This document shows, piece after piece, positions 1 to 64,000 of a DNA stretch of 64,000 nucleotides. Position numbers and translations under genes: made by a program. Positions within the stretch are counted from its first letter, which is position 1, and each line of letters starts with the position of its first letter. This DNA comes from Methanoplanus sp. FWC-SCC4. GTDB lineage: Archaea > Halobacteriota > Methanomicrobia > Methanomicrobiales > Methanomicrobiaceae. The stretch is taken from the NCBI RefSeq assembly GCF_032878975.1, contig NZ_CP043875.1:124001-188000 (forward strand), in the 5' to 3' direction. The notes under the pieces are model-generated. The model did no database searches, had not been told where the DNA came from, and saw only the letters and a list, made by a program, of their open reading frames with translations.

Positions 1-1
1 G

Positions 2-253
2 AACTTTGCAAATCAGGCAACAAAGGAGGGTGCACTGCCCTACAAGATGAAAGAGCTCATAGCACTTGCCGTTGCAATAAACGACCACTGCAAGTTCTGC
101 ATAAGTGTGCACCTCAAAGCGGCGGTTGATGCAGGAGCATCAAGAAAGGAGATAATGGAAGCCGCATATGTTGCAGTGCTGATGGGCGGCGGACCATCAA
201 TGGCATATTTAAGGTATGTAATTGACGGGTGCGACCAGTTCTGCACTGAATAA
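2..253 (+). CDS. AhpD / carboxymuconolactone decarboxylase family protein, 5' end outside the window
   Basis: The reading frame is open from base 2 and ends at a TAA at 251-253, so the gene starts before the window and about 83 residues are visible. The stretch contains a CxxC pair (CKFC) followed by SVHLKAAVDAGAS and a helix-rich tail ending in GGGPSMAYL. This is the usual core of the AhpD/CMD fold, in which the two cysteines and a downstream His act in peroxide or disulfide chemistry. The substrate cannot be told from the fragment. The first Met in view (base 47) is probably internal, because the coding pattern continues upstream of it. An A-rich stretch follows the stop. The gene converges on the minus-strand aks-type operon. 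Confidence 0.8.
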   Translation, partial: NFANQATKEGALPYKMKELIALAVAINDHCKFCISVHLKAAVDAGASRKEIMEAAYVAVLMGGGPSMAYLRYVIDGCDQFCTE

Positions 254-302
254 AAAAATAAAAAAAAAGTTAAAAATATACCGTACTACCGGTTCTGATT
301 AT

Positions 303-1283
303 TTAATCAGACTTCTCTTCTTTTATTATTTCAGTAAGTATATATTCGCCGGTTTCCTTTGTTCCGTAATTTCCGCCGAGATCCTTTGTGCAGACACCCA
401 TTGAAACGGATGCCGATATCGCCTTTTCAACCAGGGCTGCATATTCGCAGTATCCGAAATGATCCAGCAGCATTCCGGCACTTCTGATTGCGGCTATCGG
501 GTTTGCAATGTTTTTACCTGCAATATCCGGAGCACTGCCGTGAACAGGCTCAAAAAATGCATGGGCATCTCCGATGTTGGCGCTTGGAAGCATTCCAAGG
601 CCGCCTGTTAAGTATCCGCATGCATCACTAAGTATATCTCCGAATATGTTGGTTGTGACTATAACGTCATAATTGGAGGGCTGCATTAAAACATCAAGCG
701 TCAGTGCGTCGATGAACATCGTCTTGTATTCAAGACCGTAGCTTTTGCATACACCAATGCATGTGTCCCTGAAGAGCACATCGGATTTTAACACGTTTGC
801 TTTGTTGCCGATTACAACCGGTTTTGTGCTCCCTCTTTTAATCGCAAGTTCACACGCCGCCTTTGCAATCCTCTCACTTCCCTTTCTTGTTATAACACGG
901 AGGGTTGTTGATCTCTCCTCACCAATCTCTTCAATTCCTGAATAAAGGCCTTCTGTATTCTCTCTTACAACCATTATGTCAAACCCGTCGCCTTTTACCG
1001 GTCTCAGGTTTGCATAAAGATCAAGCTCGTGGCGGATTTTCATGATCACACTTTTGTAGTCAGGATCAGGGGGTGTTGTAATGGCACCGAAAAGAATTGC
1101 ATCAGCGGATTTGAGCTTTTTTATATCGTCATCAGTGCATGCCGTGCCTGTTTCTTTCCATTTTTCATAGCCGACCTTAACATCAAAGTATTCAGCACCG
1201 GGCAGAAAATGCCTTAATATCTTTTCTGCCGGAGGGATGACCTCCTGTCCTATGCCGTCGCCTTTTACTATTGCTATCTTCAT
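303..1283 (-). CDS. aksF: Homoisocitrate / 3-isopropylmalate dehydrogenase family (AksF candidate)
   Basis: This 326-residue NAD(P)-dependent beta-decarboxylating dehydrogenase has the family N-terminus (IAIVKGDGIGQEV), the substrate-binding arginines in RHELDLYANLRP near residues 84-95, the metal-binding stretch with NIFGDILSD, and the nucleotide loop FEPVHGSAPDIAGK. Length matches both LeuB and AksF. Sequence alone does not separate isopropylmalate from homoisocitrate and its longer homologues. I favour AksF because the operon contains a short homocitrate-synthase-like AksA and an aconitase small subunit with the YLRT loop. The role would be oxidative decarboxylation at each cycle of 2-oxoglutarate to 2-oxosuberate elongation for coenzyme B. 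It is the last gene of the operon, and its ATG overlaps the stop of the preceding gene by 4 bases. Alternative: LeuB of leucine synthesis, or a dual role. Confidence 0.82.
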   Translation of the reverse strand: MKIAIVKGDGIGQEVIPPAEKILRHFLPGAEYFDVKVGYEKWKETGTACTDDDIKKLKSADAILFGAITTPPDPDYKSVIMKIRHELDLYANLRPVKGDGFDIMVVRENTEGLYSGIEEIGEERSTTLRVITRKGSERIAKAACELAIKRGSTKPVVIGNKANVLKSDVLFRDTCIGVCKSYGLEYKTMFIDALTLDVLMQPSNYDVIVTTNIFGDILSDACGYLTGGLGMLPSANIGDAHAFFEPVHGSAPDIAGKNIANPIAAIRSAGMLLDHFGYCEYAALVEKAISASVSMGVCTKDLGGNYGTKETGEYILTEIIKEEKSD

Positions 1284-2095
1284 CTTTTTTTATACTCCTC
1301 TAAGAGTTCAAATATGGAATCTGCTATCTGTTTTGGTGACGATCCCCAGTGAACGACAACGCCGGTGGTGTTGTCGGTTACAAGGCCGCATTTTTCAATC
1401 CGGCAGCATCTTGCAATCCAGGGTTCGTTGATAGTCCGGTTTTCCGGTTTTTGCGCCTCATCGGCAGGGCAGATGTTCTCAACAACAAATTCGCCGTCGT
1501 AGCATTCCGCCAGAAACTGCCTTGCCGTAAGACACCCTGCTACCGTTTCACCGCCGGAGAGGCGGTCACTGTCAAGCGTGACATCAAAGCCTGATGCCTT
1601 GCAGGGATAAACATCTGCCTCGATTTTTTTGATATCCTTTATATGATGCACAAATTCAATCTCAAGCTCTCCGAAAATCCCTGTTTTTTCAAGTGATTTT
1701 ATGGTCTCCGAGAGGTTCGGCCTTGGGGGCATCACGTCATAGACAAAAACCCGTAAGAGGGAATCAGTATCCGGATCGATAACAAAGGTCATGTGATCGT
1801 CTATCCCCGTGAATATTGTGCACTTCTTTTGGGTTGATTCTGCAATCCTTATCAGCTCTGCCCTGTTGTGAAGAACCACCCTTTCAGGATAAAGATATGT
1901 TTCATCAGCAGAAGCAAGTGTTTTTACTGATTTTACCTCCCTCAAAAGCCCGGTTCCCGGTTTCTGTTCAATTTCAAGAACCTCATACCCAAAAGGTGTC
2001 TCCTTCACAATGTATCTGCTTAAAAAATAGACCCTGTCACCGAGGGGTTTTCCCGATGCAAAGCCCGTCTCCTTGCATTGTTTTGGAAAAATCAT
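1280..2095 (-). CDS. Conserved-looking protein of unknown function inside the aks-type operon
   Basis: This 271-residue soluble protein has no signal peptide or membrane segment, and I do not recognise its family. It mixes beta-rich stretches (FGYEVLEIEQKPGTG, TFVIDPDTDSLLRVFVYDV) with a C-terminal part containing several cysteines (ENICPADE, ARCCRIEKCGLV) and a final helix (KQIADSIFELLEEY). It lies between aksE and aksF with 4-base overlaps on both sides, so it is translated with them. That position suggests a role in the same pathway, perhaps as an accessory subunit or in one of the unassigned coenzyme B steps, but no catalytic motif supports a specific reaction. Confidence 0.75.
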   Translation of the reverse strand: MIFPKQCKETGFASGKPLGDRVYFLSRYIVKETPFGYEVLEIEQKPGTGLLREVKSVKTLASADETYLYPERVVLHNRAELIRIAESTQKKCTIFTGIDDHMTFVIDPDTDSLLRVFVYDVMPPRPNLSETIKSLEKTGIFGELEIEFVHHIKDIKKIEADVYPCKASGFDVTLDSDRLSGGETVAGCLTARQFLAECYDGEFVVENICPADEAQKPENRTINEPWIARCCRIEKCGLVTDNTTGVVVHWGSSPKQIADSIFELLEEYKKR

Positions 2096-2565
2096 TTGTA
2101 TTTCCTCCAGTAGCCTGCAAGGCCGCCGGAGTCAATTATTCTCTTCATTCTCTCAGACAGCGGGAGTGAAGGGTATCTTCTGCCCGATATTTCAACCCAT
2201 GATTCGTCAAGGTCAAATGTGACAGGTTCACCGTCAGTGCAGTCAATCTCCCCTGTTTCAAACACCGGAAGTCCGACATTTACCGCATTTCTGAAAAAAA
2301 TCCTTGCAAAGGAGGGTGCCACAACCGCGAGAACTCCTGCCTCCTTTAGCGCAACAGCCGCCTGTTCACGTGAAGAGCCGCACCCGATGTTTTTTTTGGC
2401 AATGATAACTGATCCTTTCAGCCTTTTTGCAATTGAGGGGTCGTAGTCCTCAAAGGCATGCTCAACCCAGACTGATTTGTCGGTTGTCCTGAGGTATCTT
2501 CCGGCAATAATCATGTCAGTGTCAACATCGGCACCGATACAGACTGCATGTCCTGTTTTTTTCAT
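2092..2565 (-). CDS. aksE: Aconitase-family small subunit, homoaconitase type (AksE candidate)
   Basis: This 157-residue swivel-domain subunit pairs with the large subunit encoded immediately upstream. It shows DVDTDMIIAGRYLRT near residues 13-27, the GCGSSREQAA signature and SFARIFFRNAVNVGLP. The loop after the N-terminal strand reads YLRT (24-27). From published work on methanogen enzymes, this tetrapeptide marks homoaconitase, while isopropylmalate isomerases carry sequences such as YLVY or YLVM. I recall this and have not checked it. The open frame extends 67 codons further upstream, but the ATG at 2565 gives a normal family length and an ATGA overlap with aksD, so I start there. The inferred role is hydration/dehydration of homocitrate-series intermediates in coenzyme B synthesis. 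Alternative: LeuD. Confidence 0.85.
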   Translation of the reverse strand: MKKTGHAVCIGADVDTDMIIAGRYLRTTDKSVWVEHAFEDYDPSIAKRLKGSVIIAKKNIGCGSSREQAAVALKEAGVLAVVAPSFARIFFRNAVNVGLPVFETGEIDCTDGEPVTFDLDESWVEISGRRYPSLPLSERMKRIIDSGGLAGYWRKYK

Positions 2566-3776
2566 GCAAACTCCTCCGGTGATGTAATCTCTCCGCGAAC
2601 CGCACTTGCGGCAGCGGTTGAAGGCGAACAGAGGTAATATTCGGCCCCCACTCCCATTCTGTTTTTGAAGTTTCTGTTTGCTGTTGAGAGACCTACCTCT
2701 CCTTCTCCAAGGACACCCATATGGGCACCAAGACATGGTCCGCAGCCCGGTGTTCCGATTGAGCATCCTGCATCGATTATGTCAGAGAGGACTCCTGTCT
2801 TTAGTGCCTGCATTAAAACAGCTCTTGATGCCGGGACAACAATTGTTCTAACAGACACTTTCCTTCCCCTGACAATATCTGCAAACCTTTTAAGATCCTC
2901 ATATCTTCCGTTTGTGCAGGTGCCAAGGAAGACCTGATCAAGAGGTGTCCCCGAATAACGGGTTACAGGCTCGACCGTATCCACCCTGTGCGGCACTGCC
3001 AGAACAGGCTCGAGATCTCCGATATCAATATCGACTGTTTTTTCATAACTGCACTCTTCCGGCTTTGCTGTCTTAATGCTGTGCCCGAATCCTGCAAGAT
3101 ATTCCTTTGTAACGGCGTCGGGATAAAAAAGGCCTGTCTTTGCCCCGGTCTCAATTGCCATGTTGCAAAGAGTAAGTCTGCCGTCCATCGGTACATTCAC
3201 TGCCCCTTCGCCTGTAAACTCAAGTGCCTTGTATGTCGCACCGTCCATCCCTAGTTTTTTGACATAAGTAAGGGCAAGGTCCTTTGGCTCACAAAACTGC
3301 CTGAAATCTCCGTCCAGATTAATTTCAATCGTTTCAGGAACTTTAAACCAGGTTTCGCCCGATGCCCAGATGGCAGCCATATCCGATGCCCCGACGCCGG
3401 TTGCAAACGCCCCGAATGCACCAAGTGTGCATGAGTGTGAGTCTGCACCGACAACGACCTCGCCCGGAAGGCACACCCCTTCGCTCATTATCTGGTGGCA
3501 GATGCCGTCTCCGATGTCATGAAAACAGAATCCTGCCTGTTTTGAAAATTCCCTGAGCTCGTGCTGGAGATTTGCGGTTGTGGTGTTGTTTGCAGGTGCA
3601 ATGTGGTCATATATCACCGAAACTTTTTCAGGGCATGCCGGTTTCACATCACCAAGCCCCCTTAATGCAACCAGTGCCTGAATTCCCGTGCCGTCATGTG
3701 CAAATGCCCTGTCAACTTTGCAGTCAACAAAGCTTCCTGCACCTCCCTTTAGAATAATCTCTGAAAGCGTGCTCAT
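2562..3776 (-). CDS. aksD: Aconitase-family large subunit (homoaconitase / isopropylmalate isomerase, AksD candidate)
   Basis: This 404-residue large subunit binds the catalytic [4Fe-4S] cluster. Visible landmarks are VVGADSHSCTLGAFGAFATG at about 108-127, the first cluster cysteine in FLGTCTNGR (about 287) and the CxxC pair in GTPGCGPCLGAHMG (about 345 and 348). The length matches archaeal two-subunit LeuC/AksD enzymes and not the fused aconitases. It overlaps aksE by 4 bases downstream and aksA by 4 bases upstream, the order expected for successive steps: AksA condenses, and AksDE isomerises. Which substrate it prefers depends largely on the small subunit, whose YLRT loop points to homoaconitate-type substrates. 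Confidence 0.87.
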   Translation of the reverse strand: MSTLSEIILKGGAGSFVDCKVDRAFAHDGTGIQALVALRGLGDVKPACPEKVSVIYDHIAPANNTTTANLQHELREFSKQAGFCFHDIGDGICHQIMSEGVCLPGEVVVGADSHSCTLGAFGAFATGVGASDMAAIWASGETWFKVPETIEINLDGDFRQFCEPKDLALTYVKKLGMDGATYKALEFTGEGAVNVPMDGRLTLCNMAIETGAKTGLFYPDAVTKEYLAGFGHSIKTAKPEECSYEKTVDIDIGDLEPVLAVPHRVDTVEPVTRYSGTPLDQVFLGTCTNGRYEDLKRFADIVRGRKVSVRTIVVPASRAVLMQALKTGVLSDIIDAGCSIGTPGCGPCLGAHMGVLGEGEVGLSTANRNFKNRMGVGAEYYLCSPSTAAASAVRGEITSPEEFA

Positions 3777-4909
3777 ATTTTATTGCCCTCGGTCTTTTTT
3801 GTCTCTTCAATGAGTGACAGGAGAACTTTTGGTGTGATTGAGCACTTGCCTTCGCTGATCTCCTTAATCCTTTGCAGAAGGTGATTTATCTGGTCATCAG
3901 AGAGTGAGTAGCCGAGACTGTTTACAATATGCAAAAGACCCTTTCTTCCCGTATGTTTTCCGAGTATGAAGTGCTGCTCTCCGCCGACCATCTCTGGCGG
4001 GAAGTATTCATATGTATTTCTGTCCTCTAAAAGAGCCGCTATGTGAATTCCGCTTTCGTGTGCAAATGCATGCTCTCCGACGACTGCCTTTATTTTAGGG
4101 ACTTTAATGCCTGAATATTTCTCAACCGTCTTTGAGAGATCCATAAGCTTTGTCAGATCATAGCGGTCAACACCGCCTTTCATCCTCAGTGCCACAAGTA
4201 CCTCCTCAAGGCTTGCATTCCCCGCCCTTTCACCGATTCCGTTCACGGTTGTATGGAGCTGGAATGCCCCCGCCTGTGCTGCGGAGATTGTATTTGCGGT
4301 TGCACATCCCATGTCGTTGTGGCAGTGTATGCAGAGGGGATTTTTCAGATCCTTTGTCAGCTCCTGTACAGTGTTGTACATCTCAACAGGTGTCATACAC
4401 CCGACTGTGTCTGCAAAACTGCTGTACATTGCCCCTCTCATTGCCCCCTGTACATACATCTCCTTTAAAAACGAAATGCTCGTTCTTGAAGCGTCTTCTG
4501 ATGAAAACCTTACAGAAAGACCGTGATCTGTTGCGTAGTCAACCATCATGAGTGCCTGTTCGAGCATCTCTTCTGCCGTCTTTTTGTATTTTATTTTCAG
4601 GTGGAGGTCTGATGTTGCAAAGAATATGCTTACTATATCAACATCACATTCAATTGCCGCATCAACGTCAGATTTTACGCATCTTGCAAGGCAGCATATC
4701 CTTGAGTCAAGGGAAAGCCCTACGATGCTTTTAACACTTTTTTTCTCGCTTTCCGATACACTTGGAAATCCTGCCTCTATTACTTCGATTCCGATTTCAT
4801 TGAGTTTACGGGCAATATCAATCTTCTCATCGCATGTGAACGTAACTCCGGGTGTCTGTTCTCCGTCCCTTAGCGTGACGTCACATATCTCAACATTTAA
4901 TGGCTTCAT
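3773..4909 (-). CDS. aksA: Homocitrate synthase family condensing enzyme (AksA candidate)
   Basis: This is a DRE-TIM metallolyase of about 378 residues. The N-terminal VTLRDGEQTPGV carries the catalytic Arg-Asp. SFADTVGCMTP and IHCHNDMGCATANT supply the metal-binding His residues, and NGIGERAGNASLEEV is a family signature. It lacks the roughly 120-residue C-terminal leucine-feedback domain of LeuA, as AksA and homocitrate synthases do. The role would be condensing acetyl-CoA with 2-oxoglutarate, then 2-oxoadipate and 2-oxopimelate. The open frame begins at 4945. I choose the ATG at 4909 because GGAGAAG lies just upstream and the family N-terminus begins there. It overlaps the TPP-enzyme gene by 20 bases. 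Alternatives: citramalate synthase or a truncated LeuA. Confidence 0.85.
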   Translation of the reverse strand: MKPLNVEICDVTLRDGEQTPGVTFTCDEKIDIARKLNEIGIEVIEAGFPSVSESEKKSVKSIVGLSLDSRICCLARCVKSDVDAAIECDVDIVSIFFATSDLHLKIKYKKTAEEMLEQALMMVDYATDHGLSVRFSSEDASRTSISFLKEMYVQGAMRGAMYSSFADTVGCMTPVEMYNTVQELTKDLKNPLCIHCHNDMGCATANTISAAQAGAFQLHTTVNGIGERAGNASLEEVLVALRMKGGVDRYDLTKLMDLSKTVEKYSGIKVPKIKAVVGEHAFAHESGIHIAALLEDRNTYEYFPPEMVGGEQHFILGKHTGRKGLLHIVNSLGYSLSDDQINHLLQRIKEISEGKCSITPKVLLSLIEETKKTEGNKI

Positions 4910-6098
4910 GTTCTTCTCCCGGCGGGCATTCGCCTTCGACAACAATTATTTTTAAAAATTCGGTTCCTTCCCTGAGGTATTTTAAAACCTTTTCCGGCGA
5001 ACCGGCAGGGATTATCAGGGGGTCTGCCCACGAGATATAAGGCATAATATCGGGTGCGTTCTGCATCCCGGTCATCCCCATTTTTTTATTCTTAAGAACT
5101 ATGCACAAAAGCGGGAGATTTTTCTCCTTTATGTCAATAAGGGCGTTAATGCCTGAATGCAGGAGTGCATAGTCTCCTGTCAGCGCAATTTTTGTGCTCT
5201 TTGCAGCGACTGCAGGTGATGATCCAAGTCCGTAGTTTGCAGTTCCAAAACCGTAGGGAGGATTTTTGGAAAGAAGTGAGCATCCTGTGTCACATATCGC
5301 TTTTTTTCCGGAACCGGATATCATTGAAAATAGTTCTTTATATGGGCAGTTTTTGCATAGTGTTCTTGAAAATCCCCGTGATTTGAAGGTTTCAGGATTT
5401 TTTGTAACTTTAGGCGGTTTGAGATTTTTGTGCTCCTCTGAAAACGGCCTTCCCTTCTCTTCTGAAATCTTTACATATTCGGATTTTTTAGGGGGGGGAT
5501 AAATCACCGGCGGGTGAGACCATTCAAACATCTCTGCCGTTATGTTGTCTGCAAGATCACACCTGCCCTTCATAGTAAGATCATTTCCGGCAGTGTTTGC
5601 AAAAGAGTCCTTCCTGTCAGGGATCTCTCCTGAAACATCAGAGGAGAGAATATCAGGGGTGACTCTTAAGATGGAGACTCTTGAAAATTTCTCTGATGCC
5701 TCATATGCAAGTTCGACAGATGATGAGATATCTTTGGTTCCCGGACCTATCACCGGAACCTGTGCAACCTCGGAATAATAACGCGAGTCCTGTCTGTTCT
5801 GCGATCCCCTGGGTTCAGTGTCATCGCCTGCAATTATTACAACCCCTGCCTTTAGCCCCTGGACAGTTGCGTTGACAAGGGTGTCAGAGAGTGTGTTCAT
5901 CCCTGCATTTTTAACGATAACAGCTGATCTTCTGCCTGAGAGTGAGTCCCCGAGTGCGTACTCGAGTGCGACCTTCTCATTTATCGTAAATTCAGCGTTT
6001 GTTAGTTCACCAAGGCGTGTCACGGGGTATCCCGGGACTGTGTAACAGGTATCTGACGCTTTTAAAATCGCTTTTGCAAGCATTAATTCAGCTTTCAT
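4890..6098 (-). CDS. TPP-dependent enzyme, IorA-like but without the ferredoxin domain; candidate 2-oxosuberate decarboxylase
   Basis: This 402-residue protein resembles the alpha subunit of indolepyruvate:ferredoxin oxidoreductase. An N-terminal PYR-type domain contains VPGYPVTRLGEL and INEKVALEYALG (Glu near 41). A Cys-containing linker has CKNCPYK (about 249-252) and CDTGC (about 270-274). The PP domain carries the TPP/Mg motif beginning TGDYALLHSGINALID (about 308) and ending near KNKKMGMTG (about 338-345). IorA is about 600 residues and ends in two [4Fe-4S] ferredoxin motifs. These are absent, so a non-oxidative decarboxylase is plausible. It sits directly upstream of aksA and downstream of a radical SAM gene, with overlaps on both sides. 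I infer decarboxylation of 2-oxosuberate to 7-oxoheptanoate, a coenzyme B step for which I know no assigned gene. Other 2-oxoacid substrates cannot be excluded. Confidence 0.8.
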   Translation of the reverse strand: MKAELMLAKAILKASDTCYTVPGYPVTRLGELTNAEFTINEKVALEYALGDSLSGRRSAVIVKNAGMNTLSDTLVNATVQGLKAGVVIIAGDDTEPRGSQNRQDSRYYSEVAQVPVIGPGTKDISSSVELAYEASEKFSRVSILRVTPDILSSDVSGEIPDRKDSFANTAGNDLTMKGRCDLADNITAEMFEWSHPPVIYPPPKKSEYVKISEEKGRPFSEEHKNLKPPKVTKNPETFKSRGFSRTLCKNCPYKELFSMISGSGKKAICDTGCSLLSKNPPYGFGTANYGLGSSPAVAAKSTKIALTGDYALLHSGINALIDIKEKNLPLLCIVLKNKKMGMTGMQNAPDIMPYISWADPLIIPAGSPEKVLKYLREGTEFLKIIVVEGECPPGEEHEAIKC

Positions 6099-7060
6099 GA
6101 ATCCGCCCCCGGCACCATGTCACATCCTGTACAGAGTGTACACATAGTCTTTGCCTCTCTGCATGAGAGTCCTGTTTTTAAAAGTTCGCCTTCAAGGAAA
6201 TCCGATATTTCAAGAATTCTTTTTGCAGACGGCCTTTTAAGGTCTGATAATTCCCCGGATGGGTTAAGTGGTCTTATGACCGGGATAATCCCTGCCTGTG
6301 TGAGTTCTTTAATACACTGCTTCATCTCATCGTCAGTCTCCCCAAGTCCGAGAATGATGTTTGTAAAAACCCTGTTCTTTCCAAAGATGGAGACCGAAGC
6401 AGTGAGTGCATCCATAATTTCCTGTCTGTTTAACAGAGGGCACATTTTTGTAAAGAGCTCGTCAGTTGCGGTTTCGAGGTTGAATTTGATTTCCAGGACA
6501 CCGAGATCCTTTAGCCTTTTGGGTGTTCCCAAAAGCGGATATATCGAAACCCCGATTGGAAGTCTGAATGCACGGAGTTCTTTTATGACTTCAAGAACCC
6601 GTGTTTCATCCTCTTTTGGGTTCCCTATGACGCCGCTTGTAATGGATATGCAGTCGATTCTGTCTTTGACGCCTGCAACCATCTTCACAATCTCTTCCGG
6701 CGTCTTGATACGGGGCGGCTGGGAAGGCACATTGCAGAATCTGCAGTTGTATATACATCCTTCGCTGACTGTAATATATGCCTGGCGCGGACAGTGGAAT
6801 CCGGTTTTTTCGATTACTCCGCTGACCTTTGTATCTTTGAATATAAGTTCTGCCCTGCCGTCTCCGAAATGGTGTATCTCAACAGGGCTGTTATCATCAA
6901 TGGAAAGCCGGACTCTTTTGCCTCCGGCTGAAAAAAAGACTGAGCCCTTTTCCCCGGCACCGGGCCCTGCGTGTGACTGTTCAGAAGCATCTGCCGGCTC
7001 TCCAGTAATCCTTGCAGATCCTATCTCCAGAAGGGACGCTTTGAACAGTTTCCATTTCAT
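6095..7060 (-). CDS. Radical SAM enzyme with an extra C-terminal cysteine cluster
   Basis: This 321-residue protein has the radical SAM cluster motif CX3CX2C at 102, 106 and 109 (EGCIYNCRFCNVPS). A glycine-rich SAM-binding region follows (SITSGVIGNP, FNLETATDELF, NIILGLGETDDEM). Its C-terminus ends with four cysteines at about 300, 307, 310 and 313 (CX6CX2CX2C), suggesting an auxiliary Fe-S cluster. The first 90 residues are a separate domain without a recognised motif. The overall plan recalls the biotin/lipoyl synthase branch, in which an auxiliary cluster can donate sulfur, but I cannot assign the subfamily. It overlaps its neighbours by 4 bases on each side. By context it may act in coenzyme B synthesis, for example in introducing sulfur into the heptanoyl chain. 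That role is inference. Confidence 0.8.
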   Translation of the reverse strand: MKWKLFKASLLEIGSARITGEPADASEQSHAGPGAGEKGSVFFSAGGKRVRLSIDDNSPVEIHHFGDGRAELIFKDTKVSGVIEKTGFHCPRQAYITVSEGCIYNCRFCNVPSQPPRIKTPEEIVKMVAGVKDRIDCISITSGVIGNPKEDETRVLEVIKELRAFRLPIGVSIYPLLGTPKRLKDLGVLEIKFNLETATDELFTKMCPLLNRQEIMDALTASVSIFGKNRVFTNIILGLGETDDEMKQCIKELTQAGIIPVIRPLNPSGELSDLKRPSAKRILEISDFLEGELLKTGLSCREAKTMCTLCTGCDMVPGADS

Positions 7061-7935
7061 AGTGAGAGTGCCTCTTTGTATTTTGTGGCAAATGGAATCG
7101 CTGCGGCGGCTCCGATAATGCCTCTTCCTTCGATTCTGACATCCAGATGCTTTCTGACAAATTCAAAGTCGTTTAAGGTTACTTCACCGTTTTTAACAAG
7201 ACGGCCGTAATTCAGGAGTGGTTTTGGATCGAAGCCCCTGAATGCACATAGTCCTGTTTTATCTGATAGTGTGTACTCCCTGACAAGTTTTTCAAAGTCG
7301 CTGATGAGTTTTTCAGGCTCTGTTGTTGCGAACTCACATGCAATTGCAACACAGTTTTTTGTCCTGTATGGAACCGGGAAAAGCTGTGTTATTGTGTGTG
7401 AGAGGTAGCGGCTGTTTTTGTTTTCAACAGCCTTTGATATATTGTGTGCAAGTGTCCATGTTGCACCGGCCTCGGGTGTGTCGGTGTCATCGACTCCTAT
7501 TATTACTCTCTCCATTTTGGGAAGCCATATGGTAGAGCCTGCAACTTTTCCGCCTCCACATGGATCTTCGGTGCTTCTTAGCACACCGCCGGCGGATGCC
7601 CGGCAAACGCTTGCACCAACACCTCCGCCACCCATTCCAAGGTACGTAACGGCTACTTCAGAGTCAGTAACTAAAACATCGCTGATGCCTGCAGGGAAGT
7701 ATGAGCCCTGAAGTGCAAGATCCACACAGCCTGTTTTAAGCAGAAAGCGCTGTGTGTTTCCTATTATTCTGACTGATTCAACAAGCGGGCTTTTTTTGTA
7801 ATGACTGCCTGCCCACATCGCACCTCCGATGCAGTCAAACCTTTCGATAAGTTCTACACGGGAGTTGTCGGCGGATGCGACTGCGAGTATCTCCGGGTAG
7901 GAGATGGAGTAGGGGGTTTTAGAGATGTTCTCCAT
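7057..7935 (-). CDS. Methanogenesis-marker-11-like paralogue with TiaS-type DDTD motif
   Basis: This 292-residue protein is a diverged paralogue of the gene just upstream. Shared landmarks are a glycine-rich turn (GMGGGGVGASVCRA, about 100-113; the partner has GAGVGVAVCLP), the acidic motif VDDTDTPEAGATWTLA (about 148-163) and a central CVAIACEF (partner CVGSALNF). The DDTD motif is also found in the kinase-like domain of tRNA(Ile2)-agmatinylcytidine synthetase TiaS, where it participates in ATP and Mg use. Nucleotide-dependent activation is therefore possible. The start codon at 7935 lies 17 bases inside the upstream gene, and the stop overlaps the radical SAM start by 4 bases. The function is unknown. 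A tandem duplicate suggests either a heteromer or two related reactions. Confidence 0.75.
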   Translation of the reverse strand: MENISKTPYSISYPEILAVASADNSRVELIERFDCIGGAMWAGSHYKKSPLVESVRIIGNTQRFLLKTGCVDLALQGSYFPAGISDVLVTDSEVAVTYLGMGGGGVGASVCRASAGGVLRSTEDPCGGGKVAGSTIWLPKMERVIIGVDDTDTPEAGATWTLAHNISKAVENKNSRYLSHTITQLFPVPYRTKNCVAIACEFATTEPEKLISDFEKLVREYTLSDKTGLCAFRGFDPKPLLNYGRLVKNGEVTLNDFEFVRKHLDVRIEGRGIIGAAAAIPFATKYKEALSL

Positions 7936-8875
7936 AAAGACCTGCTGCTTCTATTCCTCTGTTAGCCCAAAGGACTGCACCGAGTGCACCGATTCGCCCT
8001 TTGCTCTTTGCAGAGTCGATATATTTTATTCCAAGCCTTTCGGCTTCAGCCTCACATTCGGCGACGTTCAAAACCTCGGTCTTGATCTTTTCAAGGTATG
8101 GCGACTGTGGAAGTGAGAGCCCTGTCCATACTGCAATTCCGGTATCTTCACTTACAGATCTCTCCTCTATGAATTCCTTTACAAAAGAGAGCAGTTCTTC
8201 CACCTTGTCTGGTCTGACTGCAAAGTTAAGTGCTGAGCCGACACAGTTTGTGGTCTTGTTCGGGACTTTAGGATTGAGCTGGATTAAACGCATGTTCAGG
8301 TATTCAACACCCTCTATGTTGCATGCCTCCGCACATTTCGATGCAAGTACCCATGTTGCGCCGGATTCCTTTGTGTCTGTGTCATCAATTCCGATTGAGA
8401 CCTTCACGTATTTTTTGGAATAGATGCGGGTCCTGCATGTTCTTGCACCGCCTGCCTTTAGATCCTCTTCTGATGGGTATTCGGTTTTTACAACGCCCGG
8501 TGCCTGTGGCAGACATACTGCAACGCCGACACCTGCACCTGCTATTCCGGCCCAGTCGGTTGCAACCAGATCCCCTTCAACGCATACGCCCTCAAGTGCC
8601 TGCCCTCCGATCTCGTCTCCGGCAGCGCCAAAGTTTATCGGATGTTTACCTAGTTTTGCCGACATTGTCATTGAGGCACCCTCTACGCTGATTGATTCAA
8701 CAGCACCTCCGGCTCTCCTGCGGTTCATTACATCCCATTCAATAGCTCCTCTATGGCAGCAGTGCTCGATAATTTCTGCTTTTTCTGCTGCTTCATCGAC
8801 TATAACCAAAAATTTTTTGCAAAACATCGGGCCAAAGCGTCCTTTGACCTCTTCGGGAGTTAATGTAATTGTCAC
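7919..8875 (-). CDS. Methanogenesis marker protein 11 (Mmp11-type), first gene of the operon
   Basis: This 318-residue protein matches my recollection of methanogenesis marker protein 11, a family defined by its presence in methanogens and without an established reaction known to me. It has GAGVGVAVCLPQAPG near 113-127, the IGIDDTDTKESGATWVLA motif at about 161-178 and NKTTNCVGSALNFAV. The IDDTD element is shared with the ATP-using domain of TiaS. The start is GTG at 8875, preceded by GGTGAC about 7 bases upstream, and a TATA-like box lies about 45 bases upstream. It begins a chain of nine overlapping genes that includes aksA, aksD, aksE and aksF, so a role in coenzyme B assembly is a reasonable hypothesis. 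Confidence 0.82.
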   Translation of the reverse strand: MTITLTPEEVKGRFGPMFCKKFLVIVDEAAEKAEIIEHCCHRGAIEWDVMNRRRAGGAVESISVEGASMTMSAKLGKHPINFGAAGDEIGGQALEGVCVEGDLVATDWAGIAGAGVGVAVCLPQAPGVVKTEYPSEEDLKAGGARTCRTRIYSKKYVKVSIGIDDTDTKESGATWVLASKCAEACNIEGVEYLNMRLIQLNPKVPNKTTNCVGSALNFAVRPDKVEELLSFVKEFIEERSVSEDTGIAVWTGLSLPQSPYLEKIKTEVLNVAECEAEAERLGIKYIDSAKSKGRIGALGAVLWANRGIEAAGLYGEHL

Positions 8876-8884
8876 TTGTTGTCA

Positions 8885-8912
8885 CCGAAAATTTCGTTAA
8901 CAGATTTTTCGG
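8885..8912. promoter_or_regulatory. Inverted repeat at the predicted start of the aks-type operon transcript
   Basis: CCGAAAA at 8885-8891 and TTTTCGG at 8906-8912 form 7-base complementary arms separated by 14 bases. The repeat spans the position expected for the transcription start and the leader just before the GTG at 8875. It could be an operator or a small hairpin. No regulator is identified. Confidence 0.35.
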
Positions 8913-8913
8913 C

Positions 8914-8927
8914 GATATGATATTTAA
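8914..8927 (-). promoter_or_regulatory. Probable archaeal TATA box for the nine-gene operon
   Basis: On the minus strand the sequence reads TTAAATATCATATC. It lies about 40-50 bases before the GTG start at 8875, which would place transcription initiation near 8897 and leave a leader of about 20 bases containing the GGTGAC ribosome-binding site. It is the best AT-rich element close to the start. The assignment is by spacing only. Confidence 0.45.
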
Positions 8928-9097
8928 GAAGATCGATAGTGTGCATACTGATCTTTGGATCTTGTCAGACGATGCTTGGGGAAATGTGGGATTTCAGCCG
9001 GTTGAAGGATAAGTATTATAATGCAGGTCTTTGGGACTCCCGGATTTTTCGGATCAACGTGAGGGCCTCTGTACTCGTGTTTCTTTAGGCCATCCAT
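8924..9097 (-). CDS. Doubtful small ORF, possibly a gene remnant
   Basis: A 57-codon minus-strand frame starts at an ATG at 9097, with GAGGATG upstream. Its first 25 residues look protein-like (for example KKHEYRGPHVDPKNPGVPKT). The remainder looks like random sequence and runs into the promoter of the aks-type operon. This could be a small gene, a remnant, or chance. I cannot assign a function. Confidence 0.18.
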   Translation of the reverse strand: MDGLKKHEYRGPHVDPKNPGVPKTCIIILILQPAEIPHFPKHRLTRSKDQYAHYRSS

Positions 9098-9441
9098 ATA
9101 TTACATCCTCTGAAAATATCTGGCTGTTTTAGGGGCCGATATAACCCAAGGATATTCGTTAAAATTCAATAATTCCGCAGGAAATCAATTATATTATCTT
9201 CCCGAAAAATCGGGATCAAAAATTCCTTTAAAGTAAAAAGGGGGCTCATACAGGGCTTTTTATTTCTATGGCCGGTTTTGTTGCCGTAATGGCCTGTGTG
9301 AAATACGGATTTATCCGGGGTTTTTTCCGGTCTGCATTTTGTGGATGCTTCCATTAGTTTGGTATTACCAAATCAGGTGCAAATTATGATGCAGGCGGGA
9401 ATCAGTGCATCATTTTCTAATAAGACAAAAAAAGAAAAATT
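9098..9441. other. Intergenic stretch between ftr and the aks-type operon
   Basis: This stretch lies downstream of ftr (minus strand) and upstream of the small ORF above. A 62-codon minus-strand frame at 9166-9354 has no recognisable ribosome-binding site and an unconvincing composition, so I do not call it a gene. T-rich runs on the minus strand just below 9442 (complement of the A-rich run near 9424-9437) may end ftr transcription. I see nothing else. Confidence 0.4.
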
Positions 9442-10323
9442 TTAGAGAATCTCATGGAGGTTGAACTTGTACGGGCCAAGGTTTCCGCCGAAGTTACCTG
9501 CAGTGATGAGTTTGATTCCCGGAATCTTTGATGCTGCAACAATTCCTGCTCTTGTTGATTCTTTTATTGCTTCCTCGTCAACACCGTCGATGACTATTTC
9601 GTAAACTGCCTGTACACCCTCAGGCACTTTTGTCTCTTCAACTTTGTCGCGGATTGAAGGGCAGTATTTCTCGTTTGTTGTTGCAGGCATGAACTTGTAT
9701 TTGTTTGAGCCTACCTTTGAACCGGATGCTACTACAGGGAATGAGCACATACATCCCGGAACTTCGTAAATTGCCTCTATTGCTGCTTCTGCTGCCATGA
9801 GTGCACAGGGCTGGCTTTCGCCCATGATGAAGAAGTTTCCGCCTGCGATACCTTTTACGATACCAAAGTTTTCTTCTCCGACATATTCTCCGTTCATGAT
9901 TGGAATTGCCCAGCAGCTTCTTCCGCCAATTTCCTTCTTGTATTCAAATCCGTCGCCGAAGAAGTGAAGTTTTACATCGATTCTCTCTTCTGCGTCAGGC
10001 ATTCCGTCAAATACTGCTGTTGTAGGCTGTGTAAGTACACATTCTGCAAGGCGCTCTACAACCTGCTCCTTTAATTTCTTCTTTCCGCCTGCAAAGAAGA
10101 GGACTGCAACGCCGGGTCTTCCGTCAGGTGTTTCCTCGGAGGAGAGGAACATCTCGATTCCTGCTTCGCAGGGGCAGCCGATTGCTGATGTTGCAAAGCC
10201 TGTTGCCTCTGTTGCTGCCTGGTATGCCCACTTCTCGTTGATTGCTGTGATAATTACTCTGCATGACCAGTTTGGAAATGCTTCTGCATATTCATCTTCA
10301 ATAATTACTCCATTTAATTCCAT
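9442..10323 (-). CDS. ftr: Formylmethanofuran:tetrahydromethanopterin formyltransferase
   Basis: Ftr transfers the formyl group from formylmethanofuran to tetrahydromethanopterin in the cytoplasm, the second step of CO2 reduction to methane. The 293-residue length fits the family (about 297). The N-terminus MELNGVIIEDEYAEAFPNW, the stretch IGCPCEAGIE, GIAGGNFFIMGE and the C-terminal GNFGGNLGPYKFNLHEIL are characteristic. The protein is acidic, as is usual for Ftr. GAGGT lies about 8 bases before the ATG. It is transcribed alone on the minus strand, divergent from the fwd-hdr operon that makes its substrate. The roughly 800-base region between them could co-regulate both. Confidence 0.96.
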   Translation of the reverse strand: MELNGVIIEDEYAEAFPNWSCRVIITAINEKWAYQAATEATGFATSAIGCPCEAGIEMFLSSEETPDGRPGVAVLFFAGGKKKLKEQVVERLAECVLTQPTTAVFDGMPDAEERIDVKLHFFGDGFEYKKEIGGRSCWAIPIMNGEYVGEENFGIVKGIAGGNFFIMGESQPCALMAAEAAIEAIYEVPGCMCSFPVVASGSKVGSNKYKFMPATTNEKYCPSIRDKVEETKVPEGVQAVYEIVIDGVDEEAIKESTRAGIVAASKIPGIKLITAGNFGGNLGPYKFNLHEIL

Positions 10324-10555
10324 AGGATATACCTCGTTTATTAACAGTGATATTTCACACTTGCAAGGTAAAATAGTATTTCATTTTTTTCTGAAGATTA
10401 AAACAAAAAAACAGAGGGTCATATGCCGTGAAAATTATCTTTTCTCTGTTCTTTACCTGATATATTCCGGATTTTTGAAAAAATACCGGAATTAGGGGAA
10501 AACCTGGGGGTTGTGGTTAGCAAAAACTTCACCAGTATATCGGTTCAGGGCTGTT

Positions 10556-10586
10556 GCACATTATATGCACATTATATAATGTGCAT
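10556..10586. promoter_or_regulatory. Candidate operator: three half sites including a perfect 22-bp palindrome
   Basis: The 11-base element GCACATTATAT occurs twice in direct, abutting orientation (10556-10566 and 10567-10577), and its complement ends at 10584. Bases 10565-10586 form a perfect palindrome of 22 bp, with arms ATGCACATTAT and ATAATGTGCAT. This is what a dimeric DNA-binding protein with a third, adjacent half site would use. It lies about 240 bases before ftr and 545 bases before fwdG. Confidence 0.5.
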
Positions 10587-10970
10587 TTTTTTCTTTTTGC
10601 ATTTTAAATGCATTACCGGTATTATGTGGGTGGCAGTTTGTTTTGCATTGTGGGGGGTGCGGGCACACATGTTATGTTGGGTGTAATCATCCGGATATTT
10701 TGTCTTTTGAAATACAATGATATAATTTAAGGAGGGGTTTGTTATATCTCTGTCTAATATTTGTAAATGAGTTAATTTGATTCCAAAAGTTGATCTTATA
10801 CGGTAAGAGAGATTTGCTTATTTAGTCATTCAATTCATTTATATGGACCTATTTTGAAATCGGGGGAATAAATAATATTTTTTTCAAAAATCCTGCCCGA
10901 TAAAAAACGATGGTGCTATTTAAACATTATCATTTATTTTTTTCAACGCATTAAAGTTAACGCATCGAGT

Positions 10971-10984
10971 AAAATTATAAATCT
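10971..10984 (+). promoter_or_regulatory. Possible TATA box of the fwd-hdr operon
   Basis: AAAATTATAAATCT resembles an archaeal TATA element. Initiation would fall near 11003-11006, giving a leader of about 125 bases before the fwdG ATG at 11130. The region is AT-rich throughout, so other positions are possible. Confidence 0.3.
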
Positions 10985-11129
10985 TAACATTATGGCCCTG
11001 TTAATTACAAACGCTCATTTTTACTTCTGATTTTGCGATTTAAGGTTACATAACTTCAGAACATTTATCTATTCTTTTTCCCAATTTTTAACAATCGATT
11101 AAGATCGATATTTTACGGTGCGTGATAGA

Positions 11130-11396
11130 ATGGCATTTGCAGTTCATGTAAACATTGAACGTTGTACTGGTTGTAACAACTGTGTTGTTGCTTGTCCTGT
11201 TGACGCACTTGAGCTTTCAACAGTAGATCCGGTCTCGACAGACAAGATCTATAAAGTGATCAATGGCAAGGCCACAATCCTTGACTTTGACAGAGAGCTC
11301 TGTGCAGGATGCGGTATCTGCATCCAGGCATGTCCGTATAATGTTATAAGACTAGAGGGACGCTGGACCAGTTCCGGTGTTCCGGGTCAAGTGTAA
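11130..11396 (+). CDS. fwdG: Formylmethanofuran dehydrogenase subunit G (two-cluster ferredoxin)
   Basis: This 88-residue protein has two [4Fe-4S] motifs, CTGCNNCVVACP near the N-terminus and CAGCGICIQACP in the second half, separated by about 40 residues. It passes low-potential electrons towards the FwdBD active site. A GTG at 11118 extends the frame by four codons. I choose the ATG at 11130 because GGTG lies at 11117-11120 with good spacing and MAFAVHVNIE is a natural start. It is the first gene of the ten-gene fwd-hdr operon, 23 bases before fwdF. Confidence 0.88.
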   Translation: MAFAVHVNIERCTGCNNCVVACPVDALELSTVDPVSTDKIYKVINGKATILDFDRELCAGCGICIQACPYNVIRLEGRWTSSGVPGQV

Positions 11397-11419
11397 ATCA
11401 AAGAGGAGTGTTATAGATT

Positions 11420-12589
11420 ATGAATACACTTTTTCCAAAATACTCCAAGAGGCAGGAAGGAAACTTTACCATAATGGAGCAGAAGCTTCTAAAGCAGGTA
11501 AACAACCTTGAATACTCTGTCGACAACTGTACAGGTTGCGGCATATGTGTAGATTCCTGCCCTGAGGAAGCAATTAGCATCGGCCCAGTCGGTGCTGTTC
11601 GCCGTGGAGCTATTCAGTATGGAACAGCAATCCAGGTAGATGAAAAGAAATGTTCATATTGTGGCGTTTGTGTCATAATGTGCCCATTCAACGCTATGCA
11701 TCTCAAGATTGATGGTGAAGAATGCCTCCCTATAGTAGAGAAGGAAGGATTCCCGTCATATAATATTGTCAAGGAAATTGACGATGAGAAATGTGTACGT
11801 TGTACTACCTGTGAGGACGTTTGTCCACGTTCTCCTGACAAAGCAATCATTCGTGAAGTCCCTGATTTTGAGGGTTCAGCAAAGGACGGAATGAAGAAAG
11901 CCGAGATCATCGAGGCAAAAATTTCATTTGAATGCAATGACGAAAAGTGCACAGTATGTGGCCTTTGTGGCGCAGTATGTTCAGCACTTGATGTTGTTCG
12001 CAAACCATTCTCAGCCGAATCCGGAGATGTTGAGGGTGAAGTCAAATGGAACCAGGAACTCTGTGACGGATGTGGAGTCTGTGCAGATATCTGTCCGTCT
12101 GATGCAATCGAAGTCAAGCGTGAGGAAGCGGAACAGAAGAAACTCGGTAAGGTCAGCATCACTGATGACTGTATTACCTGCCGCTGGTGTGCAACAAACT
12201 GCCCAACCGAAGCAATTACAGTAGAGAAATTCTTCGAGGGTGAGATTGAGTTCCACGCAGAGAAATGTCCTGGTGGATGTTCAACATGTGCAGACATTTG
12301 CCCTGCGAATGCAATATACCTGCCAAGCCCGAAATCCCCTGCTGAAATGCACGGTGAGATTGAGGCAAACATCGCAGTAAACAAAGATCTGTGTATTCTT
12401 TGTGGAGTTTGTGTTAACGCATGTCCTGGTGAGGATATCATTGTTCTCAAGCGTACAGGCGTTCGTGTAAATGGAAAGGAAACAGACCTCTTTAACAAGA
12501 TAAAAGCCAAGCTCCTTGTTCCAAGGACCTCCAAGGTCAAAGAAAATAATGTTGAATTTGGAGAAGTTGAGCTTAAAACGGTTCAATGA
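11420..12589 (+). CDS. fwdF: Formylmethanofuran dehydrogenase subunit F (polyferredoxin)
   Basis: This 389-residue polyferredoxin carries eight CxxCxxCxxxC-type motifs, from CTGCGICVDSCP to CILCGVCVNACP. One motif has an extra residue (CPGGCSTCADICP) and one lacks the proline after its last cysteine (CTVCGLCGAVCS). Eight [4Fe-4S] clusters is the number known for FwdF, which forms the electron wire of the Fwd complex. GAGGAGTG precedes the ATG at 11420 by 9 bases. An internal ATG at 11474 would also give a full set of motifs but has a weaker upstream site. It is followed directly by hdrC, consistent with electrons passing between Hdr and Fwd. Confidence 0.92.
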   Translation: MNTLFPKYSKRQEGNFTIMEQKLLKQVNNLEYSVDNCTGCGICVDSCPEEAISIGPVGAVRRGAIQYGTAIQVDEKKCSYCGVCVIMCPFNAMHLKIDGEECLPIVEKEGFPSYNIVKEIDDEKCVRCTTCEDVCPRSPDKAIIREVPDFEGSAKDGMKKAEIIEAKISFECNDEKCTVCGLCGAVCSALDVVRKPFSAESGDVEGEVKWNQELCDGCGVCADICPSDAIEVKREEAEQKKLGKVSITDDCITCRWCATNCPTEAITVEKFFEGEIEFHAEKCPGGCSTCADICPANAIYLPSPKSPAEMHGEIEANIAVNKDLCILCGVCVNACPGEDIIVLKRTGVRVNGKETDLFNKIKAKLLVPRTSKVKENNVEFGEVELKTVQ

Positions 12590-12600
12590 GGTGAAATATA

Positions 12601-13182
12601 ATGGCAGTAGAGAAAAATTATGGAAATCCTGAACTTGAATCAAGATTAAAGGACACAAATTACTACACCTCTGATTCCAACAAGGATTTCAGCGACAGAG
12701 TCAGGGAGCTTAGCGGTACAATCTCCCATATGTGCTTCCAGTGTGGTACCTGTACAGGATCATGTCCGTCTGCACCCCGCAGTTCATACCGCATTCGTAA
12801 ATTCATGAGAAGAGCGGTTCTCGGACTTGAGGACGAAGCACTTACAGATCCGGATCTCTGGCTGTGCACAACATGCTACTCATGCTCGGACAGATGCCCA
12901 CGTGACATCCTTCCAACAGATGTCATCATGGCAATGAGGAACCTTGCATTTGAGAGAGATATTGTTCCACGCAACTTCCTGAAGACAGTTCAGCTTATAT
13001 ACAATACAGGACACGGTGTGCCAAACAACGATGTAAACCGTGCAGCACGTGAGAAACTTGGTCTTCCAAGAGATCCTCCAACAACACACAGCTATCCTGA
13101 ATACATTGAAGGAATTCAGAAGATCATTGATCACTACCATCTCAAGGAGAACGCAGACAGAATCCTTGCGGAGGGAGAGTAA
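12601..13182 (+). CDS. hdrC: Heterodisulfide reductase subunit C
   Basis: This 193-residue subunit has two classical [4Fe-4S] motifs at about 45-55 (CFQCGTCTGSCP) and 89-99 (CTTCYSCSDRCP). HdrC links HdrA to the HdrB active site in the cytoplasmic HdrABC complex, which reduces the CoM-S-S-CoB heterodisulfide. The ATG is preceded by GAGGTGA. It sits 11 bases after fwdF and 2 bases before hdrB. Confidence 0.95.
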   Translation: MAVEKNYGNPELESRLKDTNYYTSDSNKDFSDRVRELSGTISHMCFQCGTCTGSCPSAPRSSYRIRKFMRRAVLGLEDEALTDPDLWLCTTCYSCSDRCPRDILPTDVIMAMRNLAFERDIVPRNFLKTVQLIYNTGHGVPNNDVNRAAREKLGLPRDPPTTHSYPEYIEGIQKIIDHYHLKENADRILAEGE

Positions 13183-13184
13183 AT

Positions 13185-14090
13185 ATGTCGGAACATTTCG
13201 ATCATTCATACGCCTTTTTCCTTGGTTGCATTGCACCAAACCGTTACCCCGGTTGTGAGGCTGCAGCAATCAGGACAAGTGCAAAAGTTGGCATTGAGCT
13301 TCTTCCATTAAAAGGAGCAAGCTGCTGCCCTGCACCTGGTGCATTCGGTGCAATTGACCTTAGAGTCTGGTACGCAATGGCAGCACGTAACCTCTGCCTT
13401 GCAGAAGAGATGAACAAAGATATCGCACTCATCTGCAACGGATGTTACAAGTCCATCTGGGAAGTAAACCACAAACTCAAACACGACGACGAACTTCGTG
13501 ACCAGGTCAACGAGGTACTTGCAGAGATTGACATGGAATACAAGGGTTCAATCGATGTATGGCACCTTGCAGAACTTTACTACGATGAGAAGATCTGTGG
13601 TGTAAAGAAGATTGCAGACTCAGTAGTACGTCCACTTGACGGAACAAAGATCGCTGTCCACTACGGATGCCACCTCATGAAGCCGGGCAAAGACCGCCAC
13701 TTTGGCGACACAGAACACCCGATGTGGATTGATGAGCTTGTAGGTGCACTCGGAGCTGAACCTGTTCAGTACCGCAATAAAATGCAGTGCTGTGGAGCCG
13801 GCGGTGGTGTACGTGGATATGATATCCTTCACTCACTCGACATTACAAACGAGAAACTGATCAACATGCAGGAAGCACAGGCAGATGCAATTACAGAAGT
13901 ATGCCCATTCTGTCAGCTCCAGTTTGACCGTGGTCAGATTGAGATTCAGGAGAACTTCGGCCAGACATATAATCTTCCGGTTCTTCACTACAACGAGCTT
14001 CTTGGACTTGCTCAGGGCATGAGCCCAAGTGAACTTGCACTTGATCTTCATGCAATTGACTGCAAACCATATCTGGAGAAGATAATTTAA
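13185..14090 (+). CDS. hdrB: Heterodisulfide reductase subunit B (catalytic)
   Basis: This 301-residue subunit has two cysteine-rich CCG domains. In the first, GCIAPNRYPGC, SCCPAPGAF and CNGCYKSIWEV supply the cysteines. In the second, these come from YGCHLMKPGKDR, CCGAGGGVRG and CPFCQLQFD. In characterised HdrB these bind two noncubane [4Fe-4S] clusters, where CoM-S-S-CoB is cleaved into HS-CoM and HS-CoB. Membrane segments are absent, fitting the cytoplasmic HdrABC type rather than HdrDE. It is co-transcribed with hdrC and hdrA. Confidence 0.95.
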   Translation: MSEHFDHSYAFFLGCIAPNRYPGCEAAAIRTSAKVGIELLPLKGASCCPAPGAFGAIDLRVWYAMAARNLCLAEEMNKDIALICNGCYKSIWEVNHKLKHDDELRDQVNEVLAEIDMEYKGSIDVWHLAELYYDEKICGVKKIADSVVRPLDGTKIAVHYGCHLMKPGKDRHFGDTEHPMWIDELVGALGAEPVQYRNKMQCCGAGGGVRGYDILHSLDITNEKLINMQEAQADAITEVCPFCQLQFDRGQIEIQENFGQTYNLPVLHYNELLGLAQGMSPSELALDLHAIDCKPYLEKII

Positions 14091-14103
14091 GGAGGTCAGA
14101 TAA

Positions 14104-16131
14104 ATGGCAGAAAATCAGGAACCAAGAATTGGTGTATTCATTTGCCACTGTGGTACCAACATTGCAGGTTCTCTTGACGTAAATGCAGTCATGGAATATG
14201 CAAGGTCACTTCCAAATGTGGTAGTTGCAGATGAATATCAGTATATGTGTTCAACACCAGGTCAGAACAAGATCATCGATGCAGAAAAAGACTATGATCT
14301 CACCGGTGTTGTTGTAGCTGCATGTTCACCACGTCTTCACGAGCCAACATTCCGTACTGCAACAGCAGAGGGTGGACTTAACAAGTTCCGCTTTGAGATG
14401 GCAAACATTCGTGATCAGAACTCATGGGTTCACATGCACGACTGGGAAGGAGCAACCGAGAAAGCAAAGGACCAGGTCAGAATTGCAGTCGCAAAAGCAA
14501 GACTCTTAGAAGACCTTCAGCCAAAGAGTGTGCCTGTAGAGCACGCTGCAATGGTAGTCGGTGCCGGTGTCGGTGGTATGCAGGCAGCACTTGATCTTGC
14601 AAACGCAGGAATCAAGACATATCTTGTTGAGAAAGACCCGACAATCGGTGGACGTATGTCCCAGCTTGACAAGACATTCCCGACACTCGACTGTTCACAG
14701 TGTATTCTTACACCAAAGATGGTAGACGCAGGACGTCACCCTAACATCATCCTCGAGACCTACACGGAAGTTGAGAATGTTGAAGGATACATTGGAAACT
14801 TTGACATCACACTCAGAAAGAAAGCCCGTGGTACAAGAGACGGTGCAGAGATGGTTGCAGCCGGTCTTGAAGGTTCAGGATGTAACGGCTGTGGTGACTG
14901 TGCATCAGTTTGTCCGGTAATCAAGCCAAATCCATTTGAAATGGGAATGGCACCAAGAAAGGCAATTTACATCTACCACCCGCAGGTAATGCCGCTTCAG
15001 TACACAATCGATTTCGATGCATGTGTGAAGTGTGGTCTTTGTAAAGACATCTGTGGAACAGAAAAGAATGCAATTGACCTTGAAATGACTGACAGCTTAG
15101 AGAAAGTCAAAGTCGGCTGTGTCATCCTTGCAACAGGTTACGACCTCATACCAATCGAGGACAAGACTGAATGGGGATACAGAAGATATGAAAATGTCAT
15201 CACAGGTCTTGAGTTTGAGCGCTTAATCTGTGCATCCGGTCCTACAGGCGGACACTTAATACGCCCGTCCGACGGAGAAACACCAATGAAAGTTGGATTT
15301 GTACTTTGTGCAGGTTCAAGAGACAACACAGGCGGCGTTGGCAAACCATATTGTTCAAGATTCTGCTGTATGTACTCACTCAAGCACGCTCACCAGATCA
15401 TGGAAAAGATCCCAGGTGCAGTGCCATACCTCTTCTACATGGATATTCGTTCATTTGGTAAGATGTATGAGGAGTTCTACTACCGTATCCAGAACGAGGG
15501 AGCAAAATTCATTCGCGGCCGTGTAGCTGCAATTGAAGAAGATCCAATTACAAAGAACCTTTACGTCCAGACAGAAGACACCCTCCTTGGAAGGCCTGTC
15601 AACGTAGAGTGCAACCTTGTGGTTCTGGCAGCAGCAATTCAGCCAAAGCCTGATGCAGAACGTATCCGCCAGATGTTTGGTGTATCCAAATCACAGGACG
15701 GATGGTACCTTGAGGCTCACCCGAAACTCAACCCATGTGGTACAACAACTGCAGGTATTTTCCTCGCAGGTGTCTGCCAGGGACCAAAGGATATTCCTGA
15801 CACAGTAGCTCAGGCAGAAGGTGCAGCATCAGCAGCATCAATTCCGATCCACCAGGGAGAAGTACAGCTCGAGCCTTACTTCGCACAGTGTGTTGAAGAC
15901 CTTTGTGCAGGATGCGGAATGTGTGTTCCACAGTGTCCATACGGCGCACTTTCACTCATTCAGAAAGACGACAGACAGGTTATGACCGTAACAGAAGCAA
16001 AATGCAAGGGATGCGGTACATGCGGTGGATTCTGCCCAGGCGGAGCAATTCGTATGCAGCACTTCACAAGCCCGCAGATCTGTGCACAGATCGATTCATT
16101 CCTTCTTAACCCTCTTGGAGGTGAGGAATAA
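14104..16131 (+). CDS. hdrA: Heterodisulfide reductase subunit A (flavin-based electron bifurcation)
   Basis: This 675-residue flavoprotein begins with the HdrA N-terminal domain (GVFICHCGTNIAGSLDV). It has an FAD-binding Rossmann motif (VVGAGVGGMQAALDLANAG) and the conserved SQCILTPKM stretch. Inserted ferredoxin motifs are CNGCGDCASVCP and CVKCGLCKDIC, and two C-terminal ones are CAGCGMCVPQCPYGA and CKGCGTCGGFCPGGA. HdrA splits electron pairs between the heterodisulfide and ferredoxin, or directly to Fwd. AGGAGGTC lies just before the ATG. All key positions are encoded by Cys codons, and no in-frame TGA suggests selenocysteine. Its stop codon is directly followed by the mvhD ATG. Confidence 0.96.
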   Translation: MAENQEPRIGVFICHCGTNIAGSLDVNAVMEYARSLPNVVVADEYQYMCSTPGQNKIIDAEKDYDLTGVVVAACSPRLHEPTFRTATAEGGLNKFRFEMANIRDQNSWVHMHDWEGATEKAKDQVRIAVAKARLLEDLQPKSVPVEHAAMVVGAGVGGMQAALDLANAGIKTYLVEKDPTIGGRMSQLDKTFPTLDCSQCILTPKMVDAGRHPNIILETYTEVENVEGYIGNFDITLRKKARGTRDGAEMVAAGLEGSGCNGCGDCASVCPVIKPNPFEMGMAPRKAIYIYHPQVMPLQYTIDFDACVKCGLCKDICGTEKNAIDLEMTDSLEKVKVGCVILATGYDLIPIEDKTEWGYRRYENVITGLEFERLICASGPTGGHLIRPSDGETPMKVGFVLCAGSRDNTGGVGKPYCSRFCCMYSLKHAHQIMEKIPGAVPYLFYMDIRSFGKMYEEFYYRIQNEGAKFIRGRVAAIEEDPITKNLYVQTEDTLLGRPVNVECNLVVLAAAIQPKPDAERIRQMFGVSKSQDGWYLEAHPKLNPCGTTTAGIFLAGVCQGPKDIPDTVAQAEGAASAASIPIHQGEVQLEPYFAQCVEDLCAGCGMCVPQCPYGALSLIQKDDRQVMTVTEAKCKGCGTCGGFCPGGAIRMQHFTSPQICAQIDSFLLNPLGGEE

Positions 16132-16557
16132 ATGACAGATGGAGATTGGAGACCAAAAATCATCGCAATCATCTGCAACTGGTGTTCCTATGCAGGTGCT
16201 GATCTTGCAGGAGGAGCACGTATTCAGTATCCACCTGATGTACGTGCAATTCGTGTAATGTGTACAGGTCGTGTAGACCCCCTGTTCATCATGAAAGCAT
16301 TCCAGGATGGAGCAGACGGAGTACTTGTATCAGGTTGCCACTTTGGTGACTGTCACTATCTTGAAGGGAACTACAAATGCGCAAAGCGTATGTTCCTTGT
16401 AAAGAATGTCCTCAAAAACATTGGTATCAACGACAAGAGGCTTCGTATGACCTTTGTTTCTGCATCTGAGGGCGCAAAGTGGGGTATGGTCATGGAAGAC
16501 GTCGTAAAAACCGTCAAAGAACTTGGTCCAAGCCCACTTACCGAGAGAAAGAACTAA
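16132..16557 (+). CDS. mvhD: MvhD-type [2Fe-2S] subunit linking Hdr to its electron donor
   Basis: This 141-residue protein has the MvhD cysteine pattern: CNWCSYAGADLAG near residue 15, MCTGRVDP, and SGCHFGDCHY near 63-70. MvhD docks a hydrogenase or formate dehydrogenase onto HdrA and passes electrons through a [2Fe-2S] cluster. No mvhA or mvhG lies beside it. In Methanomicrobiales, MvhD is thought to work with FdhAB or F420-dependent enzymes encoded elsewhere. The gene starts immediately after hdrA and lies in the middle of the fwd genes. Confidence 0.93.
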   Translation: MTDGDWRPKIIAIICNWCSYAGADLAGGARIQYPPDVRAIRVMCTGRVDPLFIMKAFQDGADGVLVSGCHFGDCHYLEGNYKCAKRMFLVKNVLKNIGINDKRLRMTFVSASEGAKWGMVMEDVVKTVKELGPSPLTERKN

Positions 16558-16579
16558 TCCCATTATGGGGTGAATAATT

Positions 16580-16972
16580 GTGGCAGAAAAGATTGAGCTA
16601 AACCTGATTTCAGGTAGAACAATCCAGCAGGGTGTCAGTATGGAGGCAGGTAAGGAAAAACCTGCCTACCGCGACGCCTGCGGAATAATTGAACTAGACC
16701 CTGCTGATCTCAAGGCTCTTGATATCTGGCATGGCACAAACGTACGCGTTTCGAGCGAGTTTGGAAGTGTCATTGTAAGGGCTATTGAGGCAACTCAGGG
16801 ACCTCACCCCGGTCTTGGCTGGATCCCAATGGGGCCATGGGCAAACCGCGTAGTGAATGCAAATACATACTCAACAGGTATGCCGACATTCAAGGGTACT
16901 CCGGTTGTTGTCGAGGCCGCTCCGGAAGAGAAGGTTCTCGGCTCACTGGAAGTAATTGAAGAAGCACTTTAG
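16580..16972 (+). CDS. fwdD: Formylmethanofuran dehydrogenase subunit D
   Basis: This 130-residue subunit resembles the molybdopterin-dinucleotide-binding domain that completes the FwdB active site. ISGRTIQQGVSMEAGKEKP, LDIWHGTNVRV and GWIPMGPWANRVVNANTY are characteristic. The start is GTG, preceded by GGGGTGA with normal spacing. The paralogue at 24717-25100 keeps the SGRTIKQG-like and PHGPYCN motifs. The gene lies 13 bases before fwdB. Confidence 0.92.
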   Translation: MAEKIELNLISGRTIQQGVSMEAGKEKPAYRDACGIIELDPADLKALDIWHGTNVRVSSEFGSVIVRAIEATQGPHPGLGWIPMGPWANRVVNANTYSTGMPTFKGTPVVVEAAPEEKVLGSLEVIEEAL

Positions 16973-16985
16973 GTGGTGAAGAGAT

Positions 16986-18299
16986 ATGACAAAATTGGTA
17001 ACCGATGTGGTTTGTCCTTTCTGTGGTACTCTTTGTGATGACCTGGAGGTAGTACTCAGCGACGATGGCAAGAAGATTGTTGACGTAAACAATGCCTGTG
17101 CAATCGGCGCTATGAAATTCCTTCACTCTCAGGCAGAGGACCGTTTGACCCGTCCACGCATGAGACAGGAAGACGGTTCATGGAAAGAGGCATCCTATGA
17201 CGAAGCTATCGAGTACACCGCCCAGATGCTTGCAAAGGCAAAGAAACCACTCATGTACGGCTGGAGTTCCACAAACTGTGAGGCACAGGGAGTAGGTTCA
17301 GAAGTAGGTGAGCTTGTTGGAGCCCAGATGGACAACACTGCAACAGTGTGTCACGGATCGACGCTCATTGCAGTACAGGATGTAGGTGTACCGGGATGTA
17401 CACTTGGTGAAGTTAAAAACCGTGCTGACGTGGTAGTGTTCTGGGGATGTAACCCCGCACATGCACACCCGCGTCACATGAGCAGATACTCTATCTTCCC
17501 CCGTGGTTTCTTTACAGCAAAGGGACACAGAGGAAGAACAGTTGTGGTTGTTGACCCAAGACCTACAGACACTGCAAGCATTGCAAACCTTCATCTTCAG
17601 GTTGAACAGGGACGTGACTACGAACTGCTGAGTGCACTGCGTGTGGCAATACGCGGCAACCCTCTTCCTGACGTTGTGGCAGGTATTCCAAAGGAAACCA
17701 TCATTGAAGTTGCAGAGAAGATGAAGAACGCCAGATTTGGTGTAATATTCTTCGGAATGGGTGTAACACACTCTCTCTCAAAGAATCACAACATTGACAT
17801 TGCAATTCAGGTTACACGTGACCTAAACGAGTACACCAAGTTTGCGATCATGCCAATGCGTGGTCACTACAATGTTACAGGTTCCGGTCAGGTATGGGGA
17901 TGGCAGTTTGGATATCCGTTCTGTGTTGACCTTTCAAGAGGTATTGCACGTTACAACCCTGGAGAATCCTCATCAAATGATCTCCTCGTAAGAGGTGAGG
18001 TTGATGCAGTGTTTGTCCTTGGAAGTGACCCGGGAGCACACTTCCCGTTCAATTCTGTAAAGAAGATGAACGATCTTCCGTGTGTTGTCGTAGATCCGCA
18101 CATTACTCCTTCAACAGTTGTGGCAGACCTTCATGTGCCTGTTGCATTTGTCGGAGTTGAGGTAGGCGGATGTGCTTACAGAATGGACAATGTCCCAATC
18201 GAGACTCACAAGGTTGTAGATGCACCTGATGGTATGCTGACAGACGAGGAATTCCTTGAGGGCGTATTAAAACGCGTAAAAGAGCTTAAGGGGGTCTAA
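16986..18299 (+). CDS. fwdB: Formylmethanofuran dehydrogenase subunit B (W/Mo-bisPGD catalytic subunit)
   Basis: This 437-residue catalytic subunit reduces CO2 to formate at a bis-molybdopterin metal centre. The N-terminus holds a [4Fe-4S] motif (CPFCGTLCDD, with CAIGA completing it near 38). NTATVCHGST places the metal-ligand cysteine near residue 122, where some thermophiles use selenocysteine. FWGCNPAHAHPRHMSRY, MPMRGHYNVTGSGQ and SDPGAHFP are pterin-binding stretches. Tungsten versus molybdenum cannot be told from the sequence. I use the fwd name because the operon is complete and carries F and G. The formate would pass through a tunnel to FwdA. Confidence 0.95.
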   Translation: MTKLVTDVVCPFCGTLCDDLEVVLSDDGKKIVDVNNACAIGAMKFLHSQAEDRLTRPRMRQEDGSWKEASYDEAIEYTAQMLAKAKKPLMYGWSSTNCEAQGVGSEVGELVGAQMDNTATVCHGSTLIAVQDVGVPGCTLGEVKNRADVVVFWGCNPAHAHPRHMSRYSIFPRGFFTAKGHRGRTVVVVDPRPTDTASIANLHLQVEQGRDYELLSALRVAIRGNPLPDVVAGIPKETIIEVAEKMKNARFGVIFFGMGVTHSLSKNHNIDIAIQVTRDLNEYTKFAIMPMRGHYNVTGSGQVWGWQFGYPFCVDLSRGIARYNPGESSSNDLLVRGEVDAVFVLGSDPGAHFPFNSVKKMNDLPCVVVDPHITPSTVVADLHVPVAFVGVEVGGCAYRMDNVPIETHKVVDAPDGMLTDEEFLEGVLKRVKELKGV

Positions 18300-18305
18300 A
18301 ATCCT

Positions 18306-20021
18306 ATGGCAGAATACATTGTTAAAAACGGATTCGTTGTTGACCCTGTTACAGGAGTAAACTGTGAGAAGATGGATGTTGCCGTCAAAAACGGCAAAAT
18401 TGTCGATGCATCCGAAGCAAAGAAGGCAAAGGTAATTGACGCATCAGGCTGTGTTGTAATGGCCGGTGGTGTCGACCTTCACTCACACTCCGCCGGACCT
18501 AAAGTCAACGTCGGAAGGAACATCAGACCGGAAGACAAGCTTACCGGAAAGGTGGCTGCAAAGGGTGTCAAACGTATGGAAGCAGGTTTCTCTGTTCCGA
18601 CAACATCCAAATCCGGATATGTTCTCTCAAGAATGGGATACGGTTTTGCAATGGAAGCAGCAATGCCACCATTGTATGCCCGCCATACCCATGAGGAAAT
18701 GAGGGATATTCCTATTGTTGATATGGGTGCCCTTCCTGTGTTTGGGAACAACTGGTTTGTTATGGAATATCTCAAGAACAATGAGATTGAAAACACAGCC
18801 AGTTACATCGCATGGCTTCTCCGTGTTACAAAGGGATACGGTATTAAAAACGTAAACCCCGGCGGAACAGAAGCATGGGGATGGGGTATGAACTGTCTGA
18901 CTCCTGATGATCCTGTGCCATATTTCGATGTGACACCAAAACAGATCATAAAGGGTCTTATTGAGGCAAACGAATATCTCAGACTCCCACACTGTATGCA
19001 CCTGCACTCCAACTCACTTGGAGAGCCGGGCAACTACGAGACAACCATTGCATCACTGAAATGTGCAGAGGGAATCAAGGCAAACAACGACTTCGGACGT
19101 GAGCAGGTTCTTCACCACACACATCTTCAGTTCCACTCATACGGTGGCGAATCATATGCATCAAAGAGCTTTGAATCCAAGTCAAAGGAAGTAATGGACT
19201 ACGTCAACAGTGCTCCAAATATCTCATTCGATATGGGACAGGTAACACTTGACGAAACAACAACAATGACTGCAGACGGTCCGTTTGAGTACCACCTCTC
19301 TCACATGAACCACTTAAAGTGGGCAAACACAGATGTGGAACTTGAGACCGCAGCAGGTGTTGTTCCGTTCATTTACAGCCCTAAGACATTCATTGCTGTT
19401 GCACAGTGGGCAATCGGTCTTGAACTTGCACTCTATGCAAAGAACATGGAGAAGGTAAACCTGACTACAGATGCACCTAATGCAGGTCCGATTCACCGCT
19501 ATCCACGTGTAATTAAGTGGCTGATGAGTGAAAAGGCAAGAAATGATCTTCTTGACAGTGCAAAATACGGAGACAAGGTACGTGACCGCTGTTACATCGG
19601 TGAAATTGACCGTGAGCTTACCCTTATGGAGATTGCACAGATGACACGTTCAGGTTCCGCAAGCTGTCTTGGTCTCTCCCACATGTTTGGTTCACTTAAA
19701 CCGGGCATGGAGGGTGATGTTGTTGTATATCCATACAACCCTGAGACTGACACAGATGATCCGGAGAAGATCGAGTATGCATTCGGAAATGCAAAGTACT
19801 TCCTCAAGGGTGGAGACCTTATCATCGACGATGGTGAGATCATCAGCAATGGTAACAAGCGTACTTTCTGGGTAAACTCAAAGACTGAGATGACCGAACA
19901 GGTAGAGCGTGATGTTTCAGAGCGTTTCAAGAGATACTACACAGTCAGCCAGAACAACTACGAGGTCAAGGAATCACACTACGTGCCTAACCCGTATGTA
20001 ATTGAGGTTGAATCTGCCTAA
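18306..20021 (+). CDS. fwdA: Formylmethanofuran dehydrogenase subunit A (amidohydrolase)
   Basis: This 571-residue amidohydrolase-fold subunit condenses formate with methanofuran at a binuclear zinc site. Metal-binding histidines are visible in DLHSHSAGPKVN (about 58-68), with others in HLHSNSLGEPGNYE and THLQFHSYGGES. TADGPFEYHLSHMNH and TDAPNAGPIHRYP are conserved. It lies 6 bases after fwdB and 18 bases before fwdC. The paralogue at 21734-23434 keeps all these stretches. Confidence 0.95.
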   Translation: MAEYIVKNGFVVDPVTGVNCEKMDVAVKNGKIVDASEAKKAKVIDASGCVVMAGGVDLHSHSAGPKVNVGRNIRPEDKLTGKVAAKGVKRMEAGFSVPTTSKSGYVLSRMGYGFAMEAAMPPLYARHTHEEMRDIPIVDMGALPVFGNNWFVMEYLKNNEIENTASYIAWLLRVTKGYGIKNVNPGGTEAWGWGMNCLTPDDPVPYFDVTPKQIIKGLIEANEYLRLPHCMHLHSNSLGEPGNYETTIASLKCAEGIKANNDFGREQVLHHTHLQFHSYGGESYASKSFESKSKEVMDYVNSAPNISFDMGQVTLDETTTMTADGPFEYHLSHMNHLKWANTDVELETAAGVVPFIYSPKTFIAVAQWAIGLELALYAKNMEKVNLTTDAPNAGPIHRYPRVIKWLMSEKARNDLLDSAKYGDKVRDRCYIGEIDRELTLMEIAQMTRSGSASCLGLSHMFGSLKPGMEGDVVVYPYNPETDTDDPEKIEYAFGNAKYFLKGGDLIIDDGEIISNGNKRTFWVNSKTEMTEQVERDVSERFKRYYTVSQNNYEVKESHYVPNPYVIEVESA

Positions 20022-20039
20022 ACGTGAGGTTGAAAGGAT

Positions 20040-20840
20040 ATGAATACAGTAGTATTAACAATCAGCAAACAGCCTGAACTGTATCTGGAAACAGAAAACA
20101 TCACACCAGACGTATTTGCAGGAAAATCCGCAGAAGAAATTGCAGCCCTTAATGTGTATGAGGGAAACCTCACCCACACACTTGGTGAATATTTCACCGT
20201 AGCCGGTGGAGCAGGAGATACCGCAGCTGATACAAGGATTGAGGTTAAGGGAGACCTCACCCGTGTGAAGTGGATCGGTGCAAAGATGACAACCGGTGAG
20301 GTTGTCATTGAAGGTGACTCCGATATGTACACCGGTGCTTTCATGGAAGGCGGAAAACTTCTTGCAAAAGGAAATGTCGGACATTTCGCAGGCCTTGGAA
20401 TGAAAGGCGGCGACTTACATGTAACCGGCAATGCAGGAAACTATCTTGGAGCAGCATACCGTGGTGACTGGCGTGGAATGATGTCAGGAGTACTTCGTGT
20501 AGACGGAAACGCCGGAAGTGACATCGGAACATTCATGCGTGGCGGTGAAATTATCGTCGGCGGAGATGTAGATGTCCACGTAGGTACACACCAGGAAGGC
20601 GGAAAAATTGTTGTAAAAGGCAATGGAAAGAGCAAAATCGGCGGACAGATGGTCAAGGGAGATATATACATCTTTGGCTCCATTGATGTCATGATGCCCG
20701 GATTTGCGTACCGTGAAAATGTAGATCTTGAAGTTGATGGCGTTAAAGCAACCTTTGAGCACTATATCGGTGATCTTGGAGAAAGACACGGTAAGTCCAA
20801 GGGCGAGACCATCTACGGACACCTATATAAAAAATTATAA
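20040..20840 (+). CDS. fwdC: Formylmethanofuran dehydrogenase subunit C
   Basis: This 266-residue protein is built of glycine-rich coils of a right-handed parallel beta-helix, repeating patterns such as FMEGGKLLAKGNVG, GMKGGDLHVTGNAG and FMRGGEIIVGGDV. It resembles the C-terminal domain of glutamate synthase and is the structural FwdC subunit that packs against FwdA. It is the last gene of the operon. GTGAGG lies upstream of the ATG, and an oligo-T run follows the stop. Confidence 0.94.
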   Translation: MNTVVLTISKQPELYLETENITPDVFAGKSAEEIAALNVYEGNLTHTLGEYFTVAGGAGDTAADTRIEVKGDLTRVKWIGAKMTTGEVVIEGDSDMYTGAFMEGGKLLAKGNVGHFAGLGMKGGDLHVTGNAGNYLGAAYRGDWRGMMSGVLRVDGNAGSDIGTFMRGGEIIVGGDVDVHVGTHQEGGKIVVKGNGKSKIGGQMVKGDIYIFGSIDVMMPGFAYRENVDLEVDGVKATFEHYIGDLGERHGKSKGETIYGHLYKKL

Positions 20841-20843
20841 TCC

Positions 20844-20851
20844 TTTTTTTT
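20844..20851 (+). terminator. Oligo-T terminator of the fwd-hdr operon
   Basis: A run of eight T follows the fwdC stop by about 4 bases, as is typical for archaeal termination. The opposing fmdC transcript has its own T run on the minus strand (complement of the A run near 20944-20950). The 114-base convergent gap therefore holds terminators for both operons. Confidence 0.55.
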
Positions 20852-20954
20852 GAAACTGAAAAATATAACTTAAGAAGACTAATTAATGTCAGTTACCGGT
20901 TCACAAAAAGCAGTAACCGATGAAAATCAGTATGATTTGTTTTAAAAAAGATAT

Positions 20955-21737
20955 TTATTTGAAAAATTCGTATTTTGCCGCATAAAGAGTGCCTTTGGCA
21001 TTTCTGTTTGCAATGTCGCCATTAAACATATGCATTTGTGATGCCTGGTCACCGGCTTTTATAAGTCCCTTGTATTCAAAAGTAGGAAGTACGTTATATG
21101 CAGTACCATAGACATGGCATGTCCCTCCTTTCATGTTTGCACAGGGAAGATGAGCATCCCCGTAGATCTTAAGGGTGCCGTCAATCATCTCTGCTCCCGC
21201 CAGATTTCCCGTGTTTCCTCTGATTATGACCTCTCCGCCTGCAAGTGTCTCTGCGGTAAAATCCCCGGCAGAACCCATAACTTCAATTGTTCCGCCTGTC
21301 ATCCCTTTTTTCTCACCGCGGTATCCCGAACCGCAGTAGTTTTGGGCATCTCCGTGGCAGATTATTTTCCCTCCTCTCATCTCTCTTCCAAGCCATGATT
21401 CGGCATTACCCCTGATTTCAATGAGTCCGCCGCTCATGAAATTGCCACAATGATGGCCTATGTTGCCTTCAATCTCAATAATCCCGCCGTTCATGTACTC
21501 TCCGACACGTTTTACAGCAGAGCAGTTGCCGGACATAATTATTGTAACCTCATCTTCTGATTTTGCATCCCCTTCCACCCTTACATCAAAGATTTCGGTT
21601 AATTTCTGCTCGCTGTTTCCATACCATACACTGATATCCTCCGGCTTTTTTTCAAGGAATGTTTTGGTGGTTATGGCCTCTGCCTCAATTGGAATGTAGG
21701 GATTATCCCTCTTTTTTATTGCAAGTGTTATTTTCAT
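20955..21737 (-). CDS. fmdC: Second formylmethanofuran dehydrogenase, subunit C
   Basis: This 260-residue paralogue of the fwdC product has the same beta-helix pattern (FMSGGLIEIRGNAE, EMRGGKIICHGDAQ, MTGGTIEVMGSAG). It ends with a short tail that differs from FwdC. It is last in the minus-strand D-B-A-C operon and overlaps the subunit A gene by 4 bases. The fmd name (molybdenum type) is a convenience: sequence does not say which operon encodes the Mo or W enzyme. Confidence 0.9.
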   Translation of the reverse strand: MKITLAIKKRDNPYIPIEAEAITTKTFLEKKPEDISVWYGNSEQKLTEIFDVRVEGDAKSEDEVTIIMSGNCSAVKRVGEYMNGGIIEIEGNIGHHCGNFMSGGLIEIRGNAESWLGREMRGGKIICHGDAQNYCGSGYRGEKKGMTGGTIEVMGSAGDFTAETLAGGEVIIRGNTGNLAGAEMIDGTLKIYGDAHLPCANMKGGTCHVYGTAYNVLPTFEYKGLIKAGDQASQMHMFNGDIANRNAKGTLYAAKYEFFK

Positions 21738-23434
21738 ATTCCCGTCTCCGTTTCTATGCAGATATTTCTGTGAAGATATTCTTCCTGCACCGGATAGTTG
21801 TCAAGTGATACCGTGTAATATCTTTCAAATTTCTTCATAAATTCGGGATCTTTTGAGATATCATTCTTCTCTGAAATCTTCGGCTTCACCCATATGGTTG
21901 CATTGTCACCGAGAACAAGGCAGTCGCCTTTTTTCGAGACAGCACGACCTCTTTTAATGGTGTAATCAGTCTGGGAGAATCCGTCGATAATCTTCTGGTA
22001 ATCCTTTGAGGGATCAATATCGTCCATTTTTATCGGATATACTGCAACATCCGCATCCGCACCGACTCCGAGATGACCTTTTCCTATATCCACGATTCCA
22101 AGCGCCTTTGCCTGTGCAGCCCTTGTCATTATTGCAATCTCGTTTATGTCAAGCTCCCTGTCTAATGATGGCAGGAAAACCCTTTTTTCTGTGTCGGGGT
22201 TTACTGTTTTTAGTTGCTCCTCTCTGTATTTTTGACTCATCAAAAGGGCGATTACCTCAGGATATTTGACAAAAGGTGCACCGTTAGGGTTGTCTGTTGC
22301 AAGCATGCACTGCCAGGGGTTTTTGGTCATCAGTGCAAGTTCAAGGCCTATTGCCCACATTATTGAATTAACGAGATTTTTACGTGAGTAATGAACCGGA
22401 ATGATGCCTGATGCTGTTTCAAGCTCCACGTCGTGGTTGCTCCACTTGTTGTGGTGAAGACGGTAGAGGTTGAATTCCATAGGTCCGTCTGCCGTCATTG
22501 TTGTTGTTTTGCCAAACATCACCTGACCCATGTCTATTGCAATATTGGGTTTTCTGTTCAGCATCCATGATACATCATCAGCTTTGGAACAGAAATCGGC
22601 CCATTTTGAACCGCCGTATGAATGAAACTGAACATGGGTCATGTAGAGTGTCTGTCTTTTGTCGTTCAGGTCGGGAGCCCTCTGCATTGTTTCAAGCGTG
22701 CATTTGTAGTTTCCCGGTTTTCCAAGATTGTTTGTGTGAAGATGGGCCGAATGAGGCAGATTAAGCATCTCGTTGGCTCTTATAAGGTAATCCAGAATTT
22801 CAGCAGGGGTTACGCCGAAATAGTCCACTTTTTTGTGAATGCACCCGATGTCCTTTCCCCATCCCCACATCTCGGTGCCGCCGGGGTTTGTGATTTTAAC
22901 TCCGAATCCCTTTACAGCTGCAAGAGTCCAGCCGACGATTGCGGCCACTTTTTTGAGGTCGCCTTCCGCAACGGCTTCCATTACAGACCAGTTGCCGTCA
23001 AAAAGGGTGTTTGCGAGAGTATCCTGAAGGGTGTTGTAGGAAAATTCCTCATGTGTGTGCCGGGCTTCAAGGGGTGCCATTGCCCCCTCAAGCACTGTTG
23101 TGTAGCCCATCTTGCTGTATCGGTAGGTGTTTGCATAAACGGTTGGAACACTGTATCCGGAGACCGGGTACATGTAAGGCTGTGCACGGCCTCTTCCTGC
23201 CCGCATATCTTCCGGACTCATGTACCTGCCGAAATTAACCTTTGTTCCGCATATGTGTGAGTGGGAGTCCACGCCTCCCGGGAGTGTCAGCTGACCTTTT
23301 GCATCGATAACTTCTGCTGAATCTTTTACGGACTCTACAATTTTTCCGTCTTTGATCGCAATATCCATTATCTCTCCTCTGATGTTGTTCAGTGGATCAA
23401 TGACATATGCGTTTTTTACCAGCAGTGAGTGCAT
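21734..23434 (-). CDS. fmdA: Second formylmethanofuran dehydrogenase, subunit A
   Basis: This 566-residue amidohydrolase is paralogous to the fwdA product. It keeps the zinc-site stretches (DSHSHICGTKVNFG, HLHTNNLGKPGNYK, THVQFHSYGGSK) and TADGPMEFNLYRLHH. It overlaps the B gene by 19 bases and the C gene by 4. The conserved residues suggest a fully active isozyme rather than a decaying copy. Confidence 0.92.
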   Translation of the reverse strand: MHSLLVKNAYVIDPLNNIRGEIMDIAIKDGKIVESVKDSAEVIDAKGQLTLPGGVDSHSHICGTKVNFGRYMSPEDMRAGRGRAQPYMYPVSGYSVPTVYANTYRYSKMGYTTVLEGAMAPLEARHTHEEFSYNTLQDTLANTLFDGNWSVMEAVAEGDLKKVAAIVGWTLAAVKGFGVKITNPGGTEMWGWGKDIGCIHKKVDYFGVTPAEILDYLIRANEMLNLPHSAHLHTNNLGKPGNYKCTLETMQRAPDLNDKRQTLYMTHVQFHSYGGSKWADFCSKADDVSWMLNRKPNIAIDMGQVMFGKTTTMTADGPMEFNLYRLHHNKWSNHDVELETASGIIPVHYSRKNLVNSIMWAIGLELALMTKNPWQCMLATDNPNGAPFVKYPEVIALLMSQKYREEQLKTVNPDTEKRVFLPSLDRELDINEIAIMTRAAQAKALGIVDIGKGHLGVGADADVAVYPIKMDDIDPSKDYQKIIDGFSQTDYTIKRGRAVSKKGDCLVLGDNATIWVKPKISEKNDISKDPEFMKKFERYYTVSLDNYPVQEEYLHRNICIETETGI

Positions 23435-24720
23435 TTTCCTTTTGCCTCCAGAATTTTCTTGTACATTTTCTCAAGAACCTCCGTATCGGTCGGACGTTCG
23501 GTTTCTATCACCTTTTTTGTTCTCAGCGGAATTCCGTCCATTCTATAAGCAGTTCCGTCTGTTTCCACACCTGTAATTGCAACCGGAATTTGTATGTCGG
23601 CAAAATGCGAGGTGCAGTTTAAATGCGGGTCTATCTGTATTACAGGGATGTCTGCCATGTGTTCCAGGCATTTCTTCGGGAAATGTGCTCCCGGATCGCT
23701 TGCGACTACTAAGAGTGCGTCGCATTCCTTTCTGGAGAGCATGTCAACCGCCGTTGTCTCACCCGGATTGTAAAACGCTATCCCTCTGCTGAAGTCTATT
23801 CCGTAAGGATATCCTGTCATCCACGTAAATACTTCATTTGAGCCGTAGACGTTCCAGTGTCCCCTCATTGGTGTGATTGTGAATTTGGTGTGCCGGCTCA
23901 TTTCATCGACAAGTTCAATCGCATTCCTTACATTTTTGTATTTGTTCGGGCTCATCGTCATCCCGAGACCAAAGAAAATTGCTCCGAATTTTGCCTCTTT
24001 GCACATTTTCACAACCCTTTCAAGCTGGCTTTTTGAAACGCCTGCAACCGAGTCCGGAATCGATTTGCTCTTGCCCCTTATCATCGCCCTTAAAGCGGAG
24101 ATTACAGCATAGTCGCCGCCGGGTTTTATCCGGACAAATTCATCGGCAACATTTGCCGATTCCGTTTTTCTGACATCAACAACGATCATCTTCCTTTCAC
24201 GAAAAGCGTTGTCAAGGAAGAAGCCGTCAGCATAGGTTGTGTATCTGCTCATATGGCGGGGGTGGGCATCTACGGGATTACAGCCCCAGTAGATTATTAG
24301 ATCAGCCCGGTTTTTCACCTGGCCCAGTGTGCATCCCGGGTGTCCTACTTCCTGTATGGCAAGGATGGAAGGGCCGTGGCAGACTGAAGAGGTGTTGTCG
24401 ATCACGCCTCCGAGAAGTTCACATATATGGACACCTTTGCACTGGGCTTCCCCCTGTGTTCCGCTCCATCCAAAAAGAAGAGGTCTTTTTGCATTGCTTA
24501 ATATTTCAACGGAGGATTCGATCGCCTCATCATAGCTGGTTTCGACAAGTTTTCCTCCTCTTTTAATTAACGGTTTTTCAAGCCTTTCAGTGTTTAAAAA
24601 TTTGGAGCTTGCGAGTGCACACCCGTTATCAACACCGGTTATTTTATTGTCTTCAATATTTACTGTCAGGTCATCACAGAGACAACCGCAAAAAGGGCAG
24701 ATTACATTTGTTTTTTTCAT
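23416..24720 (-). CDS. fmdB: Second formylmethanofuran dehydrogenase, subunit B (catalytic)
   Basis: This 434-residue catalytic paralogue has the N-terminal cluster motif CPFCGCLCDD, the metal-ligand region NTSSVCHGPS with Cys near 116, YWGCNPVDAHPRHMSRY, TPMRGHWNVYGSNE and SDPGAHFP. All expected cofactor ligands are present. The C-terminus ends with an unusual CTHCW. It overlaps the D gene by 4 bases. No F or G polyferredoxin gene accompanies this set, so it may share those of the fwd operon. Confidence 0.93.
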   Translation of the reverse strand: MKKTNVICPFCGCLCDDLTVNIEDNKITGVDNGCALASSKFLNTERLEKPLIKRGGKLVETSYDEAIESSVEILSNAKRPLLFGWSGTQGEAQCKGVHICELLGGVIDNTSSVCHGPSILAIQEVGHPGCTLGQVKNRADLIIYWGCNPVDAHPRHMSRYTTYADGFFLDNAFRERKMIVVDVRKTESANVADEFVRIKPGGDYAVISALRAMIRGKSKSIPDSVAGVSKSQLERVVKMCKEAKFGAIFFGLGMTMSPNKYKNVRNAIELVDEMSRHTKFTITPMRGHWNVYGSNEVFTWMTGYPYGIDFSRGIAFYNPGETTAVDMLSRKECDALLVVASDPGAHFPKKCLEHMADIPVIQIDPHLNCTSHFADIQIPVAITGVETDGTAYRMDGIPLRTKKVIETERPTDTEVLEKMYKKILEAKGKCTHCW

Positions 24721-25100
24721 ATTTCAATTCCCCCGGAACCTGACAAAAGCCTGCCAATAGAGAGTATCTCTTCATCTGTCGGCTCTATTTCAACCATTGT
24801 CGATTTAAAGTCGGGCATTCCGGTACCGTGTGTATTCCCGGGGATTATACTGTTGCAGTAGGGGCCGTGAGGTATGAATATTGTTCCCTTTTTTAACCCC
24901 TGGTCTTCAACGCATTTTAAGACAACCTCACCACAGCTGCTTTTTAATTTGACCTTTTCGCCTTCAAAGATACCGAGGTTCATCAGGTCGAGAGGGTTCA
25001 TATGACAGCTTGATGTTTCTTCAATGTATTTCTGAGATAGTTTATGTTCAACATTTTCCCCCTGTTTTATTGTCCTTCCGGTTATCATATGATATTTCAT
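24717..25100 (-). CDS. fmdD: Second formylmethanofuran dehydrogenase, subunit D
   Basis: This 127-residue molybdopterin-dinucleotide-binding subunit starts with YHMITGRTIKQGENV and contains FIPHGPYCNSIIPGNTHGTGMP, matching FwdD. It is the first gene of the second operon, with GGAG about 6 bases before the ATG. A TATA-like box lies about 50 bases upstream. Confidence 0.88.
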   Translation of the reverse strand: MKYHMITGRTIKQGENVEHKLSQKYIEETSSCHMNPLDLMNLGIFEGEKVKLKSSCGEVVLKCVEDQGLKKGTIFIPHGPYCNSIIPGNTHGTGMPDFKSTMVEIEPTDEEILSIGRLLSGSGGIEI

Positions 25101-25143
25101 AGAGTTCTCCTAACAAATCCGGTAATAATGCCCTGTTTAGATG

Positions 25144-25157
25144 TTATTTTTATATCT
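25144..25157 (-). promoter_or_regulatory. TATA box of the second (fmd-type) operon
   Basis: On the minus strand AGATATAAAAATAA sits about 44-57 bases before the fmdD ATG at 25100. Initiation would fall near 25124, giving a leader of about 24 bases with the GGAG ribosome-binding site. Just upstream, TTGT and ACAA flank two bases near 25170-25182, and TTAATTAATT follows. These could be regulator contacts but are weak. Confidence 0.5.
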
Positions 25158-25341
25158 ATGTAGTATTTTACTTGTGTACAATTAATTAAAGGTTTGTGAT
25201 TTCCCAAAATATGCCTCTGATGTAAAAAATATTTCTTTAACGGGTTTGAAATTGTAATGTGTTTTGTAAAAAAGAAAAATATTGTTCAGGTTAAACCGGA
25301 TATTTTTCCTGTTGTGAGTTACCCTCTGGAAAAAACTGGTT

Positions 25342-25956
25342 TTATTGACGCTTCATTGAAATTTCCCTTAATATTTCTTTTATTTCTTTGAGTTCAGAAA
25401 TTATTTCGTTATTTTCCGGTGATCTGCCTGTGGAGGTATCGTCTTCCCCTCCTGTTGCAGATGCGACAGGTGGTTTGTTTCTGACAAAATCCATTATCAT
25501 TTCGCGAAGAGGTTCGGCGTCTTCAATGCCCTGAATCCTGATTTCAGCTGTGTTCTGGCCAGAATAACCTGCTGTCTGGATACGAAGCGTTGATATTTTG
25601 AACATTCTCATAACAGGACCCTGTACAATATCGACATTCGTGATCCTGTTATACGGGACGATGCCTGTCTTCCTGAACCAGACCCCGTGTTTCCATGTCA
25701 TTTCTGTCGGGTTGAGGTGGTAGACTATCGATCTGTAGTACAGAACATTCCATATTGGGATTATTATAAGCGGTATAATGGTGATTATGGCTAAATATAC
25801 AATTACCAATTCGAGACCGATGTCCATTATCAAAAATGCGGCCCAGCCGACTGAAAGCCATACCAGACCGGTCACAGCCAGGATGGTGGCTATCAGGTTG
25901 TATGTTTTAAATCTTGGATCAGGCTTGAAATCCTTGTTAATTTCAAAATTTTTCAT
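25342..25956 (-). CDS. Membrane protein with a bacterial-type PH domain (YdbS-like)
   Basis: This 204-residue protein has two hydrophobic helices at about 20-42 and 47-70 (LIATILAVTGLVWLSVGW, LVIVYLAIITIIPLIIIPIW). A PH-like domain follows, with the typical IVYHLNPTEMTWKHGVWFRKTGIVPY opening (seen in two parts) and NRITNVDIVQGP. The C-terminal tail is charged. YdbS-type proteins are of unclear function and are often linked to membrane stress. The gene stands alone between the fmd operon and the moeA genes. No specific role is evident. Confidence 0.75.
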   Translation of the reverse strand: MKNFEINKDFKPDPRFKTYNLIATILAVTGLVWLSVGWAAFLIMDIGLELVIVYLAIITIIPLIIIPIWNVLYYRSIVYHLNPTEMTWKHGVWFRKTGIVPYNRITNVDIVQGPVMRMFKISTLRIQTAGYSGQNTAEIRIQGIEDAEPLREMIMDFVRNKPPVASATGGEDDTSTGRSPENNEIISELKEIKEILREISMKRQ

Positions 25957-26041
25957 GTTAACTATGTGATTTGCGGGGTATTATATAAAATAGGGTGATG
26001 GGTGTTTTCCCAAAAGGTCTGTTGATAAATTTTTGGTTTTC

Positions 26042-27874
26042 TCAGGCTTTCCTGATTTCACCGGTGTTTTTGGTGTCGTATCCGCCGAGTTTTAAAAGTG
26101 AGTTTTTAAACTCCTGGGAGTTTATGCATTCTGTTATTGCATCCATCCTTGGATCTTTTAGCATTTCCTTTGAAAATGCAAGTTCATACCTTTCTTTAAT
26201 TACAGGCTCAAATTTAAGTCCGAGGGTTTTTGCGGCACTGTAAATACACATTCCACATTCGGCCTCGCCGTTTCTGACTGCAAGTGCAACGTCAAGATGG
26301 GTGGTAACCTCTCTTTCGTACCCTTTGATCTCTGAATAGCTGATCCCCTTCTCTTTTAAAAGATAGTCCAGAAGCATTCTCGTCCCGGAACCTCTCTGGC
26401 GGTTAATGTATGTATGATCCTTAATCTCATCAAATGAAATGCCTGTCTCAGAAACGATTCCCTGCTCTCTTTCAGCGACACAGAGAAGGTATATCTCTTT
26501 TCCGTTCAGGAATTTCCTGATGTAGGGTATGTTGTACTCGCCGTTATCTGCAAGGAGGTGAACAGGTGCCACATGGCAGTTGTTCTTCTTTAATGCCATG
26601 ATTCCGCCCATGCTGCCTACGTGGTTTGAGTGAACATCAACTCCTTTTGCCGATGCAATGTCTGCGAGAAAGTCCAGGCATGGATCGTGACTTCCGATAA
26701 TCAGAAATGCTTCTTCTGCCTGTTCCGGAGTGACAGAAAGGGTTGCCTCAACCTGGTTTCCTGCTGAGATTCCCTCCATGTCTCCGGGGATTTTCATGAA
26801 AGCATTGGATCTGACTGCACTCATCTGAACACCAGCCCCCCTTGACTGCGGGACTGCAACATACCGGTCATCCACTCTTCCAACCGACATCAGCACAAAT
26901 TCATCTGTTCCAATCGGTGACTGAAGGGAGTTTGAAATTTCCGCTGTTATTTTGTGTTTGTAAGGAACCTTAAATCCGAACATCTCAAGAACGGGGCATA
27001 CGATCTCTCTCATTATAGTATATGACGCGAGAGGGTACCCCGGGAGTCCGATGACAGGTTTGCCGTCAATCTTACCGATGATTACAGGTTTTCCCGGTTT
27101 GATTGCGACACCGTGAACGAGAACCTCGCCGAGTTCTGCGATAATCGATGCGGTATGATCCTTTGTCCCGGCTGATGATCCGGCTGATATTAGCAGAAAG
27201 TCATTCTCAGAAATTCCCTTTTTAACCTGTTCCCTTATCAGATCAGGCTCATCAATTACTATCGGATACCTTTTGTAGGCGACTCCGGCACTCTCAAGAA
27301 TTGCACCTGCCATTAAGGTGTTGCTTTCGATTACTCTTCCTGGTTTGATCTCTTCTCCGAAAGGCACAAGTTCGGAACCTGTCGGAATGATTCCGGCGGA
27401 AAGTGATATTGCCTCTATTTCGGTTACCCCGTAGCTTGCGAGTGCTCCTATGTCATTTGGCCTTATCAGATGATATTTCGGAATTATCATCTCTGATTCG
27501 CCGATATCTTCTCCGACTGGCCTTATGTGCTGCCAGGGGTGTGAAGACTTTCTGATGATAAAGCAGTCTTTGTCTTCCCATGTATCCTCAATCATTATGA
27601 CGCTGTCATATCCGGGCGGGATGACGTTTCCGGTGTTGACTCTTTTGTAGTCTTTAATCTTCACCGGATTTGACTGGCTTGCACCTTGTGTGTCCTCACT
27701 TCTTACTGCGATTCCGTCCATTGCCGAGAGATGTATCATCGGAACCGAGTATTTTGAAAAAACCGCCTTTGCACTGATTCTTCCAACTGCCTTTTCAAGC
27801 CCTACCTTTTCTGATGATGGCTGAAAATCAAAGCTTTTTTTGATTAAATCAAGCGTATCCCTGAGTGTAATCAT
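26042..27874 (-). CDS. MoeA-type molybdopterin biosynthesis protein fused to a periplasmic-binding-like domain
   Basis: This 610-residue fusion has residues 1 to about 405 as MoeA (MDGIAVRSEDT, GSELVPFGEEIKPGRVIESN, ISAGSSAGTKDHT, IGLPGYPLASY), the enzyme that inserts molybdate or tungstate into adenylylated molybdopterin. Residues from about 410 onward are a cytoplasmic substrate-binding-protein-like domain (IIGSHDPCLDFLADIA, HVGSMGGIMALKKNNCH, RQRGSGTRMLLDYLL). This domain may sense or hold the oxyanion. The gene lies 14 bases downstream of a second moeA. Both are near the two Fwd-type operons whose cofactor they would make. No signal peptide is present. Confidence 0.9.
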   Translation of the reverse strand: MITLRDTLDLIKKSFDFQPSSEKVGLEKAVGRISAKAVFSKYSVPMIHLSAMDGIAVRSEDTQGASQSNPVKIKDYKRVNTGNVIPPGYDSVIMIEDTWEDKDCFIIRKSSHPWQHIRPVGEDIGESEMIIPKYHLIRPNDIGALASYGVTEIEAISLSAGIIPTGSELVPFGEEIKPGRVIESNTLMAGAILESAGVAYKRYPIVIDEPDLIREQVKKGISENDFLLISAGSSAGTKDHTASIIAELGEVLVHGVAIKPGKPVIIGKIDGKPVIGLPGYPLASYTIMREIVCPVLEMFGFKVPYKHKITAEISNSLQSPIGTDEFVLMSVGRVDDRYVAVPQSRGAGVQMSAVRSNAFMKIPGDMEGISAGNQVEATLSVTPEQAEEAFLIIGSHDPCLDFLADIASAKGVDVHSNHVGSMGGIMALKKNNCHVAPVHLLADNGEYNIPYIRKFLNGKEIYLLCVAEREQGIVSETGISFDEIKDHTYINRQRGSGTRMLLDYLLKEKGISYSEIKGYEREVTTHLDVALAVRNGEAECGMCIYSAAKTLGLKFEPVIKERYELAFSKEMLKDPRMDAITECINSQEFKNSLLKLGGYDTKNTGEIRKA

Positions 27875-27888
27875 GTCGAGGTATCTTT

Positions 27889-29091
27889 TTACCAGAGGAT
27901 CACCTCCACTAAACTTCCGGCTTCAAGACCTTCTGAGCCTGAGGGGATTTTGACCATGCCGTCACTTTTGATGAGTGTGTTTAAAAGACCGGATTTTGCA
28001 TAAAGGGGTTTTGCACCGTCATCAGAGAGTTTTACCCTGACATAGTCTTCCCTTCCCTGTGCAGAAGGTATGTTTTCCAGAAGTGTGGTTGTTATTGTAT
28101 TGTTTGTGACTGCCTTCATCTGCATTTTGTATAAAAGCTCTGAGACAAGCACATAGAGTACTATATATGCGGATGCCGGGTGTCCGGGAAGTCCTATAAC
28201 GGGTTTACCGGTTGCTGTTCCAATTATGGTCGGTTTTCCCGGCGATATTGCTATTCCGTGTATGAGCACCTCGCCAAGCTCTTTAATAATTGACGATGTG
28301 TTGTCCCTTTCGTCCTTTGAACTGCCGCCGGAGATCAAAACCGCATCGCATTCTTCTGTTGCGAGTCTGATGGCTTCACGGAGTTCATCCCTCTCATCAG
28401 GTATTACTCCGTAAATTTTCGGGATGCATCCGCAGCGTTTTACAAAACCGGAGCACAGGTATGTATTGACATCCCTGACCTTCCCGAATCCCGGTTCTTT
28501 TGAAACAGGCACGAGCTCGTTTCCTGTTGAAATTATGCCTATGACCGGTTTTTTAAAAACCTCAACCTCCTCTTTTCCAAGGCTTGCAAGCACCCCGCAT
28601 TCCTGCGGTTTTAAGGTAGTGCCCTTTTTCATAACAGGCGATCCCTTTGCAAAGTCCTCGTCTGCAAAGACAATGTTTTCACCGTTTGACATCGGCCGAA
28701 AGATTAAGACCTCGTCTCCGAGTGCTTCAGAGTATTCAACCATTGCAACAGCATCTGCACCGTCAGGAACGTTTCCGCCGGTAGGGACATATGCACATGT
28801 GCCGGGAGTGAGTTTTATCTGTGCCGGCGTTCCCATCTCAACCCTGCCCAGATATTCAAGCATTGTCGGGATTGATTCTCCCGCTCCTGTTGTATCCTTT
28901 GAGACTACTGCATAGCCGTCGACAATTGATCTTGAAAATCCCGGAACATCAGCATCCGATAAGACATCGGAGGCTAAAACCCTGTCATACGCTTCGCTGA
29001 GCGTTACTTTTTGAGGATATGTCTCTCCTGCAATCTCCCTTATTTTTGCTTTTGCTTCGGATACTGATATTAATTTCAGAAAGAAGCTCAT
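27889..29091 (-). CDS. moeA: MoeA molybdopterin molybdenumtransferase (molybdate/tungstate insertion)
   Basis: This 400-residue MoeA has VDGYAVVSKDT, YVPTGGNVPDGADAV, GIISTGNELVP, SGGSSKDERDNTSSII and IGLPGHPASAY, covering all MoeA subdomains. The product catalyses metal insertion into molybdopterin-AMP in the cytoplasm. Its start overlaps a 61-codon gene by 4 bases. A MoeA without extra domain beside a fused MoeA may reflect one enzyme each for molybdenum and tungsten, but the sequence does not say which. Confidence 0.93.
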   Translation of the reverse strand: MSFFLKLISVSEAKAKIREIAGETYPQKVTLSEAYDRVLASDVLSDADVPGFSRSIVDGYAVVSKDTTGAGESIPTMLEYLGRVEMGTPAQIKLTPGTCAYVPTGGNVPDGADAVAMVEYSEALGDEVLIFRPMSNGENIVFADEDFAKGSPVMKKGTTLKPQECGVLASLGKEEVEVFKKPVIGIISTGNELVPVSKEPGFGKVRDVNTYLCSGFVKRCGCIPKIYGVIPDERDELREAIRLATEECDAVLISGGSSKDERDNTSSIIKELGEVLIHGIAISPGKPTIIGTATGKPVIGLPGHPASAYIVLYVLVSELLYKMQMKAVTNNTITTTLLENIPSAQGREDYVRVKLSDDGAKPLYAKSGLLNTLIKSDGMVKIPSGSEGLEAGSLVEVILW

Positions 29092-29273
29092 TTAAAGCAG
29101 CCCAGCTGACATTCTCTGATTTTTATTTTGTTGATATTGCAGTACTTTGCGATGTCAGCTTTTTCAATTCCGTGTTTTTCGGCGAGTTCAAAAACTTGCG
29201 GGCATGTGACTTTTTCAGTGATGCCCTCTTCATCAAAGATTTTACCAATCTTTTCAGTTAGTATCTGATCCAT
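29088..29273 (-). CDS. Small Cys-containing protein coupled to moeA
   Basis: This 61-residue acidic protein is predicted to be mostly helical. TCPQVFELAEKHGIEKADIA and YCNINKIKIREC suggest a short helix-turn-helix-like arrangement. It ends in ECQLGCFK, giving three cysteines in the C-terminal third plus one near residue 24. The stop overlaps the moeA ATG (ATGA), so it is very likely a real gene co-translated with moeA. I do not recognise the family. Metal or oxyanion sensing, or binding molybdopterin enzymes, are possibilities raised only by context. Confidence 0.65.
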   Translation of the reverse strand: MDQILTEKIGKIFDEEGITEKVTCPQVFELAEKHGIEKADIAKYCNINKIKIRECQLGCFK

Positions 29274-29644
29274 GAATGTAATGTTGTCAGGATATGAAAT
29301 GAGTTTATCGATCGTCTTTTTTCAACTGTAACTCCTGATTTATAAATGCCCCTGATTTTGGAAGAGTGGGATAAAGCAGGTATATTTAACCACATTTACT
29401 ATTTTGTTGACAAGTCTGAAAATTACAATAGAGTGTGCATATGAATTACATGTTTTTGATTTATGTTGCATAAGCCAAATCCCAAATTGGTTTGGTACGT
29501 GATATGATGGGAGGATATAATTTGAATTATATCCTGCTATTAACTTAGTCAAAATTAAAAAAAAAATAGTTTTATGTAATGTATACATTACAACTTTTCA
29601 TGGTACATGGAAAGCCTCATATTTTAATTGAGGGATTCAGAGGG
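29274..29644. other. Intergenic region upstream of the exported deiminase-family gene
   Basis: This is a divergent promoter region between the moeA operon (minus) and the deiminase-family gene (plus). It contains a long inverted repeat at 29512-29535 and a shorter CCAA/TTGG repeat around 29482-29490. An A-rich run lies at about 29554-29567. The frame begun by the ATG at 29579 is probably leader sequence. Confidence 0.5.
29512..29535. promoter_or_regulatory. Inverted repeat with perfect 11-base arms
   Basis: AGGATATAATT at 29512-29522 and AATTATATCCT at 29525-29535 are perfectly complementary and separated by TG. The element lies about 110 bases before the preferred start at 29645 and overlaps TATA-like sequence. 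A dimeric regulator site is therefore more likely than a terminator. Confidence 0.45.
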
Positions 29645-30967
29645 ATGGCGGTATTAATTATGGCCGTACTTCTTATGCTGCCGATACAGGGTGTATCGGC
29701 TGAAACAGCTCCTGACTCCGGAGACGCGGGGATGGAAGCACAGATTGACAGTAATTCAGGATGGCGTTTTCCCGGAGAGTTTGAAGAGCAGGATGCTGTC
29801 TGGGTTGGCTGGCTTTCAAAAGAATACCTAAAAGGGTACTATACAGATGATGTGTTTGTTCAGATCGTAAGGGAATTGTATCCCAATGTTGCGGTTGTGA
29901 TCTGTGTTCCTGATGAGGCACAGGAAGATCACGTCAGGCAGGTTCTGGCCAAAAACACCATACCAATGGACAATATCTCATTTTACAGGCAGCAGTTTAC
30001 AATGCTCTACTGGAGGGATTTCGGGCCTATCTTTGTTGTAAACGGACAGGGTGATAAAAGAATCAATGACTTTGGATTTAACTGCTGGGGATACTTTTCG
30101 GAGTCTGATACGCAGTCAAGACTGATGGAGAAAATTGACAGGGATGTTGCAAAATACCTTGGCCTTGAGAGTGTTATGACGAGAATTGTCAGTGAAGGCG
30201 GTGACCGTGAATTTAATGGCAAAGGAACTCTTCTTGTAACAGAAGCCTGTGAATTCCAGAGAAACCCGAACCTTGCACGTGAGGTTTTCGAGGAGGAGTT
30301 TGAACGCCTTTTTGGAGTAACAAATGTAATCTGGTTAAAACACGGTGCTGTTGAGGATGATCCCTATGATACAACGGCACTACCCGGGCCCGGAGGAGAA
30401 GGAATCGCATACAGAAGTGCTTCTGCAAACAACCATATGGATGAATACTGCCGGTTTGTTTCTCCTGATACAATCCTGCTTGCCGAAGTAACTGAGGAGG
30501 AAGCAAAAAAAGGACCGGTTGAGTCTGAGAACCGCAGAAGGATGGAGGAAAATTATGAAATTCTTAAGAATTCTGTTGATCAGGATGGAAAGCCCTTTAA
30601 TATAGTCCGTATTCCTGTTCCGGACATGATCTACTTTGAGGCACATCCGGATGAAGAGGCATACAATAATCTGATGCAGGCTTATAATTCAAGGGACGGA
30701 ACAGCTTTTCCAATAGGAGAGCCCGTAACGATTGTTCCTGCACAGAGTTACTGCAATTTCCTGATAACAAATGATCTTGTTCTCGGACAGAAATACTATA
30801 TGGAAGGCATGGGAATGCCTGAGTCCTTAAAAGAAAAGGATCAAAAGGCCCAGGAGGTTCTTGAGTCACTGTTCCCGGACAGAAAAGTTGTAATGATAAA
30901 CACAATCCCGATTAATTTCGGCGGCGGAGGCATTCACTGCTCAACTCAGCAGGAACCAAAGGCCTGA
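29645..30967 (+). CDS. Exported peptidyl-arginine / agmatine deiminase family protein
   Basis: This protein of about 440 residues belongs to the PAD_porph family, which hydrolyses guanidino groups of agmatine or peptidyl-arginine to a ureido group plus ammonia. Catalytic-site stretches are YWRDFGPIFV, SEGGDREFNGKGTLLVTE, NNHMDEYCRFV and the C-terminal GGGGIHCSTQQEP carrying the nucleophilic Cys. The N-terminus from this start is hydrophobic (MAVLIMAVLLMLPIQGVSA), a signal peptide with an Ala-x-Ala-like end. Agmatine deiminases are cytoplasmic and shorter (about 370), so an exported enzyme is unusual. The open frame begins at 29579. I prefer the ATG at 29645 because GAGGG lies 10 bases before it and the signal peptide begins there. 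Confidence 0.87.
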   Translation: MAVLIMAVLLMLPIQGVSAETAPDSGDAGMEAQIDSNSGWRFPGEFEEQDAVWVGWLSKEYLKGYYTDDVFVQIVRELYPNVAVVICVPDEAQEDHVRQVLAKNTIPMDNISFYRQQFTMLYWRDFGPIFVVNGQGDKRINDFGFNCWGYFSESDTQSRLMEKIDRDVAKYLGLESVMTRIVSEGGDREFNGKGTLLVTEACEFQRNPNLAREVFEEEFERLFGVTNVIWLKHGAVEDDPYDTTALPGPGGEGIAYRSASANNHMDEYCRFVSPDTILLAEVTEEEAKKGPVESENRRRMEENYEILKNSVDQDGKPFNIVRIPVPDMIYFEAHPDEEAYNNLMQAYNSRDGTAFPIGEPVTIVPAQSYCNFLITNDLVLGQKYYMEGMGMPESLKEKDQKAQEVLESLFPDRKVVMINTIPINFGGGGIHCSTQQEPKA

Positions 30968-31046
30968 TGAAAAAAATTATATTTTTTATTTTCTGATTTT
31001 TAAAAATCCGGATTTTCATATTTAAAATGAGGAAATATTTTGATAA

Positions 31047-32564
31047 TCATTTTATATCCCCGATTATCTCTCTGACTGAATCTTCTATTTCTTTGAAATC
31101 TTCCGGCCTGATAGTTTCTGCCAACTGTCCGGCAAACCGGACGGGACAGGTTTTCAAAAAAACATCTCTGCATCTTTCATTTAATTCCGGATATTCTCTG
31201 GTCATTTTCAGACAGAGTCCGTCGGTTATTTCATCCCCTGAACCATATTTTTTTGATATAAACATTCTAAGGGACTGTGTGGCTTTTTGACATGCCTCTT
31301 TTTTATGCCCGGAATTAAACATCTCAACAGCTGAATTCAGAATATCTTCAGGCGAAACGAAGTTGTCAGGGACATCAGACGTTGTGCTCTCATATTCATC
31401 TCCTGAGTGTCTCATCAAACCGTAATAAGCCGCTGCAGCAATGCCTCCTGCTGCAAGAATTATTATTATTGGTATAACATAAAACGGAATTCCAGATTCC
31501 CTGATAAGAGTAATCACTGTCAGATTATCTTTTTGAATGACTGCATTTATTCGTGCAGGTTTCCAGCCGTTTTCATAACTGAGATCTAATTCCGAGCCCA
31601 CAGGGGTTGTGTTGATTGCTGAAAAGAATCTTTCGTAGTTTTTTTCCGATAAAAATTCCGTGTGATCCTTAAAAGTCTGGTTTTGCAGAAGAACCGGGGG
31701 CAGGAGGACTGAAAAATTGGTCTCCTGTCTTATGTATGATATTTTCCGGTTTTGCATTTCACCGCTGACCATTACAATGTCCGCATTCTTTGAGCGGTAT
31801 TCAAGGCTGAATATCCCTGAATCCTCGTTTACAGGCATTACTGAGATAATCCCGTCCTTAAAGTTCTGACTGACCAATGAGCTGTTGACCTTTAAAAAAA
31901 GTTCATCTGCGACAATTTTACTTGTCAGGGATTTTTTGATCTCCTTTATTTTTTTATTTTCAGCCTCAACGCTTTCTTTCAGGGCTTGTGTATCATAATT
32001 TGCCTGGTTAATTGTCGGTGCGGGATCAGCAGCCTGCCCTGAATTTTTATCGACAGGAACCTGATTGTTTTTCTGCTCCATTAATTTGCTCAAGTCAATA
32101 TCTGTATCATCCTGTGTTGCACTAACCTCTTCGCCTTCGCTTTTTTCTTCAACAGGCTCGTTGGTAAATATTATTCTGATGCCCTGAAGGTTTACCTGAT
32201 ATGTTCTGTCAGTTGTAAATTCAAAAATTATATCGGTGTAAATTGTTTTCGGTTCGTTTTCCGTTCCGATAATGTAATTGAACTCTTTCATGTCGGAATA
32301 GAGATTAAATGCCTGCTGTTTGGTGTAAGAGGATTTTTGAGGGTTTTCTCCGTCACCGGTGGCTGTAAATTTGCCGATAAGAGTTCCCCTGATATCTTTT
32401 CCAACTCCGTTGTTTACAATAACCGGTATCTTTGCCTCTTCTCCTGTCTGAAATGTATAACTGCTGTAAGGTGTCTGAAAGGTGATGTCACCTGCGAAAA
32501 CAGGTGTGAATATCAGAGCTGCTATCATAAAAAAGACTGCAAAAATATAATTTATTTTTGTCAT
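31047..32564 (-). CDS. BatD-like exported/membrane protein of the MoxR-VWA operon
   Basis: This protein of about 505 residues starts MTKINYIFAVFFMIAALIF, a signal peptide. A beta-rich extracytoplasmic region (residues about 30-360) follows, then a transmembrane helix (FYVIPIIIILAAGGIAAAAYYG) and a helical cytoplasmic tail. The frame extends to 32645, but the ATG at 32564 has GAGGTG about 11 bases upstream and begins the signal peptide. By position after moxR, DUF58 and VWA genes it corresponds to BatD-type partners, though I see little direct sequence similarity. It overlaps none of its neighbours and is last in the operon. Confidence 0.7.
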   Translation of the reverse strand: MTKINYIFAVFFMIAALIFTPVFAGDITFQTPYSSYTFQTGEEAKIPVIVNNGVGKDIRGTLIGKFTATGDGENPQKSSYTKQQAFNLYSDMKEFNYIIGTENEPKTIYTDIIFEFTTDRTYQVNLQGIRIIFTNEPVEEKSEGEEVSATQDDTDIDLSKLMEQKNNQVPVDKNSGQAADPAPTINQANYDTQALKESVEAENKKIKEIKKSLTSKIVADELFLKVNSSLVSQNFKDGIISVMPVNEDSGIFSLEYRSKNADIVMVSGEMQNRKISYIRQETNFSVLLPPVLLQNQTFKDHTEFLSEKNYERFFSAINTTPVGSELDLSYENGWKPARINAVIQKDNLTVITLIRESGIPFYVIPIIIILAAGGIAAAAYYGLMRHSGDEYESTTSDVPDNFVSPEDILNSAVEMFNSGHKKEACQKATQSLRMFISKKYGSGDEITDGLCLKMTREYPELNERCRDVFLKTCPVRFAGQLAETIRPEDFKEIEDSVREIIGDIK

Positions 32565-32566
32565 TT

Positions 32567-33514
32567 TCAGATGACACCTCTTTTCCCGTATCTGATTAAA
32601 AATCCTGAAATGATCATGATTCCTGAAAGGAGGAAGAATAACCATGCGATGCCTGTCTCTTCCGTTTCTCTCTCTATTTCATCGTTAAGGTTTGAATAGA
32701 TCTCATGCAGGGTTGATTCATCCACTGATTTGTAATATATACCGCCTGTTTTATCCGCAATATTTTTTAGTGTGTTTTCGTCCAGAACAGCGTACAGCGG
32801 ATTTTTAAACATGTCGTAATCATATATGACCGGTTTTTCAGAACCTACACCTATTGTAAATACCTGTACCCCTCTTTCGTTTGCAAATGAGAGTGCCTCT
32901 TCAGGGGATATGAAGCCTGCATTGTTCTCACCGTCCGAGAGAAGTATCACTACATTTTTTCTCCCCGGTATTGAAACCGCCATGTCGGCGGCAAGTGCAA
33001 GACCGTCTCCGATTGCAGTGTTTCCGCCTTTTGATCTGATTGATTCAAGTTTGTTCAGCACTCTTTCCTTATCCGGTGAGAGATATGCGGCACTGGATGC
33101 ACCGCCTTCAAATGTTACAACCCCGACATAATCCTCTTTTTCAAGATTTTTAATAAGCATTGCAACTGAATCCTTTGCAGCTCCCAGTCTGTCGGGTTTG
33201 TAGTCGCCTGCAAGCATACTTCCCGAGATGTCAAGAGCAAAAATCACGTTTGCACCTTTTTTTGTATTTTCAAGGGGAATATGCGGGTTTGCAAGACCAA
33301 TAAATATCATGGCAACTGCAATCAGGGATAATGCAAGGAGAATCTGTTCCTGCCTGGATTTTTTTGTGCCCTCCTGAGCGGCTTTAATGTATGATATCCT
33401 TGAGAACTCAATTGCGGATTTTTGTCTTATGCCTTTGTAGTGGTGGTGGTAGACAAACAAAAGAGGAATTAGCAAAAGTCCTGCAAGCCATAAAGGGTCG
33501 TCAAATCCTGTCAT
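32567..33514 (-). CDS. VWA-domain membrane protein (BatA-like)
   Basis: This 315-residue protein has N-terminal helices (about 8-24 and 57-75), a von Willebrand A domain with an intact MIDAS start DISGSM at about 95-100 plus LSDGENNAG, and a C-terminal helix (IAWLFFLLSGIMIISGFLI). This is the usual BatA/aerotolerance-type layout with the VWA domain between membrane anchors. Metal-dependent protein binding is expected. It partners with the MoxR ATPase and DUF58 protein in the same operon, in cell-envelope or complex-assembly functions that remain ill defined. Confidence 0.87.
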   Translation of the reverse strand: MTGFDDPLWLAGLLLIPLLFVYHHHYKGIRQKSAIEFSRISYIKAAQEGTKKSRQEQILLALSLIAVAMIFIGLANPHIPLENTKKGANVIFALDISGSMLAGDYKPDRLGAAKDSVAMLIKNLEKEDYVGVVTFEGGASSAAYLSPDKERVLNKLESIRSKGGNTAIGDGLALAADMAVSIPGRKNVVILLSDGENNAGFISPEEALSFANERGVQVFTIGVGSEKPVIYDYDMFKNPLYAVLDENTLKNIADKTGGIYYKSVDESTLHEIYSNLNDEIERETEETGIAWLFFLLSGIMIISGFLIRYGKRGVI

Positions 33515-33517
33515 TTT

Positions 33518-34432
33518 TTAGCAGACCTCCCCTTTTCCTGAGAAAAAATACCGTGATTTTGATTCACATTCTTCTTCTGTTTTTATAAAAAGAGTTTTTA
33601 CATTGCAACGGCGGAGAATTTTCTCCTTTTCCTGATTTTCTTTTAAAACGATTTCAGAATAGTTCCGGCAAAAAACAGGATCAGAAGTGTCCGCAATGAC
33701 TATTTCGCCTGTTTCAGAGTCCTGCAACCGGATTAAGCCTATATCGGGCAGTATTTCTTCCCTCATGTCAGAGATAGTTAATGAATACACCTCATGTTTT
33801 TTTGAAAGAATGGAAAGCTCTTTTTCAAAATTATCCCCTTCGAAATCTGAGATTACTATAATTACCGATCTTCTTTTGAGGGTGTTGTACATATATCGGA
33901 GAGCCTGTGCAATATCTGTACCCGGATATTCGGGATTGTGTTTAATTATTGCATTCAGAAGGTTTACCGAGTGGTTCCTGCCTTTTCCTGCAGGGATGAA
34001 CTTCTCAACTGTCTCTGTGAACATGCATAGTCCTGTTGCATCCCTGTGGGCCTCTGAGGAAAAAATGATTGAGGCGGATATCTCAAGCATTTTTTCATCC
34101 TTGCTTTTTTCCCTCCCAAAAATCTGTGATCCGGACCTGTCAATTAAAAGGTAAAATGTCTGGTCCCGGTCCTCTGAAAAGAGGCGGAGGTATGGTGTCT
34201 GAAAACGGGCTGTTGTCTTCCAGTCAATAGACCTTACATCATCCCCGGGAACATATTCCCTGATGTCTGTAAAATCAATGCCTCTCCCGCTGAATATTGA
34301 GAGGTGTTTTCCTGCATAAGGACCTGTGGAAAGTTTTTTTGTTTTAATCTCAATTTGCTGTATTTTCCTGATACATTCATTCACTGAGAGTCCTGATATT
34401 CCTGATAACATGCAGCTTTTGGATTTGTTCAC
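33518..34432 (-). CDS. DUF58 family protein
   Basis: This 304-residue protein has the DUF58 signature GRGIDFTDIREYVPGDDVRSIDW (seen in two parts near 50-72), followed by a VWA-like fold beginning FYLLIDRSGSQIFG. The DRSGS sequence is a near-MIDAS motif. DUF58 proteins accompany MoxR ATPases across bacteria and archaea. The gene overlaps moxR by 4 bases and lies 3 bases before the VWA gene. Confidence 0.88.
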   Translation of the reverse strand: MNKSKSCMLSGISGLSVNECIRKIQQIEIKTKKLSTGPYAGKHLSIFSGRGIDFTDIREYVPGDDVRSIDWKTTARFQTPYLRLFSEDRDQTFYLLIDRSGSQIFGREKSKDEKMLEISASIIFSSEAHRDATGLCMFTETVEKFIPAGKGRNHSVNLLNAIIKHNPEYPGTDIAQALRYMYNTLKRRSVIIVISDFEGDNFEKELSILSKKHEVYSLTISDMREEILPDIGLIRLQDSETGEIVIADTSDPVFCRNYSEIVLKENQEKEKILRRCNVKTLFIKTEEECESKSRYFFSGKGEVC

Positions 34433-35409
34433 GGGACAGTCACCTTTGAGAGAATACTGTCTATTATATTGTCAGGTGTAATCCTGTCGGCATGTGCCTC
34501 ATAATTTAACAGGATTCTGTGTCTTAAAACATCATGAGCAACCTTCCTGACATCATCAGGTGTTGAGTGAACTCTTCCGTCTGTAAGTGCCGCTGCCTTG
34601 GAACAGAGTATGAGGTTTATTGATGCCCTTGGAGAAGCACCGTTTTGAATGTAATCCTTTAGATCCAGCCCGTACTTTTCAGGGTGTCTTGTTGCATCAA
34701 CAATTTCAGCCACATATCTGTCAACAGTCTCATCGGTATATATTGATCTGACAAACTGTTGAATTTCAAGAATCCGCTCTTTTGAAATGATCTGTTCGGG
34801 AACCGGGGGTGCTGTGCCGGTAAACCTCCTGATTATTTTCATTTCATCTTCAACACACGGGTAATCCATCAGAATTTTTAGCATAAACCTGTCAGTCTGT
34901 GCTTCGGGCAGAGGGTATGTTCCCTCCGACTCAATCGGGTTTTGTGTGGCCAGAACAAAAAACGGAGTGTCAAGGCGGTATGTTTCTCCCTGGATTGTGA
35001 CCTGTTTCTCCTGCATTGCCTCTAAAAGTGCTGACTGAACTTTTGGGGGTGCCCGGTTTATCTCATCTGCAAGGACAATGTTGCTGAAAACAGGCCCCTT
35101 TATCGTTTCAAAGCCTCCGGTTTTCTGCTGGTATATTTTGGTGCCTGTAATGTCTGCCGGAAGGAGATCGGGGGTGAACTGGATTCTTGCAAAGGAAGAT
35201 CCTATTGACTCTGAAAGCGTCTTTATCAGAAGGGTTTTTGCAATTCCGGGAACACCTTCCAAAAGGACGTGGCCACCTGCCGCAAGAGATATTATCACCG
35301 AGTCAATTACCTCCTCCTGTCCGATGATTACCTTTTTAATCTCATTTTCAAGCTTTTTTAAATCCTTAGAATAATCTGCCGCATTTTCTTCATTGCTGTT
35401 GGAAATCAT
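34429..35409 (-). CDS. MoxR family AAA+ ATPase
   Basis: This 326-residue AAA+ ATPase has the Walker A motif GVPGIAKTL at about 52-60, Walker B/DEIN in VLADEINRAPPKVQSALLEAMQ, and the sensor region FVLATQNPIESEGTYPLPEAQ. RFMLK and SPRASINLIL follow. MoxR proteins act as chaperones in complex maturation together with VWA-domain partners, which follow in the same operon. It is first in the operon, with its promoter in 35410-35729. Confidence 0.93.
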   Translation of the reverse strand: MISNSNEENAADYSKDLKKLENEIKKVIIGQEEVIDSVIISLAAGGHVLLEGVPGIAKTLLIKTLSESIGSSFARIQFTPDLLPADITGTKIYQQKTGGFETIKGPVFSNIVLADEINRAPPKVQSALLEAMQEKQVTIQGETYRLDTPFFVLATQNPIESEGTYPLPEAQTDRFMLKILMDYPCVEDEMKIIRRFTGTAPPVPEQIISKERILEIQQFVRSIYTDETVDRYVAEIVDATRHPEKYGLDLKDYIQNGASPRASINLILCSKAAALTDGRVHSTPDDVRKVAHDVLRHRILLNYEAHADRITPDNIIDSILSKVTVP

Positions 35410-35729
35410 ATTACCGGTTCCTGAATTATAAGCTAATAGTAAAATTGTTCTCTCTTATCTATCTTGTTTGCTGTTCCACAAAAAATTGAATTTTTCTCAT
35501 TATTTTTCTTAAAATTGTCTTTAGAAGTAATTTTTGAAATTTTTTCAGATTTTATCTGCAAGATGTGTTAACCATATGTAATTAATATCTTTGGACAAAA
35601 ATCTGAAAATTAACAAAAAGGTCTGCGCAGAAAAATGTACCCTGATAATCCGGAAAAATAATTATCATCATATTTTCAGGTGAATAATCCAATATTTGTC
35701 TTTAAAAAGAATAAAGGAAGAATTATCCC
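35410..35729. other. Intergenic region between the moxR operon and a large surface protein gene
   Basis: This AT-rich stretch follows the end of the surface protein gene (minus strand) and precedes moxR (also minus). It should contain the moxR promoter, but many AT-rich runs make any TATA choice arbitrary. Oligo-T runs on the minus strand are present. I see no gene or clear repeat. Confidence 0.4.
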
Positions 35730-38700
35730 TTATTTTCTTCTGGAAACCATTGCAATAGACAGAATCATTGCAATAACTCCAAATACCATAAGATATCCTG
35801 ATAAAAGCGGTGCTTTGTTAGATTTTGTGGTATCTTTGTTTGTGTTTGTATCCGGAGTGTTTTCATCTTTGTCCCGGTTGTTCACTGACTTTTCTTCGGT
35901 TGTTTTTGATGTGTCCGGTATGACAGAATCTTCTGCAAATATTGCAAAGTAACCGAATCTGTCTGTGTCTGCGTAGTAATTCAGAACTCCGTTTTCAGTA
36001 TCCTCATAAACAGTTGAGAGAGCCCTCCACTCTTCTTCTGAAGAGTCGTATATGAGGAGTTTAACTTTATCCGGTGATGCTTTGCAATCGTCCATCCAGG
36101 TTTCCGGTACTGAGAATTTTATGGTTGCCATTTCAATTGACCCGGGAGTGGTGTAGTAGTCTTTAATCACAATATACTGATAGACTGCTTCTTCTGGATT
36201 GTCTGCCCCGTCCGGCTTTTTACCTTTCTCAGTTGTAATCATTATCTTTGCAAGGTCTTCTTTTGGAAGAACCGAGACTGAGCTTACAGCTGACTGATCC
36301 AGTTCAAAAGTGACTTTTTCTCCTGCAATAATCTTTTCTGCAGAATCAATTCCAAGTGAGCTCTTTCCTCCTGATGTGTAAGAGCTGCTACTGCCTGTGT
36401 CCGGTGACGGGGTGTTTTCAGCAGTTACAGCTGCAAGACCAAATGTTGAAAGACCGTGTGGTGATACACCTTCAAACAACAGGTTATCTCCGTTGGTTCC
36501 TTTGTAGATTGTCTCTAAGACCTCTTTTGTGCCCTCTTCCGAAACACGGATGATTCTTACAGAATTAATTCCGCCGTTTGCGTCCACCCATGATTTTGGA
36601 ACAACCATGTTGATCTTTGCGGATTTGATATCCCTTCCGTTGTTAAGATTGGTTTTTACAATCTTCATTGAGTATGCAACGTCCTTTATTTTCAGACCTG
36701 CATTTGTTGCGGCAATCTGGAATGATGCACCTTCCTCGGGAGCTCCCTTCTCAATTGTTGTCTCAAGGGCCGCTGCGTCAGGTATGCCGTTTAATTCAAG
36801 CTCTACCGCTCCGGAAACCTGTCCGAGATCGCTTAACATGGTGTCAACGGGTGCTGTTTCAAGAACAATGTCGCTTACCTCTCCTGTAATCTCGTCTCCT
36901 TCTTCAGTTACAGGCTCGTCAGTCTCAAATTTAAGTCTGAAACCGTTGCCCGGAACTTCGATCTCAGTTCCGTTTGTTACAACAGCTTTGCCTTTCTTTA
37001 CCCTGACCTCTGTTTTGCCGTTTTCCTTCTTCGTCAAATTTGCATTAGATGAATCGATGACCTTTTTCTCTGTCTTTTTACCGTCATCGATGATCTCATC
37101 AGCATATCTGTTGTGTGGTTTTACAAGCGGGTATTCATCTATGTTTGCATCGTTGATTGTAAACGGAGTGTCTCCTATTCCGTTGCCGTCCTGGTCCTGA
37201 CCCTCATATCCTGTCCAGTAATTTCCAGCAAAATTTTTGAAATTCCGGCCATTGTAACTGTATGATGTCTGCGAGTTTTCCTTCCATATCTGGGCGGTAT
37301 TATCCCTGTCATATATGATTTTGTCTGACGGAACATTGAAGGAGTTCATTGAGAAGATGTTTCCTGTGGATTTAGCTCCTCCCATGTAAATTGCGGTATA
37401 GGATATCCGGGAAATATCATTTTTAATAAATCTGTTTCCTGTTGAAATACCAAGTATTCCAAAGACTCTCTGAGAATCGGTAATTGTGTTTGATTCAAGG
37501 AGATTGTTTACAGCACTGTTCAGGTAGAAAGCATACATTCTGCAGCTTACTGAATTGTTGGTGATTATGCTCTCTGATGAGCTGTCAATTCTGAATCCTG
37601 ATGTACTTGCGTCTGAAATTGTGTTTTTATCAGCTGTATTTTTATTTGCTGAGGAGAACCAGATACCGTTAGTTCCGCCCTTTACATTATTGTTGGAAAT
37701 TTCATTCTTTTCTGAGTTTGATTTTGCATAAATTCCTGTTCCTGATGATGATTTAGAGAAAACATAGTTGTCAGAAACCAAATTCTCTGATGAATCTTCA
37801 AGATATATGTGGTAAATTGAATTTTCCACTGTGTTGTCATGCAGGTTGTTTGAACCGCCGCCAATTGATGCAATACCAAACCATCCTGTATTGACAATGT
37901 TATCTGAAATTTCACATCCTGAAACACCGTTGAGCATTATGGCTGCATGGTTTCTTGTACTGAAATCTTTGGAACTGTAGCCTGCTGATACATTAAGTCC
38001 TGATATTTTCACATCATCAATTGATACAGTGATTGTGTCAATGTGTGTATCTGCCGGAATTATGTTCACCAAAGCAGGGTCATCTTCTGATTTAATTGTC
38101 AGGAATTTATCGATAACCAGGTTTTCTGTGTAGGTTCCGGGTTTTACAACAATTACATCCCAGTCATATGCAGCGCTTACTGCGTCAGTTAGGTTTTCAT
38201 AATCGCCGCTGCCTGAAGCATCAACATACCATGTTTTGGGCTGGTGGTCTGCCGGGACAACTCTGAGTATTGCTTTTCCGGAAAATGCATCTTTAGAGGC
38301 TGTTATGTTTGTATTTCCTGCTTTTGATGATGTAAACAGACCTGTTTTTATGTCAATTGTTCCTATGCTGTTGTCTTCAACTGACCATGTGATGTCTGTT
38401 ACATCCATTACATTGTCATACTGGTCATATACTGTTGCATTGAAATCCTGTTTTTCACCGGCACGGAGCACTGCAACATCAGGTGATACTGCGATGTCGT
38501 CAATCTTTGGAAGGTCTATTGTAATTTCACTGACACGGCGGCATTCCTGATTTGAGCCGACGAAGTTTAAAGGCCAGTATGTCATCTTTTGTCCTGCAGG
38601 TGAATCGTATATTGCTAATTCCCTGATCTCCTTCCCGTCGAGTCTGTATGCGAGAATGAGATTGTTAGCTTCAAGAAGTTCTGTGCTTCTTACAGTTACT

Positions 38701-41525
38701 GTTGTATCTCTGTCTCCTTTTCTGTGGCTGTATTTTCCGGGGATTGTTATTGTGTAACCTTTACCTGCAAGTTCTGTGTTGAAGGTATTTTCATCTTCGT
38801 CATCCACAAGACCAACTATGGTTTTAAGGCTTACACCTTCCCAGATTTTTCCCGTATAATCTGTGTATGATGCTGATTCATTCTTTGAGAGTGATATGAA
38901 CTGATCCTTTGTGATTATTTTCTGTTCTTCTGTGTTTACTGTAAGTGTCCAGTCTGATGATTCACCGACTGTTATGTCAGCACCTGCTGTAACACCTTTG
39001 ATTGTGATAGTGATTCTTGTATCTCCGGTTTTTAATGCCGTGAAGAGACCGTCACTGTCAATTGTTCCTATGGTGTTATCAGAAACAGACCATTCACATT
39101 TTGGATCTTCAATAATGACATTCGCATCGTCATATGCGGTAACCGTGAATTGCTGTAAGTCTCCCTGATAGAGTTCTTCAACAGTGTCTGGTATAAGAAC
39201 GATTCTTGAAGGAACTATGTCATTTTCACTGACTGTTACTTCTGTTGTTTTTGTTATATCGCCTGAGGAAACTGTTATTGTTGTTTTTCCTTCCTTATCT
39301 GATGTAAAAAGTCCTGATTTGTCAATAACTCCGACTGTTGCGTTTGAACTTGTCCATGTGAACTCTGTTGAAGGGATCTCGTATCCTTCTGCTGTCAGTC
39401 CCTTTGCTGAAAATTCAATTGTTTTCCCGGGGCGTATTGCCTTGTTTTCAGGCGAGAGTGTAATTTCTGAAAGGACAGGGTCGGATTCGATTACATTAAC
39501 TGTAATTTGTGAGGTTTTGCCGCCTGCACTGACACTGAGTTCGGTTGTGCCGGCTTTTACTGCTGTAAACAGTCCTGTATCAGTAACTGTACCGACTGTC
39601 GGGTCTGTTACTGACCATTCATAGTCGGTATTGTAAACTTTGCCTGATGTTGAATTCAGTGCAGATGCTGAAAACTGATATGTGGTATCCTTTTTGAGCA
39701 CCGGATTTGAAGGTGTGACTGCAACAGAGTCAACATACGGAACTTCACCTGTTACATAACATCCGCTTAAACCGTTGTTTGCCCATCCGATGATTCCGGG
39801 TGCCTGGTTGCTTGATGCAAGCCATCCGTAAATGTTGAATGTGGCAAAGGTTTCGAGTTTATTAAAGCTGTAGTCAACTTTGAGCATTCCGTGGTTGATG
39901 TCATCATTGTTGAATCCGACAATGCCTGTGTAGAGATCAATAAACATCAGTTTGTAGTCATTTTCCGTGTTTATATCCTGCCCGCTGTATAATGCGATGT
40001 TTTTAACTTTTGGAGGTCTCCATCCCTGTGGGGTGTATAAAAAGTCGTCCTTGTCAAATGTTTCAGTGTATGCTGCACCTACAAATGTTCTATTTGATAC
40101 ATCTGCTTCAGTCCACCTGTAACCGGTTGCGGTTATCTCCACTTCAAAGTCATCCGGAATTGTTCCGTTGACTGCAAGGAGCAGTATGGCGTTGTCCTTT
40201 CTTCCCTGTCCGCCTGTGTCGGTCAGATAAAATGTTCCTGTTGTAGAATTTGTTTTAATGATCTTTGGTGTTGCATCATCAGAAACGTCTGTGATTTTCA
40301 TTGCGTTTAGACCGCCGCCAAACTGCATGAAGTAGGTGTCATTTCCGTACTTGTCATATCTGGCGCCGTTTTCGTTGGATACTTTTACATAAAGACCGTT
40401 TTCCTCAGACATTGCACCGGGATCCACAATCTCATTTGCAACTGTTACTGATGCTGTTCCTTTTATTTCTCCGGCAGAGGCAACAATAGTTCCGCTGCCT
40501 TTTCCTGAGGAGGTGAAAAGTCCTTCCCCGTTAATTTCTCCGATTGCAGGATTTGTGAATGACCATGAAATTTCCACATTATTCATGGGTTTATTGTACT
40601 GATCATAAACAGTTGCAGAAAACTGCTGTGTTTTGCCGGGGTTTACAGTAATGATTCCCGGAGCAACCTCAACAGATATGGCTATTGGTTCACCTGGGAT
40701 GGGCGGTACTGTCTGTGAAATTAATATGCCGCCTTTATCTGCATCCTGTGTCCATTCTATGTTTTTAAGAGCGTTACGGTATCCATAGACACTAATTGCA
40801 GCAGCTGAGTTGAGATTACTAAAAGAGTATTCAACCTTTGCAAATCCGTTGTCAATAATCGTTGCATTGGCATCGAATTTTTCTTTGTTGATGGAACCCA
40901 CATTAAGGTCAATAAACATCAGGCTGAAAGTGTTTTCAGTGTCTGTCATGTTCTGGCCTTTGTATATCGGGTAATTGGCACATCCGGCAGGACGCCAGAT
41001 TTGCGGTCCGTATGTGAAGTTATCTTTTGTAAATGATGCTTTTAATGCACCTGATTTGTATGATATGTTTTCATACACAGGAGCTGCTTCTATAACGGAA
41101 TTTCCTTCCCACTGGTATCCGCTTGAGTTGATGTCAAGCCTGAAATCGTCAGGGATTGTTCCGTTGACTGCAACCATCAGCAAAAGTGCATCGTAGTACC
41201 CTTTTCCACCGTCTGTTGGCAGGAAGAAAGTTCCCTCTTTTTTACCAGTCTGAATAAAACTCTCGGTATCTCTTGAGAATTCCGGAGTTTCACTGACATG
41301 AAGTGCATTCAGACCCTGAAATTCACTTTTGAATAATATGTGATAGGTCTGATTTCCATAACTGTCATATGCGATACTGTTCTCCGCTTCGACATAAATG
41401 TCTGTGTGCGAAGGCAAGGTTGTAGTTTCTGCTGCTGCGGGGGATGCAAAAACTGCAACTGCCAGCAGGCAGATTAAAGCAAACAATGTCGTAAGCTTTA
41501 TATGGTCAATACTCTGTTTTCTCAT
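35730..41525 (-). CDS. Giant surface protein A: two-unit domains, Ig-like repeats, SUOX-like domain, beta-helix, PGF-pre-PGF domain
   Basis: This 1931-residue exported protein has a signal peptide at 1-32. Two copies of a two-unit surface domain follow at about 45-280 and 375-595 (markers: NALHVS, GTFFLPTDGG, NGTIPDDF, then YGPQIWRPAG, LMFIDL). Big_2-type Ig-like repeats lie at about 282-365, three between 595 and 855, and one at 1005-1095 (recurring VGTVTDTGLFTA-type turns). A domain resembling the sulfite-oxidase-type pterin fold lies at about 858-1005 but has no ligand Cys. A NosD-like parallel beta-helix opens with WYVDASGSGDYENL at about 1099-1480. A PGF-pre-PGF-type domain (about 1720-1858), an acidic/Thr linker and a C-terminal helix ending SRRK complete it. 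The final helix lacks a PGF motif. Likely a cell-envelope or adhesion protein. Confidence 0.85.
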   Translation of the reverse strand: MRKQSIDHIKLTTLFALICLLAVAVFASPAAAETTTLPSHTDIYVEAENSIAYDSYGNQTYHILFKSEFQGLNALHVSETPEFSRDTESFIQTGKKEGTFFLPTDGGKGYYDALLLMVAVNGTIPDDFRLDINSSGYQWEGNSVIEAAPVYENISYKSGALKASFTKDNFTYGPQIWRPAGCANYPIYKGQNMTDTENTFSLMFIDLNVGSINKEKFDANATIIDNGFAKVEYSFSNLNSAAAISVYGYRNALKNIEWTQDADKGGILISQTVPPIPGEPIAISVEVAPGIITVNPGKTQQFSATVYDQYNKPMNNVEISWSFTNPAIGEINGEGLFTSSGKGSGTIVASAGEIKGTASVTVANEIVDPGAMSEENGLYVKVSNENGARYDKYGNDTYFMQFGGGLNAMKITDVSDDATPKIIKTNSTTGTFYLTDTGGQGRKDNAILLLAVNGTIPDDFEVEITATGYRWTEADVSNRTFVGAAYTETFDKDDFLYTPQGWRPPKVKNIALYSGQDINTENDYKLMFIDLYTGIVGFNNDDINHGMLKVDYSFNKLETFATFNIYGWLASSNQAPGIIGWANNGLSGCYVTGEVPYVDSVAVTPSNPVLKKDTTYQFSASALNSTSGKVYNTDYEWSVTDPTVGTVTDTGLFTAVKAGTTELSVSAGGKTSQITVNVIESDPVLSEITLSPENKAIRPGKTIEFSAKGLTAEGYEIPSTEFTWTSSNATVGVIDKSGLFTSDKEGKTTITVSSGDITKTTEVTVSENDIVPSRIVLIPDTVEELYQGDLQQFTVTAYDDANVIIEDPKCEWSVSDNTIGTIDSDGLFTALKTGDTRITITIKGVTAGADITVGESSDWTLTVNTEEQKIITKDQFISLSKNESASYTDYTGKIWEGVSLKTIVGLVDDEDENTFNTELAGKGYTITIPGKYSHRKGDRDTTVTVRSTELLEANNLILAYRLDGKEIRELAIYDSPAGQKMTYWPLNFVGSNQECRRVSEITIDLPKIDDIAVSPDVAVLRAGEKQDFNATVYDQYDNVMDVTDITWSVEDNSIGTIDIKTGLFTSSKAGNTNITASKDAFSGKAILRVVPADHQPKTWYVDASGSGDYENLTDAVSAAYDWDVIVVKPGTYTENLVIDKFLTIKSEDDPALVNIIPADTHIDTITVSIDDVKISGLNVSAGYSSKDFSTRNHAAIMLNGVSGCEISDNIVNTGWFGIASIGGGSNNLHDNTVENSIYHIYLEDSSENLVSDNYVFSKSSSGTGIYAKSNSEKNEISNNNVKGGTNGIWFSSANKNTADKNTISDASTSGFRIDSSSESIITNNSVSCRMYAFYLNSAVNNLLESNTITDSQRVFGILGISTGNRFIKNDISRISYTAIYMGGAKSTGNIFSMNSFNVPSDKIIYDRDNTAQIWKENSQTSYSYNGRNFKNFAGNYWTGYEGQDQDGNGIGDTPFTINDANIDEYPLVKPHNRYADEIIDDGKKTEKKVIDSSNANLTKKENGKTEVRVKKGKAVVTNGTEIEVPGNGFRLKFETDEPVTEEGDEITGEVSDIVLETAPVDTMLSDLGQVSGAVELELNGIPDAAALETTIEKGAPEEGASFQIAATNAGLKIKDVAYSMKIVKTNLNNGRDIKSAKINMVVPKSWVDANGGINSVRIIRVSEEGTKEVLETIYKGTNGDNLLFEGVSPHGLSTFGLAAVTAENTPSPDTGSSSSYTSGGKSSLGIDSAEKIIAGEKVTFELDQSAVSSVSVLPKEDLAKIMITTEKGKKPDGADNPEEAVYQYIVIKDYYTTPGSIEMATIKFSVPETWMDDCKASPDKVKLLIYDSSEEEWRALSTVYEDTENGVLNYYADTDRFGYFAIFAEDSVIPDTSKTTEEKSVNNRDKDENTPDTNTNKDTTKSNKAPLLSGYLMVFGVIAMILSIAMVSRRK

Positions 41526-42012
41526 GTGTAATCACTGTTTTTGGTTCTGATTTTCTGTTGAAACTCTAAAGTACGAAATTTACAGTTTTTATGATGGTGA
41601 TATGATCGATATAAGTTTCCGCTTATAACTTTGTTAATTATACTTGATTTACAAAAGAGGTACAAAGGGGTTATTTCTGAGTAAAGCTGCAATTTATAAT
41701 TTAAATGATTCAGAAATAAAATAAAAAAAATATTGAATTTTGAGAGTCTATTGTAAAAAATAATAATTATATGGTATCTTTTTCAAAAAATTTCCTTATA
41801 TCTTGTATTTTCACAAATCTCCTAATTGTGCAAAAGGCGCACAGTATAACCATTTTAGGCTCAACAATGATGTGCTTTTATGCAAAACGTTTATATTTTA
41901 AGTTTTTTTGAAATTATTATTACATATTGGGAAAACAGGCAAAAAAAATTATTTTCAGGATATCATTATTTTAATTTACTATTTTTTAATTAAACAGTAT
42001 AATCTCAGGTTT
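41526..42012. other. AT-rich intergenic region upstream of surface protein A
   Basis: About 490 bases of very AT-rich sequence contain the promoter of the minus-strand surface protein gene. TATA-like stretches occur near 41610-41645, beside GTTAATTATAC, a variant of a TTAATTAAC-type motif found upstream of other surface protein genes here. A 61-codon plus-strand frame at 41908-42093 overlaps the next gene and is not convincing. Confidence 0.45.
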
Positions 42013-43680
42013 TTATCCGTTTGTTTCTTCCGGTACCAAAGACCACACTTTTTTGCCGTAACTGCCAAGGTCGACCTCCATAAATGCCTTTGAAGGATCA
42101 AATTCTGAATCATCAGGGATCTCAAATACAAGGCTGGACTCAAACTTTACCGTTCTGTCAAGCCACTTGCTGGTATACGGGACTCCGAAGGTTGTCATAT
42201 ATTTGTCCGGTGTTTTGTCCTTGTATGAATTGCTGTCGTATATTAGTGTGTACGCAGTTTTAGGCGGTGTCTTTATTTTTTGCTGACTTCCTCCGCGGTA
42301 ACCCATGTGTGTGACCTCGACAACGACTGCGAGATAGCGGTTGCCGTAATCCGGATATAAAATTTCAAATTTGTTGTCTTCCTTCATCTTTATTGATTTG
42401 CTTTTCCGGAAATCCTTCACATTTATCGAAATGTCGTTTGATTTCCCTGCATCCTTATAGTGAAAAGGTGTGTTTATTGGCATTTTGTCTTCAAACACCT
42501 TTTGTGGTGAAATCTTTACTTCCTTTAAACAAAAACCGGCTTTGCCGGTCTGATCCCTGACTGAGTTTATCTTTTCAAAACAGTTGCCAAGGTAAAAGTT
42601 ACCTTCATCGAGAACTTCCTCATCAAATCTGGTGATCCCGTACCAGTAGTCTGATGCCGCAGAAGAGAGATCGTCAATTGCTGAACTAAAATCGGTTTTT
42701 ACTTTATGTGCCCCCGCGGAAAGAGGCATTTTGGATAACTCCTCCTGAATTTCCCTGCATTCTCTAAGAATTTCATCTGAAAAATCAGCAACGGCTGAGT
42801 AATCATTCATTTCTCCTGATTTCTGCAATCTGTCAATCTTTGTAATTATTTCGAGTGATTTTTCATCAACATAATTATAGAAATAATCATCAGCATTGTA
42901 TTTCTCTGAATAATCATCATCCGGAATAACTAACCCGACTGTTTCAAATGGTCTTTCATAATGAAGGGTTATTTTGTTTTGCTGAAACTCTGCCGCAGAC
43001 CAGCCTTTGTACTTTATATATGCCCCGTCTGATAGTGTGCCTTTGATTTTTAAGAAATCCTCGGCATTGATCAAAAATCTGACCAGAGGCTCATCCTGTG
43101 TTTCGGTTTTGTAATATACTGCGACAAATCCTGCATTTTTCCCGGGAGCTGTCTCGTAAACATTGCGGACTATATTGGATGCATCCTCTTCGTACCACCA
43201 TAATGTTTTGGAAAGATCATCTTTTGCCTCAGGTGTTGTCAGGACAATTTTTATTCCGTTCTTTCTCCCGAGATATTTGGGATTTGCCAGAAAAGAGTCT
43301 GTTATCAGACTGTATATTTCGATATCACATTTTTTGAGAATCTTTCCCGCACCTACAAAAGAATCTCTTTCATTTTTTATTGCACTGATGATTTCATCTG
43401 GATTATCAGCTGTATTTTCACCGATGTTAAAAATTATCTCAAATTCTTTTTCAACCGGTGCAATATTCCCTGTGATATTTATCGGCAGGGGATCCTGTTT
43501 ATCATCTGATATTACCGCGGCGTTATTAAGGGGATTATCAGTTCCTTTTTCATCCTGAATAAATTCAGAATCATAGAAACTGTTGTAACCTGAAACCGCT
43601 GTACACCCGATTATAGCAGTCAGTAGTAAAGTAATTGTAATAAATTTTGGGAATTTCATTACTGAGATTTTCTTATTCAA
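42013..43680 (-). CDS. Putative exported lipoprotein of unknown function
   Basis: This 555-residue protein has an N-terminal hydrophobic stretch and a lipobox-like TAIIGCTAV near residues 18-27, suggesting lipid attachment after signal cleavage. A second possible start lies at Met-8. The middle region is mixed alpha/beta and not recognised. The last 170 residues form a beta-rich domain (NRYLAVVVEVTHMGYRGG, SSLVFEIPDDSEFDPSKAF) resembling the immunoglobulin-like DUF4352/telokin-type domains of exported lipoproteins. It is transcribed alone on the minus strand, divergent from the TiaS-like/ECF operon. No function can be assigned. Confidence 0.7.
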   Translation of the reverse strand: MNKKISVMKFPKFITITLLLTAIIGCTAVSGYNSFYDSEFIQDEKGTDNPLNNAAVISDDKQDPLPINITGNIAPVEKEFEIIFNIGENTADNPDEIISAIKNERDSFVGAGKILKKCDIEIYSLITDSFLANPKYLGRKNGIKIVLTTPEAKDDLSKTLWWYEEDASNIVRNVYETAPGKNAGFVAVYYKTETQDEPLVRFLINAEDFLKIKGTLSDGAYIKYKGWSAAEFQQNKITLHYERPFETVGLVIPDDDYSEKYNADDYFYNYVDEKSLEIITKIDRLQKSGEMNDYSAVADFSDEILRECREIQEELSKMPLSAGAHKVKTDFSSAIDDLSSAASDYWYGITRFDEEVLDEGNFYLGNCFEKINSVRDQTGKAGFCLKEVKISPQKVFEDKMPINTPFHYKDAGKSNDISINVKDFRKSKSIKMKEDNKFEILYPDYGNRYLAVVVEVTHMGYRGGSQQKIKTPPKTAYTLIYDSNSYKDKTPDKYMTTFGVPYTSKWLDRTVKFESSLVFEIPDDSEFDPSKAFMEVDLGSYGKKVWSLVPEETNG

Positions 43681-43850
43681 ACCTAATATGTATTGTTTTA
43701 GTGGCGATGGGATTTAACCATGTAAATTTAATTTAATTAACATCTGCTTTAATTAGTAACACTTTTTTAATAAGGATATAGATTATTATCAGTAATAAAA
43801 AGGAATTAGAATAATCATATTCGATAAAATCAAACCGGAAGTGCAAATTA

Positions 43851-44555
43851 ATGACAATTTATCTTGCGATGGATGATACTGACAACCTTGACTCACGGGG
43901 CACCGGAAAACTTGCCCGTGCAGCGGCATCGGCAATTGCAAAAGAATACCCGGTAAAGGGAGTAACCCGGCATCAGCTTTTTGTTCATGAGGACATCCCT
44001 TTTACATCGCATAACAGCTGCGGTGTAATTCATATTGAGGCATCCGGAAACGATGCAAAGGAATGGATATTTGAAACCGCAAAGGAAGTCATGCTTGATG
44101 ACTTCATAGATGGCAGTGATCCCGGTATTGCAGTTGCCGGAAGAGAGGACATTAAGGAACCTCTGATATCCTTTGGACGTGATGCCCAGAGAGTTGTTTT
44201 GAACCAGGAAAAAGCCCGCACTCTTGCAAAGAATCTTGGGATCAGACTTGAAGGACTCGGAGGGACTGAAGACGGTGTCATTGGCACAATGGCGGGTCTG
44301 GGACTTGCATGCACCTTAAATGACGGACGTTACCTCATGCTTGGGAAAATACGCGAGATGACCGGCCCTGCCGAGGTTTCGACACTTCTTGATGCAGGAA
44401 TTGATGTGGTATACACAATGGATGGCAGAAGAGTTAACGATGGTCTTATAATAATTGCCGAGGGCAAATCTGCAAAGCCCTGTCCTGTTGACGGCAGGGC
44501 CGTTCTTTTCGTTGAAGAGATAGACGGCGAATATCATGCCGTAAAGAGAGGATAG
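43851..44555 (+). CDS. TiaS-related DDTD-motif protein at the head of an ECF transporter operon
   Basis: This 234-residue protein begins IYLAMDDTDNLDSRGTGKLAR, the ATP/Mg-binding start of the kinase-like domain of tRNA(Ile2)-agmatinylcytidine synthetase. It also has SHNSCGVIHIEASG, DPGIAVAG and LGGTEDGVIGTMAGLGLA. It is about half the length of TiaS and lacks the tRNA-binding OB and zinc-ribbon parts, so a small-molecule kinase or synthetase is more likely than tRNA modification. It is 10 bases upstream of the next gene and so probably in the operon with the ECF transporter. It is the third DDTD-motif protein in the window, besides the marker-11 pair. Confidence 0.75.
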   Translation: MTIYLAMDDTDNLDSRGTGKLARAAASAIAKEYPVKGVTRHQLFVHEDIPFTSHNSCGVIHIEASGNDAKEWIFETAKEVMLDDFIDGSDPGIAVAGREDIKEPLISFGRDAQRVVLNQEKARTLAKNLGIRLEGLGGTEDGVIGTMAGLGLACTLNDGRYLMLGKIREMTGPAEVSTLLDAGIDVVYTMDGRRVNDGLIIIAEGKSAKPCPVDGRAVLFVEEIDGEYHAVKRG

Positions 44556-44564
44556 AGAAAAAAT

Positions 44565-45371
44565 ATGCAGCTTGAAAAGAAAATTGCTATCGGATTTGCG
44601 ATTGTAATTGTTTTTGCCGGTCTGATGGTTGCTGTTCAGTTTGGAGGCGAAGGGTGGCTTATGGAAAATCCGCCCGACAAACTGACGCAGGTGTATAAAA
44701 CCGGCATTAAAGCTGTATATGAGAAACCTGATTTTTCATACGGGCCAAATCACTGGCGTCCTTTTAAAGAACCCCTTATGATTAACCCTCCAAACGGAAG
44801 TTCTGATGATATGTGGTATCTCATGTTTATAAAGGCAAATGTGACACCATATGGTGGAAATCCGTATTTTCAGAGAAGGGGTTCTGTTTTGGTAAATTAC
44901 TCCTTTGAAAATCTTGCAGGAACAGCTGCATTTCATATAATCGGTTTTGAGGGCAATGATGCAAAATGCCGGACAAACAGGCAGGAGGGATATGGAGCAA
45001 ACGGGTATTTTGTCAGGGGGACAGCTCAGCCGGGAGATTCAATGCCTCCTACGCAGCCGTTAAAATCGCCGAATAACAATCCGGTGCTTCCGGCAGGTCT
45101 GCATGTTGATGAGGAAAAAGCAGGATTATATTCATATTTCCTTCACTTTGATCCTATGTCCGGGGGAATCGATGCTGTTCATATCACCAAAGATCCTAAA
45201 ATTATCAGAGGAAGTGTTATTGAAACAGATGATCAGTACGGTGAATTTTATATAACACACACGGGAGGCAGTATGCTTGAGGAGATACTGATTATTCTTG
45301 CCGTAAATGAAGCCCAGCCTGATGACTTTAAGCTAAAAATTGGTACATCTTTTGTTCCGGAGGATAACTGA
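44565..45371 (+). CDS. Membrane-anchored protein with the surface-domain units in reversed order
   Basis: This 268-residue protein has one N-terminal helix (IAIGFAIVIVFAGLMVAVQF), which could anchor it outside the cell. The rest contains the same two units as the giant surface proteins, but in the opposite order. The YGPNHWRPFK / YLMFIKANV / NYSFENLAGTAAFHIIGFE / GYFVRGTAQPG unit comes first (about 50-165). The DAVHITKDP / GEFYITHTGG / IILAVNEAQPDDFKLKIG unit comes second (about 180-262). It lies 2 bases before the ECF S-component gene and so may capture the transporter's substrate or assist it. The function is unknown. Confidence 0.7.
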   Translation: MQLEKKIAIGFAIVIVFAGLMVAVQFGGEGWLMENPPDKLTQVYKTGIKAVYEKPDFSYGPNHWRPFKEPLMINPPNGSSDDMWYLMFIKANVTPYGGNPYFQRRGSVLVNYSFENLAGTAAFHIIGFEGNDAKCRTNRQEGYGANGYFVRGTAQPGDSMPPTQPLKSPNNNPVLPAGLHVDEEKAGLYSYFLHFDPMSGGIDAVHITKDPKIIRGSVIETDDQYGEFYITHTGGSMLEEILIILAVNEAQPDDFKLKIGTSFVPEDN

Positions 45372-45373
45372 GA

Positions 45374-45916
45374 ATGAAAAAAGGTTATTTTTCCCTGTAT
45401 GAGATTGCCCTATTATCTCTTCTCGGTGCTTTGATATTTGTACTGAAGATTGTTCTTAAACTTCCTGTCCATGTACCGGGACACTCGGGAATATTCTGGA
45501 TGATCCCGCTGATTTTAGGTCTTGCTATTGTGAAAAAGCCCGGTGCTGCAACATATATGGGTCTGATATCCGGTATACTCACTTCCTTCTTTGGGATAGG
45601 TGCTTTGCATGTATTTGATATATTTGAATATCTCTCAATAGGGATTGCGACTGATATTTGTGGATATATCTTTTCTTATCGGTTTGAAAACCCCTTTGTG
45701 TCAGTGCTTACCGGAGTATGTGCAAACCTCTTCAGAATGGTTGTTAACTATTCTGTCCAGCTTCTGCTTGGTGTTCAGGGATTCTTCATCATTCTTGGAA
45801 TCGGTCTGAGTTCTGTTTCAAATATTATATTTGGCGGACTTGGTGGTCTGATTGCCGCCTTACTTATAAGAAAACTTATGACTGCGGGGGTTATCGGGGA
45901 AGATGAAACAGGGTGA
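45374..45916 (+). CDS. ECF transporter substrate-binding S component (substrate unknown)
   Basis: This 180-residue integral membrane protein has about six predicted helices. The N-terminal ALLSLLGALIFVLKIV and the VPGHSGIFWMIPLILGLAI stretch are typical of ECF S components, as are the GAATYMGLISGIL and FGGLGGLIAALLIRKL helices. It lacks the N-terminal MHIPDG-type motif of CbiM/NikM, so cobalt or nickel uptake is not indicated, and I cannot name the substrate. It overlaps the ATPase gene by 14 bases. The neighbours supply the ATPases and the T component for a complete importer. Confidence 0.82.
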   Translation: MKKGYFSLYEIALLSLLGALIFVLKIVLKLPVHVPGHSGIFWMIPLILGLAIVKKPGAATYMGLISGILTSFFGIGALHVFDIFEYLSIGIATDICGYIFSYRFENPFVSVLTGVCANLFRMVVNYSVQLLLGVQGFFIILGIGLSSVSNIIFGGLGGLIAALLIRKLMTAGVIGEDETG

Positions 45917-47405
45917 TCCGTTAATCCGCGTTTGTTCGCTTGATTATTCATACACCTCATCCATATTTCCCGGTAAAAAAGCACTTCAGGGAATTAGTCT
46001 TGAAATTTACCCTGGTGAAACTGTTTTAATTGCCGGGCCAAGCGGTTCGGGGAAATCTACTCTTATAAAATGTCTTAACGGCTTAATCCCCAACTCCGGG
46101 AAGGGAAAAATGACCGGGAAAGTATTCATTAACGGCATGGACACATCCGTACATTCCGTGCCTGAGATATCCCGGGTTTCGGGCTATGTATTTCAGAATC
46201 CTGATTATCAGATAATAACAAATGAGGTGGATTCAGAGATTGCTTTTGGGCCTGAACAGGCAGGTATTCCTCCAGAAGATATTGAGAAACGTATCTCCAG
46301 GGTTACGAATCTCCTTGGGATAACACACCTTCGCGGCCGTGAGACAACCGCCCTGTCATGGGGTGAGATGCAGAAGGTCGCTATTGCATCGGTTCTTGTA
46401 ATGGAACCGAAGATTCTTTTAATGGATGAGCCTTTCTCAGGCCTTGATTCTGAATCGGCATCTTACCTTTTGGGCATAATCAGGGATATTTCAAAAAGCG
46501 GCCGGATTGCAACAGTTATTATAGAGCACAGGGCTGATATGGCTTTATCATCCGTAAACCGGCTTGTTGCATTAAACTCAGGACAGATAATTTATGACGG
46601 CCCTGCCTGTGCATGTCCGGATGATATTATCGAAAAAATGGACGGAGGCTATGATCTCCCTTCCACGCAGTCAGGAAAGAATTACGGGGTGAGCAGCCCC
46701 GGTTTTGCCGGAGTCAGTTTTGGAAAACAGGATAATAAACCATCTGTTGTGTTAAGAGATGTTTCTTATCATTATCCGGGGAGCAGTAGTGATGCCCTCT
46801 GTTGTGTGAATGTATCATTTTACCCGTACGAGATTGTCGCAGTCTGCGGTGCGAACGGTTCGGGGAAAAGCACTCTGGCGAAGCACATCAATGGTCTTTT
46901 AAAGCCTGATTCCGGAGAGGTTTACATTTTTGATGAAAATATTGGCGGGAAAACCGTTGCTGAAGTTGCACGCTATGTCTCGCTTGTCTCACAGCATGCG
47001 GATTCGCAGCTTTTTGAGGAAACTATTGAAAGAGAACTTTCTTTCGGGCCAAAAAACCTTGGGTTTGATGAGCGGGAAACCGGTATGTCAGTTGATGAGG
47101 TCATGGAGCTTGTCGGAATTTCCCATCTTGGAAAAGGTGCAAGACCACTGAAACTCTCAGTAGGTGAGAAACAAAGAGTTGCAATTGCCAGTCACCTTAC
47201 TATGAAAGCGCCTGTTGTTATCATGGATGAGCCGACGCTGGGTCTTGATCTCCCACTGAAAAAAAGACTTGCAGAGACTCTAATATCAATGAAAAAAGAG
47301 GGTAAGTGCATAATTATCATAACACACGATATGAGGTTTGCAGATTTCTGTGCCGACAGGAAATATTTCTGTGAAAATGGCCGCATTTCCTGTATCAACA
47401 ACTGA
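45903..47405 (+). CDS. ECF transporter double ATPase (A and A' fused)
   Basis: This 500-residue protein has two complete ABC ATPase domains. The first has GPSGSGKSTLIKCLNG, signature SWGEMQKVAIAS, and LLMDEPFSGLD. The second has GANGSGKSTLAKHINGLL, signature SVGEKQRVAIAS, and VIMDEPTLGLD. Both signature loops deviate from LSGGQ at the same positions. It energises uptake by the S and T components encoded on either side. Confidence 0.92.
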   Translation: MKQGDPLIRVCSLDYSYTSSIFPGKKALQGISLEIYPGETVLIAGPSGSGKSTLIKCLNGLIPNSGKGKMTGKVFINGMDTSVHSVPEISRVSGYVFQNPDYQIITNEVDSEIAFGPEQAGIPPEDIEKRISRVTNLLGITHLRGRETTALSWGEMQKVAIASVLVMEPKILLMDEPFSGLDSESASYLLGIIRDISKSGRIATVIIEHRADMALSSVNRLVALNSGQIIYDGPACACPDDIIEKMDGGYDLPSTQSGKNYGVSSPGFAGVSFGKQDNKPSVVLRDVSYHYPGSSSDALCCVNVSFYPYEIVAVCGANGSGKSTLAKHINGLLKPDSGEVYIFDENIGGKTVAEVARYVSLVSQHADSQLFEETIERELSFGPKNLGFDERETGMSVDEVMELVGISHLGKGARPLKLSVGEKQRVAIASHLTMKAPVVIMDEPTLGLDLPLKKRLAETLISMKKEGKCIIIITHDMRFADFCADRKYFCENGRISCINN

Positions 47406-47420
47406 AAATGGGAAATATCT

Positions 47421-48233
47421 ATGTTTTTTAAGAAACCGGGCGAAAAAAACAAAAAAATGAAGAAGGGTATCTGCTATATTCAAAAAGATTCCCCTGTACA
47501 CAGACTTGACCCCCGGACAAAACTCTTAATCCTGATTTTACTCAGCGTTTCTGTACTTATTGATGCAAATCTTCTACGGACACTTCTTCTTTTTGGTGTT
47601 GTTTTGTTTGCAGCATATATTTCAGGTCTGTTCTCAAAATGGGCCGGCGCACTCCGGTACATTCTGCCTTTTATGATCTTCATTGTCGTAATTGACGCCT
47701 TTTTTTGCTCTTTTCATTCCGGTACTGAGTTTTTTTCTGCTGATTTCTGGATATTTCATCCGAGGGTGACTGAAGGGAGTGTGAATTTTGCTGCATCAAT
47801 GGGTGTTCGTCTTCTTGCAATTGGCGGTTTTTCATTTCTTTTTATTATGACAACATCATACAGTGATTTTGTAAAAAGTCTTCAGGCAATGAAAATTCCC
47901 CGTATGCTCTCATTTTCTCTTGGATTTGCACTGAAATCTATCACATCGCTTTCAGGGGATTTACATGCCATTATGGATGCACAGCGCTCAAGGGGCCTTG
48001 AGTTTGACAGGGATTCCATAATTAAAAACAGTGACAAAATGTTTTCATTATTTGTTCCTATGACAGTCTCGGTTATGAACAGATCGTCTAATGTATGTGA
48101 CGCAATGCAGTGCAGGGGTTATGGTAGTTGCAGGGAACCGACTGTCCATAATCCTCCTGTTTATGGAAAAAATGATTTTATTGCTGTTTTTTTTGTTCTA
48201 ATATACATAATTTTCATACATTTTTTTTTGTGA
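47421..48233 (+). CDS. ECF transporter transmembrane T component (CbiQ/EcfT family)
   Basis: This 270-residue membrane protein has VHRLDPRTKLLILILLSVSV near the start, further helices (IFIVVIDAFFCSFHSG, LLAIGGFSFLFIMTTS), and the coupling region SLQAMKIPRMLSFSLGFALK with AQRSRGLEFD, where EcfT binds the ATPases. It completes the ECF module (S, double A, T). The start at 47421 gives a short basic extension before the conserved region, so a later start (Met-13) is possible. Confidence 0.9.
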   Translation: MFFKKPGEKNKKMKKGICYIQKDSPVHRLDPRTKLLILILLSVSVLIDANLLRTLLLFGVVLFAAYISGLFSKWAGALRYILPFMIFIVVIDAFFCSFHSGTEFFSADFWIFHPRVTEGSVNFAASMGVRLLAIGGFSFLFIMTTSYSDFVKSLQAMKIPRMLSFSLGFALKSITSLSGDLHAIMDAQRSRGLEFDRDSIIKNSDKMFSLFVPMTVSVMNRSSNVCDAMQCRGYGSCREPTVHNPPVYGKNDFIAVFFVLIYIIFIHFFL

Positions 48234-48255
48234 AAAATAAACAAATTTAAACTAT

Positions 48256-48275
48256 GTTAATTGAGTTTAATTAAC
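48256..48275. promoter_or_regulatory. Inverted repeat GTTAATT-N6-AATTAAC upstream of the PEGA-domain protein
   Basis: Seven-base perfect arms flank GAGTTT. Related TTAATTAACA-type sequence occurs at about 43731-43741 and 63275-63286, 50-80 bases upstream of two other exported-protein genes. It may be a shared regulator site, although the AT-rich background makes chance matches common. Confidence 0.3.
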
Positions 48276-48469
48276 AAATGAGATTTCAATACTATTTTAG
48301 TTAATGTGACAAATAAATACTGACTATAAACTTAATCCATCCGGCAGGTAGTGAAGAGAGGAGCAGCTAAAAAATTCAGAATAATGTATTTTACAGTATA
48401 TTCTTTAGGTAAACAGCCGGGTTGGCATTCAGACAGATTAAGTAAATCCTGAACAGATGAAGTGATTTC

Positions 48470-51112
48470 ATGTATGAGCCTATGAAGAAAAATACCCTGT
48501 TAAAAAAAATAATTGTCGCACTGATAATTATTTCATTTGGGATCCAGACTGCACCTGCAGCAGATCTTCCGTCAAATAACCTTCCCGATGCATATCATGT
48601 AAACATAGATACGGCAAACTCCGGAGGATATTATATAAAGTTTGACGGAGGTGGATTAAATGCCCTCCATATTACAACAAGCACCTCTGAGGAGTACGGG
48701 CAGGTTACAACGACCTCATCTAACTCCGGAACATTTTATATTTCCGACACCGGTGGAAGAGGATTTTTCAATGACATGATTTTGATGGTTGCCATCAAAA
48801 AGCCGGCGGGGGAAGAATCTCTTCCTGAAGATATGAATATCAGAATTAAATCAAGCGGTTTTCAGTGGGAACCGACAGGAGCGATAAATAAGCCTCCTGC
48901 AATTGATGCTGTAAGATACGTCGAAGGAGCAATTGATGAATCATATGGATTAAGTTCTCTTTCTTACGGTCCTCAGAAGTGGAAGGCAGCCGGTATTGAA
49001 AACTCTCCTAAGAATTACCCGATATACTTCGGGCAGGATATGGGAAATGGGGATGATCTTTTTTACTTCTTCTTTGTCGATTTAAAGGTTGGAAACCTTG
49101 GAAGAAGCAGTGGTATTAACTCTGTTCTGCAAAACAAGGGTATGATCAAGGTTGAGTATTCGGTTGAAAACCTTGATGACGGCCTGATTTCGTTTAACAG
49201 TTACGGATGGTGTGATGACTTACAGTCCAATCAGGGAAAGGGAATCTCCTGGACCAATGCCCTTACAGGTCCCACCCCGAGCGGCTACACGGTAAAACTG
49301 GGAACCGGAGGGGGCGGTGAAGGCAGCGGTTCTTCATCCGGAGCAATAGACTATGGTGACAGCGGTTCCGACTCACAGCCGGATCTCCCAAAGGTCGGGA
49401 ACCTGAATATTACATCGGAACCGGCAGGTGCAAAGGTCTTCCTTGATGGTGCTTTCACAGGAGAGGTGACAAATGCATCTTTTACCGATCTCCCGACAGG
49501 AGATTACGGTGTTTACCTTGAACTTGAAAATTATGAAAGAACTGATAAGAGATGGGTAACAATCAGAGGCGGATATGTATCTGAAGAGAATTTCAATCTT
49601 ACCCTGGAAAAAAGTTCCTGCTTTGTTGAATCAGTCCCCAAAGGCGCTGATATATTCCTTGACGGGACAGATACCCTGTGGCATACGGATTGTGAGTTAG
49701 ATAATATTGAGGTTGGAAATCATACTATAACGGTCTCAAAGCCGGGATTTTTGGCTGTTTCCAGAAATGTGAGCATTGAAGCTGATAAAACGGCTCATAT
49801 TTCCGTAAACCTGAATTCCGGAGAAGTGGATGAGATTAGTAATAATGAGGCAGGAGATAAAACCGGTGATTTTAGTAAACCGGAAACAAAAATCCCGACA
49901 GATAAGAAAACTCCTCAAAAAGAAGGGAATGCTTCCTTTGCAGAGTCATCCTTAAAAGCTACACCTGCTATTGATAACAAAGATTATGGGAAATCCCCGG
50001 ATCCTGTCGTCAGTGAAGAAGGTGGCATTGTCGAAGGATTCATAGGCTTTTTAAATTCGCTGATTTTTGGTGAAAACCCTGAAAATAAGGATGAGAGAGT
50101 TTCCCCGGGGTATAATACAGGGGAGCAGGCGGCCAATCTGAATAATCCCGTTCAGACTCAGGAAAATAATCCGGGGATTTTGAACCTTTCCGGAGAAGAA
50201 ATACCGGAATTTTTGCCTGAAGAAAAGACGGGGACAGTCTATGTGACATCCTATCCTGAAAATCTGCCGATAAAGTTTGACGGAAAAGACTCCGGATATT
50301 TTACTCCCCATCTGTTTTACGGGGTAAAAGAGGGTATTCACAAAGTTGGTGTTGTAATAACCGGTGATTCAACAAAAACGGTTGAAGAGGACGTCCGTGT
50401 GTTTAAAGCTGAAAATCTGGTAATTCACCTTGAACCAGAGAAGTACAGGAAAAAAGTGAGTGTTAACTTAAAATCAAAGGATTTCAGAAATTTGGAATTT
50501 AAGATAGGTGACAAAAATCCTGAATACAGTTTCCCCCAGCTGCTCACAGTCGACAACACCGGTACATATGTGACTGTTTTTGATGAGGGCAGATATTATT
50601 CCTATAATCCGGGTACCCTTTCAGAAGGGGAGGATGTATGGGTAACAAGGAACAGCAATTTTGGAAAGGTTAGTATTAATTCAAAGCCGGAAGGGGCGAA
50701 TATTTTTGTAAACGGTTACGATACCGGGGAGAAGACCCCTGCTGTCCTGGATACTCTCTCAGAGGGTCATCATCAGGTTCAGGTTTCAATGGATGGATAT
50801 TACCCTCAGAAAAAAGAGCTTGTAATGGTTGATTCAAAGGATGAAATCGACTATGAGATGAGATTCCTTTTGTCTGAATATCCGTACGGGGTTTTGTCTG
50901 TAAACAGTGAGCCCGAAGGGTGCAATATTTATCTTAGGGGAAGTTACACAGGCAAAAAGACACCTTATACTTTTGAATATATGCCGATTGGAAGTTATGA
51001 TGTGATGGTCATGTATAACAGAACCATAACGGAAGAAAAAGAGGTAACTGTTCTTCCATTTGATGAAGCAGGTATAATAAGCTGCAATGTCACGATGGCA
51101 GAATTAATATAA
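48470..51112 (+). CDS. Exported protein with one two-unit surface domain and about five PEGA repeats
   Basis: This 880-residue protein has a signal peptide (KIIVALIIISFGIQTAPAAD), then one two-unit surface domain (about 30-280: NALHITTSTS, GTFYISDTGGRG, YGPQKWKAAG, YPIYFGQDMG, GISWTNALTG). PEGA repeats follow. Two abut (LNITSEPAGAKVFLDGAFTG; FVESVPKGADIFLDGTDTL). A third lies near residue 585 (VYVTSYPENLPIKFDG). Two are near the C-terminus (VSINSKPEGANIFVNGYDTG; LSVNSEPEGCNIYLRGSYTG). The regions between are acidic and Ser/Pro/Lys-rich. No C-terminal membrane helix is seen, so it may be released or bound by other surface proteins. An alternative start at Met-5 (48482) is possible. Confidence 0.82.
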   Translation: MYEPMKKNTLLKKIIVALIIISFGIQTAPAADLPSNNLPDAYHVNIDTANSGGYYIKFDGGGLNALHITTSTSEEYGQVTTTSSNSGTFYISDTGGRGFFNDMILMVAIKKPAGEESLPEDMNIRIKSSGFQWEPTGAINKPPAIDAVRYVEGAIDESYGLSSLSYGPQKWKAAGIENSPKNYPIYFGQDMGNGDDLFYFFFVDLKVGNLGRSSGINSVLQNKGMIKVEYSVENLDDGLISFNSYGWCDDLQSNQGKGISWTNALTGPTPSGYTVKLGTGGGGEGSGSSSGAIDYGDSGSDSQPDLPKVGNLNITSEPAGAKVFLDGAFTGEVTNASFTDLPTGDYGVYLELENYERTDKRWVTIRGGYVSEENFNLTLEKSSCFVESVPKGADIFLDGTDTLWHTDCELDNIEVGNHTITVSKPGFLAVSRNVSIEADKTAHISVNLNSGEVDEISNNEAGDKTGDFSKPETKIPTDKKTPQKEGNASFAESSLKATPAIDNKDYGKSPDPVVSEEGGIVEGFIGFLNSLIFGENPENKDERVSPGYNTGEQAANLNNPVQTQENNPGILNLSGEEIPEFLPEEKTGTVYVTSYPENLPIKFDGKDSGYFTPHLFYGVKEGIHKVGVVITGDSTKTVEEDVRVFKAENLVIHLEPEKYRKKVSVNLKSKDFRNLEFKIGDKNPEYSFPQLLTVDNTGTYVTVFDEGRYYSYNPGTLSEGEDVWVTRNSNFGKVSINSKPEGANIFVNGYDTGEKTPAVLDTLSEGHHQVQVSMDGYYPQKKELVMVDSKDEIDYEMRFLLSEYPYGVLSVNSEPEGCNIYLRGSYTGKKTPYTFEYMPIGSYDVMVMYNRTITEEKEVTVLPFDEAGIISCNVTMAELI

Positions 51113-51222
51113 TCTTTTTTTTTTGCTTTATAAAATATATGATGTTATAAAAGACATTTGGTTAACATCTGTAATATCTTTTCAAAATATTAATAACAAT
51201 CCTATTAAAATATATTACAACT

Positions 51223-52224
51223 ATGGATTTTAAAAAATCTGGTTTAATTCTGGTATTAATTGTACTGGCTGGTGCCATTTTTATGGCAGGCTGTACCGGT
51301 ACACAGAGCACCGGGGATGCTACCCCTGCTGCAACAGAGGCAGTGGCAACAGCAGAGCAGACTCCGGCAGCTTCTGAAGATAATGTATTGTTAATTGCAA
51401 CAACAACAAGCCTTGATGCAACAGGACTTCTTGCACAGCTTGAAACAGAGTTTGAAGAGAAAACAGGCGCTGATGTTCAGATAACAGCAGTCGGAACAGG
51501 AAAGGCTCTTGAATTCGGAAACAACGGAGATGTCGACCTTTTAATGGTACACGACCGTTCTCGTGAGAATGCATTCCTTGACGCAGGATCAGGCATTGAG
51601 CGCCGTGTCTTTGCATTTAACTACTTTGTAATTATCGGTCCGGAGAGTGACCCCGCAGGTATCAAAGGAATGGCACCTGGAGATGCTCTTGTAACAATAA
51701 TGGAGAAAGGCAAGGAAGACGAGAATGTCAAGTTCGTTTCCCGTGGTGACGGTTCCGGAACACACGGTAAAGAGAAAGCTCTCTGGAAGGCTGTAGGCCT
51801 TGACTATGACGAAAACGAACCTGTCTGGGTAAAGGAAGACTGGTATGTTGAGGCTGGTGCAGGTATGGGAACAACTCTTACAATGGCTGACGAGATGAAT
51901 GCCTACACATTAAGTGATATCGGAACTTTCCTCAAATACAAGGGAGACGAAACAATTTCACTTGTGGAACTTGTAAATGAGGGTGACGCACTCATAAACA
52001 TTTACAGTGCAATGATAATCAGCCCTGAAAAATACCCTGACACCAACGTAAAGCTCAGCAAGGAATGGATCAATTTCATGACCTCTGACGGCGTTCAGGA
52101 AGAGATCAAGGTATTTGGTGTTGAAGCATACGGACAGCCGCTCTTCTTCCCTGCAAAAGGTGCAGTTGATATCCTTTCACCTTCAGGTGTTACACAGGAA
52201 GAAATTTCAGCAGCTGTTGTATGA
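51223..52224 (+). CDS. tupA: Tungstate ABC transporter substrate-binding lipoprotein
   Basis: This 333-residue lipoprotein has a lipobox (FMAGCTGT) and a Thr/Ala-rich linker. The TupA core has LLIATTTSLDATGLL near residue 55, followed by GTGKALEFGNNGDVDLLMVHD, SRGDGSGTHGKEKALW and the TLSDIGTFL region. TupA proteins are highly selective for tungstate over molybdate. Binding would occur outside the cell for import by TupBC. The gene is followed by a T7 run before tupB, which may reduce read-through so that more binding protein is made. No clear Shine-Dalgarno sequence lies before the ATG, so translation may be leaderless. Confidence 0.92.
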   Translation: MDFKKSGLILVLIVLAGAIFMAGCTGTQSTGDATPAATEAVATAEQTPAASEDNVLLIATTTSLDATGLLAQLETEFEEKTGADVQITAVGTGKALEFGNNGDVDLLMVHDRSRENAFLDAGSGIERRVFAFNYFVIIGPESDPAGIKGMAPGDALVTIMEKGKEDENVKFVSRGDGSGTHGKEKALWKAVGLDYDENEPVWVKEDWYVEAGAGMGTTLTMADEMNAYTLSDIGTFLKYKGDETISLVELVNEGDALINIYSAMIISPEKYPDTNVKLSKEWINFMTSDGVQEEIKVFGVEAYGQPLFFPAKGAVDILSPSGVTQEEISAAVV

Positions 52225-52238
52225 ATTTAAAACTTAAC

Positions 52239-52245
52239 TTTTTTT
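52239..52245 (+). terminator. Oligo-T run between tupA and tupB
   Basis: Seven T bases follow the tupA stop by about 15 bases. The counterpart after wtpA (55228-55234) is in the same relative position. Partial termination at both sites would favour binding-protein production. Confidence 0.35.
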
Positions 52246-52272
52246 ATTATCAGATTTAATTGGAAAGAAGCT

Positions 52273-52959
52273 ATGGGCTACATTACTGAAGGTGTTCAGC
52301 AGGCATTAGTGTTGATACTGACCCTGGATCCTGAAGTTGTTGACATAACACTGAGGACTCTCTCAATTACATTCAGTGCAACAATAATTGCGTCAATAAT
52401 AGCCGTGCCTCTTGGGCTTTATATATCATTTCATGAATTTCCCGCGAAAAAAGCCTTAATTAGCCTGATTCAGACCCTTTATGCCCTGCCGACCGTTGTG
52501 GTGGGTCTGCTTATGTATATGCTTTTTACAAAAAACGGTCCTCTGGGAGCTTTTAGCCTCCTATTCACTCCTACCGGAATGATAATCGGCCAGACCGTTT
52601 TGATAATGCCGATTATTACAGGCCTTACAATAGCAGCACTTTCAAGCCTTGACCGCGGAGTAAAGGATACGTCAAGATCCCTTGGTGCAACCGCGTTGCA
52701 GTTCTTTGCATCAATGGTAAAAGAAGCCCGTTTTGCCATCCTTTCAGCTGTCGTGATGGGATTTTCCCGTGCAATATCAGAGGTCGGTGCCGCCATACTT
52801 ATAGGAGGAAATATAAGGGGGCAGACGAGGATTTTAACCACGACGATTACTCTTGAAACTGGTCAGGGTAATTTTTCGTTGTCAATTGCTCTTGGTATAA
52901 TTCTCCTTTTAATTGCCTTAATTGTGAATATGCTTATGTCCTATTTCCAGCAGAGGTGA
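52273..52959 (+). CDS. tupB: Tungstate ABC transporter permease
   Basis: This 228-residue permease has about five helices. The cytoplasmic coupling loop is in LGATALQFFASMVKEARFAILSAVVMGFSRAISEVGAA, with EVGAAILIGGNI as the family marker. Length and gene order fit TupB. It overlaps tupC by 4 bases. Confidence 0.9.
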   Translation: MGYITEGVQQALVLILTLDPEVVDITLRTLSITFSATIIASIIAVPLGLYISFHEFPAKKALISLIQTLYALPTVVVGLLMYMLFTKNGPLGAFSLLFTPTGMIIGQTVLIMPIITGLTIAALSSLDRGVKDTSRSLGATALQFFASMVKEARFAILSAVVMGFSRAISEVGAAILIGGNIRGQTRILTTTITLETGQGNFSLSIALGIILLLIALIVNMLMSYFQQR

Positions 52960-54080
52960 ACGGTTTGTTTAAAATACATGGTCTTTACAAAAAATTCGGC
53001 GAGAAACAGGTTTTAAACGGTGTTGATCTTGAGATCAAAAAAGGTGAGGTATTTACAATAATCGGGCCTTCGGGTCAGGGGAAGTCGACGCTTCTTCGTA
53101 TAATGAACCTTCTTGAAACACCTACCTCGGGCAGTGTCATATTTGACGGGAAAGATCTTTTTGAGGGCGGCAGGGTTTCCGTTGATATGAAAAGACGGAT
53201 GGGAATGGTCTTTCAGAATCCTACGGCCTTCAATATGAATGTATTTGATAATGTTGCGCTCGGCCTTAAATACAGAGGTCTAAAAAAGGCTGAAATAAAG
53301 GAGAAAGTAGAAGAGGCACTTTTGGAGATTGGCCTGTCCGGGTATGAAAAACGACTTGCCAAAACACTTTCAGGCGGTGAAATGCAGAGGGTCTCTCTTG
53401 CAAGGGCGATTGTGACCGAGCCCGACATTCTTTTCATGGACGAGCCGACTGCAAGTCTTGATCCTGTAAACACTGAAAAAATTGAAGATCTGATTCATTA
53501 CTATAACAAAGAGAAGGGAATAACGATTGTAATGTCAACGCATGATCTTATGCAGGGTCAGAGGCTTGCAGACAGGATTGGCGTCATGATAGAGGGTGTA
53601 TTTTATCAGAAGGGAACACCCGATGAGGTATTTTCAAAACCTGCAAACGAGAGTGTTGCCAGATTTATCGGCATCAACAATATAATATATGGAAAAGTAA
53701 TCCGGCGCGAAGAAGGCGGGAAACATGCAATTTTGAAAGCAGGTGGTGTTGAAATACTGGTGATGACCGGATTTTCACAGGGAAGCCGTGTATCAGCCTG
53801 CATACGCCCTGAGGAGATTACGGTTCATCATAAAAGAATTGAGATGGTCAGGGGTAGAAATATAATCTCCGGGATTGTTTCGGGTATTTCACGACAGGGA
53901 AGGCTGATTTTTGCCGATGTGGACTGCGGTGCCGGTCTTAATATAAGTGCCCTCGTAACATGGGAACAGTTTGAGAGCCTTAGTCTGAAAAAAGGAGATG
54001 AGGTATTCCTATCATTTAAACCCAGATCAGTTCATGTTATGGAAAAAATAGATGGATCTGGGGAAGAGGCGTTTAATTAA
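52956..54080 (+). CDS. tupC: Tungstate ABC transporter ATPase
   Basis: This 374-residue ATPase has Walker A GPSGQGKST, signature LSGGEMQRVSLARAI, Walker B ILFMDEPTASLD, and a C-terminal extension of about 130 residues (ISGIVSGISRQGRLIFADVD) resembling a TOBE-like oxyanion-sensing domain. Such domains can inhibit transport when the metal is plentiful. The ATG overlaps the tupB stop. Confidence 0.9.
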   Translation: MNGLFKIHGLYKKFGEKQVLNGVDLEIKKGEVFTIIGPSGQGKSTLLRIMNLLETPTSGSVIFDGKDLFEGGRVSVDMKRRMGMVFQNPTAFNMNVFDNVALGLKYRGLKKAEIKEKVEEALLEIGLSGYEKRLAKTLSGGEMQRVSLARAIVTEPDILFMDEPTASLDPVNTEKIEDLIHYYNKEKGITIVMSTHDLMQGQRLADRIGVMIEGVFYQKGTPDEVFSKPANESVARFIGINNIIYGKVIRREEGGKHAILKAGGVEILVMTGFSQGSRVSACIRPEEITVHHKRIEMVRGRNIISGIVSGISRQGRLIFADVDCGAGLNISALVTWEQFESLSLKKGDEVFLSFKPRSVHVMEKIDGSGEEAFN

Positions 54081-54144
54081 CCTGATTAACAAAAATAGGC
54101 CTGAATAAATAGTTTTTTTTAAAATAAGGCTCAGAATTAAACTG

Positions 54145-55218
54145 ATGAAAAAATTCTCATCTTTTATTCTGGTTTTAGCCATTATCTGTGCGGTTGTTTT
54201 TATATCAGGCTGCACAGGCAGCGGTGAAAAGGTATCGGGGGATCAGCAGGGGCAGCCTGCGGCAACAGCAGTCCCTGCAGAGAAGAGTGTGCTTAAGGTA
54301 TTCCATGCCGGCAGTCTTGCCGCTCCTATGGAAGAGATGGAAGCAGCATTTGAGGATAAATACCCGGGCGTTGATGTCCAGCTTTATGCAGGCGGAAGCA
54401 CAAAGCTTGCAAAAGAGATTGTTGAACTTGGAAAGCCTGCAGATGTTTTTGCTTCAGCGGATTACTCACTTATACCCGGTCTTATGGTGCCTGACTACGC
54501 ATCATGGTATGCAACATTTGCAAAGAACAGAATGGTTCTGTGCTTTACAGACAAGAGCAAATTTGCAGATGAGGTAAATGCAGACAACTGGTATGAGGTT
54601 CTTGGCCGTGAGGGAGTTGCATGGGCGTTTTCAGATCCAAACCTTGACCCGTGCGGATACCGTTCACTCATGACAATCCAGCTTGCTGAATCTAACTACA
54701 ATGACGATCAGATTTTTGACAACCTTGTTGGAAAGAACAGTAAGATTACAACCACGATAGAAGACGGTGTGACAACCATTCATGCAACTGAACCCGAACC
54801 AGTCTTCCCGCTTACAATTGATCCAAAGAGTGTAAATCTTATTTCCGGTCTTCAGGCAGGAAATCTTGACTATGCATGGGAATACAGAAGTGTTGCAGAA
54901 CAGAATGCAGAGTCCGGTATAAAATACATCGAACTTCCCGAAGCTGTTGATCTTTCATCCATTGATTTCAAGGACACATACGCATCAGTTCAGGTTGAAT
55001 CAAGTGGTGGAATGAAGAAAGGCAAGCCTATTGTTTACGGTGTTACAGTACCAACATCGGCAGACCAGCCGGAAAACGGTGAAAAGTTTGTTGAGATGCT
55101 TGTCGGAGAGACCGGTCAGGATATCATGACAAAGGCAGGCCAGCCTCCGATTGTTCCTGCAAACGGATTTTTGGAAGTTCCTGCAGGTCTTCAGTCAGTT
55201 CTTGCAGTAGCAAACTAA
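54145..55218 (+). CDS. wtpA: Tungstate/molybdate-binding lipoprotein (WtpA/ModA)
   Basis: This 357-residue lipoprotein has a lipobox (FISGCTGS). The oxyanion-binding core begins LKVFHAGSLAAPMEEMEAAF. Further stretches are YAGGSTKLAKEIVELGKPAD, DVFASADYSLIPGLM, FSDPNLDPCGYRS and LDYAWEYRSVAEQ. This matches the archaeal WtpA type, which holds tungstate or molybdate in octahedral coordination. It is distinct from TupA and gives the cell two different oxyanion importers. Confidence 0.92.
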   Translation: MKKFSSFILVLAIICAVVFISGCTGSGEKVSGDQQGQPAATAVPAEKSVLKVFHAGSLAAPMEEMEAAFEDKYPGVDVQLYAGGSTKLAKEIVELGKPADVFASADYSLIPGLMVPDYASWYATFAKNRMVLCFTDKSKFADEVNADNWYEVLGREGVAWAFSDPNLDPCGYRSLMTIQLAESNYNDDQIFDNLVGKNSKITTTIEDGVTTIHATEPEPVFPLTIDPKSVNLISGLQAGNLDYAWEYRSVAEQNAESGIKYIELPEAVDLSSIDFKDTYASVQVESSGGMKKGKPIVYGVTVPTSADQPENGEKFVEMLVGETGQDIMTKAGQPPIVPANGFLEVPAGLQSVLAVAN

Positions 55219-55227
55219 AAAAATCAC

Positions 55228-55234
55228 TTTTTTT
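55228..55234 (+). terminator. Oligo-T run between wtpA and wtpB
   Basis: Seven T bases lie between the wtpA stop and the wtpB start at 55238, mirroring the arrangement after tupA. Confidence 0.35.
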
Positions 55235-55237
55235 ATC

Positions 55238-56050
55238 ATGTTTAAAAAATCCAGTATTCCGGACAGCTGTATCATCTCTTTTTCGCTTATCGGCGGTCTT
55301 ATTGTATTTTTAACATTTATTTCATTGTTAAATCTTGGAGTTACACAGGCAGGTGACATACCTAATCTGATATCGGTTGCATCGGAGTCTAAAGTAATTG
55401 ATTCAGTTCTTCTTACCATGATGGCAGGGCTAACTGCCGTCATACTTTTGCTTGTGACCGGAATTCCGCTCGCATATGTTCTTGCAAGGGTTGATTTCAG
55501 GGGGAAGGGTCTTGTAGAGAGCCTTGTTGACCTTCCTGTTATGCTCCCTCACACTGTTGCCGGAATTCTTGTTTATATTCTTTTCATGAGAAGGGGAATT
55601 ATAGGAGGGCCGCTTGGGGAGGCGGGAATTGTTTTTGAGGATGCCTACCTTGGGATTGTTATGGCGATGTTTTTTGTCTCATCTCCTTATTTTATAAACA
55701 CTGTCAGAGAAGGCTTTGAAAAAGTGCCTGTTCATATGGAGAATGTTGCAAGGACGCTTGGTGCAACAAGGTTTACGGCATTTAGGAAGGTCGTTCTTCC
55801 TTTAAGTACAAGGCACATTTTAAACGGGTGCATTCTTGCATGGGGAAGGGCAATAGGAGAGTTTGCAGCCGTTATCATGATAGCCTATTATCCTATGATA
55901 ATTTCAACGCTGATTTACTACAGGTTTACAACAAGCGGCCTTAAAGAGAGCAGCACGATTGCCTTTATCATAATAGTAATCTGTCTTCTGGTCTTTGCAG
56001 GTCTGAGATACGTTATGAAGTATGCGGGGAAGTATGATGATAGAGTTTGA
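55238..56050 (+). CDS. wtpB: Tungstate/molybdate ABC transporter permease
   Basis: This 270-residue permease has about six helices. The N-terminal FSLIGGLIVFLTFISLLNL and the LVDLPVMLPHTVAGILVYIL stretch are typical of ModB/WtpB. The coupling loop is in VARTLGATRFTAFRKVVLP, followed by AWGRAIGEFAAVIMIAYYP. It overlaps wtpC. Confidence 0.92.
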   Translation: MFKKSSIPDSCIISFSLIGGLIVFLTFISLLNLGVTQAGDIPNLISVASESKVIDSVLLTMMAGLTAVILLLVTGIPLAYVLARVDFRGKGLVESLVDLPVMLPHTVAGILVYILFMRRGIIGGPLGEAGIVFEDAYLGIVMAMFFVSSPYFINTVREGFEKVPVHMENVARTLGATRFTAFRKVVLPLSTRHILNGCILAWGRAIGEFAAVIMIAYYPMIISTLIYYRFTTSGLKESSTIAFIIIVICLLVFAGLRYVMKYAGKYDDRV

Positions 56051-57110
56051 TGACGTTTCACTTACTCTTGGGGATTTCAGCCTGAAAAATCTGACGCTTG
56101 AAATTTCAAAAGGAGATTATTATTTTGTTTTAGGTCCTTCTGGTGCCGGAAAGACTGTAATTTTAGAGGCCATTGCAGGGCTTCACAGGCCTGATTCCGG
56201 CAGGATTTTAATAAGAGGTGAGGATGTATCAGGCATTCCTCCTGAGAAGAGAAAAATAGCGCTTGTTTACCAGGATTATTCGCTTTTTCCCCATATGAGT
56301 GTGTATGAGAATATTGCTTTTGGTCTTTTAATGCAGAAGGCAGGTAAGGAAGAGGTCTCAAAAGCTGTCGATAACATAATGAACAGGCTTGGCATCAGTC
56401 ATTTAAGGGACAGGCATCCCCTGACCATGAGCGGCGGGGAACAGCAGAGGGTTGCTCTTGCACGTTCCCTTGTTGTGAATCCGGATATTCTTCTTCTCGA
56501 TGAACCGCTGTCGGCCATGGACCCGATAACCCGTGAGAAGTTTATCTCTGACTTAAGGTCACTGCATAAGGAACTGGGGATTACTATTGTTCAGGTGACT
56601 CATTCCCGTGATGAGGTGTTTGCCCTTGCAGAGAAGGTTGCGGTAATATCATCCGGCAAACTTGAGCAGGAAGGCACGCTCAATGATGTTTTCAGGAAAC
56701 CGGAAAACTCTGTTGTCGGGAGGTTTATCGGGATTGAAAATGTCCTTTTGGGATCTGTTGGCGGATGCTCTGAAAACGGGGGGTGCACGGTTGATATCTG
56801 CGGTGTTAAAATCCGTGCTCTGTGTGAAGCCGGGGACAAAAAAGAGATATGTGCCTACATAAGGGGGGTTGATGTCGGTATTGACACCGTGATGTCAGAT
56901 TCACCTGTTTCAGGAAGCAGGAATGTTCTGCCGGGCAGTGTTCTCTGTGTAAATCCTTACAATTCAATGTACAGGGTCTATGTTGACTGCGGATTTTCCT
57001 TATGCTCGCTTTTGACCGAAAGGGAGGTTGATGCTATGAAGATTGAGCCAGGGAAAGATGTTTACGCCTTCTTTGAGGATTCGGCTGTTCATCTGACCGG
57101 AAGGGACTGA
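56034..57110 (+). CDS. wtpC: Tungstate/molybdate ABC transporter ATPase
   Basis: This ATPase of about 358 residues has Walker A GPSGAGKT, signature MSGGEQQRVALARSL, Walker B ILLLDEPLSAMD, and a C-terminal regulatory TOBE-like domain (GSVLCVNPYNSMYRVYVDCG). The frame also allows a start at 56022. I prefer 56034 or 56037 (MIEFDDVSLTLG), because the conserved fold begins there. It is the last gene of the transport cluster and converges on the second giant surface protein gene. Confidence 0.92.
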   Translation: MMIEFDDVSLTLGDFSLKNLTLEISKGDYYFVLGPSGAGKTVILEAIAGLHRPDSGRILIRGEDVSGIPPEKRKIALVYQDYSLFPHMSVYENIAFGLLMQKAGKEEVSKAVDNIMNRLGISHLRDRHPLTMSGGEQQRVALARSLVVNPDILLLDEPLSAMDPITREKFISDLRSLHKELGITIVQVTHSRDEVFALAEKVAVISSGKLEQEGTLNDVFRKPENSVVGRFIGIENVLLGSVGGCSENGGCTVDICGVKIRALCEAGDKKEICAYIRGVDVGIDTVMSDSPVSGSRNVLPGSVLCVNPYNSMYRVYVDCGFSLCSLLTEREVDAMKIEPGKDVYAFFEDSAVHLTGRD

Positions 57111-57278
57111 TAAAGATATAATAACCAGTATTCTATTTTTTTAATTCATAGTTGTTTTTTAAATCATTTGTGGTAAAAAAATTGGCTGATTATTTGGATT
57201 TCTGTTAATTTTTAGTTCATGCGGGTCTGATTAAGGGTTTTAATTATTTAACCGGCCCCCCGGAAAAAAGAGAAAAAA

Positions 57279-60200
57279 TTATTGTTTGGGTTTGTTTTCT
57301 TTTGTTGTTTTCAGCCAGTATATTCCGGCAGCAGTGCATATGACTGCAATAAGCGCTATGACGAGTGCAATCTGTGGTATTGAACCTGAATGTGATGTAG
57401 TATCCTTACCGGAATCTGATTCTGTACCGGTTTTTTGTTCTGTATTATCCATAGGTTTCTCAACAACATTTTTATCGTCAGTAGTCTGTTTTATTGCAGA
57501 GTTCTTTTCTCCAATGATTGCGAAGAATCTGAAATTATTCGTGTCTGCAAAGAATTTTTCAGTGGTCTTTTCACTGTCGTCGTAAACTGTTGAGAGTTCC
57601 TTCCAGTCTTCGTTTTCTGTGTCGTACTTTAGCAGTTTGACTGTGTATGTGTCAATGCCGTTTGAACTGAGCCATTCCTTATCAACAGTGAATTTAATGG
57701 TGGCCATTTTAATACTGTCTTTTGGAGCACTGTATGATTTTATCTCAATGAAGCGGTAAATCGTGCCTTTTGGATCATCTGCTTTTGGTGGTTTAATTCC
57801 CTCTTCTGCTGTCAGCATCAGTTTTGGAATTTCTGAGGCTGCACTTACGTCAATCTCATATACCGGTGATTTGTCAAGTTCAAATGATACTGATTCTCCT
57901 GCATTTATACCTGATATCGAGGCAACACCAATGTTGCTCGGACCGCCGCCTCCGGATGATGCTCCTGGGGCACTCTGCGGCGTTGAAACTGCAACAAGAC
58001 CGAATAATGAAAGACCTCTTGGAGAATCTCCGATGAAAATCATCATTCCGTTTTCATCCGTTCCTTCATAACGTGTCTTCAGCATCTCCTTCGTTCCGTC
58101 TTCGGCAGAACGTATTATCCTGATTTTACTTATTCCGCCGTTGGCTTTAACCCATGAAGGTGAAACCGCCATTCTTATTGAGGCTGATTTGATATCCACT
58201 CCGTTTTCAAGATTTGTTTTGACGATGTTCATTGTGAAGGCAACGGAGTCTATCTTAACCCCGCTTTGATTTGCGACAAGCTGGAATGCTGTTTGTGCCT
58301 CTTCGTTGACGTTCTGAGAAATGGTGGTTCTGATGGTTGCTCCCGGTGGCAGGTCGTTCAGGTTTAGGTTTATTCTTCCCGAAACATTGCCTGGTCTGGG
58401 AAGTTCTGCCGCTATTTCATCCGTCTCAAGAATGATCTCTTTGATTGTGGCACTGATATTCTGGCCGTCATCAACTGGATTCTCCTCTTCTGCGACAAAT
58501 GTCAGATTAAATCCGGTTTGTCTCATTTTGATTTTGTTTCCGTCAACTTCGGCGGAGCTTGTGTTAATAAGGGCTTTTTGTTTATTGCCTTCTCCTGATG
58601 CTAGTGATACATTGCTGACAGCAAAAGATGTCTCTTCTGTCTTCTTGGTTGCAGGTGTTACTGTAATGATCGTTGATGCCTGTGACATGTCACGGCTGAC
58701 AGTGATGGTCACTGTTCCGGTAGATTTTGCTTCAAATAATCCGCTTTGACTGATTGTGCCTCTTTCGGCAGGACTTGCTGACCATACAAATCCTGCATCA
58801 GGCATAATATCGCCTCTCTGGTCAATCGCTTCTGCAGAGAAGTTCAGTGTTTCTCCGACTTCAACTGTTGCGGATTCCTGTGTCAGGTTTATACTCTGTG
58901 CTTCGAGAATGAGGTAATTTTCAATAGGTGATATGAGCGGGTTGTAATGGTTTACGCCGTTTACTGAGAACGGTGTATCCCCGAGGCCGTCTCCGTCACT
59001 GTCTGTACCTGCGTATGAATCATAGCGGTTTCCGATATATCGTGTGTATTTTGTATCATTGTAGATGTAAGTGACCGGAACGGTGGAATTCAGGCTAAAA
59101 CTCACATCTTTGAAAAATCCGTAACTTCCGGCTGTGCAATCACTGAAATTGTTCATATAAATATCGAAAGTTCCCGGCAGATTTATTTTATAAAAACGTA
59201 TTGTTGCTGAATTTCCTTTTTCCACTTCATTGTTTACAAATTTTAGATCTTCCTGAGTGTACCTTAAAAGTAAAGTATAAGCTGTGGAATATCCAAAAGA
59301 GTTATCCGAAATAGTCATATTTTTGGAATACTCTAAATATAAACCATATTTTAGAGATACTGCTCCAAATTGATTATTGGAAATAACTGTATTCTGACAA
59401 AATAGTGGTTTAATACCCGTGCTACACTGCGGGATATCATTTGAGATGATTCTGGCATAATCCTGGGAGTTTATGTATATCCCTGTCCCTTCAATATGTA
59501 AACTATTATTTTCTATCAGATTTCCTGTACCGGTAACCAGGTGAATTCCGTCACTTATTTTTTCGATGGTGTTATCTTTTATGATCACGTTGTCTGAATT
59601 CGTCAAATAAATTGCAGTATTGCCGGAACAGTCAAAATGGTTTTCTGAAACGATTGCATTGTCAGCAGAAATACCATATACGGGGTAGTATCCGTCTGAA
59701 AATGTATTGCCTGATATATTTGTGTTTTTGACACTGTTGATCCTTATTGCAACTTTATCGTTTGTGCTCCCAAATCCTGTATAACTTATATTAAAGCCTG
59801 ATATCAGGACATCACCGGAGTTAACACGTATTAGATCCCCTGATGATGAATCATGTTGAATGACTGTTGAACCCGGTCCGTTTTCTGATTTAAGTGAAAT
59901 TGCACTTTTAATTACAAAGTTTTCATCATAAGTGCCGTCCCTGACAATTATTTCGTCTCTGTCCCTGGCACAGTTCACAGCCTCTGAAATTGTCCTGAAA
60001 TCTCCGTTGCCTGTCTGATCCACAATCCATTTCTTCTGCGGGAGTCCGTTCGAATATATCTCGACAGGAGCTGAACCTGTAACCCCGTTAAATTCTGCTG
60101 TAACAAGTGTTGTTCCGGCGCCTGTTATCTCAAAATATCCTGTTTCATTGATGGTGCCAACAGACGTATCGCTGCTTGTCCAGTTAAATTCAATGAACGG

Positions 60201-63200
60201 GATCACAGCATCAGATGCGTTTAATGCGGTTGCCGAAAACTGTACAGGCTCTTCTGTTTCAAATAACTTCAGAGTTTCTGGAAGAACATTAATTTTCCTG
60301 ACATCTGGCGGGAATTCAATCTCGATATCGGTTATTTCCTCTATATTCAGACCGGTTGTAACAACTCCCGAGCCTGTGAACTTCAGGGGCCAGTATGTCC
60401 TTCCGAAAATTAATTCCTGTGGCAGCTCTTTGCCATTTAACTTGCAGGCGATTATGTATGATTCATCTGATTCTGTAAAAGAATATTTGCTCTGAATCTC
60501 AACTGTTTTAGAATTTCCTGCTGATTTTCCTGTAATAAATACCTTGTAGTTGCGTTTTGCAAGAGTTTCATTGAATGAATCCGGGTCATCGTCATCGACA
60601 AGACCAAGTATTCTGGTGAGATTTACACCTTCCCATAAGTTTTCTGAATTGTCTGTGTAGGAAGAAGGGTCTGTCAATGACAGGCTTATGAAATCCAAGC
60701 GTTTAAACGCTATATTCTTTGTGCCTGTAAGATTGAGACTCCAGTCAGGTCTTGATTTGATTTTTACTTCCGCATTGGCCTTTATGGTGCCTGATTCGAC
60801 CCAGATGGTGGTATTTCCTGTGGATTTTCCCTCAAAGAGTCCTTCCTGATTTATCTCTCCAACTGATGTGTTGCTGCTTGTCCATGCAAATACAAGCGGG
60901 TCAATCAGGTCACCGAACTGATCATACCCGTTGGCTGTAAAGCTGGTATTTTGTAAATCATCCTCATAAATCACAACATTGTCAGGTGTGATTATTATAG
61001 TTTCAATTGTTATTGGCACTTCTGCTGTAACTGTTATTGTGGTGTTTTTTGATGCTCCGTTTGTTGATGCGATGATTTCAGTATTTCCAATAGCTTTTGG
61101 GATAAAAAATCCGTTTGCATCAAATGTTCCTATTGAAGTATCACCAGATTCCCATGTGAAAGGGGCACTTGTGATTATATTATTGGATTCATCGTATGCG
61201 GTTGCAGTCAGTCTGATTTTTCCGTTAACCGGTACTGATGGATTCTCTGGTTCGATTTCCACTCTGCCTGCCGGAGGAAGCGGTGTGCCTGTGACATAAT
61301 AACCGCTAAATCCGTTAGTATCACTGGGATCGTTGGATAATGAACACAGACGGTTTGTCCAGCATGTGATATTGTAAACACCCGTATCGGCATTTTTTGA
61401 ATATGCATATGCATTGAACGCAAGCATTGAGTTCAGATTTTGGATTTCATACTGCACCTTTACAGGATTAAATCCGTATCTGTCGCCTGCATTCAGATCA
61501 ACAAGCATCATCATGAACAGGTTTGATTCATCATTTACATTCTGCATGGGATAAATCGGGTATTTTGCATGTGCTGCGGGTCTCCATGTCTGTGGTCCGT
61601 ATATGAGGTCGTCTTTTGTAAACCATTCATCAAGTGTAATGGGTTCGTAGTGCTCAGTACCTAATTCGGGTGGTTGGTGTGGTATTGGATTTGGTTCCCA
61701 GACATACCCGTCTGCTTTAAGGTGGACTTTAAAATCATCTGGTATGGATCCGTTAACTGAGACAAGCAACAATATTTCATCTTTATACTGTCTTCCGCCT
61801 GTGTCTGATACCCAGAATGAACCGCTCAGATCAGCTGTATTTGTAATCTGCCCTTCAGGTTTTGACAGATCATTTGTGATATGAAGTGCGTTCTGTCCGC
61901 CGTCCAGACCCGGCCATTCAGATGCATCACCTGTCCATCTGATGTTGTATGTGTGATCCCCAAAATCGTTGAATCTGGCGCCAAAATCATTGGCAACCTT
62001 TAAAAACACATTGTTGGTGTCTGGAATAACTCCTCCCTGCGGTGCCGGGGCTGAAAACATCATCATCGGAGGACTTTCCGGTTCTGCTGTTGGCTGGACT
62101 TCCACTGGTTCATTATTACTCTCTGATTCTTCTGTTGTGATGTTGTCTGCAACAATTATTTCAGCATTTGTTGAATAAGATCCATTTTGAGCTGTAACAG
62201 TTGTGTTTCCTGTGGCCAGTGCGGCAAATATCCCGTCGTCTGCAATAGTTCCGACTGTTTCGTTATCAATATTCCAGTTAAAAATAACTCCAGGAACTTC
62301 ATTGTTTGAAAGATCATATGCTGCTGCGGTGAAAGCGAATGTCTCGCTGACGTTCAACTGAACGGATTGTGGATTTATTTCAATTCTTAATTCTTCCTCG
62401 TCTTTGCTTTCAGGCGCACTGACAATTACCTGCAGCAGATTTGCAGAATCTCCTGAAACATCGTTTGTCCGGGTTATCTGTATACCTGATTCAGAGTTGT
62501 TTTCAACTCCGTATGCATGGAATACAGCAAATTCTCCTGGGTTTTCAATGGTGTAGTCAACCCTTACCAGACCATTGTTGTCAAGCGATGAAGTATCGGC
62601 CAGGTTCTCTGCCTTATTCAGTGCACCTGCTTTCAGGTCAACAAACATAAGGCTGAATGTATCAGACTCATTTACAAGATCCGTACCGGAATATAACGGA
62701 CAGTCCGGAATTCCTGCCGGTTTCCAGTTTTGCGGTCCGTATCTGAAATCCTCCGAATAGAAGATTTCATCAATAAGTCCTTCTGTGTATGTCAGGTTTT
62801 CACCGTCCGGAAGGGTTTCATTCCCTGTCATTTCCGGCCATCTGTATCCTGATGATTTTATCCTGACTGTAATGTTTTCAGGAACCGGGTTTTTGACAGC
62901 AAGAAGCAGGACGTTATCGTCCGAAAATCCCCTGTCGCCTGCGTATGATATGTAAAATGTACCTGTCAGACTTTCTGTTGATATAACATTCCCTAAAGGA
63001 TTTCCTGTATCAGCCGTTATATGAACGGGACTTTGGCCGTCCCCTGATATATCAGCATAATATGTTCCGGTTTCTGAGAGGTAAGCTCCATTGGCATTTG
63101 AAACCTCAATATTTATCTGTGAATTTTGTTCCATCGGAGCAGCCGAAACGACTGCTGAAAATAGCACTAATACAGCTATTATAAAAGCGAAAAAAATCGT

Positions 63201-63209
63201 TTTTTTCAT
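57279..63209 (-). CDS. Giant surface protein B, paralogue of surface protein A
   Basis: This 1976-residue exported protein has a signal peptide (about 1-23). A two-unit surface domain (about 30-265) is followed by an Ig-like repeat (about 275-355). A Pro/Glu-rich linker leads to a second two-unit domain (about 395-645), then two Ig-like repeats (650-815). The SUOX-like domain begins DWSLNLTGTKNIAFKR near 818. One more Ig-like repeat precedes a NosD-like beta-helix starting WIVDQTGNGDFRTI near 1058. Another Ig-like repeat (about 1430-1510), a PGF-pre-PGF-type domain (about 1750-1890), an acidic linker and a C-terminal helix (IALVIALIAVICTAAGIYWL) with a Lys-rich tail complete it. As in protein A, no PGF-CTERM motif precedes the helix. 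The two proteins flank the ECF and Tup/Wtp genes. Confidence 0.85.
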   Translation of the reverse strand: MKKTIFFAFIIAVLVLFSAVVSAAPMEQNSQINIEVSNANGAYLSETGTYYADISGDGQSPVHITADTGNPLGNVISTESLTGTFYISYAGDRGFSDDNVLLLAVKNPVPENITVRIKSSGYRWPEMTGNETLPDGENLTYTEGLIDEIFYSEDFRYGPQNWKPAGIPDCPLYSGTDLVNESDTFSLMFVDLKAGALNKAENLADTSSLDNNGLVRVDYTIENPGEFAVFHAYGVENNSESGIQITRTNDVSGDSANLLQVIVSAPESKDEEELRIEINPQSVQLNVSETFAFTAAAYDLSNNEVPGVIFNWNIDNETVGTIADDGIFAALATGNTTVTAQNGSYSTNAEIIVADNITTEESESNNEPVEVQPTAEPESPPMMMFSAPAPQGGVIPDTNNVFLKVANDFGARFNDFGDHTYNIRWTGDASEWPGLDGGQNALHITNDLSKPEGQITNTADLSGSFWVSDTGGRQYKDEILLLVSVNGSIPDDFKVHLKADGYVWEPNPIPHQPPELGTEHYEPITLDEWFTKDDLIYGPQTWRPAAHAKYPIYPMQNVNDESNLFMMMLVDLNAGDRYGFNPVKVQYEIQNLNSMLAFNAYAYSKNADTGVYNITCWTNRLCSLSNDPSDTNGFSGYYVTGTPLPPAGRVEIEPENPSVPVNGKIRLTATAYDESNNIITSAPFTWESGDTSIGTFDANGFFIPKAIGNTEIIASTNGASKNTTITVTAEVPITIETIIITPDNVVIYEDDLQNTSFTANGYDQFGDLIDPLVFAWTSSNTSVGEINQEGLFEGKSTGNTTIWVESGTIKANAEVKIKSRPDWSLNLTGTKNIAFKRLDFISLSLTDPSSYTDNSENLWEGVNLTRILGLVDDDDPDSFNETLAKRNYKVFITGKSAGNSKTVEIQSKYSFTESDESYIIACKLNGKELPQELIFGRTYWPLKFTGSGVVTTGLNIEEITDIEIEFPPDVRKINVLPETLKLFETEEPVQFSATALNASDAVIPFIEFNWTSSDTSVGTINETGYFEITGAGTTLVTAEFNGVTGSAPVEIYSNGLPQKKWIVDQTGNGDFRTISEAVNCARDRDEIIVRDGTYDENFVIKSAISLKSENGPGSTVIQHDSSSGDLIRVNSGDVLISGFNISYTGFGSTNDKVAIRINSVKNTNISGNTFSDGYYPVYGISADNAIVSENHFDCSGNTAIYLTNSDNVIIKDNTIEKISDGIHLVTGTGNLIENNSLHIEGTGIYINSQDYARIISNDIPQCSTGIKPLFCQNTVISNNQFGAVSLKYGLYLEYSKNMTISDNSFGYSTAYTLLLRYTQEDLKFVNNEVEKGNSATIRFYKINLPGTFDIYMNNFSDCTAGSYGFFKDVSFSLNSTVPVTYIYNDTKYTRYIGNRYDSYAGTDSDGDGLGDTPFSVNGVNHYNPLISPIENYLILEAQSINLTQESATVEVGETLNFSAEAIDQRGDIMPDAGFVWSASPAERGTISQSGLFEAKSTGTVTITVSRDMSQASTIITVTPATKKTEETSFAVSNVSLASGEGNKQKALINTSSAEVDGNKIKMRQTGFNLTFVAEEENPVDDGQNISATIKEIILETDEIAAELPRPGNVSGRINLNLNDLPPGATIRTTISQNVNEEAQTAFQLVANQSGVKIDSVAFTMNIVKTNLENGVDIKSASIRMAVSPSWVKANGGISKIRIIRSAEDGTKEMLKTRYEGTDENGMMIFIGDSPRGLSLFGLVAVSTPQSAPGASSGGGGPSNIGVASISGINAGESVSFELDKSPVYEIDVSAASEIPKLMLTAEEGIKPPKADDPKGTIYRFIEIKSYSAPKDSIKMATIKFTVDKEWLSSNGIDTYTVKLLKYDTENEDWKELSTVYDDSEKTTEKFFADTNNFRFFAIIGEKNSAIKQTTDDKNVVEKPMDNTEQKTGTESDSGKDTTSHSGSIPQIALVIALIAVICTAAGIYWLKTTKENKPKQ

Positions 63210-63431
63210 TTTAATTTCTCCATCATTGTTCCATCCTGTGAGTGAATTGAAAGGTTCGCAAGCATGTCAATTAAATTAAATTAACAATATATACAAATTT
63301 ATAATTTTTATGACATATAATATAAAAACTAAAATAACTTAAATATTATGTGTGTTAAATAAAATTACTTTACAAAAAAGTAAATGCTTTAATCCTGATT
63401 TATTTTTTTAAAAAAAGAGATTTTTAAGGAT
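63210..63431. promoter_or_regulatory. Promoter region of giant surface protein B
   Basis: This AT-rich gap between two minus-strand genes contains AATTAAATTAAATTAACA near 63269-63286, 60-77 bases upstream of the protein B start. It resembles the motif upstream of the lipoprotein gene at 43680. Multiple TATA-like candidates lie between 63280 and 63350, so the exact promoter is unclear. Confidence 0.35.
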
Positions 63432-64000
63432 TTAGAAACCTATTGTCCAGCCGCTGCTCCCTGTGTCAGTTACCCTGTTTGTCCATGAGACGCCCTGTCC
63501 CTGGGTAGACTGGTTGCACCATGTGTAGATATCAAACAATGCATTGTCTTCATAACCTGATATATTATACTGGACTTTGATCATCCCGTTGTCTGTCAGG
63601 TTTGTGTTGTATTTGAGTGTGCCGAGTGCAAGATCAATGAACATTACCTTGTATTTGTTGTTAGTGTTGGTCATATCCTGACCATAGTACATCGGATAAT
63701 TTTCATCGAAATAAGGGCGCCATATGGAGGTCACATCCTCGTTTCCAATTTCCAGGAAATCACCTTCATCAAAGGTGCCGATATTGACTGAATTGTAATA
63801 GGTAACAGAACTCGGATACATGATTGTGGGTGTCAGTGTCCAGTTGTAGCCTGATGCTGTAATACTTAATGCGAGATCCATTGTATCAGCATTTTCCGGT
63901 ACTGCAAACATCAGTATTGCAGAGTCGCTGCATCCCGGGTTTTTGCTTGTATCCGAGATATAAAATGTCCCTGAAAGACCTTTGTTTGTGTAAACTCCTC
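63432..64000 (-). CDS. Exported two-unit surface-domain protein, 5' end outside the window
   Basis: The frame is open to the end of the window, so the true start lies beyond base 64000. About 189 residues are visible. Immediately before the first internal Met the frame reads LSGTFYISDTS, continuing with ILMFAVPENADTMDLALS, ITASGYNWT, WRPYFDENYPMYYGQDMTN, VMFIDLALGTL and VSWTNRVTD. This is one complete set of unit-2 markers and most of unit 1. It ends directly after the domain (GSSGWTIGF) without Ig repeats, PEGA repeats or a membrane anchor. It may be a secreted single-domain version. Confidence 0.78.
   Translation of the reverse strand, partial: GVYTNKGLSGTFYISDTSKNPGCSDSAILMFAVPENADTMDLALSITASGYNWTLTPTIMYPSSVTYYNSVNIGTFDEGDFLEIGNEDVTSIWRPYFDENYPMYYGQDMTNTNNKYKVMFIDLALGTLKYNTNLTDNGMIKVQYNISGYEDNALFDIYTWCNQSTQGQGVSWTNRVTDTGSSGWTIGF

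Follow-up and report, generated by a model that had tools for sequence, protein, structure and literature searches.

The protein encoded at positions 44565 to 45371 of the window, by which we refer to the entire analysed stretch of 64,000 nucleotides, is a predicted membrane-anchored extracellular protein (here termed D), which combines the two units of a domain found in large surface proteins in reversed order and whose linkage to the genes of an ECF importer is essentially absolute. As judged from sequence comparison, a single ancient circular permutation is the likeliest relation between D and the normal copies of the domain, in which unit 1 precedes unit 2. In our preferred reading, which we consider evenly poised between right and wrong, D, which has its domain in common with the surface proteins, would serve a dedicated ECF importer as anchored receptor or accessory component, with a molybdenum or tungsten species as most likely ligand. 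The genome under study consists of a single contig of 2.31 Mb, and its named relatives include Methanogenium, Methanofollis, Methanoculleus and Methanoregulaceae, which places it in the order Methanomicrobiales. The features of the region are:

31047–35409, minus strand: MoxR, DUF58, VWA and BatD-like genes, which adjoin the D operon in most genomes
35730–41525, minus strand: giant surface protein with two normal copies (about 40701–41408 and 39732–40403), Big_2, beta-helix and a C-terminal hydrophobic anchor
43851–44555, plus strand: TiaS-like (TCKD-kinase-like) protein, first gene of the operon (PF22641 weak, 0.07; TIGR03280 8e-8, far under the cut-off)
44565–45371, plus strand: D, ATG start, 268 amino acids, predicted anchored extracellular protein with unit 2 followed by unit 1
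44571–44666, plus strand: N-terminal membrane anchor of D, residues 3–34 (AlphaFold helix; hydrophobic stretch after basic residues kept in orthologs)
44700–45032, plus strand: unit 2 of D, residues 46–156 (HMM i-Evalue 6.7e-15)
45117–45347, plus strand: unit 1 of D, residues 185–261 (HMM i-Evalue 7.9e-16)
45374–45916, plus strand: ECF S-component (PF09819, 6.1e-10)
45903–47405, plus strand: ECF A-component with two fused ATPase domains (TIGR04521 and TIGR04520 above cut-off)
47421–48233, plus strand: ECF T-component (PF02361, 6e-29)
48470–51112, plus strand: surface protein with one normal copy (residues about 41–277) and PEGA repeats
51223–57110, plus strand: tungstate transporters TupABC and WtpABC (WtpA exceeds the NCBIfam cut-off; TupA is the best match yet below cut-off)
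57279–63209, minus strand: giant surface protein with two normal copies (about 62451–63125 and 61272–62021), Big_2, beta-helix and a C-terminal hydrophobic anchor
63432–64000, continuing beyond the window end to G000:C1:188244, minus strand: standalone secreted normal-order protein of 270 amino acids (L001 2433–3245)

The unit structure of D was characterized with an HMM built from the five complete normal copies of the window and with separate models of either unit (Z = 1000). Positions 105–234 of the model match residues 33–153 of D (i-Evalue 8.6e-14) and positions 19–94 match residues 185–261 (i-Evalue 4.3e-15), so that the order of the two pieces is reversed, whereas unit 1 precedes unit 2 in all other complete copies of the window (5/5). 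The observation of the first-pass annotation that unit 2 comes first in D is thus borne out by the HMM and by the D proteins across the order, and the reversal is not a matter of chance, since the remaining D proteins of the order share it and no other member of the family does. Searches with D did not yield any match in Pfam up to an E-value of 1 or in NCBIfam up to 0.1, Pfam searches did not detect a NEAT domain in either D or the surface proteins, and a PDB sequence search with D, the normal domain and the S-component did not retrieve a convincing match. The N-terminus of D is basic and is followed in the AlphaFold model by a single hydrophobic helix (residues 3–34), and the anchor region does not contain a cysteine for a lipid anchor. 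For these reasons, D is most naturally read as a protein with an uncleaved membrane anchor, whose domain would reside outside of the cell.

D is part of an operon on a single strand, in which the genes coding for the TiaS-like protein, D, the S-component, the fused A-component and the T-component follow each other with junctions of mostly –4 to +5 nucleotides. As noted earlier from the sequence, D ends 2 bases before the open reading frame of the S-component, which starts at 45374. Latter reaches 39.7 bits against PF09819 (curated cut-off 25.2), which is also matched by 17 of 17 orthologs with an E-value of 0.01 or better. As in group I ECF transporters, S-, T- and A-components are found in a single operon (PF09819, PF02361 and TIGR04520/04521; consecutive, mostly overlapping genes). 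As for the accessory subunits CbiN, NikN and NikK/NikL, an extracytoplasmic component is encoded beside S, here provided by D with its predicted anchor and domain. The S gene was detected in 40 copies in 39 of the 232 genomes of the order and D is located directly upstream of all 40, thus demonstrating a conserved ECF linkage in other genomes. The operon occurs in five of the order's families, by the numbering of the tool, and is further found in a genome from outside of the order (G257), which contains the whole operon with a permuted D and no surface copies. The pair of D and ECF genes thus constitutes a self-contained unit, for which surface copies are dispensable. Distances of D, S, T and the TiaS-like protein are correlated, with r between 0.75 and 0.89 and a largest value of 0.29 after shuffling, which fits joint inheritance, although shared species descent gives the same signal. 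The TiaS-like protein contains conserved DDTD and GLGGTEDGVIG motifs, and its gene precedes D in almost every locus of sufficient length. The MoxR-DUF58-VWA-BatD-like operon beside the D operon occurs in either orientation.

The operon resembles the group I ECF transporter YkoEDC, where a PF09819 S-component, a fused double ATPase (YkoD) and a dedicated T-component are combined in one operon, and whose S-component YkoE, the studied member of PF09819, is assigned to thiamine precursors. Unlike YkoEDC, it includes a TiaS-like gene and, as an obligatory element, the gene for the anchored extracellular beta-sandwich protein D, and a riboswitch was not found. As a component in addition to S, A and T, D is comparable to CbiN, NikN and NikK/NikL of Co/Ni ECF transporters, for which we know of no description of a domain common to giant surface proteins. 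Unlike these proteins, D does not belong to a recognizable family, as it has no Pfam match; the accessory proteins of Co/Ni ECF transporters in turn differ in sequence between systems (PMC2667541). The occurrence of one domain family in both a membrane-proximal protein and a number of surface proteins is reminiscent of the Isd/NEAT haem relay, although the domain family is a different one and the membrane-proximal copy is circularly permuted. In Staphylococcus lugdunensis, the genes of the ECF haem transporter Lha, which works independently of Isd, are found among surface-receptor genes (PMC7299338). Unlike in Isd and Lha, there is no pointer towards haem in the present system beyond a CfbC-like neighbour in one genus.

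The association of the operon with the surface proteins is pronounced. Among 135 near-complete genomes, normal copies are present in 30 of 30 with the operon and in 3 of 105 without it (Fisher p 6e-27, with genomes counted as independent). The three exceptions are G081, where the match is weak, G095 and G118, which contains a surface copy in absence of both D and ECF genes. Within the 18 genomes used for this comparison, 71 of the 81 normal copies among the best matches listed are found within 30 kb of D compared to 1.9 expected, with copies inside one gene not being independent, and each genome contains at least one normal copy within this distance (18/18). D and the surface copies are identical at 21 near-invariant positions, including His206 (100 and 95%). 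The first-pass annotation had suggested a small molecule as ligand of the domain and its transfer to the importer, and had considered that the giant proteins may share this type of ligand. These assumptions are plausible and have become more likely in light of the described co-occurrence, gene clustering and common near-invariant residues. A physical contact between D and S, ligand binding and handover, as well as the identity of the ligand discussed below, are inferred. An unannotated segment of about 150 residues (38502–38954 and 60303–60746; WTL...IWEGVSL) is found between Big_2 repeats in both giant proteins of the window, and no PDB sequence match was obtained for the copy at 38502–38954. 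The standalone normal copy at the window edge adjoins MOT1-like, ModABC, MosAB-like and mcr genes.

Molybdenum and tungsten are suggested as ligands by the genomic neighbourhood. In a survey of 15 genomes, the seven with D carry a TiaS-like gene exclusively in the D operon, whereas three of the eight without D also carry it, and in all three (G144, G056 and G100) it is found among molybdate and tungstate genes. In G144, it adjoins MOT1 and a MosAB-like gene with TupBC being nearby, in G056 it is located between TupABC and a MosAB-like gene in a region that also contains MOT1 and Wtp, and in G100 it follows Wtp, Mod and MOT1. In these assignments, MOT1 was called by PF16983, WtpA and ModA score above NCBIfam cut-offs, and the MosAB label is the least certain, as the protein was recognized by eye as member of the amino-acid-kinase family. 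In the genome under study as well as in G119 and G120, TupA directly follows a surface copy. In the latter two, the ECF region continues via this surface copy, TupABC, WtpABC, MOT1, ModABC and MosAB-like genes, much as in the genome under study. In one locus of G120 (L101, G120:C1:3008228-3010770), an insertion-like open reading frame of 388 amino acids on the opposite strand splits wtpB and the adjoining tupABC is intact. Of 17 genomes, 11 encode a close WtpB homolog at a distance of up to 65 kb from D, with six of the 11 belonging to one genus. The known uptake systems Tup, Wtp, Mod and MOT1 are thus neighbours of the present system in several lineages and have the TiaS-like gene in common with it, although latter system combines an ECF architecture with surface proteins and does not contain a soluble binding protein.

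In four genomes of one genus (G085, G086, G088 and G091), surface copies adjoin Ftr and the Fwd/Hdr operon of formylmethanofuran dehydrogenase, an enzyme that uses molybdenum or tungsten; two members of the order, one Methanogenium and one Methanocorpusculum species, are reported to need tungsten for growth (PMC3439257). In the window, formylmethanofuran dehydrogenase is represented by two gene clusters, and two MoeA-like genes are present as well. The two gene sets, located between 11420 and 25100, are of opposite orientation, and one of them includes FwdF, HdrABC and an MvhD-like gene. A placement of all outlying surface copies beside molybdenum or tungsten genes was rejected: it holds for four of eight loci, all from one genus, and does not apply to G089, G111, G158 and G195. 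The molybdenum and tungsten neighbours are lineage-dependent, and their co-location may reflect a mere clustering of methanogenesis genes. In other lineages, the neighbours of the D operon are CfbC-like and NifD/K-like genes or a HypB-like GTPase. In a locus of one genus (L048, 13936–16847), the ECF operon is followed on the opposite strand by a NifH-like gene scoring as CfbC and by a pair of NifD/K-like genes, neither of which scores as CfbD, and in one lineage (L060, 15411–17820) a surface copy is followed by genes coding for an ABC ATPase, a HypB-like GTPase and an Fe-S protein.

Taken together, molybdenum or tungsten is probably the leading ligand candidate. In the mechanism that we envisage, surface copies positioned on long stalks at the cell periphery would bind or concentrate the ligand, D as extracellular, membrane-anchored receptor or accessory subunit of an ECF importer of Methanomicrobiales (S, fused A and T) would take it or present it to the adjacent S-component, and the ECF module would import it, with the ligand most likely being a molybdenum or tungsten species required for formylmethanofuran dehydrogenase. 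A more specific version, which is possible but on balance doubtful, describes a relay from surface to membrane, where giant proteins and the permuted ECF receptor take up a form of molybdenum or tungsten that is ill-handled by Tup, Wtp and Mod, such as a thio-anion or a chelate. We know of no ECF importer for oxyanions, and giant archaeal surface proteins are, to our knowledge, mostly without assigned function. Such a relay would thus be the first ECF importer for molybdenum or tungsten and provide the first assigned role for such giant surface proteins, as far as we know. We infer that the domain ties these giant proteins to nutrient capture, and their function becomes testable through the one-to-one genetic link with a defined importer. 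If the ligand were molybdenum or tungsten, the system would bear on the metal supply of formylmethanofuran dehydrogenase, which acts in the first step from CO2 to methane in hydrogenotrophic methanogens.

We have considered, as a rather unlikely alternative, that the importer and D as its receptor carry an organic micronutrient, such as a thiamine precursor, another vitamin or a tetrapyrrole (for example a corrinoid or an F430 precursor), and that the molybdenum and tungsten neighbours are coincidental. The match of all 17 S-component orthologs to PF09819, a family also matched in B. subtilis, and the fused double ATPase as in YkoD would both be expected in this case, as would the CfbC-like and NifD/K-like genes adjoining the operon in one genus, and haem transport by an ECF system is known (PMC7299338). 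However, all 24 genomes examined encode ThiC, irrespective of whether they contain the system, which speaks against thiamine auxotrophy as explanation, Rfam searches did not detect any riboswitch as a clue to the ligand in either the window or seven related loci, and the TiaS-like gene resides in molybdenum/tungsten loci of three genomes lacking D. It is distinctly more improbable that the domain is a module for protein–protein docking or assembly, through which surface copies would contact one another or D, and that D would tether a portion of the surface layer to the importer with no ligand being handed over. Such a role would conform to the many copies that a genome encodes on stalk-like proteins containing Big_2, PEGA and beta-helix domains, to the generic beta-sandwiches including adhesins and CBMs among the weak structural matches, and to the MoxR/DUF58/VWA/BatD operon adjacent in most genomes, whereas the presence of D and ECF genes in G257 without any surface copy and the strict tie of D to one S family (40/40) argue against it.

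The reversed order itself was investigated at the level of predicted structure and phylogeny. The AlphaFold2 model of a normal copy depicts a confident single body (pLDDT 88.1, pTM 0.89), and the one of D is a fair model of moderate confidence (pLDDT 79.4, pTM 0.76), for which fragments covering single units of normal copies were part of the alignment; the outside sequences that entered the folding came from only seven loci of a profile search with a narrower alignment. In both models, single beta-sandwich domains from the PDB of about 110–120 residues align across both units, which suggests that the units build one shared beta-sandwich core. Foldseek and VIA-align retrieved generic beta-sandwiches only, including adhesins and CBMs, with best Z-scores of 7.6 for the normal copy and 7.0 for D, and since these values are within the range of common arrangements, no fold family was assigned. 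Two independent domains are not favoured by the models, and neither of the two outcomes named as refuting in the first-pass annotation, separate domains lacking a common interface or a missing conservation of the ECF linkage, was obtained.

Permuted D proteins are found 35 times within Methanomicrobiales and once outside, and the remaining 55 copies are of normal order. In 35 loci around D orthologs, unit 2 precedes unit 1 in every intact D and unit 1 precedes unit 2 in every other two-unit member; one D (L044, from a draft genome) is split by a frameshift. In a tree without outgroup, for which the units were aligned separately so that their order had no influence on the result, the 36 permuted copies group together with a support of 0.976 and are separated from the 55 normal copies, pointing to one ancient permutation. 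The deepest permuted copy is D of G257, the genome from another order. In this copy, unit 1 retains its entire N-terminal end (model 2–94, 3e-33), the new ends are located in the former linker between unit 1 and unit 2 and the old ends are joined by a linker, as predicted for a circular permutation. All 36 permuted proteins combine a reversed order with homology of both parts to the parent. The first-pass annotation had left circular permutation and unit shuffling as options, and a shuffling of two independent domains, as might be conceived since the HMM can model the units separately and the confidence of the D model is moderate, is very improbable in view of the single body of the normal model, the fold matches across both units, the termini in the old linker, the consistent pairing of units except in broken or truncated open reading frames and the single permuted clade. 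The strict split between permuted importer-linked and unpermuted surface copies provides a clean natural case of a permutation tied to a change of role. Tandem arrays are the usual intermediate in circular permutation, and they exist in the family, as illustrated by a surface protein (L050_62) with three normal copies, two of which almost abut.
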